Shown one piece after another: positions 1 to 37,509 of a stretch of 37,509 nucleotides of DNA. Position 1 is the stretch's first letter. Each line of letters begins with the position of its first letter. Source of the DNA: Phycisphaerales bacterium (GTDB lineage Bacteria > Planctomycetota > Phycisphaerae > UBA1845 > G020352895); NCBI GenBank assembly GCA_020352895.1, contig CP070685.1:2387975-2425483 (forward strand), in the 5' to 3' direction. The notes beneath the pieces were generated by a model that saw only the letters and a program-made list of their open reading frames with translations, searched no databases and had not been told where the DNA came from. Both the position numbers and the translations under genes were made by a program.

Positions 1-140
1 GAGTCGGTCACCAGCACCGTGCCATCCGGAGCAACCGCGATCCGCGCGGGGCTTCGCAGGCCCTCGGCCAGAGAACCGGTATGCGTCAAGGGGTCCAATT
101 GGCCCGTGGCCAGTACCACAATCATCACGAGGTGTAGCAT
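1..140 (-). CDS. NHL-repeat protein, N-terminal fragment (runs off the left edge)
   Basis: Only the first 46 codons are present. The ATG at 138-140 (complement) follows a good ribosome binding site (AGGAAGG, about 5 bases upstream). The peptide opens with a short hydrophobic stretch that could be a signal peptide (MLHLVMIVVLATG), then reaches a typical first NHL/beta-propeller strand: SPARIAVAPDGTVLVTD. NHL propellers are usually protein-protein or ligand-binding scaffolds; two further NHL lipoproteins lie in this window beside cytochromes, so an export-related role in the same system is likely. A near-consensus sigma-54 promoter lies about 65 bases upstream (204-219). The rest of the gene, and whether more cytochromes follow it, lies outside the window. 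Confidence 0.75.
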   Translation of the reverse strand, partial: MLHLVMIVVLATGQLDPLTHTGSLAEGLRSPARIAVAPDGTVLVTD

Positions 141-203
141 CGCAACCTTCCTGTGGGCGCGAAATGCGAGTTGAGCTCGCACGGCGCCGGGAAGCCTGGA
201 AAA

Positions 204-219
204 GGCAAGAGACGTGCCA
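204..219 (-). promoter_or_regulatory. sigma-54 (-24/-12) promoter for the left-edge NHL gene
   Basis: Read on the minus strand the bases are TGGCACGTCTCTTGCC. This matches the RpoN consensus TGGCACG-N4-TTGC, with GG and GC separated by exactly ten bases. It points toward the ATG at 140, about 65 bases away, leaving a short leader. The likely activator is the NtrC-type protein encoded at 2877-4256. Confidence 0.7.
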
Positions 220-922
220 GCGGTTTCTGGCCCGACCCGACGCCGCGAGCTTCGCCCTGCGGTGAGGGATCCAGCAGCCTGAACTTGAGTTAGGGGGATT
301 GAGCGACGCGCCCGCACCAGGCGAGCTGGGCACGGATTCCCCACAATGATAAGGCGAGGGATCCAGATTCCGGGTTCTGGCAGAGATCCCTGACGCCTGG
401 GCACCAGGGAATCAGGCAGATCGTCAAGGATTCTGCCCTGATGTGGACTTCATAGGACGGCCCACCCAACGGGCAGGCTCGTCGAGCGATAGAGTCCGCG
501 CTGAGCGCCTGATGCGATCGGCCCCGGAGCTTGCGTCAGGCATGTCCCATTCGTCGAATCGCTGTGTTGGTTCCCCGGAGAACCCGCCGGGGAAGCACAG
601 CCGCCCTCTTATAGGACCCGGTGCTCGTCGGACTGTCCCGAAGGCTAGCCTCGGCTTATCTTCGCGTGGATTCCCTCCTCCAGCGCCGGTTCGCCACTTG
701 GGGAGATCGGACTCCCGTGCCAATCTCCCTAAGGACTGGAGGACTCCGACCACCGAGTAACACAGTACGTTGCCAGCAACTTACGGTCTTGCTTGATGAG
801 TCCAGATTGCCTTTGCCCGCCATTGGACTTGAAGCGTGAAGGCCAGATCCCTATCCGAGAAGCCGGCTGCTTTCTCAAATATGGGAATTCTGGTCGGCCC
901 CATTCCCGTCCACAGACTACTC
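220..922. other. long intergenic region without a convincing gene
   Basis: Several overlapping open frames on both strands (about 420-840) have arginine/proline-rich, low-complexity translations typical of GC-rich noise, and none has a convincing start. Two short perfect inverted repeats are visible: TTCCCCGG at 571-578 with CCGGGGAA at 587-594, and GGGAGAT at 701-707 with ATCTCCC at 723-729. They could be transcription terminators or part of a structured RNA, but no known RNA family is recognised. The expected activator sites for the promoter at 204-219 would fall in roughly 290-420, where no clear dyad is seen. Confidence 0.5.
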
Positions 923-1171
923 TCATTCAGTACGGAACTGATCGAAGAACAGGTCCAGAGCTGCGTTCATTATCCCCACGCCGGCCGTGCCGACCGCATC
1001 AAGGGGCTCGGTCGTGCCGAAGATGAAATCGCGCGTCGCGGCGTCGATAGCGTCCACCGTGCTGTTGCGGAATTCGGGACATCCGCCCAGCAAACCGGGC
1101 AGCAGCAGAGCGAGGGCCAGAATCATGGTCCCTGTCGCCCTCCGGCCAAGCTTCGATCTGGGACGATTCAT
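923..1171 (-). CDS. small secreted lipoprotein of unknown function (82 aa)
   Basis: This is a short protein with a basic n-region, a hydrophobic core (residues 16-28) and a lipobox LLGGC with Cys31 as the lipidated residue. The mature part of about 50 residues begins CPEFRN, is mostly helical in character and has no further cysteine or haem motif. Small lipoproteins of this CPEF type are, to my recollection, common in Planctomycetota, where their function is unknown. The ATG at 1169-1171 has only a weak upstream purine stretch. It is divergent from the kinase operon starting at 1424. I judge it real from the intact signal and lipobox; nothing in it shows a link to the electron-transfer genes. 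Confidence 0.65.
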   Translation of the reverse strand: MNRPRSKLGRRATGTMILALALLLPGLLGGCPEFRNSTVDAIDAATRDFIFGTTEPLDAVGTAGVGIMNAALDLFFDQFRTE

Positions 1172-1286
1172 GCTAATTTACTGTTCGGCCTCACTTCTAT
1201 CGGTCGCATTCTGCCAACGCATACCGAGTGCCAAGAAGCGTAGTTCCCGTCCGCGGTGTCCGGCATCTTGGGCCTGACACATGGGG

Positions 1287-1302
1287 CGGCACGACACTTG
1301 CC
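1287..1302 (+). promoter_or_regulatory. sigma-54 (-24/-12) promoter for the kinase/regulator operon
   Basis: The bases are CGGCACGACACTTGCC. GG (1288-1289) and GC (1300-1301) are separated by exactly ten bases, and the rest matches TGGCACG-N4-TTGC except the first base. It lies about 120 bases upstream of the histidine kinase start. As the operon encodes a sigma-54 activator, this suggests positive autoregulation. A separate TATAAT at 1414-1419 could be a housekeeping -10 box, but no matching -35 element is seen. Confidence 0.65.
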
Positions 1303-1423
1303 GTACCGTAGAACGTAACCAGGCGAGTCCTGGACGCCGCGGAACAAGGGCGACGGCGGGGCGCCGACAACCAGTAGTATTATGGACGGCAGGTCCGTCG
1401 GCAACCGTTAACATATAATAATC

Positions 1424-2911
1424 GTGTGTCACGTGAAAATGAAAAAGGCCACATCTGGCGTGCTCTGGAAAGAAGAGGCGGCGATTGAGGATCGGCCGCG
1501 CCGAGGGTCGGGCGAATCTGGTGAGGCAGCGAAAGCGCAGACCAACGCCGAACCCTGGGGACCGGCGTGTCCGGCCAGATTCCCGACGCTCGCCGTAGTG
1601 CAGTCTCTCCCCAGGGAGCGGAGGAAGCGGCGATGGGCTCTGCTGCTGGTGCCCCTGGCCGCGCTTTGCGCCATCACCATCCTGTCCGTCGGCTGGGATC
1701 TGCTGTCGCATACGATCTTTCCGAACATGCCTATGGGCCTGCGTCACGGCCTGCTGACCACGTGGGCTTGCATGGTGACGTCGGTGGCCAGCGTTGGTGT
1801 GTACCTGCTGATGATCCGGCCGCAGCGGCGTTTGTCGGCCACTGCGGAGCAGCTCACCCAACTCTTGGAGTCCTACCAGAGAAACCCTGCAAGCACCGGT
1901 CGCTTTGAGAACCCACACTTGAAGCACTGCCGGGACGTGTTGAAGTGCGATCAGCCGGAATGCCGCATGTACAATGCCCGCGGCGAACGCTGTTGGCAAA
2001 TCCTGGCTCTTAGTCGTGCCGACGAGGACCACCTGACTCCACGGATTGAGATCCTTCAGTGCCTGGCCTGTGAGGTCTACCGCCAATCCTGTCCGGACAA
2101 GCTGACCGAACTGGGGGAGAGCTTCAACAACCTGATGTTCCTGCTCGAGACCAAGGCCCGGCAGGTGGGTCGGATGCAGAACGAGATGTTGGAAAAGGAG
2201 AAGATGGTCGCCATCGGGCAGATCGCGGCCGGGATCGCCCATGAGGTTGGCAACCCGCTGTCCAGTATTTCCTCGATCGTCCAGATGCTCAAGCGGAAAG
2301 GCTCGAACGGGCCCATGCGCGAGCAGCTCAATCTTATCGAGACCCATATCCAGCGGATTTCGGGGACCGTGCGGCAGTTGGTGCACTTGGCCCGCCCGCG
2401 TCCGGCCCGCTGGGAGCGGCTCGACGTAGGCAAGACGCTGGAGGAGGCCATCGACCTGATTTCTTTCGACCGGCGGGCCAAGAACGTGGACATCGACGTC
2501 CAACTGCCCAAGTCGCTTCCGCCCACTTACGGTCTACACAGCGAGCTGCAGCAGGTGTTCATCAACCTTGCTCTCAATGCACTGGATGCGATGCCTGAAG
2601 GCGGGAAGCTGGCCGTCCGAGCGAAGAGACGCGAGGCGAATATTCTGGTCAGCTTCCGGGACACCGGATGCGGTATCTCGGAGGAGGTTGGGCGGAGGAT
2701 GTTTGAACCCTTCTTCACCACCAAGGAGCCAGGCCAGGGGACGGGCTTGGGTCTGGCGGTGAGCTATGGCATCATCCAGAAGCACGGAGGGACGATAGAC
2801 TACAACTCCGCCCCTGAAGCGGGGACTACGTTTACGATCAGGCTGCCCGTTAGAGACTCTCCACCGGATATATGGCATGCGACAGGCAACAATTCTACTA
2901 GCAGACGATGA
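1424..2911 (+). CDS. NtrB-type sensor histidine kinase with Cys-rich cytoplasmic region (495 aa)
   Basis: Two membrane helices (about residues 71-92 and 110-131) enclose only a short loop, so there is no sizeable periplasmic sensor. A linker (about 160-225) then carries seven cysteines, C169, C175, C180, C190, C213, C216 and C223, in a C-x5-C-x4-C...CW...C-x2-C arrangement that looks like a metal or redox site. The kinase core follows: H-box AAGIAHEVGNPLS with His273, N-box NLALNALDAM, G1 DTGCGIS, F-box FEPFFTT and G2 GTGLGLAVSY. It should autophosphorylate and pass phosphate to the regulator at 2877, whose start it overlaps by 35 bases. The start is uncertain: GTG at 1424 is used here, but ATG at 1439 is equally plausible and neither has a good ribosome binding site. 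The stimulus is unknown; redox state, metal or haem is my guess from the cysteines and the context. Confidence 0.9.
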   Translation: MCHVKMKKATSGVLWKEEAAIEDRPRRGSGESGEAAKAQTNAEPWGPACPARFPTLAVVQSLPRERRKRRWALLLVPLAALCAITILSVGWDLLSHTIFPNMPMGLRHGLLTTWACMVTSVASVGVYLLMIRPQRRLSATAEQLTQLLESYQRNPASTGRFENPHLKHCRDVLKCDQPECRMYNARGERCWQILALSRADEDHLTPRIEILQCLACEVYRQSCPDKLTELGESFNNLMFLLETKARQVGRMQNEMLEKEKMVAIGQIAAGIAHEVGNPLSSISSIVQMLKRKGSNGPMREQLNLIETHIQRISGTVRQLVHLARPRPARWERLDVGKTLEEAIDLISFDRRAKNVDIDVQLPKSLPPTYGLHSELQQVFINLALNALDAMPEGGKLAVRAKRREANILVSFRDTGCGISEEVGRRMFEPFFTTKEPGQGTGLGLAVSYGIIQKHGGTIDYNSAPEAGTTFTIRLPVRDSPPDIWHATGNNSTSRR

Positions 2912-4256
2912 AGAGACCTTGCGGAAGAACCTTGCCCAGGTTCTCGCGGAGGAGAACTTCGATGTCGTGGCCTGCGCCCGCGGCGATGAGGCCGTACGAG
3001 CCCTGAACAGCACCCCGTTTGACGTGGTCATCACTGACATCCGGATGCCCGGGGTGACTGGAATGGAGCTGATCGACCATGTACGCCGTTTGTCCCCAGA
3101 GGCGATCATCATCGTGATCACCGCCTTCGGCGAGGTGGATACCGCGGTCGAGGCGATGAAGAAAGGGGCCAAGGACTACATCTGCAAACCGCTGATCTTC
3201 GACGAGCTGGTCTTCAAACTCAAGCGGCTGCTAGCCCATGAAGACGTGGTCAGGGAGAACATACTCCTGCGGGAACAGGTCCGCCGAACCTTTGACAAGG
3301 GCGAGATTGTTGGCAAGTCGCTGGCGATCAGGTCGATCCTGGAGACTATTCAGCGCATCGCGCACACCATGAGCAATGTGCTGATCTGCGGGGAGAGCGG
3401 TACAGGCAAGGAATTGATCGCGCGGGCCCTACATAGTGAAGGGGTAACCAAGAACAAACCCTTCGTGGCGGTCAATTGCGGGGGCCTGGTCGAGACGCTG
3501 GTGGAAAGTGAACTGTTCGGGTATCGCCGCGGCGCCTTCACCGGCGCTGATACTGATCGGATTGGCTTCTTCGAGGCCGCCGACGGGGGCACACTGTTTC
3601 TCGATGAGATTAGTAATCTCCCGCTTACCAGCCAAGCGGTTCTGCTGCGGGCCATCGAAGAAAAGGCGATCACGCGTGTCGGCGACAATCGCTCCCGGCC
3701 GGTGCGTATCCGGATCGTCGCCGCCACCAACCGCGACCTCGAGGCGGAGATCAAGAACGGTACTTTCCGGGAAGACCTGTTTTTCCGCCTCAACGTGATC
3801 CGTATCACGGTTCCGCCGCTGCGGGAACGGTCCGAGGATATTCCCTGCCTCATCGAGCATTTCGTGAGGCAGTACAACGAGGAGCTGAAGTGCGACTGCC
3901 CAGGCTTCGATCCCGAGGCTATCGAAGCCATGTGCGCCCATCGGTGGTGCGGCAACGTGCGCGAACTGGAGAACGTGGTAGAGCGGGCCCTGATCTTCGC
4001 CGGAGACAGAGAAGTCGGCCTTGGGGATCTGGCCATCGCTGTTAGCAGAGAAGGTGGGGAGGGGACGCGCTCCGTGGATCTGCGGTCGGCCACACGGGAG
4101 TTCGAGCGGCAACACATCACCAAGGTCCTGGCCAAGTTCGACAACAATAAAGTCGCGGCAGCCTCCGCTCTCGAGATCGGCCTGTCCAGCCTGTACCGGA
4201 AGATGGACGAGCTTGGGATCGCCAAGTTGCCGCAGGAGTCATCCCCACCCGCATAG
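2877..4256 (+). CDS. NtrC-family sigma-54-dependent response regulator (459 aa)
   Basis: The domain order is complete. The receiver has the acidic pocket D10/D11 and phosphoacceptor D54 in ITDIRMPG. The AAA+ domain has Walker A GESGTGKE near residue 172, the sigma-54-contacting loop GAFTGA (219-224) and Walker B GGTLFLDEIS. The C-terminus (about 405-455) is a Fis-type helix-turn-helix (NKVAAASALEIGLSSLYRKM). When phosphorylated by the adjacent kinase it should oligomerise and drive open-complex formation at -24/-12 promoters. Four such promoters are present in this window, ahead of its own operon and three others, so it is probably the master activator of the locus. The intact GAFTGA loop supports genuine sigma-54 dependence. 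Length is normal for the family. Confidence 0.95.
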   Translation: MRQATILLADDEETLRKNLAQVLAEENFDVVACARGDEAVRALNSTPFDVVITDIRMPGVTGMELIDHVRRLSPEAIIIVITAFGEVDTAVEAMKKGAKDYICKPLIFDELVFKLKRLLAHEDVVRENILLREQVRRTFDKGEIVGKSLAIRSILETIQRIAHTMSNVLICGESGTGKELIARALHSEGVTKNKPFVAVNCGGLVETLVESELFGYRRGAFTGADTDRIGFFEAADGGTLFLDEISNLPLTSQAVLLRAIEEKAITRVGDNRSRPVRIRIVAATNRDLEAEIKNGTFREDLFFRLNVIRITVPPLRERSEDIPCLIEHFVRQYNEELKCDCPGFDPEAIEAMCAHRWCGNVRELENVVERALIFAGDREVGLGDLAIAVSREGGEGTRSVDLRSATREFERQHITKVLAKFDNNKVAAASALEIGLSSLYRKMDELGIAKLPQESSPPA

Positions 4257-4307
4257 CGATTCTACCCGTTGGCCCTACCGCAAGGGCGTTCCCGAGAGGA
4301 GTGTGGA

Positions 4308-5498
4308 ATGAGAATCGGCAGACTGATCCGATGCGCGGCGACGCTGGAGGCCCTGCTGCTTCCTGGCGTCGCGCTTGCTCAGACCTCGGCTCACCACGCG
4401 CACCCGCCGATGCCCGATCAGGAGTATTCTCTTCATTGCCGACTCGATGGCGGGGACGAGCCCGTTATGATCGACGTGAGCCTGGACATCCCCACGCCCG
4501 TAGCCCCTGCCGAGCTTGACCAGCCGGTGAAGGTGCCCTCCCTGGAACAGCCCCTGCGCGTGAAGCGCTACCTTCCACGGGCCACGCTCGAGCAGGAAAT
4601 GGTAGCCGACGAGGGCGCGAGCGCCGGGCCGGGCGTTCAAATCTCCATCGACGGGCCGACCCAGTCCCATCAACTTTGGCTCCTGGCTAAGGATGCCCAG
4701 CACAACCGTCTGATCAGCCTCATCGGAACGTGGCGGTACCAATCAGTTGCCAACCAGGACGAGCGGGATGAGTTGCTCCGGCAGTTCAAGGAAGAGTGGA
4801 CTCGGGCCCCCATGGTACGGGTCTCGCGACTGGACGGCAGTGGGCTACTGACTCTGCCTGCTGATCCCGGGACCACCCAGGCCTTTGAGGAGTTGAAATG
4901 CAGCGTGCGGGTGCTGAGTTTCTATCCGCACTTCTCTATGAACAAGGAAACGGCCAAACCGGAGAATCGATCGGAGAAGCGGGAGAACCCGGCGGCTCTG
5001 GTGGAGATCGAGCACCAGGGCCGGAAGGAAGAGCGCTGGGTATTCGCCAGATTCCCGGACTTCAAGGCCCGTGAGAAGGAGAGTCTTCCTTTCAAGGTAA
5101 CGCTGGATTGCCCGTTGGAGCCGACCGGCAAGACGCCGGATTTCCTGCTGGTCCTGATCGGCCGGGAAGATCACGAAGTCTGGGTACGATTCGAGGGAGC
5201 TATCCGCGAACAGCCGATCGCAGTCGGTGAGAAGATCAGCGTGCCCGGTTCGCAGTACACCTTCCACATCGCCCAGTTCATTCCGTCGGGCCGCCTGATC
5301 GAGAATTATCGGCCCGCTGAGGGCAGGGGAGGGGTGCCAGCGCTGTTGGTCGACACGGCCGGCGTGGCAAGTCTCCGAGGACCCATATGGCTGCAAATGG
5401 GCGAGATGCGTGTCATCGGGACTGAGGTCGGTCCGTTGAAGCTCTGGTTCGGCCCTGAGAGCGGCGCGACTCGCACCCATCCGACTCCAAGCCACTGA
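4308..5498 (+). CDS. exported soluble ResB-like protein (396 aa)
   Basis: ATG at 4308 follows a strong site (GAGGAG, 6 bases upstream) and gives a signal peptide ending near ALAQ. There is no later membrane helix. The mature protein resembles the extracytoplasmic part of the full ResB encoded at 13907-15694: both have a segment of the type VEIEHQG / VEVEFAG, then ERWVFARFPDF / QRAFARFPEF, then a haem-lyase-partner-like beta-rich stretch ending in VPALLVDTAG / TPAVLVRLSA. An earlier pair, LRVKRYLPRATLEQE and VEVLRYVPDSTWEP, also matches. It thus looks like a ResB periplasmic domain without the haem-handling membrane helices. It lies 51 bases after the sigma-54 activator in the same operon. A role in cytochrome maturation, or as a periplasmic sensor input for the kinase, is inference. 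Another possibility is a structural electron-transfer accessory. Confidence 0.75.
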   Translation: MRIGRLIRCAATLEALLLPGVALAQTSAHHAHPPMPDQEYSLHCRLDGGDEPVMIDVSLDIPTPVAPAELDQPVKVPSLEQPLRVKRYLPRATLEQEMVADEGASAGPGVQISIDGPTQSHQLWLLAKDAQHNRLISLIGTWRYQSVANQDERDELLRQFKEEWTRAPMVRVSRLDGSGLLTLPADPGTTQAFEELKCSVRVLSFYPHFSMNKETAKPENRSEKRENPAALVEIEHQGRKEERWVFARFPDFKAREKESLPFKVTLDCPLEPTGKTPDFLLVLIGREDHEVWVRFEGAIREQPIAVGEKISVPGSQYTFHIAQFIPSGRLIENYRPAEGRGGVPALLVDTAGVASLRGPIWLQMGEMRVIGTEVGPLKLWFGPESGATRTHPTPSH

Positions 5499-5940
5499 GA
5501 CTTCCCGCAAGGCATGGCACTTCTGTTTGGTCCTCAAGGCACGTATCCAGGCGGGACAAGACCGGGAGGTAGCCCCACGATCGGCTCGCGACGCCGGTTC
5601 TCACAAACTGGAAGGTGATGTACGGCGCTTCCCGGTCGTGGGAACGCCTGCCTGAGGCTAAGGACGCCTCGCTGCCGATGTCCTCCAGTAAAGCTTTATC
5701 GTTACATGGATTACGGTGTCGTCAATCCATCCAAGGCTTTCCGGTTCCACCCTAGAATCTTCTGGCATGCGGGCTGTAACATAAGAACAGCTGGTTTTTC
5801 CGTGCCGGGCGCGTGACCCGCGAGGGAAGGCCCCGCGAGCACCGCTTGAGCGCGTCATCACTTAGTTGCCGGCCGGGCGAGCGAGAAGAACTGCCCGGAG
5901 AAAACTGCTTTTTGGCACGAGGCTGCCCAGGGAGGCTGCA
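5499..5940. other. intergenic region upstream of the conduit operon
   Basis: No gene is supported in these 442 bases. A perfect inverted repeat ATGGATT (5706-5712) / AATCCAT (5724-5730) with an 11-base spacer lies about 210 bases before the next gene and could bind a dimeric regulator. At 5763-5778 the bases TGGCATGCGGGCTGTA resemble a -24/-12 promoter, but the -12 dinucleotide is GT rather than GC, so this is weak. I see no recognisable riboswitch. The promoter of the operon starting at 5941 must lie here or further upstream. Confidence 0.4.
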
Positions 5941-6567
5941 ATGAAGCGACTCATCCAGGTTTCGACACTGGTACTGGCTATTACTGGAGCGGCCTTCGGC
6001 CAGGACCAGTCCAAGGTGACCAACACGCCGCACAACTTGAACAACGGAGGGTGGGGTATCTCGGTCTCCACACCATCCGGAGCTAATCAGGTATGCCTGC
6101 CCTGCCACGTTCCGCATAACGCCTACCCGGATGAGAGCGGGACGATCAACGACGTATTGTGGAACCACCAGGAGACCGCCGTGGCCTTCACGATGTATCC
6201 CACGGACCTGCCCCAGAGCAACCAGCCCGAAGGGGCCAGCAAAATGTGCCTGAGCTGCCATGACGGGGTGACGGCCATCGACAGCTACGGGGGTACGACC
6301 GGGACCGTGACGCTGGCTGGTCGGCCTAGTGCGATCGGTGAGAATGGCGACCTGACTGATGATCACCCGATCGGCGTGACCTATCCCACGGGAGCCGATG
6401 GCTATCACAATCCCGCCAACTTCACCGGTGTGGTTCTGGTAACTGTCGGCGGTGACGACCGGGTGGAGTGCACTTCGTGCCATGACCCGCACAACAACGC
6501 CCTGGGCGCGTTTCTCCGCCGTACGTTGGACGAGAGCTTGCTCTGTCTCGAGTGCCACGACAAATAG
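5941..6567 (+). CDS. tetrahaem c-type cytochrome, doubled-CXXCH family (208 aa)
   Basis: A signal peptide (MKRLIQVSTLVLAITGAAFG) is followed by four haem motifs: CLPCH, CLSCH, CTSCH and CLECH. The second and third sit in the CLSCHDG and CTSCHDPHN contexts typical of doubled-CXXCH cytochromes. The ATG has a GGGAGG site 5 bases upstream. The whole protein aligns by eye with the N-terminal third of the 12-haem protein at 11825-13543 (shared HNL..GG, QVC..CH.PHN, GASK.CLSCHDG, DL.DDHP, CTSCHDPH), so the two arose by duplication. It should be periplasmic or outer-membrane-associated and act as an electron carrier feeding the barrel encoded downstream. It is separated from the next gene by a strong hairpin at 6642-6676. 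Confidence 0.9.
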   Translation: MKRLIQVSTLVLAITGAAFGQDQSKVTNTPHNLNNGGWGISVSTPSGANQVCLPCHVPHNAYPDESGTINDVLWNHQETAVAFTMYPTDLPQSNQPEGASKMCLSCHDGVTAIDSYGGTTGTVTLAGRPSAIGENGDLTDDHPIGVTYPTGADGYHNPANFTGVVLVTVGGDDRVECTSCHDPHNNALGAFLRRTLDESLLCLECHDK

Positions 6568-6641
6568 CGGGGAGGTTATCGCAGATCGGTCGCCACAAGG
6601 GATGCAGGGGGGCGGCCACCTACTTGATGGCCTGTATAGCG

Positions 6642-6676
6642 CACGGTGCACGCTTTTCGATCAAGCGTGCACCGTG
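6642..6676 (+). terminator. 14-bp stem-loop between the tetrahaem and NHL genes
   Basis: CACGGTGCACGCTT (6642-6655) and its exact reverse complement AAGCGTGCACCGTG (6663-6676) enclose a 7-base loop. There is no run of T after it, so it is either a weak or factor-assisted terminator or an RNA-stability element allowing the tetrahaem cytochrome to be made in excess of the downstream proteins. Confidence 0.6.
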
Positions 6677-6774
6677 TACATTATGGCCGCGTTTTGCTTC
6701 GGCCAGCAGACCTTCCGCGCTTCGCCGCCTCCCACAAAGGAACGCGGAGGGTACGCGATTCGGGGCGACTTCAT

Positions 6775-7977
6775 ATGCTCTCCGGATGCCTGAGGACTGC
6801 GGGGGCCCGCGTTTGGTTCGGCATAATGGCAGTGCTTGCGGGTTGCCAGTCCACGCCTGAGGCCGAGCAGCCCTGGTTGTTCTTCCCATCTCCACCGGCC
6901 GAGCCACGCGTGCAGTTCCTGACCTGGGCTACCGGAGCTGACCAAATCGAACCGGGGAGGACCACGTTTGAGGAATTCATCTTAGGTGAGGACACGAGGC
7001 CCCGGCGCGGAATCGACAAGCCTTATGGCCTCGCAGCGCGCGACGGCGTGATCTACGTCTGCGACACCAAGGGGCTATGCCTATGTAAGCTGGACTTCAA
7101 GAACAAGGAGTACTCCGTGCTGGGGACTCGCGGCCCGGGGCGGCTGCGAAAGCCAATCAACGTGGTGATCGATTCGGCGGGGTACAAGTTTGTGGCGGAC
7201 CCGGTCCGCAAGCAGATCGTCATCTTCAGCCCACAAGACAAGTACGTAGTGGCACACAACATTCCCGAGCCCTGTCATCCGGTCGACGTGGCGGTGTACG
7301 GCAACGAGCTTTACGTGCTGGACAACGATGAGACCTGCCAGATCGTGGTGCTGGACCGCTCGACGGGGGAGGTGCTGCGCAGCTTCGGCGGCCCAGGGGC
7401 CGAGCCGGGCCAGTTCCGGCTTCCCAACAGCTTGTGTGTGGGCCCGGAGGGCTACCTTTACGTCAGCGACACCCACAACTGGCGGCTCCAGAAGCTGACT
7501 CGGGAAGGGGAGCCGGTTTGGGTCCGCGGGACCCCGGGTTATACCCTGGGCCAGTTCGGGCGTCCGCGGGGCATTCGCGTGGGTCCGGACGGGATCGTGT
7601 ACCTCGTGGACGGGGCCACCGAAATCGTCCAGATGTTCAGCCCGGACGGTGAGGTGCTGATGCGTTTTGGCGGGCCAGGAAACACGCCCGGGGCCCTGGT
7701 ACTGCCCTCCACGTTGGCAGTGGACGAAACTTCTGTGCCCTATTTCGCCGAGTATGTGCACAAGGACTTCAAGGTCGAGTACCTGCTGTTTGTAGCCAGT
7801 CAGTACGGCCCGCGGCTACTCAATGTGTATGCGTTCGGGTCCTTTCCGCAGGGCTACGTGTACTCTGAATCGGAGTTTACGACACTGGAGAGGATTCCTC
7901 CCGAAGAGGGTTTTGCCCCCGGCGAGAGGCCGGTCCAGGTTGAGAGGCTCGAGACCGAGGGCCAGGAGGAGCAGTAG
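6775..7977 (+). CDS. NHL-repeat beta-propeller lipoprotein (400 aa)
   Basis: The ATG at 6775 gives a signal peptide ending in the lipobox VLAGC (Cys24). Longer in-frame starts upstream would bury that signal. The mature protein is a run of NHL-type blades, each with a pattern such as P.G......IYV.D....R.Q.., for example SLCVGPEGYLYVSDTHNWR and GIRVGPDGIVYLVDGATE. Six blades are plausible. It has no CXXCH. The N-terminus after the lipid anchor (PSPPAEPRVQFL) resembles that of the second NHL lipoprotein at 10677 (PAPPTEAPARIRYV). These proteins flank a beta-barrel and cytochromes, so a scaffold role for the outer-membrane complex is likely; an enzymatic role cannot be excluded. The ribosome binding site is weak. 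Confidence 0.85.
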   Translation: MLSGCLRTAGARVWFGIMAVLAGCQSTPEAEQPWLFFPSPPAEPRVQFLTWATGADQIEPGRTTFEEFILGEDTRPRRGIDKPYGLAARDGVIYVCDTKGLCLCKLDFKNKEYSVLGTRGPGRLRKPINVVIDSAGYKFVADPVRKQIVIFSPQDKYVVAHNIPEPCHPVDVAVYGNELYVLDNDETCQIVVLDRSTGEVLRSFGGPGAEPGQFRLPNSLCVGPEGYLYVSDTHNWRLQKLTREGEPVWVRGTPGYTLGQFGRPRGIRVGPDGIVYLVDGATEIVQMFSPDGEVLMRFGGPGNTPGALVLPSTLAVDETSVPYFAEYVHKDFKVEYLLFVASQYGPRLLNVYAFGSFPQGYVYSESEFTTLERIPPEEGFAPGERPVQVERLETEGQEEQ

Positions 7978-8021
7978 CACCAGCACCTTTACAGGAGCGA
8001 TACAACTCCGAAGGCGGTCTC

Positions 8022-8603
8022 TTGGCGAAGCGACGTGCGATGGTCATCCTGATAGGCCTGCCGGGGACGCTTGCCCTGCTGCCGGCCTGCTCGGAACCTA
8101 CGAGGTATCGGGTGTTGAGTTTCTTCTTCGACGGCGTGCCTGAGCCGGGTCAGGTCCAGGATGCCGGCGATGAAGTCGATCCGCAGGCTGCCCCGGAACC
8201 GGCCGGACCGTCGGATGCCTTGGCCAGGCGGAGGCCCGTTTTCGCCCACCCGCCCTATCGCGAGAACAGTTGCGGCACCTGTCACACGCGCTTCGGCGGC
8301 GGGCTCCGGCAGACGCCTGAAGACGGACTCTGCCAGACCTGTCACCCCGACATCCCCGGTGACCTGGAGTTTGTACACGGCCCGTTGGCCGTGAATAGCT
8401 GCCTGTCTTGTCACGATCCCCATGCGTCTTCTCACCCGGCCATACTTCTGGGCGAGGTCAACGACGTTTGCTTCAGTTGCCACAGGCGTAACGACCTGAC
8501 CAAGCGGCCCGAGCACGAGCCGGAGCAGGAGCTGTCCTGCACGGATTGTCACGGTGCCCACGGTGGGAGCGACAGGTACTTCTTGAGACGTGGTGGGCGT
8601 TGA
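8022..8603 (+). CDS. pentahaem cytochrome c lipoprotein (193 aa)
   Basis: The TTG at 8022, preceded by AAGGCGG, gives a basic n-region and a hydrophobic core ending in a likely lipobox LLPAC (Cys23); the alternative ATG at 8040 lacks the basic residues. An unusual segment RVLSFFFDGVPEP follows the lipid anchor. After a Pro/Ala linker come five haem motifs, CGTCH (first Cys84), CQTCH, CLSCH, CFSCH and CTDCH, in the CLSCHDPHAS / CTDCHGAHGG contexts of the doubled-CXXCH family. It sits directly before, and just overlaps, the beta-barrel gene. By analogy with porin-cytochrome complexes, this is the best candidate for the cytochrome inserted in or docked to the barrel. Confidence 0.85.
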   Translation: MAKRRAMVILIGLPGTLALLPACSEPTRYRVLSFFFDGVPEPGQVQDAGDEVDPQAAPEPAGPSDALARRRPVFAHPPYRENSCGTCHTRFGGGLRQTPEDGLCQTCHPDIPGDLEFVHGPLAVNSCLSCHDPHASSHPAILLGEVNDVCFSCHRRNDLTKRPEHEPEQELSCTDCHGAHGGSDRYFLRRGGR

Positions 8604-10675
8604 GTGGGACAGACGAACATGCGCGTTGGCCGAGAGGCCGGTCGGGGCGGTGTGTTCGGCCGGTTCCGCGAGGGCGAGGCTCTGCAATTGCCTCGCTTCT
8701 GGCGGCGGCTGCGGCGACGATTCTGACGGGCTGTGAGACTCCGGAGTCCAGGGAACTCGGTGTGCGCAATCTCAAGGTCACCGATTTTGGCGGGTACGTC
8801 GAAGCCGTGGCCCGACGGAGGGAGTTTGAACAGGAATCCAAGGTGATTAACCGTGACAGGAAGTCCAAGGAGACGATTTTCGAGGAGAACCTTCAGTTGG
8901 AGGTTGAGGGCTACACCTACCATCCCAACCTGATGGAGTTCTCTGCCGCGGGGTTGTTCGGGTTGCTCCAGCACGATTTCAAGGAGGACGTGACCGGCAC
9001 CGAAGGCGTGTCCGGCAGCGAAAGCGGAACCGTTGTGGAATTCGATCTTACTGGGTACTTCCTCAAGGAAAAGCCCTATCCGGGAATGGCCTACGCGCGA
9101 CGCGAACAGGCTCTGGAGCCGCGGACATTTCGGCCCAGCGTGGAGGTGACCAACGAAAGTTACGGACTACAGTGGGAGTATCTAAGTGAGAAGGTCCCCA
9201 CGCGAGTGCTGCTCAGCCACGTCGATGTCCATTTAGACCCGCTGGAGACCCAGGAGGAAGAAGGACGACAGAAGAACACGCTCTTCCGGCTGGAGACGGG
9301 CTATAACTTCAATGATTACAACGCCCTTTCATTCATTTACTCTCACGAGGACGTCAGTGAAGAGCCGGATGATCTGGATTACGACACCGATGAAGTGACC
9401 CTGGCCCATCGGTGGGAATTCGGAGAGGACCGCCTGCACCGGCTGGACTCCGAGCTGAACTTCCAGAATACGGACGGGTCTTTCGATTCCGAGCGGCTTC
9501 GCTGGAGGGAGCGCCTGAGGTTGCAGCACACCGACAATCTGCGCTCCTCTTACTTCTTTGAGGCTCTTGACCGGACGCGAGGCAGCCTAAGCGGCGGCGC
9601 TCGGCTTGAAGAGCGGTCCTACTTCTTCACTGCAAGCGTGGAACACAGGCTCTATGACAGCCTAGTCTCTCAGCTCGGGGGCCACTTTCAGACCCAGGAC
9701 TTCAAGCCCGGGACCCAGGTGGACCGGGTCGGAGTCAACGCCAGCCTTGACTATCGCAAGAGGAATCCCTGGGGTGTGCTCAAGGCGAACTACAGCATTG
9801 ATTTTGAAATGGAAGAGCGATCGGGAGGCCCCACGGAGGCCGAGGTCCGGGACGAGAGCCACACATTCATCGATCCGGACCCTATCACGCTGAGCAACCC
9901 GGATGTGGTGGTCGGTTCGATCATAATCACTGCCCTGGACCGGTTCACCGTGTACCGCCTCGGCCGTGATTACAGACTGCGTACCATCGGTGATCGGGTG
10001 GAGATCGAGCGCGTGCCCACCGGATTCATTGCCGATGGCGAGACCGTGCTGGTCGATTACATATTCAGGATAGGAGGTGACCTTACCCGCGACACCTTCC
10101 GGCAGGAATTCTCCCTGCGCCAGGACTTTGACTTCGGGCTGTCCCCCTACTACCGACTGCGCTGGCAGGATCAGGAGATCACCCAGGAACTGGACGATGG
10201 GGTGACTCCCGAGGACATCACCGCTCACATCGTGGGGGCTGACTTCCGTTGGCGTTCGTTCTTCATCGGCGCCGAGTACGAGGATCACGATTCGACGCTC
10301 AATCCGTATGAGGCCTTTCGCCTGAATGCGTCGTACACCCACCGCTTCGAGACCGGAGCCAGCGGGAGCCTGCGGGCCCTGTGGACCGATTACACATATC
10401 GACTTCCCCAAACGCGCGAGGCCAGATTCCTCACCCTGGAGGGCCGCTATCGCCACCCCATCACTGAGAATCTGCTCGTGGAAGGCGCCGTGCTATATCG
10501 CAACGGGGAGGACACGCTCAGCGGAGACGAGGAGGGCGTCGACGTGGACTTGTCCCTTGAGTGGTTCATCCGTCAGACGGAGTTTCGGATCACGTATGAA
10601 TACGGGCGGTTCGACGACGACTTCGCCCGGAATGACTCGTCGGCGCTATATGTCCAACTGAGGCGGAGATTCTGA
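8600..10675 (+). CDS. outer-membrane beta-barrel protein, putative porin of a porin-cytochrome conduit (691 aa)
   Basis: After an export signal the protein is a long series of amphipathic, aromatic-rich strands separated by acidic turns (for example FRLETGYNFNDYNALSFIYSHED), and it ends in LRRRF; a terminal Phe is the usual assembly signal of outer-membrane barrels. I saw no haem motif. The start is uncertain: TTG at 8600 overlaps the stop of the pentahaem gene and gives an n-region with many Arg before SLLAAAAATILTGC, itself a possible lipobox (Cys45). An upstream in-frame start at 8546 would lie inside the previous gene. The neighbours, cytochromes and NHL lipoproteins, suggest an MtrB/OmbB-like role of holding cytochromes across the outer membrane, but I see no specific MtrB signature. 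The number of strands cannot be settled by eye. Confidence 0.8.
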   Translation: MSGTDEHARWPRGRSGRCVRPVPRGRGSAIASLLAAAAATILTGCETPESRELGVRNLKVTDFGGYVEAVARRREFEQESKVINRDRKSKETIFEENLQLEVEGYTYHPNLMEFSAAGLFGLLQHDFKEDVTGTEGVSGSESGTVVEFDLTGYFLKEKPYPGMAYARREQALEPRTFRPSVEVTNESYGLQWEYLSEKVPTRVLLSHVDVHLDPLETQEEEGRQKNTLFRLETGYNFNDYNALSFIYSHEDVSEEPDDLDYDTDEVTLAHRWEFGEDRLHRLDSELNFQNTDGSFDSERLRWRERLRLQHTDNLRSSYFFEALDRTRGSLSGGARLEERSYFFTASVEHRLYDSLVSQLGGHFQTQDFKPGTQVDRVGVNASLDYRKRNPWGVLKANYSIDFEMEERSGGPTEAEVRDESHTFIDPDPITLSNPDVVVGSIIITALDRFTVYRLGRDYRLRTIGDRVEIERVPTGFIADGETVLVDYIFRIGGDLTRDTFRQEFSLRQDFDFGLSPYYRLRWQDQEITQELDDGVTPEDITAHIVGADFRWRSFFIGAEYEDHDSTLNPYEAFRLNASYTHRFETGASGSLRALWTDYTYRLPQTREARFLTLEGRYRHPITENLLVEGAVLYRNGEDTLSGDEEGVDVDLSLEWFIRQTEFRITYEYGRFDDDFARNDSSALYVQLRRRF

Positions 10676-10676
10676 C

Positions 10677-11828
10677 ATGGTCCCCAACGGGCCAACCCGA
10701 TTCTGGCAAGGATACGCGGTCTTGCTCTTCCTGCCTCTGGCGGTAAGCGGTTGCGCCCGGCCGCTCAGGCCGATCTTTGAGGAGCAGCGTCCTGCGATGA
10801 TCTGGCCGGCACCGCCAACCGAAGCCCCGGCCAGAATCCGGTATGTGGGCCAGCTCGCGTCCTCGGCCGACCTCAAGCCGCCCCAGAAGCCATTTCAGGC
10901 TCTGGGGGACCTGTTTGTCGGAGCCAAGGCGCCCGAACGGTTATACGGCCCACGAGCAATCGTCTGTACGGAGGGCGGCCAGCGTGTATGGGTGGCCGAC
11001 CCGGGCGGGCGCTGTGTGCATGTCTTCGACCTGGATCGGAGAGAATACACCAAGATCGAGCGCGCCGGAAACGAGCACCTGCTCACTCCCGTGGGTCTAT
11101 GCCTCGGCCCAGATCATTCGATCTTCGTATGTGACTCTGAAGCGATTGCCGTGCATCGTTTCAACGCGGATACCAACTCGTTCTCCGAGTCGCTTCGTCT
11201 GCCGGAGGATGTGATCCGCCCGGCAGCCATCAGCTACAGCGCGGCCGACGGGAAGCTCTACGTTGTGGACGTCAGCGCCCACGACATCAAGGTGCTCGAA
11301 CTCGACGGCAGCCTGCGCCGACTCTTGGGCAGCCGAGGCCGCGAGGCGGGCGAGTTCAACTTCCCTTGTGACATTGTCCATGACGGAGACTTGATCTGGG
11401 TCGTGGACGCCGGGAACCATCGGGTGCAAGGGCTCACAAGGACGGGGGAGCCTGTGCTTACGCTAGGGCAGGCCGGTGACGCCATGGGCGATCTGGCTTT
11501 GCCCAAAGGAGTGGCTCTGGATTCTGATGGTCATATCTATGTCGTCGATGCCCGCTTTGAGAACGTTCAGGTGTTTGACGGGGATGGAACGTTGCTGCTG
11601 GTTTTCGGGCAGGAGGGCATCGGGCCGGGCGAGTTCTGGTTGCCGGCCGGGATATACATCGACGCCAACGACCGGATCTGGATCTGCGACTCCTATAATG
11701 GGCGGGTGCAGGTGTTCGACTATCTGAAGCCTCCCGGTCAACCGGAGTCTGATCTGGGCGAGCGTATCCCCGCCCTCGCATCCCCAGGCAAGCCGGCTCC
11801 CGCGCCGCCCATGGAGATAGGACCATGA
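10677..11828 (+). CDS. second NHL-repeat beta-propeller lipoprotein (383 aa)
   Basis: The ATG at 10677 lies one base after the barrel stop, with GGAG a few bases upstream. The signal peptide ends in the lipobox AVSGC (Cys26). The mature part is a beta-propeller of NHL blades such as DIVHDGDLIWVVDAGNHRVQ, GVALDSDGHIYVVDARFENV and GIYIDANDRIWICDSYNGR. The C-terminal 40 residues are Pro-rich and probably flexible. It is a paralogue of the NHL lipoprotein at 6775, so the barrel gene is bracketed by two related propellers. Its stop overlaps the start of the 12-haem cytochrome (ATGA), which indicates translational coupling and perhaps a fixed ratio. A scaffold or docking role is inferred from context. 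Confidence 0.87.
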   Translation: MVPNGPTRFWQGYAVLLFLPLAVSGCARPLRPIFEEQRPAMIWPAPPTEAPARIRYVGQLASSADLKPPQKPFQALGDLFVGAKAPERLYGPRAIVCTEGGQRVWVADPGGRCVHVFDLDRREYTKIERAGNEHLLTPVGLCLGPDHSIFVCDSEAIAVHRFNADTNSFSESLRLPEDVIRPAAISYSAADGKLYVVDVSAHDIKVLELDGSLRRLLGSRGREAGEFNFPCDIVHDGDLIWVVDAGNHRVQGLTRTGEPVLTLGQAGDAMGDLALPKGVALDSDGHIYVVDARFENVQVFDGDGTLLLVFGQEGIGPGEFWLPAGIYIDANDRIWICDSYNGRVQVFDYLKPPGQPESDLGERIPALASPGKPAPAPPMEIGP

Positions 11829-13543
11829 CCCATACACCCAGACGCTGGTGTGAGCCCCTGGCCGCGGCTGTGGTGCTGCTCGCCGCCGCGCAAGGGCAGG
11901 CCCAGGATCGCGTCTCCGAGACAGTGCACAACCTGTCTGTGGGCGGGCCCGGAGCGGTGCGAGCGGTGGGCGAGGGTCAGGTGTGCATATTCTGTCACGC
12001 GCCCCACAACACGGGCGGAGTGCGTCCGCTCTGGAACAGGGAGCTCCCGTTGGTCAGCTATGAGATCTACCGCTCTTCGACGCTGGACGCAAAGCCGGGG
12101 CAGCCCACCGGAGCAAGCAAGCTCTGTTTAAGCTGTCACGATGGCACGATTGCCCTGGGCAGTGTACTCAGCCGGACCGACCGGATTCGTATGGTTGGCG
12201 GAGAATACATGCCCTCAGGACTGACCAACCTTGGTACCGACTTGTCCGACGACCATCCCGTGAGTTTCCATTTCACGTCCGGACTGGCCGCCTCCGATCG
12301 GCAACTGGTCAGCCCACGCGGACTGCAGAGCGAAATCAGGCTGGACGACGCGGGCCAGCTCCAATGCACCTCATGCCACGATCCGCACCGAAACTTGTAT
12401 GGTCAGTTTCTGGTGATGCCCAACGAATTCGGTCTTCTGTGCACGGCCTGTCATGCCATGTGGGGCTGGGCTTCAAGCTCGCACCGGACCTCAGGTGCGA
12501 CGGTCATGACCGCACGGACCGGAGACTGGCCCTACGGGACCGTCGCGGGGAACGCCTGCAGAAGTTGTCATCGGCCGCACGCCGCCGGCGGACGTGAACG
12601 TCTGCTCATCCATGAGGCCGAGGAGGAGAACTGCCTCAGTTGCCACGACGGACAAGTGGCCAGGACCGACATCCGGGCGGAAATAGACAAACTCAGCGCC
12701 CACGATCCACGGCGCTATCAGGGGATCCACGATCCGGTGGAGACGCTCTCCGGGGCTCGCAGGCACGTGGAGTGCGCCGACTGCCACAACCCGCACGCCG
12801 GACAACCCCCGCTGCGAACGAGGGCGTATGTGTCCATCGGTCCGACCATGGACAAAGTGCCCGGAGTGACTTCGGGTGGAGGCCAGATTGACGAGGCGCG
12901 TCACGAGTATGAGGTTTGTTTCCGGTGTCACGGAGACTCGGCAGCGCCCACATCGCGCCGGATCATTCGCCAGGTTCAACAGGCTAACCTGCGCCTGCGC
13001 TTCAGCCCCCTGAATCCCAGCTACCATCCGGTGGTCGAGGCCGTGCGGGAGCGTGAAACCGTTAGCCTCATGCCCGGCATGGCAGAAGGCTCACTGATCC
13101 GTTGCACGGACTGCCACAACAACGACACGGGCCCGCGAGCGGAAGGCGGTGGGCCGGATGGGCCTCACGGTTCAAGGTACGATTATCTGCTGGAGCGCAA
13201 CTACACGGTTCTTGACGATACCGTGGAATCGACGCAGGCTTATGCCTTATGCTACAAGTGTCATCAGCGCACCAGCATTCTGTCGGACCGCAGTTTTTCG
13301 TTACATCGCCTCCACGTGGTAGACGAACGGACGCCGTGCTCGGCATGCCACGATCCGCACGGAATCAGCGGGACCCGGAGCTTTGATTCCGATCACACTC
13401 ACCTGATCAACTTTGACACGATCATCGTGCAGCCTGAGCCGGGGTCGAGGCGGATGGAATTCAGGGATCTCGGATCGCGGTCGGGCAGTTGTACGCTGCT
13501 TTGCCATGGAGTGACCCACAATGAGCTGGCCTACGCACCCTAG
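11825..13543 (+). CDS. dodecahaem c-type cytochrome (572 aa)
   Basis: A signal peptide (cleavage likely after GQAQ) precedes eleven CXXCH motifs, CIFCH, CLSCH, CTSCH, CTACH, CRSCH, CLSCH, CADCH, CFRCH, CTDCH, CYKCH and CSACH, and a terminal CTLLCH, a CX3CH variant that also binds haem in some cytochromes. That makes up to 12 haems. The first four motifs and their surroundings match the tetrahaem protein at 5941, so the N-terminus is a duplicated tetrahaem module fused to a longer C-terminal part. No CXXCK motif of the NrfA type is present, so it is probably a carrier or terminal extracellular reductase rather than a nitrite reductase. It has no lipobox. It closes the conduit operon and is the best candidate for the most external cytochrome. 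Confidence 0.9.
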   Translation: MTHTPRRWCEPLAAAVVLLAAAQGQAQDRVSETVHNLSVGGPGAVRAVGEGQVCIFCHAPHNTGGVRPLWNRELPLVSYEIYRSSTLDAKPGQPTGASKLCLSCHDGTIALGSVLSRTDRIRMVGGEYMPSGLTNLGTDLSDDHPVSFHFTSGLAASDRQLVSPRGLQSEIRLDDAGQLQCTSCHDPHRNLYGQFLVMPNEFGLLCTACHAMWGWASSSHRTSGATVMTARTGDWPYGTVAGNACRSCHRPHAAGGRERLLIHEAEEENCLSCHDGQVARTDIRAEIDKLSAHDPRRYQGIHDPVETLSGARRHVECADCHNPHAGQPPLRTRAYVSIGPTMDKVPGVTSGGGQIDEARHEYEVCFRCHGDSAAPTSRRIIRQVQQANLRLRFSPLNPSYHPVVEAVRERETVSLMPGMAEGSLIRCTDCHNNDTGPRAEGGGPDGPHGSRYDYLLERNYTVLDDTVESTQAYALCYKCHQRTSILSDRSFSLHRLHVVDERTPCSACHDPHGISGTRSFDSDHTHLINFDTIIVQPEPGSRRMEFRDLGSRSGSCTLLCHGVTHNELAYAP

Positions 13544-13710
13544 AATTCCCGCCGGGAGGGAGCCCCGAGGGGCCCAGGCCGCGAAGAGTGCTGGGACGTA
13601 GCCCCCGGAAATGTACGTGGCTTGCCCCACTCCAGGTGCACTCCGAGGCCTCCGGCGGCATGGTCGGGCAGTGTTCGGCCCCCGGGTCTGTCCGGGATTG
13701 GGGAACCACG

Positions 13711-13728
13711 ATTCTCAGAATCGAGAAT
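13711..13728. promoter_or_regulatory. inverted repeat, candidate operator shared with 22767-22784
   Basis: ATTCTCAGAATCGAGAAT is a 6-6-6 inverted repeat (ATTCTC/GAGAAT). Its minus-strand reading shares TTCTCGAT-N2-TGAGAAT with the repeat at 22767-22784 near the divergent operons, including most of the spacer, as expected for a protein-binding site. It lies about 180 bases before resB. The bound protein is unknown; the locally encoded Fis-type activator is one candidate. Confidence 0.45.
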
Positions 13729-13809
13729 GCGGGACGAACTGCCGACACGCGTGGCACGTACGCACGAGTCTAGGCCCACGCCCGGCACGCCTCAGAGTTA
13801 CTAAGATTC

Positions 13810-13832
13810 TGGTACGGTGCCTGTACAGTACC
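13810..13832 (+). promoter_or_regulatory. stem-loop with weak -24/-12 resemblance upstream of resB
   Basis: GGTACGGT (13811-13818) can pair with ACAGTACC (13825-13832), with one internal mismatch and a 6-base loop. The same bases, read from 13810 as TGGTACGGTGCCTGTA, resemble a sigma-54 promoter but carry GT instead of GC at -12. It may be a terminator for the conduit operon, an operator, or a weak promoter for resB-ccsA; I cannot tell which. Confidence 0.3.
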
Positions 13833-13906
13833 GGCTGGCGACGTCAAACTGGGCACGGAGGCTTCGCCCGAAGGCAATCCTCCTCTTCTCCTATGTGGCA
13901 GATTGA

Positions 13907-15694
13907 ATGAGCCGCACGCACACGGTATTACGCGCTGTTGGGTCTCTATGGTTTGCAGGAGTTCTGCTGGCACTGCTGCTGGTGGCCATGGCCTGCGCCA
14001 CCGTCTTTGAATCGCTGAAAGGCACCGAGCCCGCCTTAGGCGAATTCTACCACTCCTGGTGGTTCAGGCTTCTACTGGTGGGGATCGGCATCAACGTCTT
14101 GGCTGCGGTCCTGGTGCGCCTACCCTTGACCGCCCGGCAAGCGGGGTTCTTCATCACGCATCTGTCGATTCTGGTGACGTTAGGCGGTGCCCTGGTCACC
14201 GAATACCTCGGCAGCCGCGGGCAAGTGGGCCTTATCGAGGGGCAGACTGCCAGCCAGTTCAGTCTTGCCGGCCACGAAACGCTGTTGATAGACGACGGGA
14301 AAAAGCAAGACCCATATGCGATTGACCTGGGCGAGTTTCTGCCCACGCGCCTGAAGCAGGCCGAGATTCGCTGGGCCGGGCGGCAACTCAGCGGCAGCAC
14401 CCGAGTCGAGGTGCTCCGTTACGTGCCAGACAGCACCTGGGAACCGAAGACCACGAACGACAGCCCGGTTGTCCAGCGCGCCCTCGAGATCGCGTTTGGC
14501 CCGGCAGGCCAGCGGGAGCCGCACTGGGTGTTCGCCGGGCAGTCAGTCTCGATGGGCGGCGTGGAGGTCGCGTTTCGCCGCGTGGAGGATCGTGCTGAAC
14601 TGCATCGGCTTGTGAATCCGGCCTCGGCCCCTTCCAGCCAGTTGTCGTCCAAGGGATTCATCACGGTCGAGTATCAGGGGCAGACGTTCGGGTTCCCACT
14701 GGAGCAGGGATTGGGGAAGCCCGTGCCCCTGGGCGAGACCGGGTTTACGGCCCGGGTGTTGCGCTACCTGCCCCACGCGACGGTGGGCACGGACAATCAG
14801 GTGGTCAATGCCTCGGACCGGCCGGTCAACCCCTATGTAGAGGTGGAGTTCGCAGGCCCGGAGAGCAAAGAAACTCAGCGGGCTTTCGCCCGCTTTCCCG
14901 AGTTCAGCACGATGCACGGCTCGGCGAAGGCGCAATCGTTCAAGCTGACGTTCAAGTCCTCCGCCGAGGAGACCCCTTCCACTCCGGTGGAGGTACTCGA
15001 GGGTACCGACGGAGAGATGTACGTTCGATTCAGCCCGAGGGGCGCGGAGCACTCAGCTCAACCTCTGGAGGTGGGCGAGCCCGTGGGATCCCCCTGGCCG
15101 GGGCGTCAGCTTACCGTCATTCGTCGATACGATCATGCCCGGGTGGACTGGACCCTACTGCCGGTCGAGCCGGTACGGGAGAGCCGGACACCGGCCGTCC
15201 TAGTTCGCCTGAGCGCGGCTGGCAGCACAAATGAAGCGTGGGTTCAGAAGTACCAGCGACGACCATTGATGGTTGGATCGAACCGCTACGAGGTTTCCTA
15301 CGTGGACGCGAGTCGCCCGCTGGGCTTCGAGCTGACTCTGGATCGCTTCCGGATCGGATACTACCCCGGGGGCATGCGGCCGCGCTCGTTCGAGAGCCAC
15401 GTCACCGTGGTTCACCCGGCGACGGGGCGGACCGAGAGCCGAGTGATAAGCATGAACCATCCGGCCAAGTTCGGCCGGTACACCCTGTACCAGTCCAGCT
15501 ACCGCCAGGAGAAAGCCAAGACGGTCAGCTTTCTCAGTGTGTCGAGTGACCCCGGTCAGCCCATCGTGTTTGTCGGCTATATCGCCATGATCGTGGGTAT
15601 GCTCGTGGTGCTCGGCACCCGGGTGGCAACCGGCCGGCGGAGGGCAGCGTGGGTGGCAGGCAGCGGGGCTGGTAATCGCAAGGCGGAGAAGTGA
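13907..15694 (+). CDS. resB: ResB/Ccs1 cytochrome c biogenesis protein (595 aa)
   Basis: ResB and CcsA form the System II haem export and ligation complex that attaches haem to CXXCH motifs outside the inner membrane. The N-terminus holds three hydrophobic helices (about residues 10-30, 50-70 and 82-105), the third containing the conserved His in FFITHLSILVTLGGAL. A large extracytoplasmic region of about 440 residues follows, then a final helix (IVFVGYIAMIVGMLVVLG) and a short basic tail, the usual ResB topology. ccsA follows after 7 bases. The extracytoplasmic region shares sequence with the soluble protein at 4308-5498. Placing this pair inside the cluster suggests dedicated maturation capacity for the roughly 100 haem sites encoded around it. 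The ATG at 13907 has only a weak ribosome binding site. Confidence 0.93.
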   Translation: MSRTHTVLRAVGSLWFAGVLLALLLVAMACATVFESLKGTEPALGEFYHSWWFRLLLVGIGINVLAAVLVRLPLTARQAGFFITHLSILVTLGGALVTEYLGSRGQVGLIEGQTASQFSLAGHETLLIDDGKKQDPYAIDLGEFLPTRLKQAEIRWAGRQLSGSTRVEVLRYVPDSTWEPKTTNDSPVVQRALEIAFGPAGQREPHWVFAGQSVSMGGVEVAFRRVEDRAELHRLVNPASAPSSQLSSKGFITVEYQGQTFGFPLEQGLGKPVPLGETGFTARVLRYLPHATVGTDNQVVNASDRPVNPYVEVEFAGPESKETQRAFARFPEFSTMHGSAKAQSFKLTFKSSAEETPSTPVEVLEGTDGEMYVRFSPRGAEHSAQPLEVGEPVGSPWPGRQLTVIRRYDHARVDWTLLPVEPVRESRTPAVLVRLSAAGSTNEAWVQKYQRRPLMVGSNRYEVSYVDASRPLGFELTLDRFRIGYYPGGMRPRSFESHVTVVHPATGRTESRVISMNHPAKFGRYTLYQSSYRQEKAKTVSFLSVSSDPGQPIVFVGYIAMIVGMLVVLGTRVATGRRRAAWVAGSGAGNRKAEK

Positions 15695-15701
15695 TCCCCC
15701 T

Positions 15702-17519
15702 ATGATGTGGCGCATGTCCTTCACTGTCGCAGGTATAGTGCTGGTCCTGGGTTCGTCGGTCGCGGCTCAACTCCCAGCTTCCCTGGACCTTCAGACCATT
15801 CGAGAGCTCCCGGTCCAGCACGATGGCCGGTGGCCTCCGTTGGACACGGTAGCGCGGGACCTGGTCGAGACGGTGACTGGAGAGGTTTTCTACCAGGGAC
15901 ATGACCCGGTCTTGCTGCTGCTGGGCTGGACCTTTGATGCGGCGAGCTGGATGGATCGCCCTTTGTTCAGCATCGCAAACGCCGAGCTTCGGGCCGAGCT
16001 TCAGCTGCCCGCCTCGAAGACATCCTTCTCCTACAACGAACTGGTCTCCCATCACCGTTTGCACGATCTGGTTGATGAGCTGGGCCGCGTGGAGGGCCGC
16101 AAACTGAACCCGCTGGAATCGAAGGTCAGCTCGATCGAGGAGAAGCTGATCGTGTTGCAGCGGATCTTCGCCGGGCAGGCAATCCGAGCGATCCCAGACC
16201 CCGAGAGTGTTGGAGGTTCCTGGCGTCCGCTTACCATGGCCAGAGAGGAGGAGCCTTCCGAAGTGGGCCAGGCTTTGGCGGCCTGGAAGCAGCTGCGGAG
16301 TGCGTTTCTGGCGGATGATGCGGAGGGTTTTGCGAAAGCATCGGAGCAGCTCAAGCATTCGTTGGCGGCCTTGCCAGCCGCCCATCGCCCCAGCCCAAAG
16401 CTCATCGCGACCGAACTGCGATATAACAGGCAGCATCCGTTTCGCAAGGCCTGGATGCTAATGGTGGCGGGAGCGGTCCTGGCGGCGGTGGCCGTGCCTC
16501 TGCGACGACGCTGGTTTGACGCGGTGTCGGTATTGGCCCTGATGGCAGGCTTCGGAGTGCTGACCTATGGCCTTTGGTTGCGCTGGTCGATCGCAGGTCG
16601 CATCCCGGCCGCCAACATGTTCGAGTCGCTGCTCTTCCTCAGTTGGGGCATGGGAGCTTTCGCTATCCTCTCCATGCTCATCATGCGTGACCGGATCGTG
16701 CCCCTGACTGCATCGGCGATGGGGGCCCTGGCCCTGATCCTGGCAGACTGCCTCCCGCTGGACAGCTACATCCGACCGATCGCCCCGGTGCTACTGGACA
16801 CGGTGTGGATGTCCATTCACGTGCCGATCATTATGTGCTCGTATTCCGTGTTGGCCCTGGCCATGCTGATCGCTCACGTACAATTGGTGGTGATGGCCGT
16901 CACGCCGCAGCGTCGGGAGTTGGCCAAGGCCGTCGACGCGCTGCACTACTGGTATATTCACGTTGGAGCAATCCTCTTACTGGTGGGGATCATCACCGGG
17001 AGCATGTGGGCGGCTTCCTCGTGGGGGCGCTACTGGGGTTGGGACCCTAAAGAGGTCTGGTCTCTCGTGGCTTTCCTCGGGTATCTGGCGATTCTGCACG
17101 TGCGAGCGGATCGCGAACGGGCCGCCTGGTGGATGTATGCGATCGCCGGTCTCCTGGTCGTGGGGCTTTTCGCTCTGGTTGCTCCCAAGCTGGCTCCGTT
17201 GAACGCAAGCAGGCTGCTCGCCTTGGGCGGCGCGGCTGCCGCCGTGTTCATCTTCGTCCTGGCCCGCGGCCAATTCGCCACCGCCTTCAAGAGCGTGCTG
17301 GCCTTCTGGCTCATCATCATGACTTACGTAGGGGTCAACTTCGTGCTGGGCATTGGCCTGCACAGCTACGGGTTCGGCACGGGAGCGGTGGTCCGTTATA
17401 TGTTCCTCATCGGCGGACTCGACCTGATCCTGATTGTGCTGTGCGCCTTGGTCTACTGGATGCGCCGCCAGCGACGCCCCTCCCCGACAATCGGCCCCGC
17501 CGGCGATGCGACGGGCTGA
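15702..17519 (+). CDS. ccsA: CcsA cytochrome c haem lyase with N-terminal extension (605 aa)
   Basis: The C-terminal half is a multi-helix membrane domain with the tryptophan-rich haem-handling WWD motif (MWAASSWGRYWGWDPKEVWSL) and flanking His residues such as SIHVP, HYWYIHVG and GIGLHSYG. The first 240 residues are an additional exported segment after a signal-like helix, with a helical, acidic character; many CcsA proteins lack it. An extended N-terminus is known in some bacterial phyla, but its function is not clear to me. ATG at 15702 is followed in frame by ATG at 15705. It acts with ResB in System II cytochrome c assembly. It ends 16 bases before the convergent pentahaem gene. Confidence 0.93.
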   Translation: MMWRMSFTVAGIVLVLGSSVAAQLPASLDLQTIRELPVQHDGRWPPLDTVARDLVETVTGEVFYQGHDPVLLLLGWTFDAASWMDRPLFSIANAELRAELQLPASKTSFSYNELVSHHRLHDLVDELGRVEGRKLNPLESKVSSIEEKLIVLQRIFAGQAIRAIPDPESVGGSWRPLTMAREEEPSEVGQALAAWKQLRSAFLADDAEGFAKASEQLKHSLAALPAAHRPSPKLIATELRYNRQHPFRKAWMLMVAGAVLAAVAVPLRRRWFDAVSVLALMAGFGVLTYGLWLRWSIAGRIPAANMFESLLFLSWGMGAFAILSMLIMRDRIVPLTASAMGALALILADCLPLDSYIRPIAPVLLDTVWMSIHVPIIMCSYSVLALAMLIAHVQLVVMAVTPQRRELAKAVDALHYWYIHVGAILLLVGIITGSMWAASSWGRYWGWDPKEVWSLVAFLGYLAILHVRADRERAAWWMYAIAGLLVVGLFALVAPKLAPLNASRLLALGGAAAAVFIFVLARGQFATAFKSVLAFWLIIMTYVGVNFVLGIGLHSYGFGTGAVVRYMFLIGGLDLILIVLCALVYWMRRQRRPSPTIGPAGDATG

Positions 17520-17525
17520 CATTCT

Positions 17526-17539
17526 CTGAGCAAACTCAG
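17526..17539. terminator. short stem-loop between convergent genes
   Basis: CTGAG-CAAA-CTCAG is a 5-bp stem with a tetraloop between the ends of ccsA and the convergent pentahaem gene, overlapping the latter's stop codon. There is no T-run. It may act as a weak bidirectional terminator. Confidence 0.3.
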
Positions 17540-18516
17540 TCGTCGGAGCCCAGAGTGGTGTTGGGCATGACTCCCTCAGAGTCGTGCCGGTCGCAGTAGG
17601 CCTTCTTATAGTAGACCAGCACTCTGGCGAATAGAAGCAGAAAGGCCGTTACCGCCAGGGCCGTGAGAGTCTGGCTCCTGCGGGCCCGGCGCAGGGCCAG
17701 GACAAGCTCGTATGCGTAGTCGGTTTGCCCCGCCACCGCCTCGACGGATCGGCTCAGCTCCTTGATGTCACGCATGTTGAAGCTGTGGAACACGCGTCGC
17801 AGGCGTGAATGCGTCTCGGGTGTGTGATGGTGCATTTCGGCCAGGGCCAGGTTACGATACCCCATCTCTTCCAGCTCATTGAACTTCTCCGCGGAAGAGT
17901 CGATCAGTTCGGCCGTCTCCTGGAGAACTACCTTGATCTCGGCGACGACTTTCATGGTGCTGGCCTGGTGACAGGGTGAACACCGTCCGCCTTCAGCGCG
18001 CGGGCGGGTGTCGACGATGTCGAGCGTGGCCGGACCGATGGCGTGGCTGCCTTGTCCATGACAGAACAGACAGGACGGATCGCCGAAGTTGCCGTGCGGG
18101 CTGCCCAAGTGTTTTTCCATGATCTCGGTGTGGCATCGTCCACAGAAATAGGAAATGCTTCGGCCTCGGGCTCGACCAATAAAGGTGCCCTCTCGACCCT
18201 GAACGCTGAGGAACTCAGGATTGCGAGCCAAGTGTGAGGCCTGCTTCCAGGCCTCGTCAGAGGGGAACTGTTCGAGCCTTGCGGAGGAATCCCCCCCGTG
18301 GCATCCGTCGCAGGCCACGTTGTTCTGGTGGTGCACGCTTCGGGCCCACTCCAGGTCCACGATTTCCGCGGAGCGCCCAGCGAGATTGCGATGGCACTGG
18401 ACGCAGGCGTTGTGTTCATAACGATTGGCGGGGGCTTGCCCTTCCGGCGGCGAGGTGGTCTCGGAAGCGGGGCCGGCCAGCAACAAGGCGATGATCGAGA
18501 GCCACGGTAAGATCAC
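17536..18516 (-). CDS. membrane-anchored pentahaem cytochrome c of the bc complex (326 aa)
   Basis: The GTG at 18514-18516 overlaps the stop of the subunit IV gene (GTGA) and has GAGGA upstream; earlier in-frame codons would lie inside that gene. A signal peptide is followed by five haem motifs, CVQCH, CDGCH, CGRCH, CLFCH and CSPCH, in the first two thirds of the protein. A helical region and a C-terminal membrane helix (about 290-308, TALAVTAFLLLFARVLVYY) come next. Encoded last after Rieske, b6 and subunit IV genes, it takes the place of cytochrome c1 or f as electron exit from the quinol-oxidising complex. Multihaem partners of this kind are known in several anaerobes, including Geobacter Cbc complexes and anammox bc complexes. 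Confidence 0.88.
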   Translation of the reverse strand: MILPWLSIIALLLAGPASETTSPPEGQAPANRYEHNACVQCHRNLAGRSAEIVDLEWARSVHHQNNVACDGCHGGDSSARLEQFPSDEAWKQASHLARNPEFLSVQGREGTFIGRARGRSISYFCGRCHTEIMEKHLGSPHGNFGDPSCLFCHGQGSHAIGPATLDIVDTRPRAEGGRCSPCHQASTMKVVAEIKVVLQETAELIDSSAEKFNELEEMGYRNLALAEMHHHTPETHSRLRRVFHSFNMRDIKELSRSVEAVAGQTDYAYELVLALRRARRSQTLTALAVTAFLLLFARVLVYYKKAYCDRHDSEGVMPNTTLGSDD

Positions 18517-19082
18517 GGTGAGGAATCCTCGTCCCGGTACAGCACCCGTCGGATGGTGCGGTGTTCGTGGATGAGCAGGATGTAGAACAAGATGACTCCT
18601 GCGGCGAACAGCAGGGTAAACAGCAGAGACGGCGGCCAGACTGCCCAGAAAGTGAGGGCCAAGGCCGCGGCGATCACCAGGGTGACCAATGTGGTGTGCA
18701 GTCGCCCGGGACGCTTGTGGGACCAGCGCCGAGCCCAGGCAGGCAGGAGAATCACGGCGAGGATGAACGGGCCCTGCGACAATACCCCGACGGTCTTGCC
18801 TGAAATGCCGAGAAACTCGGACGGGGGCAGCTTCAGATACTGGTAGACGGCCAGGAAATACCACTCGGGACGGATGTGTTCAGGAGTGGCCCGCGGATCA
18901 GCCGGCGTCTCCTCCTCGATGAGTTCTCCCAGGCCGACGTAGTCGAGCACCACCGGCAGCACGACCAGACCCCCGACGACGGCCAGCGTACACAGAACCA
19001 CCACTCCCATGCGCAGGATTTCATTCGGCCAGAAGGGCTCGAGCTGTTGCGGAGTGTACTGCTTGCGATAGTCAACAGCCAT
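18513..19082 (-). CDS. petD: cytochrome b C-terminal domain protein / subunit IV (189 aa)
   Basis: This corresponds to the C-terminal half of cytochrome b, encoded separately as in b6f-type complexes. The quinol-oxidation (Qo) site motif PEWY is present in RPEWYFLAVYQYLK (about residues 72-85). About four hydrophobic helices follow and precede it. The ATG at 19080-19082 has GGGAGGG about 12 bases upstream. It starts 22 bases after the b6 gene stop, and its own stop overlaps the pentahaem start, so the genes are tightly co-expressed. The N-terminus (YRKQYTPQQLEPFWPNE) is cytoplasmic. It is expected to assemble with the b6-type protein and the Rieske protein. Confidence 0.92.
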   Translation of the reverse strand: MAVDYRKQYTPQQLEPFWPNEILRMGVVVLCTLAVVGGLVVLPVVLDYVGLGELIEEETPADPRATPEHIRPEWYFLAVYQYLKLPPSEFLGISGKTVGVLSQGPFILAVILLPAWARRWSHKRPGRLHTTLVTLVIAAALALTFWAVWPPSLLFTLLFAAGVILFYILLIHEHRTIRRVLYRDEDSSP

Positions 19083-19104
19083 AGTGGCGAATCCCTCCCT
19101 CTGC

Positions 19105-19764
19105 TCAAAGCGGTCTTGAGATTCCGGTCCGGCGGATCATGGCAAAATGCATGGCCATGAAGATCACCAGACCGGCGGGCAGCACCCAAATGTGCATCGC
19201 GAAGAAGAAGCCCAGGGTCTCGCCCGAGATCCCAGGCCCTCGGCGGGCCCAGGTGACCACATGTTCTCCGACGAACGGGATGGCCCCGGGGATTTCAGTA
19301 CCTACACTGGCCCCCCAGTAGCTGAGGTTGGTCCAAGGCAGCAGATAGCCGGTGAAGGCCAGGAATACGGTAAGACTCAGAAGGACAACCCCGGAGACCC
19401 AGTGTAGCTCGCGCGGGGAGCGGTAGATTTTGAAGTAGGCGATACGGGCCATGTGCATCAGAACCAAGGCGATCATGACGTTGGCTCCAACCACGTGGAC
19501 CCGCTGGATCAGCCATCCCATGGGGACGTTGCTCTTGATGAACGTCACCGAATCCCAAGCCCGTCCCGGGTCAGGCTTGTAATAGATTAGCAGCAAGATG
19601 CCGGTGAAAACCTGGATCAGAAAGACCAGCAAGGCCAGGCCGCCAAAGCATGCCGACCATCCCAGGGTGCGCGGTACCCACTTCCGGGTGACGTTCTTTT
19701 CGATCAGGGGGGTGAGCTGGTAACGATCATCCAGACCCTGGTAAATGGACCTTAAAACTCTCAC
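19105..19764 (-). CDS. petB: cytochrome b6-type N-terminal cytochrome b (219 aa)
   Basis: Four membrane helices carry two pairs of axial His for the b-haems. In the second helix the pair is separated by 13 residues (RVH...LMHM), and in the fourth by 14 residues (AMH...AMHF), the spacing of b6-type rather than mitochondrial-type cytochrome b. The segment between, TGYLLPWTNLSYWGASVGTEIP, is the usual quinol-site loop. The start is a GTG at 19762-19764 with GGAAGG upstream. A long N-terminal amphipathic stretch (RSIYQGLDDRYQLTPLIEKNV) is normal for the family. It works with subunit IV and Rieske proteins in oxidising quinol. Confidence 0.93.
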   Translation of the reverse strand: MRVLRSIYQGLDDRYQLTPLIEKNVTRKWVPRTLGWSACFGGLALLVFLIQVFTGILLLIYYKPDPGRAWDSVTFIKSNVPMGWLIQRVHVVGANVMIALVLMHMARIAYFKIYRSPRELHWVSGVVLLSLTVFLAFTGYLLPWTNLSYWGASVGTEIPGAIPFVGEHVVTWARRGPGISGETLGFFFAMHIWVLPAGLVIFMAMHFAMIRRTGISRPL

Positions 19765-19798
19765 GGTCTATACCGCCTTCCCGTTGAGGCCTCTCATC

Positions 19799-20248
19799 TC
19801 AGGTGATCCTCAGGACGTCGTCCTGGATCTGGAAGGGCACCGATTCCAGGGGGGCGTTAACCGGGCCGGCGACCGGCTTCCCATTGTCGCTGAACACAGC
19901 TCCGTGGCAGGGGCACTTGAATGTGCGCGTGGCCCCTTCCCACTGGACCACGCAACCAAGATGAGGGCAGGCCCCGTTAAAAGCCCGCACTTGTCCGTCG
20001 ACTTTTATGACAGCAATCTGACGACCCAGGTGCTCACCCCAGATCGCCGTACCCTCAGCGAGGTCGGCCAAGGGCACTTCCATAGAGCCCTGTTGCGACA
20101 TAGACTTGGGAAGCTTGAGGAAGGTGGTCACCGGGTAGCCTACCATGCCGGCCGAAGCGACAGCCATTCCTCCGATTGCCATCTTGCAGAACCGGCGGCG
20201 GTCGCTCGGCTTCGAGGACGAGTCTTGAGCATGTGACGCATTGTTCAT
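19799..20248 (-). CDS. petC: Rieske [2Fe-2S] protein, likely low-potential (149 aa)
   Basis: The ATG at 20246-20248 overlaps the upstream stop (ATGA) and has AAGGTGG about 8 bases upstream, which favours it over a GTG 12 bases earlier. An N-terminal twin-arginine signal/anchor (SDRRRFCKM, then a hydrophobic helix) is followed by the cluster-binding boxes CPHLGC (C94, H96, C99) and CPCHG (C112, C114, H115). In high-potential Rieske proteins the second box continues Ser-x-Tyr, whose hydroxyls raise the cluster potential; here it reads Ala-Val-Phe (117-119), lacking both. This is expected to lower the potential and fits a menaquinol-type complex. It passes electrons from quinol to the pentahaem cytochrome. 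Confidence 0.93.
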   Translation of the reverse strand: MNNASHAQDSSSKPSDRRRFCKMAIGGMAVASAGMVGYPVTTFLKLPKSMSQQGSMEVPLADLAEGTAIWGEHLGRQIAVIKVDGQVRAFNGACPHLGCVVQWEGATRTFKCPCHGAVFSDNGKPVAGPVNAPLESVPFQIQDDVLRIT

Positions 20249-21324
20249 TTCGTTTCCCACCTTAGTTCGCGTCCATAGAGCAGCAGCTCGGATGCCCGTC
20301 TGTAATACCCTAGTGCGGCGTCCGTGTCGCCCATCCTCTCCGCCACGAATCCCGCCAGATAGCGGACCCGTGGATCGTCGGGTCTCCTGCGAAGCAGGTC
20401 GAGAAGCCGCTGATGGGCGGACTCAAGTTCAGCCCCGCCACGCAGAGCCTCGATTTGGACCAATCCCAGGGCCGCATCCACCGATCCAGGTTCCAGACCC
20501 AACGCGTAGCGGAAGTGCTCTTCGGACCGGGGTAGGTTGCGGCTGTTGAGCATCAGGGTGCCCAGCCCGATGTGGGCCGGGATGCAGTCGGGATCAATCT
20601 CAAGAGCCTCCTGAAACTTGCTAAGGGCCATCTCCGCGCTTCCTCGGGTAGCGAGTTGCTCACCGAGGGCCGACAGCCATCGGGCTCGGCCCGGGCCCTC
20701 GGGGCCTTCGGCAAGCGTAGCGGCGGCCCGCCTCCGGCTGAACTGCTCCTCAGTAAGCTGGCCGGCGGCGAAGAATAACGCGTCTGTGACCAAATCCTGG
20801 AAGTCGAGAGGGTATCCCGGGCAGGAGAGGGTCACCAGGCCGGTGGGGTCGATGACCACCAAGCTAGGCAGAACGATCACGTGATATGCGGCGAAACTGT
20901 GGCGCTGCGGGTCATGAAGGATAGGCAGCGTTATTCCTTTGTCTGCGGCCTCGGCGGCGAGCTGGGCGGCAGGTGCGTCCTGCGTGATGATCAGAAATGT
21001 CGATACGTTGAGTTCCGACATTGGAGGGCCGTGCAAGACGGTGCTGATGTCGCTGGCGGCCTCGACTGAATTGGTGTTGTAGAGTTCACCGAACAACAAC
21101 ACTACGGGCCGCCCCCGATGGTCGGCGATCCGAACCGATGGCCCTTCCAGTGTGGCAAGGGTCAACTCTGGGGCCGGCTCACCCGCTGGCACAAGTGACT
21201 CGGTCCTGGCCGACGCCATGGCGATGCCCGGTAGTCCACACCAGGCCAAGATCAGGATCATGGCACGACGGTCGCGGAGCCCTGGGTCCTTCAGGAACGA
21301 AATTGGTTGACTGAGCACAATCAT
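20245..21324 (-). CDS. exported redoxin-fold protein without CXXC, fused to TPR repeats (359 aa)
   Basis: The ATG at 21322-21324 overlaps the stop of the 15-haem gene (ATGA). A hydrophobic signal (about 22-38) is followed by a thioredoxin/TlpA-like domain beginning GEPAPELTLATLEG, but where the active CXXC should be it reads GELYNTNSV, with no cysteine. It keeps the later cis-Pro strand (IVLPSLVVIDPTG). The C-terminal 130 residues are tetratricopeptide repeats (ALSKFQEALEIDPDCIPAHIGLGTLM and similar). A paralogue is encoded at 30023-31024 and also follows a 15-haem cytochrome gene. With no redox cysteines it is probably a binding or chaperone scaffold, perhaps for apocytochrome or complex assembly; this is inference. 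Confidence 0.8.
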   Translation of the reverse strand: MIVLSQPISFLKDPGLRDRRAMILILAWCGLPGIAMASARTESLVPAGEPAPELTLATLEGPSVRIADHRGRPVVLLFGELYNTNSVEAASDISTVLHGPPMSELNVSTFLIITQDAPAAQLAAEAADKGITLPILHDPQRHSFAAYHVIVLPSLVVIDPTGLVTLSCPGYPLDFQDLVTDALFFAAGQLTEEQFSRRRAAATLAEGPEGPGRARWLSALGEQLATRGSAEMALSKFQEALEIDPDCIPAHIGLGTLMLNSRNLPRSEEHFRYALGLEPGSVDAALGLVQIEALRGGAELESAHQRLLDLLRRRPDDPRVRYLAGFVAERMGDTDAALGYYRRASELLLYGRELRWETK

Positions 21325-22712
21325 TGGTCGGCATCCACTTTGAGATCGGGCGCGGGGAGGAGAGCCCCGCCGTCTGGGTTTCGAGCATATTCCTGAGGCT
21401 CATGACATCCTGGGGCACAACGGCCACCGTCCGGTAGGACGTTGAAGTTGATCTCGATCTCCCAACCACCGGTGCCGAAGGGCACTTTCTGGCGGATGTG
21501 AAACGGGCTTCGGGAGGCGTGCACCTCGTGGCAGGCCCGGCAGGTGCGGCCTTTTGTCTCCTTGTTAACGTGGACGAAATGGAGGTTCCGCTCACCGTGC
21601 CGAAATCCCGTGACACCCGTTCCACTCTCCTCCGTAACCATTTCTTTGATGTGGCAGCTGAAACAAAGGTCGTAATTCTGGAGGTCAAACGGTGCGTAGA
21701 ACATCTCGGGATATTCCTGCGACAGCAGCCTGAAGTTGGCTGAGGCGTGGGGGTTGTGACAAGCCGAGCAGTTGGCTCGGTCCACCGGTCCGTGATGATC
21801 CGGATTGTTCTTGAGTACGGTGGCCATGTCCGCGAGCCTGTTGCCATCCGCCGTCTCGATGGGGCGGTCGTGGCAAGAGAGACAAAGGCCCATGAGCGGC
21901 TCGGCCAGGAGCTTGGGCAGCATGCCCCCGTGGCCCAAGTGGCAGGCGGTACAGGACTCCTCCGTACGAATCGCCCCGTGCACATGCTTCGAGGTCTCAA
22001 CAAGGCGCCTGATGGGTTCATGCTCGTGGCATGAGAAGCAGAGTTGCGGAGCCCCACCTCTCAGTTGGGCCGGATGAGTCGAAGCATGAGGGTCATGACA
22101 GACGGTGCATGCTCTATCAACCACCGCTTGGTGGGAATGACGTGAGCGCGCGAGCCGGTCCACCACGTCTTCGTGGCAGAGCAGGCAGAGGTCCGTCTCC
22201 TCTCGAGCCAGCAAGTCAGGATACCAGGATGAATGTGACTCATGGCATACCACGCAGGCTCCGGCGGCGACCGGTCCGTGGACGTGGCCCTCGCGCTCGA
22301 ACTTTTCAGCCGGATGGCACCGGAAGCACAGCCCGCCGGCGGGATCCTCATGCAAGTGTAAGCGGTGATCGCTCCCGTGGGGGTCGTGGCATCCAGTGCA
22401 GTCCCCCTCTGCCACGGCCTCGTGAACAAACGTGCGATGGCTCTGCACGTGACAGAGCGAACACAATCGGCGCGGAGCGGCGGCAAAGGCAAACCGGTGA
22501 GCAGCAGCATCAGCCAGTTGGTGGCAGGCCTGACATCGTCGCTGCGCTGCCGGAGCATGGAGCGCGCTTCCACGGAGGACATCACCATGACATTCGGCCG
22601 TCACGCATGCAGAGACCGGGCCCGTGGGGCGGTCCACGGGCGTCTGCCAAGGGAACAAGGCGGCGGCCAGCAGCGACGCGTTGGTGAACAGTGAGTGGCA
22701 GGGACCGGTCAT
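21321..22712 (-). CDS. pentadecahaem c-type cytochrome A (463 aa)
   Basis: Thirteen CXXCH motifs lie between a first CVTAECH (CX4CH) and a last CAPGCH (CX3CH), giving up to 15 haems in about 410 residues. Many occur in the CHDPHAS / CHE.H contexts of doubled-CXXCH cytochromes. The same 1+13+1 pattern and C-terminal signature (RTCRACHEVHAS...VPFGTGGW) recur in the proteins at 27036 and 28575. The ATG at 22710-22712 gives a plausible signal segment (SLFTNASLLAAALFP); an in-frame start 285 bases further upstream would lie across the promoter and hairpins and is rejected. It is the first gene of the bc operon, with a sigma-54 promoter about 160 bases upstream. It likely accepts electrons from the bc complex in the periplasm. 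Confidence 0.88.
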   Translation of the reverse strand: MTGPCHSLFTNASLLAAALFPWQTPVDRPTGPVSACVTAECHGDVLRGSALHAPAAQRRCQACHQLADAAAHRFAFAAAPRRLCSLCHVQSHRTFVHEAVAEGDCTGCHDPHGSDHRLHLHEDPAGGLCFRCHPAEKFEREGHVHGPVAAGACVVCHESHSSWYPDLLAREETDLCLLCHEDVVDRLARSRHSHQAVVDRACTVCHDPHASTHPAQLRGGAPQLCFSCHEHEPIRRLVETSKHVHGAIRTEESCTACHLGHGGMLPKLLAEPLMGLCLSCHDRPIETADGNRLADMATVLKNNPDHHGPVDRANCSACHNPHASANFRLLSQEYPEMFYAPFDLQNYDLCFSCHIKEMVTEESGTGVTGFRHGERNLHFVHVNKETKGRTCRACHEVHASRSPFHIRQKVPFGTGGWEIEINFNVLPDGGRCAPGCHEPQEYARNPDGGALLPAPDLKVDADQ

Positions 22713-22766
22713 CGTACGAGCACCATCGCGGCTATGCGACCTTGTAGCAAGGGGGCTCAGAGCATC

Positions 22767-22784
22767 ATTCTCAATATCGAGAAG
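22767..22784. promoter_or_regulatory. inverted repeat, candidate operator shared with 13711-13728
   Basis: ATTCTCAATATCGAGAAG is an inverted repeat (TTCTC/GAGAA with a 6-base spacer). On the minus strand it shares TTCTCGAT-N2-TGAGAAT with the element before resB. It lies 55 bases before the 15-haem start and inside the predicted transcript, so it may be an operator, a downstream activator site or an RNA hairpin. Confidence 0.45.
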
Positions 22785-22857
22785 ACGCCCTGGCGAGTAC
22801 CGGGCAGGGTTCCCGTTTATGAGAACCTGCCGGCTATCGAGCACGGGAACTGCCGTG
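22768..22857 (-). ncRNA. structured 5' leader of the bc operon: three consecutive stem-loops
   Basis: Transcription from the minus-strand sigma-54 promoter should start near 22862 and give a leader of about 150 bases. Read in that direction there are three stems: CACGG/CCGTG (22842-22857), a longer stem CCGGCAGGTTC/GAACCCTGCCCGG with two single-base bulges (22800-22833), and TTCTC/GAGAA (22768-22783). No known riboswitch class is recognised. The arrangement could affect mRNA stability or translation. Confidence 0.35.
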
Positions 22858-22872
22858 TTGCCCGATATTATG

Positions 22873-22888
22873 GGCAAGTTGCGTGCCC
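22873..22888 (-). promoter_or_regulatory. sigma-54 (-24/-12) promoter of the 15-haem/bc operon
   Basis: On the minus strand the bases are GGGCACGCAACTTGCC. GG and GC are separated by exactly ten bases, and only the first base departs from TGGCACG-N4-TTGC. It is about 160 bases upstream of the 15-haem start at 22712. Confidence 0.65.
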
Positions 22889-23093
22889 GACGCGCCGGTG
22901 GACCCAAGCCGTTCCGGATATGGTGGCCACCCCAGGACGCCAGCAGCGGCCCCCAATCCGGCGAGCGTTTACGCTTGGGGGGCTGTCCTCCACGCAATAG
23001 ACAGGTTTGGCGGGGACCGTATCCTTGACGACCAGAGGCAGGTCGGCGTATCGCAATTCTCTTGGTCCGCGACAGAGGGCGCCAAGCTCATGA

Positions 23094-23109
23094 TGGCACG
23101 CTGATTGCT
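23094..23109 (+). promoter_or_regulatory. sigma-54 (-24/-12) promoter of the c/b-fusion operon
   Basis: TGGCACGCTGATTGCT matches the full RpoN consensus TGGCACG-N4-TTGCW. It lies about 160 bases upstream of the start at 23269 and is the best sigma-54 match in the window. Confidence 0.8.
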
Positions 23110-23268
23110 CCATCCCCAGGGTAGCGCTCGCACGCTAGGATGCCGTCCATGCGCGCGCCTACGCGCCAGCGCGGCGACCACACCGACAGTGCCCAGGACG
23201 ACTGACGGCCCCATGGGCCTCCTAGGTGATTCGGGTCGTGGGGGAGATCGAATCGTCAGGGCATCGGG

Positions 23269-25482
23269 ATGATGAGTGAATTCTTCAGCACACGAATCCG
23301 GGGCACGGCGGCGCTCGCGGAGTGTGGACGGCGCCGCCTCCCGCCGTTCCGGCAAGGTGCGCGGTTCCGAAGGGGACTTTGCGTTTGGGTCTGTCTGGGC
23401 GTAGCCGCAGGACTAAGCTCGGGGGCAAGGGCCCAACAACGCCCCCCGACTATGGAGAGCCAACGCTGCTTGAACTGCCATGGGCAAGAGCGAATTGCCA
23501 CCGCCACCGAGAGGGAGCGTGCCTCCATGGTGTCAAGCCCGCCGGCCGCACCGCGCTCAGACTTGAGTGGGCTCTATTTCGACCAGCAGCTTTTCAGCTC
23601 GAGTGTTCATGCAGGCTTGGGCTGTGAAGACTGTCATCCGGGACTGGGCCGTCTGCCGCATCCTGCCAGCCTGCCGGATCCCCAGTGTGATTCCTGCCAC
23701 GCCGCCCAGGCCGACCGGTACTCGCGAGGGGTCCATGGGAGGGAGCTTGATGAGGGGCATGCTCAGGCGCCGCGCTGCTGGGACTGCCACGGGAGCCACA
23801 GGATTCTGCCGCCCACGAAGCGTGATTCCTGGACCTACCCCCTCAACATCCTCACTGTCTGCAGCAGTTGTCATAAGGAGCACGGTATCGCCCCGGATGT
23901 TGAGGCCACGGGCCGAGACCTGGTGGAGTACTACGTGGACAGTGTTCACGGCCGGGCCGTCTCAGAGTCCGGTCTGATCGTGGCGGCCACGTGTGTCGAC
24001 TGCCACGGGGCTCACCAAGTGCTTCCCTCAAGTCACCCGGACTCGCCCGTACATCGGAACCACGTTCCCGAGACTTGTGGCGCCTGCCATGTCGGCATTT
24101 CCGAGGTCTACGGGGAAAGCATCCACTCGCAACTGAGGAAGTCGGGCGGGCCGGCAGGCCGTGGCCCGGTCTGCACGGAGTGTCATTCGGCCCACCGGAT
24201 CACACGAGTGCAAACGAGCGCGTTCGCCCGGGACATCGTGGAGGAGTGCGGTCACTGCCACCAGGACTTGTACTCCACGTACCGAGAGAGCTATCACGGG
24301 CAGGTGAACCGCCTGGGATATCGTCGGGCCGCTCGGTGCAGCGATTGCCACGGCGCCCATGACGTGCGGGCGGTAAGCGATCCTCATTCGCGCGTGTCAG
24401 ATGAGAACCGAATCGCCACCTGCGGTCGCTGTCACGAGGGAGCCAACGCGAACTTTGCGCAGTTCATAGCCCACGCCGATCACCGGGACCGCCGGCGCCA
24501 ACCTCTGCTGTTCGGGGTCTGGCTGTACTTCATCATCGCGATGAGCGGAACCTTCACGTTCTTTGGGTTACACTCCGTGCTGTGGTGGATTCGCTCGTTC
24601 ATTGAGCGGGCCAGGAACGGGCCGAGCCATCACGAGGAACCGGGCTGCGGACGGGCTTATGTTCGCTTCCGACGCATCCACCGTGTGACGCATGCCCTGG
24701 TGATCATCAGCTTCATGGGCCTGACCTTCACGGGCATCCCGCTCAAGTTTAGCGATCAGCCTTGGGCCTTGATGTTGGCCACCGCCCTGGGTGGAGGCAA
24801 CGTGATGGGCATTTTTCATCGATGCTTCGCGATCATCATGCTGATCTATGTTGTCATTCATCTGGGCGTGGTCATTCGATGGGCTCGCGGACAGAGGAAG
24901 GCGGGCCGGAAGGGCTGGCTGTTCGGACCGGATTCGCTCCTTCCGGTGGGTAAGGATCTGCGCGATTTGGGCGGGATGTTCCGGTGGTTTCTGGGACGGG
25001 GGGTGATGCCCAAGTTCGACCGCTGGACCTACTGGGAGAAGTTCGATTACTGGGCGGATGCGGTGGGCACGATCATCATTGGAGGCTCGGGGCTGATTCT
25101 GGCCTTCCCCATCGCGGCCAGCATGATTCTGCCGGGGTGGTTCTTCAACGTGGCCATGATCGTGCACGGGTATGAGGCCCTCCTGGCGGTCGGCTTCATT
25201 TTCACGATGCACTTTTTCAACGCCCACCTTCGGGTGGAGAAGTTCCCCACGGACACGGTGATTTTCAGCGGGCTGCTGAGCGAGGCGGAGATGCGGGCAG
25301 AGCGGCCGCTACAGTTCGAGCGCCTCCAGCGGGAGGGAGAGCTGGACGAATTATTGCGGACGCCCAGGCCCCGTTGGCGCAAGACAGCCGCGAGGATTGT
25401 GGGCGTGACCCTGCTTTTGGCGGGAAGTACGCTGATCGTCTTGATTGTCTGGGCGGGCCTGACGAGTTTCGGACAGGGATAA
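23269..25482 (+). CDS. undecahaem cytochrome c - cytochrome b fusion, CbcL-like architecture, copy 1 (737 aa)
   Basis: A signal segment (about 33-55) precedes eleven CXXCH motifs between residues 67 and 389: CLNCH, CEDCH, CDSCH, CWDCH, CSSCH, CVDCH, CGACH, CTECH, CGHCH, CSDCH and CGRCH. From about residue 412 the protein is a membrane domain of the FdnI/HydC/cytochrome b561 type with His residues suited to two b-haems (RVTHALVIISF, IFHRCFAIIM...VIHLG, VHGYEALL...MHFFNAHLR). Geobacter CbcL has the same architecture and links the quinone pool to periplasmic carriers, so a quinone:cytochrome c oxidoreductase role is likely. ATG at 23269 or 23272 is possible. It is the first gene of a six-gene operon; a second copy closes the same operon at 31084. 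Confidence 0.9.
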   Translation: MMSEFFSTRIRGTAALAECGRRRLPPFRQGARFRRGLCVWVCLGVAAGLSSGARAQQRPPTMESQRCLNCHGQERIATATERERASMVSSPPAAPRSDLSGLYFDQQLFSSSVHAGLGCEDCHPGLGRLPHPASLPDPQCDSCHAAQADRYSRGVHGRELDEGHAQAPRCWDCHGSHRILPPTKRDSWTYPLNILTVCSSCHKEHGIAPDVEATGRDLVEYYVDSVHGRAVSESGLIVAATCVDCHGAHQVLPSSHPDSPVHRNHVPETCGACHVGISEVYGESIHSQLRKSGGPAGRGPVCTECHSAHRITRVQTSAFARDIVEECGHCHQDLYSTYRESYHGQVNRLGYRRAARCSDCHGAHDVRAVSDPHSRVSDENRIATCGRCHEGANANFAQFIAHADHRDRRRQPLLFGVWLYFIIAMSGTFTFFGLHSVLWWIRSFIERARNGPSHHEEPGCGRAYVRFRRIHRVTHALVIISFMGLTFTGIPLKFSDQPWALMLATALGGGNVMGIFHRCFAIIMLIYVVIHLGVVIRWARGQRKAGRKGWLFGPDSLLPVGKDLRDLGGMFRWFLGRGVMPKFDRWTYWEKFDYWADAVGTIIIGGSGLILAFPIAASMILPGWFFNVAMIVHGYEALLAVGFIFTMHFFNAHLRVEKFPTDTVIFSGLLSEAEMRAERPLQFERLQREGELDELLRTPRPRWRKTAARIVGVTLLLAGSTLIVLIVWAGLTSFGQG

Positions 25483-25485
25483 GAA

Positions 25486-27039
25486 GTGTCGGACAAGCGG
25501 GAACCAGAATCCATGCAGATAGGTGAGCAGCGGTCTTCACGGCGGCCGCTATGGTGGCGAGTGCTGGGCCTTCGCCGCCGCAAAGGCAAATGGATCGGCA
25601 TCGGCCTGACCTTGTGGGGATGGGCCCTGGTGGTGGTTCTGGCCGCGGTCATAGGAGGGACAGGCTTCGCGGAGTACTCGATGCAGCCCGAGTTCTGCCG
25701 CTCCTGCCACATCATGGAACCGTATTACCAGGCATGGCACCGCTCCACTCACAAGGACGTGGCCTGCCAGGACTGCCACTTCGAGCCCGGGTGGCGGAAC
25801 ACTCTCAAGGGCAAGTATCAGGCCTCAGCCCAAGTGGCCAAGTATCTGACCCGAACCTACGGCACCAAGCCCCACGCCGAAATCCGCGATGAGAGTTGTC
25901 TGCGCAGCGGCTGTCACGAGAAGCGCCTCTTGGAGGGAAAAGTGCGCTGGGGCATGATTGCCACCGATGGTGAGCCCATCGAGGTTTCATTCGACCATAC
26001 GCCGCACCTGGGTCGACTTCGGAGAGGTAAGCAGCTCCGCTGCGTGAGCTGCCACTCGCAGATTGTGCAGGGGGAGCACCTGACCGTAACCCTGGACACG
26101 TGCTTCATCTGCCATTTCAAAGGCCTGCGGCATGGGCGCGACAACGAGGTGCTGGGCGGATGCCGCTCCTGCCATGACGCCCCACGCCATGTGATCCAGA
26201 TGGAGCTCGGTTTGTTTGACCACCAGGAGTACGTGGCCCGCGGCGTCGCCTGCGAGAACTGCCACAGTGATTCGGTCAGCGGTGATGGACAGGTGCCGAA
26301 GCAGGTCTGCGGCAATTGTCACAACCAGGCCGAGCACCTGGCGCGATTTGAGGACACTGATTTCCTGCATAGCAACCACGTGACCAGCCACAAGATAGAG
26401 TGTACGAACTGCCATATTCAGATAGAACACCAGCTCAGCGCCTCTGCAAGAGACCGGAGCGGTTCCTGCGGAGCCTGCCATATGGGCAACCATGGGGGCC
26501 CGGCCGAACTGTATTTCGGAGTCGGAGGGCGGGGTGTTCCGGACATGCCCAGCCCGATGGCCCGATCCGAGGTGGACTGTATCGCCTGCCATCGCCACCG
26601 TCAGAATCCGGAGAGCGTAGCCGAAATCGCGGGCCAGACCTTTACCGCCGTCGGCGAGAGCTGCACGTACTGCCACGGGCCCAAGTATGATGGCACCCTG
26701 GAAGAGTGGGAGCAGAGGATTACCGCGAAGCAGGATGAGACGGCTGCGTTGTACGCCCGGACCGAAGCGGCCCTGGCGGGGGCGGAGTTGTCGGCATCCA
26801 CGCGGAGGCGTGCGCGGAGCCTCCTGGCGGACGCCGAGCACAATCGGCTGTTGGTGAAGCTAGGGAGAGGCGTACACAACGTGAATTATGCTACAGCCCT
26901 CCTTAATGCGGCCAATGAATTCTGCCGGCAGGCGGAAGCGATGGTCGCACGGACCGCCGCCGAATCGCCAGGGCGGGCGGCGTCGGCGAGCAGCGGGTCG
27001 GCCGGCTCTGAAGTGCCGGATCCGAAGAAGCGCGGATGA
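25486..27039 (+). CDS. NapC/NirT-type inner-membrane cytochrome with about 12 haems, ImcH-like (517 aa)
   Basis: The GTG at 25486 has AGGGA upstream and lies 3 bases after the previous stop. One N-terminal membrane helix (about 36-58) is followed by a NapC-like start: SMQPEFCRSCHIMEPYYQAW, STHKDVACQDCH. There are eleven CXXCH motifs plus one CX4CH (CLRSGCH, 139-145). NapC-family proteins oxidise quinol and feed periplasmic partners; Geobacter ImcH is a longer member required for high-potential extracellular electron transfer. This protein has more haems than the tetrahaem NapC core or the seven I recall for ImcH. The last 110 residues are haem-free, helical and charged. The stop overlaps the next start (ATGA). 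Confidence 0.87.
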   Translation: MSDKREPESMQIGEQRSSRRPLWWRVLGLRRRKGKWIGIGLTLWGWALVVVLAAVIGGTGFAEYSMQPEFCRSCHIMEPYYQAWHRSTHKDVACQDCHFEPGWRNTLKGKYQASAQVAKYLTRTYGTKPHAEIRDESCLRSGCHEKRLLEGKVRWGMIATDGEPIEVSFDHTPHLGRLRRGKQLRCVSCHSQIVQGEHLTVTLDTCFICHFKGLRHGRDNEVLGGCRSCHDAPRHVIQMELGLFDHQEYVARGVACENCHSDSVSGDGQVPKQVCGNCHNQAEHLARFEDTDFLHSNHVTSHKIECTNCHIQIEHQLSASARDRSGSCGACHMGNHGGPAELYFGVGGRGVPDMPSPMARSEVDCIACHRHRQNPESVAEIAGQTFTAVGESCTYCHGPKYDGTLEEWEQRITAKQDETAALYARTEAALAGAELSASTRRRARSLLADAEHNRLLVKLGRGVHNVNYATALLNAANEFCRQAEAMVARTAAESPGRAASASSGSAGSEVPDPKKRG

Positions 27040-28571
27040 CTGTCATGCAGGAGCCTGTGGTATTCCGAGGTTTCATCGATTGCCGGGCCCCGCGCGCGAT
27101 GTTCGCGGCCGTCCTGATCCTGGTCGCGGCCGTGGGCTGTCGTTCTGATCTCGGCTCGCCAGATCCTGAGAGCCCCGTGGTTGAGTTGCCGGCCCCCGAG
27201 ACGGCTGAAACGACCCCCGAGGCTGCCCCCGTGGCTCCGGCGTCACCCGCGACAACCGCCGCCGCGGACGTTCTCCCTGAACAGACCGGCTGCCTGACGG
27301 ACGGCTGCCATCAGGATCTTCTCGAAGTGGCCTACCGGCATGGGCCGGTGGTTGCCGGAGCCTGCGACGCCTGCCACGAGGCGGAGCAGCCGGAACACAA
27401 GTTCCCGCTCAAGAGACCGGGCGTAGAAGGTTGCACGTTTTGTCATCCGGCTACCGGGCATAAGAAGTACGTGCACGAGGTGATTGACCGCGAAGGTTGC
27501 CTACCCTGCCACGATCCGCACGGCTCGGAGTCCAAGTTTCTGCTCACGGCGCCCGGAGTGGAATTAACCTGCCAGCAGTGCCATTACATCGAACGGAAGT
27601 CGCATCTACACGGTCCGTTTGCGGCGGGCCTGTGCACTGCCTGTCACCAGCCACACGAGAGCGACAACCCATTCCTGCTGATCGGCGGCGCGGGTAAGGA
27701 GCACTGCCTGGTTTGCCATCAGGGGTTGAAGCGCCAGCTCCTCAGCGCGGGGCCGGAGGCCACCCACTCGCCTGTCGAGGAGGGATGTGTTGGGTGCCAC
27801 GAAGCCCATTCCTCACCCTACGGTGGTATGTTGACAGAGCCGGTCGAGGAGCTGTGCTTCGGGTGCCACGTCGACATCGAAGAGACGGTTGCGGAGGCGG
27901 AGTCGCCGCATGGGGCCGTTTTCACCGGTCATCGCTGTGCGAATTGCCACGATCCCCACGCGGTGGGCCGACCGTTCCTGCTGCGAGACGAACTGAGAAC
28001 ACTGTGCTTGCAGTGTCACGACAAGCCGCTTGAGGCCTACGACGGCCGTATCATTCCGGACATGCGTCCGGTACTCACGGGTTCGGGACGTGAATCGCTG
28101 CACGGGCCGGTGCGCACGGGGCAATGCAGCGCTTGCCATCAGGTACACGGTTCGAGCAATGCCAGACTGCTGTATAAGTACTTTCCCCCGGCGTTCTATC
28201 AAGCTTTTGATCTGGCCAATTACGCCCTGTGTTTCGACTGCCACAGCCCGGCCGCCGTTTTGGAAGAGCAGACCACGGCGCTAACCAACTTCCGCGACGG
28301 CCAGCGAAACCTCCACTATCTACATGTGAACCGGCCCGAGAAAGGACGGAGCTGCCGGACTTGTCACGAGATCCACGGCAGCAATCTGCCCAAGCATATG
28401 GCCGGGCAGGTGCCTTTTGAGGGTGGAGGCTGGTCGATGCCCATCCGCTTCGAGCAGACCCCGACCGGCGGGCGCTGCAGCCCGGGTTGTCACGAGCCGA
28501 TGGAGTATGATCGGAGCCCCGGGAGGCACGGCGGATCGCGCCCAGGGAGCTCGGCCAGTGCAGTGAGGTGA
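27036..28571 (+). CDS. pentadecahaem c-type cytochrome lipoprotein B (511 aa)
   Basis: The ATG at 27036 overlaps the upstream stop. The signal ends in the lipobox AAVGC (Cys35), followed by a Pro/Ala/Glu-rich linker of about 50 residues, so the haem domain is tethered to a membrane by a flexible arm. It has one CX4CH (CLTDGCH), thirteen CXXCH and a final CX3CH (CSPGCH). The C-terminal signature HYLHVNRPEKGRSCRTCHEIHGS...VPFEGGGW is shared with the proteins at 21321 and 28575. Unlike those, it is a lipoprotein, so it may sit on the inner face of the outer membrane or at the inner membrane and relay electrons between the c/b fusions and the barrel conduit. Confidence 0.9.
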   Translation: MTVMQEPVVFRGFIDCRAPRAMFAAVLILVAAVGCRSDLGSPDPESPVVELPAPETAETTPEAAPVAPASPATTAAADVLPEQTGCLTDGCHQDLLEVAYRHGPVVAGACDACHEAEQPEHKFPLKRPGVEGCTFCHPATGHKKYVHEVIDREGCLPCHDPHGSESKFLLTAPGVELTCQQCHYIERKSHLHGPFAAGLCTACHQPHESDNPFLLIGGAGKEHCLVCHQGLKRQLLSAGPEATHSPVEEGCVGCHEAHSSPYGGMLTEPVEELCFGCHVDIEETVAEAESPHGAVFTGHRCANCHDPHAVGRPFLLRDELRTLCLQCHDKPLEAYDGRIIPDMRPVLTGSGRESLHGPVRTGQCSACHQVHGSSNARLLYKYFPPAFYQAFDLANYALCFDCHSPAAVLEEQTTALTNFRDGQRNLHYLHVNRPEKGRSCRTCHEIHGSNLPKHMAGQVPFEGGGWSMPIRFEQTPTGGRCSPGCHEPMEYDRSPGRHGGSRPGSSASAVR

Positions 28572-28574
28572 AGT

Positions 28575-30017
28575 GTGAGAACTCCGACGCGGCAAACGAC
28601 ACAGATTCTGGGGGGGCTGATGATCCTGGGGCTTGCGTCCAGCCTGCGGGCAGAGCCGGTCCAGAAGCCCACCCAGTCAGTCCCACGGGAGGGCTGCGTG
28701 ACTGCCGAATGTCACCCTGGAATCAAGAGTATGCGATTCACGCACGGGCCGGTGGGGGTGGACGCCTGCGACGCCTGCCACGAGGAAGCCGACCCCCTCA
28801 AGCACACTTTTTCGTATCCCCGGACCGGGCAGGAGCTGTGCGGGTTCTGCCATCAACTCGACCTGAGCGGGCAGTACGTGCACGAACCGGTTGCTCAGGG
28901 CACCTGCACCGAGTGCCACGATCCTCATGGGGGGCAGGAGCGATTCATGCTCCGCGGCGGCGAAGGGGCTTCCAGTTGCGCGCGATGTCACGTTGATGTG
29001 ACCGAAGGGCTGCCTGTGGTGCACGGACCGGTGGCCGCGGGCATCTGCACCACCTGCCACCGGCCGCACAGCTCGGACAACCCCAAGCTCCTCGCCCATT
29101 CGGGGCCAGACCTGTGCCTCGAATGTCATCTTTCCACCAAGCAACACCTGGAACGAGTGCGGAACATCCACGGACCGGTTTCGGTGGACTGCCTGGCCTG
29201 TCACCGCCCTCACGCCGCCGAGAGGAAGATGATGGTCAAAGCGGATACCAGGGAACTCTGTCTGGAGTGCCATTCACAGATCGCCGCCGTGGTTCAAGAG
29301 GCGACCACCACACACGGTGCGGTTTCAACGGGCCAAGCCTGTCGCAACTGCCACGACCCCCACGGGAGCGACTATGCCGCGATCCTCATCAATGATATGG
29401 TGGAGGTGTGCCTTTCCTGCCATGATCGGGAGATCGATCTGGAGGACGGAACCAAGCTGATGAACATGAAGGCCGTCCTCGCCGAAGGCACGAGTCTGCA
29501 CGGACCAATCGCCCAGCGGAGCTGCGTGGCCTGCCACCAGATTCATGGAGGCAATATCTTCCGTTTGCTGTTCAAGGAGTATCCACCCGAGTTCTATGCT
29601 CCCTTCCTGGAGGAGAGTTACGCGCTGTGTTTCGCGTGCCACAACCGCGAGCTGGTTCTCGATCCGCGCACGGGCGGCCTGACCGACTTCCGCAACGGTG
29701 ACCTGAACCTTCACTACCTGCATGTGAACAAGGACATCAAGGGCCGGACCTGTCGTGCCTGTCACGAGACCCATGCCAGCAGGAAGGCGAAGCACATTCG
29801 TGACTCTGTGCCCTTTGGCACCGGCGGATGGAAGCTGCCCATCAACTATGAGAAGACTGAGACAGGCGGTGGCTGCAGGCCGGGTTGCCACCGACCTTCC
29901 CGGTACGACCGCCAGAACCCCCTGATCTACGAACCCCCTGACGAGCCCGCCATATGGCCCGAGACCACGGCGGCGCCCGCCGCAAGCCAACCCACGACAC
30001 GCCCCGAAGGAGGTTGA
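28575..30017 (+). CDS. pentadecahaem c-type cytochrome C (480 aa)
   Basis: The GTG at 28575 follows GAGGTG at good spacing, 3 bases after the previous stop. A signal peptide (MILGLASSLRA) is followed by CVTAECH (CX4CH), thirteen CXXCH motifs and a terminal CRPGCH (CX3CH). Motif order and spacing parallel the preceding gene, and the C-terminal block (HYLHVNKDIKGRTCRACHETHAS...VPFGTGGW) is even closer to the copy at 21321. It has no lipobox, so it is probably a soluble periplasmic wire. A Pro/Thr-rich tail closes the protein. The tandem arrangement with 27036 suggests local duplication followed by division of labour between soluble and tethered forms. Confidence 0.9.
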   Translation: MRTPTRQTTQILGGLMILGLASSLRAEPVQKPTQSVPREGCVTAECHPGIKSMRFTHGPVGVDACDACHEEADPLKHTFSYPRTGQELCGFCHQLDLSGQYVHEPVAQGTCTECHDPHGGQERFMLRGGEGASSCARCHVDVTEGLPVVHGPVAAGICTTCHRPHSSDNPKLLAHSGPDLCLECHLSTKQHLERVRNIHGPVSVDCLACHRPHAAERKMMVKADTRELCLECHSQIAAVVQEATTTHGAVSTGQACRNCHDPHGSDYAAILINDMVEVCLSCHDREIDLEDGTKLMNMKAVLAEGTSLHGPIAQRSCVACHQIHGGNIFRLLFKEYPPEFYAPFLEESYALCFACHNRELVLDPRTGGLTDFRNGDLNLHYLHVNKDIKGRTCRACHETHASRKAKHIRDSVPFGTGGWKLPINYEKTETGGGCRPGCHRPSRYDRQNPLIYEPPDEPAIWPETTAAPAASQPTTRPEGG

Positions 30018-30022
30018 CGCCG

Positions 30023-31024
30023 ATGCGCAGATTCCATTTCACCTGCCTTGTGATGAGCTTGACCTTCCCGCTTGTGCCCGTTCCCCAGGCCCGGGCCGAT
30101 CGGCTGCGCAATCTTAACGTGGGTGAGCCTCTGCCCCCATTCAGGGGCACTGGATTGGACGGCCAGCCGGTGACGAGCGAACTCGCGGAGGGCAAGGCCC
30201 TTATGCTGGTCTATCTGAGTGCGCGCCAGAGGCAGTCCGAGGAGGCGGTGGCCTCGGGCCACCGGATCGCGGGCAACATCGGCGGAAGCAAACTCGCCGT
30301 GGTTTACATGTCCGCCGACAGTGAGGAAGCCGATTATTTCCGCCTGCTACGGGATCGGATCATGGCCCATGAGCCCTTCGTCGTCGACGAGGGGCGGACC
30401 TACTACGGTCAGGTCGGGCTCTTGGTCTTCCCAACCACGCTCATCGCCTCGAGGGAGGGCAAGCTGCTGCACGTGCTCTCCGGCTGGAATCGGGATTACG
30501 AATTCCAGGCCGACCTCTACTGCCGCCATGCCCTGGGAGAATTCGACGACGAGGAGCTGGCCCAGCGGCTAGCCAGCAAGCCGCGAATCAAAGATGAGGT
30601 TCGGGCCAAGGTAGACCGCCACCGCTCCGCCGCAGCGATCCTTCGGGGGAAAGGTATGGCCCAGGCCGCCATGGTCGAGCTGGAGCAGGCCCTTGCGGTG
30701 GACCCGGAGTGTCCTGATGTAATCGTCGATCTGGCTGACCTGCTCGTCTCCGAGGGAAGGGGCGACGAAGCTGAGAAGCGGATCCAGGCGTTGCTGGTCC
30801 GGCAACCGGACTTCCATCGGGCCAAGCTCGTGCTAGGACTGATCAGCCTGAAGCGCGACCGGCTGGACCAGGCCGAGAAACTGCTCAACGAGGCGCTGGT
30901 AATGAATCCCGACCCCGTGCGGGTGCATTACTACCTCGGACAGCTTTACGAGAAGAAAGGCGAGTACAAGCAGGCCGCGGAGCACTACCGCGAGGCCCTG
31001 GAGCGGTCTCTGAACGAAAGGTAG
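30023..31024 (+). CDS. second exported redoxin-fold/TPR protein lacking CXXC (333 aa)
   Basis: The ATG at 30023 has a near-perfect AAGGAGGT upstream and gives a clear signal peptide (ending near QARA). The redoxin domain starts NVGEPLPPFRGTGLDG; at the active-site position it reads VYLSARQRQSEE, with no cysteine. The cis-Pro strand is present (VFPTTLIASREG). TPR repeats fill the last 130 residues (AMVELEQALAVDPECPDVIVDLADLL and following). It is the paralogue of the protein at 20245-21324 and, like it, directly follows a 15-haem cytochrome gene. The repeated pairing suggests a function tied to these cytochromes, for example as an assembly factor or docking scaffold; this is inference. Confidence 0.82.
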   Translation: MRRFHFTCLVMSLTFPLVPVPQARADRLRNLNVGEPLPPFRGTGLDGQPVTSELAEGKALMLVYLSARQRQSEEAVASGHRIAGNIGGSKLAVVYMSADSEEADYFRLLRDRIMAHEPFVVDEGRTYYGQVGLLVFPTTLIASREGKLLHVLSGWNRDYEFQADLYCRHALGEFDDEELAQRLASKPRIKDEVRAKVDRHRSAAAILRGKGMAQAAMVELEQALAVDPECPDVIVDLADLLVSEGRGDEAEKRIQALLVRQPDFHRAKLVLGLISLKRDRLDQAEKLLNEALVMNPDPVRVHYYLGQLYEKKGEYKQAAEHYREALERSLNER

Positions 31025-31083
31025 ACGCAGGTCGGGGCGGAGTACTTCCGAGCTCCACGCTCGCAACGTACGGACTTGTTCGC

Positions 31084-33252
31084 GTGAAACGGAGTTTCTT
31101 ATACAAAGCGGTCTTGCTCGGGATGGCTCTAGGGTGTGGCGGTTCGATGTCGGCCCCGGCCCGGGCGCAGACCCCGCCGGAGAACACGCGGTGTCTAAAC
31201 TGCCACGGAAATGAGAGCATTTCCACAATGGAGCCCGATCGGCGCCGGATGATGGTCCGGCCGCTTCCCGGTGAGGATCCCCGCGAGGAGCCCGCGAGCC
31301 TTTTCGTATCTCCAGAAACCTATGCACACTCCGTGCACCGGACCATCAGTTGCACTTCCTGCCATCAGGACTGCGACCGGCTGCCGCACCCGATTCGCAC
31401 CGAGCCGGCCCGTTGCGGTAACTGCCACTCCCTGCAGCAGGAGGAATACGCCGGCAGCGTGCACGGGCAGGCGTCCGCAGGAGGCGAGGGCCGGGCGGCC
31501 AGTTGCGCGGACTGTCATGGGACCCACGACATCATCTCTTCCCGCAATCCGCAGTCGCGCACGCACAAGCTGCAGCTGCCGTTCACCTGCGCCAAGTGCC
31601 ACTCGAACCCCCGCCTGATGGACGAGACGAAAGTCCATGAACCTCAAGCAGCCCAGCAGTACATCGACAGCATGCACGGTCGCGGCCTCATCGTCGACGG
31701 ACTGATCGTCGCTCCTTCCTGCAACGACTGCCACGGCGTGCACAACATTTGGCGCTCGACCGATCCTCGGTCAACCATCCACAAGGACAAGGTACCTCAC
31801 ACCTGCGGCAAGTGTCACCTTGGAGTGGAGAACATCTACCGCAACAGCATCCACGGACAACTGTTGCTTGCGGGGGACGAGCGGGGCCCCGTTTGTGCCA
31901 CCTGTCACACGGCCCACCAGATCATCAAGCCCGGAGTAGGCCCGTTCAAGCTGCAGAGCGATCAAAGGTGCGGGCAATGCCACGCCGATCGACTGGAGCG
32001 CTATCAGGAGACGTTCCACGGCAAGGCGATAGCTCTGGGTCTTCCCGACGTGGCGGCCTGCTACGATTGCCACGGACACCACGACATCGTTCCCATCGGT
32101 GATCCGGCGAGCCGCCTGGCAGGCGAGAACAAGCTGCGCACGTGCCGTCAGTGCCACCCGTATGCCACTGAGAAGTTCACCAGTTACATTGCCCACGCCG
32201 ACTATACTGATCGCGACCTATACCCCGTCCTTTACTGGACCTTCGTATTCATGACCACCATCGTGGTGGGTACCTTCGTTTTCTTCGGAGTACATACTCT
32301 CCTGTGGTTTGTCCGCTCCATCACTCTTTACGTGCGTGATCCCAAAGCGTTTCGGGAAGTCAAAGCCAAGACGCTCGAGGACCAGGAGATCTTCGTGCGG
32401 TTCCGCCCCTTCGAGCGCTTTCTGCACATCCTCGTGGTCATCAGCTTCCTGCTCCTGGTGGCCACGGGCATGCCGCTGAAGTTCTACTACACCGAATGGG
32501 CGCACTGGATGATCCGGATGATGGGAGGGTTGAAGGTGGCCGGGGCCCTGCATCGCCTGGGGGCGATCATCACGTTCGTCTATTTTGGGCTGCATCTTGC
32601 CACTCTGGTCCGAGCCTTCATCCGGCGCCGGCACGAATTCCGTGATCCTCGGACGGGGCGCTACAGCCTCAGGCAGTACATGCGGATAGCGTTCGGTCCG
32701 GAAATGCCCTTGCCCAACCTGGACGATCTGAGGGATTGGTGGTCACACCAGAAGTGGTTCTTCGGCCGCGGGCCCCGCCCTCAGTTCGATAAGTGGACGT
32801 ACTGGGAGAAGTTCGACTATTTCGCGGTCTTCTGGGGCGTGGCCATCATCGGGTTGAGCGGGCTGGTCATGTGGTTCCCCGCACAGTTTACGCGCATCCT
32901 TCCGGGCTGGATCATCAACGTTGCCCAGATCGTGCACAGCGACGAAGCCCTGCTCGCCGCGGGATTTATCTTCACGTTCCACTTCTTCAATGTGCATTTC
33001 CGCATGGAGAAGTTCCCCATGGACCCGGTGATCTTCTCGGGCCGCATGACTCGGGAGGAGATGCTACATGAACGCAAACGTTGGTTCGACCGCTTGTCGG
33101 CCGCGGGCGAGCTGGACAAGATTCGCCTGCGCGACGAGTGGTCGCAGTGGAAGCGCGTGATGCACCCTCTTGGGTTCCTGGCCTTCGGCATCGGCACGCT
33201 TCTGCTCGCCCTCATCTTCTTCGCCATGGGCTCGCGTCTGCTCGGTCACTGA
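31084..33252 (+). CDS. undecahaem cytochrome c - cytochrome b fusion, CbcL-like architecture, copy 2 (722 aa)
   Basis: A signal peptide (cleavage near PARA) is followed by eleven CXXCH motifs from residue 37 to about 357 (CLNCH to CRQCH), matching copy 1 in number and order. The membrane domain starts near residue 378 and contains the same landmarks: FLHILVVISF, LHRLGAIITFVYFGLHL, FDKWTYWEKFDYF and VHSDEALLAAGFIFTFHFFNVHFRMEKFP. Both copies end with a further membrane helix. The start is GTG at 31084 with no clear ribosome binding site, 59 bases after the redoxin gene. Two such enzymes in one operon may serve quinones or carriers of different potential. The direction of electron flow is not evident. 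Confidence 0.9.
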   Translation: MKRSFLYKAVLLGMALGCGGSMSAPARAQTPPENTRCLNCHGNESISTMEPDRRRMMVRPLPGEDPREEPASLFVSPETYAHSVHRTISCTSCHQDCDRLPHPIRTEPARCGNCHSLQQEEYAGSVHGQASAGGEGRAASCADCHGTHDIISSRNPQSRTHKLQLPFTCAKCHSNPRLMDETKVHEPQAAQQYIDSMHGRGLIVDGLIVAPSCNDCHGVHNIWRSTDPRSTIHKDKVPHTCGKCHLGVENIYRNSIHGQLLLAGDERGPVCATCHTAHQIIKPGVGPFKLQSDQRCGQCHADRLERYQETFHGKAIALGLPDVAACYDCHGHHDIVPIGDPASRLAGENKLRTCRQCHPYATEKFTSYIAHADYTDRDLYPVLYWTFVFMTTIVVGTFVFFGVHTLLWFVRSITLYVRDPKAFREVKAKTLEDQEIFVRFRPFERFLHILVVISFLLLVATGMPLKFYYTEWAHWMIRMMGGLKVAGALHRLGAIITFVYFGLHLATLVRAFIRRRHEFRDPRTGRYSLRQYMRIAFGPEMPLPNLDDLRDWWSHQKWFFGRGPRPQFDKWTYWEKFDYFAVFWGVAIIGLSGLVMWFPAQFTRILPGWIINVAQIVHSDEALLAAGFIFTFHFFNVHFRMEKFPMDPVIFSGRMTREEMLHERKRWFDRLSAAGELDKIRLRDEWSQWKRVMHPLGFLAFGIGTLLLALIFFAMGSRLLGH

Positions 33253-33860
33253 TACTTGGAGCACCCACCAGTACTCACGAGGCGCGACCTCCTATGCCGA
33301 CAGTATCCCGGTCGCTGGATGCGACAGGTTGCGTCAAGGAGAATGTCATGTCGAGAGTGCGAGTCGACGACGAGCACCGGGTGTCCGTCGAGCTGCTTCT
33401 TCCTGCTGGAAGCCCGCTTCCAAGGGCGGCCAGCCGCGCAAGTCTGACCGCGTCTGTTTGACCAGGATCCTGTTCGTGCTCAAAACGCCTTCCTCGGCAG
33501 GATTCCTGCCAGGATAGAGCTGCTGTGAGATGACCCAGTGGAACCGACTTCACGAGTGGCAACAGGCCGGTGTGTGTCAAAGATTCCATCGCCTCCTGCT
33601 GGAGCGACCCCGCCCGGCCAGCCCAGACGCAGTTGCCGATTAGTCGCGGGTCAGGCGGCGAGCATCGCCACGGTCACCCGCGTGGCAACGGCCACTTCGG
33701 CAGGTGCGGGCTGGGAGTCGTTGGCCCGGCTGCACGCGCCCGTACGCGGAAGAGACCCTCGCCAGCCGAGTCGACGTGCGATCGGCTGATGGCGACTACT
33801 CGACCGTGAGCCTGGGGCGCCGGAACCCAAGAGCTGCCAAGATTCACGGCGCTCTGAGTG
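33253..33860. other. intergenic region after the cytochrome operon
   Basis: No convincing gene is seen in these 608 bases. A hairpin GGCAGG-ATT-CCTGCC at 33496-33510 could end transcription of the operon. A 37-codon frame at 33348-33461 has AAGGAG before its ATG but an uninformative product, and I do not call it. The right half lies antisense to nothing recognisable. Confidence 0.45.
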
Positions 33861-36572
33861 TCATGGTTCTGGCTCGACCGGCGCGGTTGTAGGGTATGCC
33901 GTCGCCAGCATGGCCCGCCACCTGGCGGCCTGCTCGGGCTTGTCCCATGCTTCGTAAAGAGCGAGGACACGTTCCATCGCCTTGTGGGTGTCCTCATGGC
34001 GCTGCCCTCTGACTGCGTTGACGGTCGCGTAGCTCTCCAAGACCAGCGGCTCGGCCTCATCGAAGCGTCCCAGCGCCGTCAGACAGCTACCGAGCGTGCT
34101 CACCGTCATTGCAGCCTTCCAGTCGTTGCCCGGCCGCGTGTTTCGAAAGATCCCCACGGCTTCGCGCAGCAACGGCTCGGCCCGTGCATAGTCGCCCTTG
34201 GCAAGCAGCAGCGCCGCAAGGTTGCTGAGCACTGTCGCCACGGCGGGATGTTCATCGCCCAGAAGTCTGCGCCGCATGGCCAGCGCCTCGCCGTAGAGCG
34301 ATTCGGCGGCGGCGAAATCGCCCTTGAGCTTGAGCAACTCTCCGAGATTGTTTAAGGAAGTGGCCACATGCGGATGCTCCCGTCCGTAGCTTTTACGCGC
34401 GATAGCCAGCGCCTGACGATAGAGTGGCTCGGCCGCCGCGTAGTCCCCTTCCGCCTTGAGCAGGCCCGCCAGGTTATGCAGGGTCGAGGCCACCTGCGGG
34501 TGCTCATCGCCGAGCAGCTTGCGCCGGATGGTCAGCGCCTCACGATAGAGCGGCTCGGCGGCCGCGTAGTCACCCCTGGTTTTCAGCAACAACGCCAGGT
34601 TGTTCAGGCCGGTGGCCACGGCCGGGTGCTCATCACCCAGCGTCTTGCGCCGCAGAGCCAGCGCCTCACGAAACAGTGGCTCGGCGGCGGCATAGTCGCC
34701 CCTGTCCTTCAGCAGCATCGCCAGATTGTTCATCGCGGTGGTGACATACGGATGTTCAGGGCCAAGGGTCTTTCGGCGTATCGCAAGCGCCTCGCGATAT
34801 AGCGACTCGGCGGTCGAATAGTCCCCTTTGGTGTGCACCAGCGAGGCCAGGTTGTTCAGGCTCTCGGCCACGGCGGGGTGTTCCTCTCCGTACAGCCTCC
34901 GGCGCAGGTCCAGGGCCTCGCGGTGGAGCGGCTCGGCCGCAGCATACTGGCCCTGGGCGATGAGAAGGTTGGCCAAGTTGTTCAGGGTGTCAGCGACATC
35001 CGGGTGGTCTTCGACCAGCAACCGGCGTCGCAGGCTGAGCGCCTCTTCGTACAGCCCTCGCGCCGCCGCGAAGTCTCCTTTCTTGTGCAGCAGCCAGGCG
35101 AGATCGTGCAGGGACGCCGCCACCTCCAGATGCTCGTCGCCCAGCTCTCGTTGCCGCAGTCTCAGCGCGGTCCGGAGATGGGGCTCGGCTGCGGAATACT
35201 CCCCGAGTGCACGATACGTATTGCCGATCGTGGTGCGCAGAGCGGCTTCCACCAACGGCTGGTCGGGAAAGGCCCCGTCGATATCTGCCGCCGTTCGATC
35301 CAGCATGGCTTTGACGGTCATCTCTGTGCCCAGGGCCTCATACGGATCCACGGAGGCGAGCGTGTCGCTCAGGAACTTCGTCACGGCTTCGGCCTCGGCG
35401 CGACGCCGCTGGGCGCGCTGTTCGGCGGCGCGGGCGTGGTCGCGCTCGCCGGCGGCCTCAGTCCGGGCACTATCGGCCTGCACGTACAGCGAACTACTGA
35501 CGACCAACCCCCCCGTCAGGGCGACAAACAGCGCGGCCAGGGCAAAGAGCAGCGCTGTGTGGCGCCGGGCGAAGAGGCGCAGCAGATAGAAGACGCTCGG
35601 GGGACGCGCGAGAATGGCCTCGCCGGCGAGATAGTGCCGGATATCCTGGGCGAGTTGGGCCGCGGATTGATAGCGACGATCGCGGTCCTTCTCGAGGGCT
35701 TTCGATACGATCGTCTCCATATCGCCCTTCATGGCGGCGTTGACGGCGCTCAGGCGCCTTGGTTGCTGTTCGCGGATCACGGAGGTGACCTGGACCACGG
35801 TTCTGGAGGTCATGTCGTACGGAAGCTGGCCGGAAAGCATCTGATAGAGCATGACGCCGAGAGCATAGACATCGCTGCGGGTATCGATGTCGTGAGGATC
35901 GGCGACGCACTGTTCGGGGCTCATGTACAACAATGTTCCGACGAGCTGCCCGACTTCGGTCTGGAGGGTGGTGACGGCAAGATCCGAGTCGGTGGCGCGG
36001 GCTACGCCAAAGTCGATAATCTTGGCATGGCCTTGGGAATCCACAAGGATATTCCCGGGCTTCAAATCGCGGTGGATGATGCCTTTTTGATGGCCGTGAT
36101 GAACCGCGTCGCAGACGTGTGTGAACAGCTCGAGCCGTTCGCGCACAGAGCTTTTCTTCCCATGCACGTATTCGGTGATGGGCTTGGCATTGGGGATGTA
36201 CTCCATGGCGAAGAACGGCAACGGTCCCCCGCCGTCGTCGTATGTACCGGCCTCGTAGACCTGAGCTATACCCGGATGCCGCAACCGGGCAAGAACCTGC
36301 GATTCGTACTCAAACCGCCGCAGGGCCGAACGCGAGGTGACGCCCTGCTTCATAACCTTGACGGCTACGGCGCGGCGCGGACGTTCCTGAAGCGCCTCAT
36401 AGATGGTACCCATGCCGCCCGAGGCGATGATCCGCTTGATGTGAAAACGCCCGATGCGCTGGGGCATCCTGACGCGTTCCTCGGGTTGGATCGTTTCCGT
36501 CAACTTCTCCGGCATCGCATCTGCCCACTTCCTGTTCTGCGGATCGCGAGGGTGAGACTGGTCTGTGCTCAT
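33861..36572 (-). CDS. membrane Ser/Thr protein kinase with TPR array (903 aa)
   Basis: The ATG at 36570-36572 follows GAGGTGG, so it is preferred over one 18 bases upstream. The N-terminal kinase domain (about 45-310) has the glycine loop (ASGGMGTIYEA), the VAVKVMK lysine, HRDLKPGN, DFGVA and SPEQC, so it looks active. One membrane helix (about 337-360) separates it from a C-terminal array of about ten 42-residue TPR units (about 437-860) of the type YAAAEPLYREALAIRRK..LGDEHP.VA..LNNLA. This architecture is common in Planctomycetota. It probably senses or binds a ligand with the TPR domain outside and phosphorylates unknown cytoplasmic targets. Nothing ties it to the cytochrome locus beyond position. 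Confidence 0.93.
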   Translation of the reverse strand: MSTDQSHPRDPQNRKWADAMPEKLTETIQPEERVRMPQRIGRFHIKRIIASGGMGTIYEALQERPRRAVAVKVMKQGVTSRSALRRFEYESQVLARLRHPGIAQVYEAGTYDDGGGPLPFFAMEYIPNAKPITEYVHGKKSSVRERLELFTHVCDAVHHGHQKGIIHRDLKPGNILVDSQGHAKIIDFGVARATDSDLAVTTLQTEVGQLVGTLLYMSPEQCVADPHDIDTRSDVYALGVMLYQMLSGQLPYDMTSRTVVQVTSVIREQQPRRLSAVNAAMKGDMETIVSKALEKDRDRRYQSAAQLAQDIRHYLAGEAILARPPSVFYLLRLFARRHTALLFALAALFVALTGGLVVSSSLYVQADSARTEAAGERDHARAAEQRAQRRRAEAEAVTKFLSDTLASVDPYEALGTEMTVKAMLDRTAADIDGAFPDQPLVEAALRTTIGNTYRALGEYSAAEPHLRTALRLRQRELGDEHLEVAASLHDLAWLLHKKGDFAAARGLYEEALSLRRRLLVEDHPDVADTLNNLANLLIAQGQYAAAEPLHREALDLRRRLYGEEHPAVAESLNNLASLVHTKGDYSTAESLYREALAIRRKTLGPEHPYVTTAMNNLAMLLKDRGDYAAAEPLFREALALRRKTLGDEHPAVATGLNNLALLLKTRGDYAAAEPLYREALTIRRKLLGDEHPQVASTLHNLAGLLKAEGDYAAAEPLYRQALAIARKSYGREHPHVATSLNNLGELLKLKGDFAAAESLYGEALAMRRRLLGDEHPAVATVLSNLAALLLAKGDYARAEPLLREAVGIFRNTRPGNDWKAAMTVSTLGSCLTALGRFDEAEPLVLESYATVNAVRGQRHEDTHKAMERVLALYEAWDKPEQAARWRAMLATAYPTTAPVEPEP
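34010..35260 (-). repeat. 126-bp tandem coding repeats of the TPR array
   Basis: About ten degenerate 126-bp units encode the 42-residue TPR repeats of the kinase. The central units are the most alike, with recurring GCGGCCGAGCC-type blocks, which suggests recent internal duplication. Boundaries are approximate. Confidence 0.7.
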
Positions 36573-36945
36573 ACTCGCCCACCTCAGCATTGGGGGCTTG
36601 GGCCGTCACTGAAGCATACTGCCATAGCACGCCGGTGCCCGCACCGTCGCAGCTCATCCAGGCCGATGCAAACCACTCCTCCCCGCCCCGATCTCATGCC
36701 GACCGAGGCAGGGCCGAAGTCGGGCTCAGATCAGCGGAGGCCTTTTGAGACAGGCGCGATTCAAAGCCTAGCCCAGGGCCGTGACCTCGATTGTATCCTG
36801 AACCGCGGGCGCTCATCAAAGCGAAGCGTACTGGGCGCCTCGCGATTGCTTCACGTGGAACCCCCGGACCGCCCGGGCGGCCAGGATCTCTGGTAGCATG
36901 TTGGCTGGGCTTGGCGCGTACCTGCATTGCGGGAGAGAACGGCCA
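36573..36945. other. intergenic region between kinase and zinc-ribbon genes
   Basis: These 373 bases between two divergent genes hold promoters for both, presumably, but I recognise no specific element. Open frames here translate to low-complexity sequence. Confidence 0.4.
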
Positions 36946-37284
36946 ATGAAGGACCTAGCACCGGGTTGGCGCGTCCGATGTCTGACCTGCGGCTTGGCTA
37001 TCGATGCCGAACAGGCAGGAATCATCAGGCTCGGAGGCCGAGGCAAGTCATATAAGCTGGGCTGGTGCAGCCGCTGCAGGCGTGTTCGCTGCTTCGTCGT
37101 GGAGCGGAAGCCTCCCGTACCGAAGTGCCACAAGTGCGGCTACAACCTGCGCGGGAATGTCAGCGGGCGATGCCCGGAATGTGGCGAGCCGGTCATCTAC
37201 TGTCTGCACTGCGGCGAATATCTTCGCGATACGACCGACAACAGGTGCCCGGAGTGCGGCCGAGAATTGCCAGGGAAGCAGTAG
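36946..37284 (+). CDS. small multi-zinc-ribbon protein (112 aa)
   Basis: ATG at 36946 follows GGAGAG; a start 48 bases earlier is possible but less likely. Six CXXC pairs (CLTC, CSRC, CHKC, CPEC, CLHC, CPEC) form about three zinc ribbons. The block CGYNLRGNVSGRCPECG matches a motif I associate with many Planctomycetota proteins, usually at the N-terminus of short membrane or hypothetical proteins. Here there is no membrane helix, so it is probably cytoplasmic and may bind nucleic acid or protein. Its molecular role is unknown. It converges on the RodA/FtsW gene with 19 bases between them. Confidence 0.8.
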   Translation: MKDLAPGWRVRCLTCGLAIDAEQAGIIRLGGRGKSYKLGWCSRCRRVRCFVVERKPPVPKCHKCGYNLRGNVSGRCPECGEPVIYCLHCGEYLRDTTDNRCPECGRELPGKQ

Positions 37285-37303
37285 GACACTCCTACGCCAG
37301 TGG

Positions 37304-37509
37304 TCAATCATCTTCGTCGCCGAACTCGAAGGGCTTCTTGGCAAGGATGACGGGGCGGCGCTGATTGACATTGATCATGATGGCCGCGGCCAGGAAGCTG
37401 GTCAGCAGGCTGCTTCCACCAAAACTGACAAAAGGCAGGGTCAGCCCGGTAATGGGCATGATCCCCATGGTCATGCCGATGTTGACCAGAGCCTGCGAAG
37501 CGATCATCG
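37304..37509 (-). CDS. RodA/FtsW (SEDS) family glycosyltransferase, C-terminal fragment
   Basis: Only the last 67-68 codons are in the window; the gene continues past the right edge. The visible part contains the SEDS signature NIGMTMGIMPITGLTLPFVSFGGSSLL, followed by a final helix and an acidic tail ending FGDEDD. SEDS proteins polymerise peptidoglycan glycan strands with a class B penicillin-binding protein. RodA (elongation) and FtsW (division) cannot be separated on this fragment. It is a housekeeping gene and marks the edge of the respiratory island. Confidence 0.9.
   Translation of the reverse strand, partial: MIASQALVNIGMTMGIMPITGLTLPFVSFGGSSLLTSFLAAAIMINVNQRRPVILAKKPFEFGDEDD

Follow-up and report, generated by a model that had tools for sequence, protein, structure and literature searches.

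A run of six genes on the + strand, at 5941-13543 of the analysed window (the whole stretch of 37,509 nucleotides), probably encodes an outer-membrane electron conduit of the Uet type that is joined to a cytochrome nanowire of the OmcE type. The conduit part of this reading is well supported. Its combination with a nanowire is probable because the dodecahaem cytochrome that closes the run is an OmcE fusion: its residues 1-211 are homologous to OmcE over the full length of the latter, and eight more haems follow. The OmcE domain at the start of this cytochrome and the OmcE-type tetrahaem gene at 5941-6567 had both been missed in the original prediction.

Gene cluster and its conservation

The genome that carries the cluster is a single contig of 3.60 Mb. 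The six genes code, in order, for a tetrahaem cytochrome, an NHL protein, a pentahaem cytochrome, a barrel, a second NHL protein and the dodecahaem cytochrome, and are followed by two genes for cytochrome c maturation:

5941..6567, + strand: OmcE-type tetrahaem c-type cytochrome, candidate nanowire subunit (4 CxxCH; phmmer match to OmcE)
6775..7977, + strand: NHL propeller lipoprotein, upstream copy (Pfam NHL 1e-13; lipobox LAGC)
8040..8603, + strand: pentahaem lipoprotein cytochrome (5 CxxCH; Pfam Paired_CXXCH_1 2.4e-23)
8600..10675, + strand: predicted outer-membrane beta-barrel, ~28 strands (AlphaFold2; Foldseek; family homologues)
10677..11828, + strand: NHL propeller lipoprotein, downstream copy (Pfam NHL 7.9e-27; lipobox VSGC)
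11825..13543, + strand: dodecahaem cytochrome, OmcE-like N-domain and octahaem C-part (profile, Foldseek, haem motifs)
13907..15694, + strand: ResB/Ccs1, system II cytochrome c maturation (Pfam ResB 1.5e-27)
15702..17519, + strand: CcsA-type cytochrome c assembly protein (Pfam Cytochrom_C_asm 1.2e-29)

ResB was also found downstream of the cluster in several close relatives. The pentahaem, barrel, NHL and dodecahaem genes lie in the order that had been claimed and are as tightly packed: a single nucleotide separates the barrel stop from the downstream NHL gene, which in turn overlaps the dodecahaem gene by 4 nt. The original prediction, made for 8022-13543, also had the barrel bracketed by NHL lipoproteins. 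Two NHL lipoproteins are indeed encoded, but the upstream copy lies outside that interval, and the pentahaem gene intervenes between it and the barrel.

The presence of these genes was compared among 61 genomes of the same order. The barrel was found in 45 genomes and the dodecahaem cytochrome in 45, with both present in 44; one genome (G039) carried the dodecahaem without the barrel, another (G047) carried only the barrel, and 15 had neither. An OmcE-type tetrahaem cytochrome was present in all 45 dodecahaem-bearing genomes, and in the 15 genomes with neither barrel nor dodecahaem it was missing as well. Among loci in related genomes, 97 of 107 had an NHL gene immediately in front of the dodecahaem gene, and in 77 of the 91 loci with enough sequence to see it that NHL gene was itself immediately preceded by a barrel gene. 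These frequencies indicate that the association of the genes is not due to chance. The loci span at least nine phyla, with representatives in Planctomycetota, Nitrospirota, Pseudomonadota, Verrucomicrobiota, Bacteroidota, Zixibacteria, Ignavibacteria/Chlorobiota, Calditrichota, Desulfobacterota and Acidobacteriota, and the conserved synteny that had been proposed as a check on the cluster proved strong across phyla.

Directly upstream of the cluster, at 1424-4256, lie genes for a histidine kinase and an NtrC-type sigma-54 response regulator. Similar kinase/regulator genes lie near the cluster in close relatives, and were also seen beside it in certain other phyla (L072, L125). This proximity suggests conserved control of the cluster. 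The gene at 4269-5498 encodes a probably secreted conserved protein with no Pfam or NCBIfam match, which follows the response regulator also in the close relative L026 (43% identity). Further downstream, 17536-33252 is a long stretch of multihaem genes, including 11-haem proteins fused to cytochrome b (23269-25482 and 31084-33252), an 11-haem NrfH/NapC-like protein (25486-27039) and proteins with 13 CxxCH motifs and additional CX4CH and CX3CH sites (21321-22997, 27036-28571 and 28575-30017). Two TPR proteins, one of them with an AhpC/TSA domain, are interspersed in this stretch. The entire window looks like an electron-exchange island.

The OmcE-like cytochromes

The dodecahaem cytochrome carries 11 CxxCH motifs and one CX3CH motif (CTLLCH, residues 556-561). 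The CX3CH site, together with all other haem sites, was present in 62 of 64 aligned dodecahaem sequences, which argues that the count of twelve is correct, and its terminal position would explain why CxxCH counts give eleven. Outside the CxxCH motifs the same alignment revealed 13 invariant or nearly invariant histidines and three more that are common, as against the 12 distal ones needed. The nearest named relatives were found in Phycisphaerae MAGs (63-68% identity), which makes a planctomycete of this class the most likely host.

Searching with phmmer matched residues 16-211 of the dodecahaem cytochrome to OmcE (Protein Data Bank entry 7tfs; E 1.2e-28) and residues 12-211 to 9yuq_N. The profile of the 64 dodecahaem sequences (A3) matched 7tfs with an E-value of 4e-49, and the match stopped at the last residue of OmcE. 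The AlphaFold2 model of the protein (pLDDT 88.9, pTM 0.86) had OmcE 7tfs as its sole significant PDB match in Foldseek (TM 0.73 over 202 columns, target length 202), and each of the four candidate distal histidines of the OmcE-like N-domain was kept in at least 63 of the 64 sequences. The octahaem C-terminal part had no solved structural relative in the PDB by Foldseek. Going by the profile and the structural match, the dodecahaem is more than a plain inner or outer conduit cytochrome: it is an OmcE fusion.

The separate tetrahaem cytochrome has a signal peptidase I type leader and aligned with OmcE over almost its full length (phmmer E 6.6e-18 to 7tfs and 5.2e-13 to 9yuq_N; 32% identity over 193 aligned residues), with four candidate distal histidines as in an OmcE-type subunit. 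In OmcE and OmcS filaments, part of what joins the subunits is a histidine of one that ligates a haem of the next (PMC9473688; PMC12954529). This ligation between neighbours, used by OmcE (PMC9473688), offers a mechanism for docking. In a phylogenetic tree, 74 dodecahaem N-domains separated without exception from 64 tetrahaem cytochromes, OmcE and 9yuq, with moderate branch support (0.76). Judged from this comparison of sequences, the putative base and filament copies seem to have formed separate lineages for a long time, and a split as clean as this is expected if the two have long had different jobs.

These observations bear on a simpler reading, in which the cluster is a plain porin-cytochrome conduit: the pentahaem protein would fill the barrel from the inside, the dodecahaem would be the terminal surface cytochrome in the role of MtrC, the OmcE-like domain would be just an electron-transfer fold, and the tetrahaem would be a monomeric cytochrome of the cell surface, with no filament formed. 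The gene set does follow the pattern of a barrel with an inner and an outer cytochrome, the gene of the pentahaem lipoprotein adjoins that of the barrel, and the C-terminal part of the dodecahaem matched the MtrC/MtrF-like domain PF22113 in Pfam (4.1e-12). However, a conduit of this kind leaves unexplained the full-length OmcE domain as well as the tetrahaem cytochrome found in every dodecahaem-bearing genome of the order, and OmcE itself is filamentous. We regard this reading as unlikely, though as a serious alternative.

The barrel, the pentahaem lipoprotein and the NHL propellers

The barrel ORF (8546-10675) starts at either TTG 8546 or TTG 8600, and the latter start would overlap the pentahaem stop. 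The AlphaFold2 model obtained from an alignment of 40 sequences (mean pLDDT 91.9, pTM 0.78) consists of 17 long strands, an insert of ~86 residues and 11 further strands, which gives about 28 strands (+/-2). Foldseek matched the model to LptD, TonB-dependent receptors and MtrB with a TM of at most ~0.4; as modelled, the protein is a large barrel without a close solved relative. Pfam returned sub-threshold barrel matches only, single-sequence and profile searches of the PDB revealed no relative, and a single-sequence scan of genome contigs found none either, whereas the dodecahaem alignment did find relatives. MtrB has 26 strands and encloses the folded MtrA (PMC7198977), and since about 28 strands are predicted here, the lumen should, by strand count, suffice for a multihaem protein. 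The original prediction of a barrel with room for a haem wire was thus upheld as far as a confident model can tell, and nothing found among its homologues points to an unrelated transport protein. The barrel was rejected as a homologue of MtrB, as it had no match to MtrB_PioB in Pfam and none to MtrB in sequence searches of the PDB; among 40 members of the barrel family, one matched MtrB_PioB, at 0.009.

The barrel might also be thought to serve mainly as an usher-like export or assembly pore for the tetrahaem and dodecahaem cytochromes, with the NHL proteins as assembly factors and with electrons crossing the membrane elsewhere. The Foldseek match to LptD fits such a role, the size of MtrB itself has been likened to that of FimD and LptD (PMC7198977), and the secretion of cytochrome wires is unresolved in the field (PMC12307469). 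Nevertheless, another gene for a protein with three or more haems was found near all 44 barrels that had 2.5 kb or more of sequence upstream, nearly every barrel genome of the order (44 of 45) encodes the dodecahaem, and no usher-type domain was detected by Pfam. A pore devoted mainly to export is accordingly rather improbable.

The insert between strands 17 and 18 (9824-10081, residues 365-450 counted from Cys 8732) ranks with the best-conserved regions of the barrel family and holds a disproportionate share of its invariant positions. Such conservation suggests a docking surface; should the N-terminus be periplasmic, the insert is predicted to lie on the outside. The possible lipobox of the barrel that had been noted earlier is present as LTGC around the N-terminal Cys (8732), and this Cys is kept almost throughout the close clade. 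Position -3 there, however, is often P or S, and the Cys is missing in the close relative L069 and in most of the wider family. The barrel was for these reasons dropped as a certain lipoprotein.

The pentahaem ORF (8022-8603) opens at TTG 8022, with ATG 8040 as the likelier start. Its leader contains the lipobox-like LLPAC, and the predicted lipidated Cys is shortly followed by the motif FFFDGVP. Lipoprotein cytochromes encoded near the barrel in many loci show the same pattern: a Cys, ~8 to 14 residues and then FFFDGVP or a close variant. They have three haems in Gammaproteobacteria, five in Planctomycetota and many others, and nine in Bacteroidota and Chlorobiota; those with 10 to 19 haems come mainly from Verrucomicrobiota. 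The FFFDGVP protein looks like a lipid-anchored supplier whose length varies by host. Such proteins in L125, L128, L138, L142, L144 and others, with FFFDGVP or a variant such as FFDLP or FFDIQPP, may form one signature family, and a similar Cys-FFD signature is seen in one trihaem protein in each of L138, L141 and L142. An FFFDGVP-type cytochrome did not adjoin the barrel in some Pseudomonadota loci; this, along with the range of 3-19 haems across phyla, led us to drop the pentahaem protein as the sole option for the wire inside the barrel, for which the octahaem part of the dodecahaem is the other candidate.

Lipoboxes are present in both NHL proteins of the window. Close relatives keep the upstream NHL gene in its place between the genes for the tetrahaem and the pentahaem. 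In 10 relatives of the same order (L037, L039, L040, L041, L044, L046, L056, L061, L062 and L065) an upstream-type NHL protein is fused in frame to an octahaem cytochrome domain, which is good evidence that the upstream type works beside cytochromes. Both NHL proteins are part of the unit: one directly adjoins the barrel, and the other type takes part in these fusions. A scaffold or clamp role, as originally proposed, would be reasonable for them.

Proposed arrangement and comparison with known systems

With subcellular placement taken from signal peptides and analogy, we infer that the cluster proteins form one complex, in line with the stoichiometric one originally supposed. The barrel would provide a wide hole through the outer membrane, and on the periplasmic side a lipid-anchored multihaem protein, here the pentahaem, would carry the electrons. 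With the help of the NHL lipoproteins, the octahaem half of the dodecahaem would dock at the barrel's outer mouth, either within it or on top of it, and the OmcE-like front half would stay outside as the fixed first subunit of a wire. The tetrahaem cytochrome would polymerise onto this OmcE-like domain via shared His ligands and so form an insulated wire leading away from the cell. Docking of the octahaem half in the barrel is a guess, because this half matches no solved structure, and both the direction of electron flow and the cytochrome that occupies the barrel interior are presumed. The scheme builds directly on the genes, whose linkage and co-occurrence are conserved, on the barrel fold as predicted, and on the homology of the dodecahaem and the tetrahaem to OmcE.

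Beyond this, we tentatively suggest as a real possibility that the OmcE-fused dodecahaem is a dedicated base which fixes an OmcE-type nanowire to the outer-membrane conduit, and that it represents a general solution for anchoring and electrical joining across many phyla. If true, the wire would have a defined polarity, with one base per conduit. That the dodecahaem is instead a precursor like the long form of OmcZ, from which a protease frees the N-terminal OmcE domain to polymerise while the C-part acts as a removable block, is very improbable: OmcZ is matured in this way by OzpA (PMC12307469) and the fusion point lies exactly at the OmcE C-terminus, but eight conserved haem sites would be costly in a discarded block, and the subunit is already supplied by the separate tetrahaem gene.

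According to a 2025 review, the assembly, the anchoring and the membrane and electrical coupling of extracellular cytochrome wires are unresolved (PMC12307469), and another paper states that possible filament tip proteins were left out of consideration (PMC9473688). In the account drawn from PMC11077965, electron conduction by cytochrome filaments in vivo is disputed. A gene that nearly always lies beside the barrel gene, and whose product opens with a domain that is itself a wire subunit, offers a direct and testable candidate for the missing link. The combination of OmcE-dodecahaem, NHL protein and barrel would moreover serve as a simple genomic marker with which to predict bacteria that exchange electrons, in Planctomycetota, Nitrospirota, Bacteroidota, Verrucomicrobiota and others, and named carrier strains, for example Carboxylicivirga marina (L125), make experiments possible.

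The cluster shares with MtrCAB and Pcc/Ext of Shewanella and Geobacter a barrel, multihaem cytochromes and lipoprotein components. It differs in that the barrel has no sequence match to MtrB and about 28 rather than 26 strands, and in that the consulted descriptions of those systems contain no NHL proteins or OmcE fusion. The OetABI and OmcKL clusters of syntrophic sulfate reducers likewise encode a conduit together with filament-type cytochromes, OmcS and OmcX (PMC10553843); their filaments are of the OmcS type, in contrast to the OmcE type here, and the portion of that source used here does not mention NHL proteins or an OmcE-fused dodecahaem. The tetrahaem cytochrome and residues 1-211 of the dodecahaem resemble OmcE of Geobacter sulfurreducens (7tfs) along its length, with haem sites and candidate distal histidines kept, whereas the 12-haem fusion has no PDB counterpart.

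The greatest number of shared parts was seen with Uet (undecahaem electron transfer), taken here from genomic descriptions, which has been reported from Tenderiales and some Gallionella (Eddie 2022, via PMC10734462). As outlined in PMC10734462, Uet comprises an extracellular tetrahaem UetA, a peptidyl-prolyl isomerase UetB, a barrel UetC, the periplasmic trihaem proteins UetDEG, the NHL proteins UetHI and an undecahaem UetJ. Uet clusters in that outline already contain a barrel and two NHL proteins, and the arrangement is thus not unprecedented. In the window, UetA corresponds to the tetrahaem OmcE homologue, UetH and UetI to the two NHL proteins, and UetJ to a cytochrome with 11 CxxCH and one CX3CH encoded with the barrel. 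UetC corresponds to the predicted barrel, which by family profile takes the same position in loci of Uet layout, the comparison being with these loci and with the description of the Tenderia system. In the gammaproteobacterial loci L133, L138, L141 and L142, trihaem genes, barrel, NHL and 11-CxxCH cytochrome follow one another as in Uet, and their barrel and cytochrome are homologues of the barrel and dodecahaem of the window. No UetB-like peptidyl-prolyl isomerase was found among the window genes scanned with Pfam. In L129, a protein at 7920-8969 between the barrel and NHL genes is SurA/PpiC-like by eye and is possibly a UetB equivalent.

The window differs from Uet in its host, which is from another phylum, and in that the trihaem proteins UetD, E and G are replaced by one pentahaem FFFDGVP lipoprotein. 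Because the pentahaem stands in for the trihaems, the cluster is a variant rather than a plain member: going by the available outline of Uet, it is a planctomycete variant of a kind already described from genomes. The literature searched, in which the primary Uet and OmcE accounts were not included, describes neither an OmcE domain in UetJ nor a role as wire base. The OmcE fusion gives a structural reading to UetJ, which in the source cited is otherwise named just as an undecahaem cytochrome.
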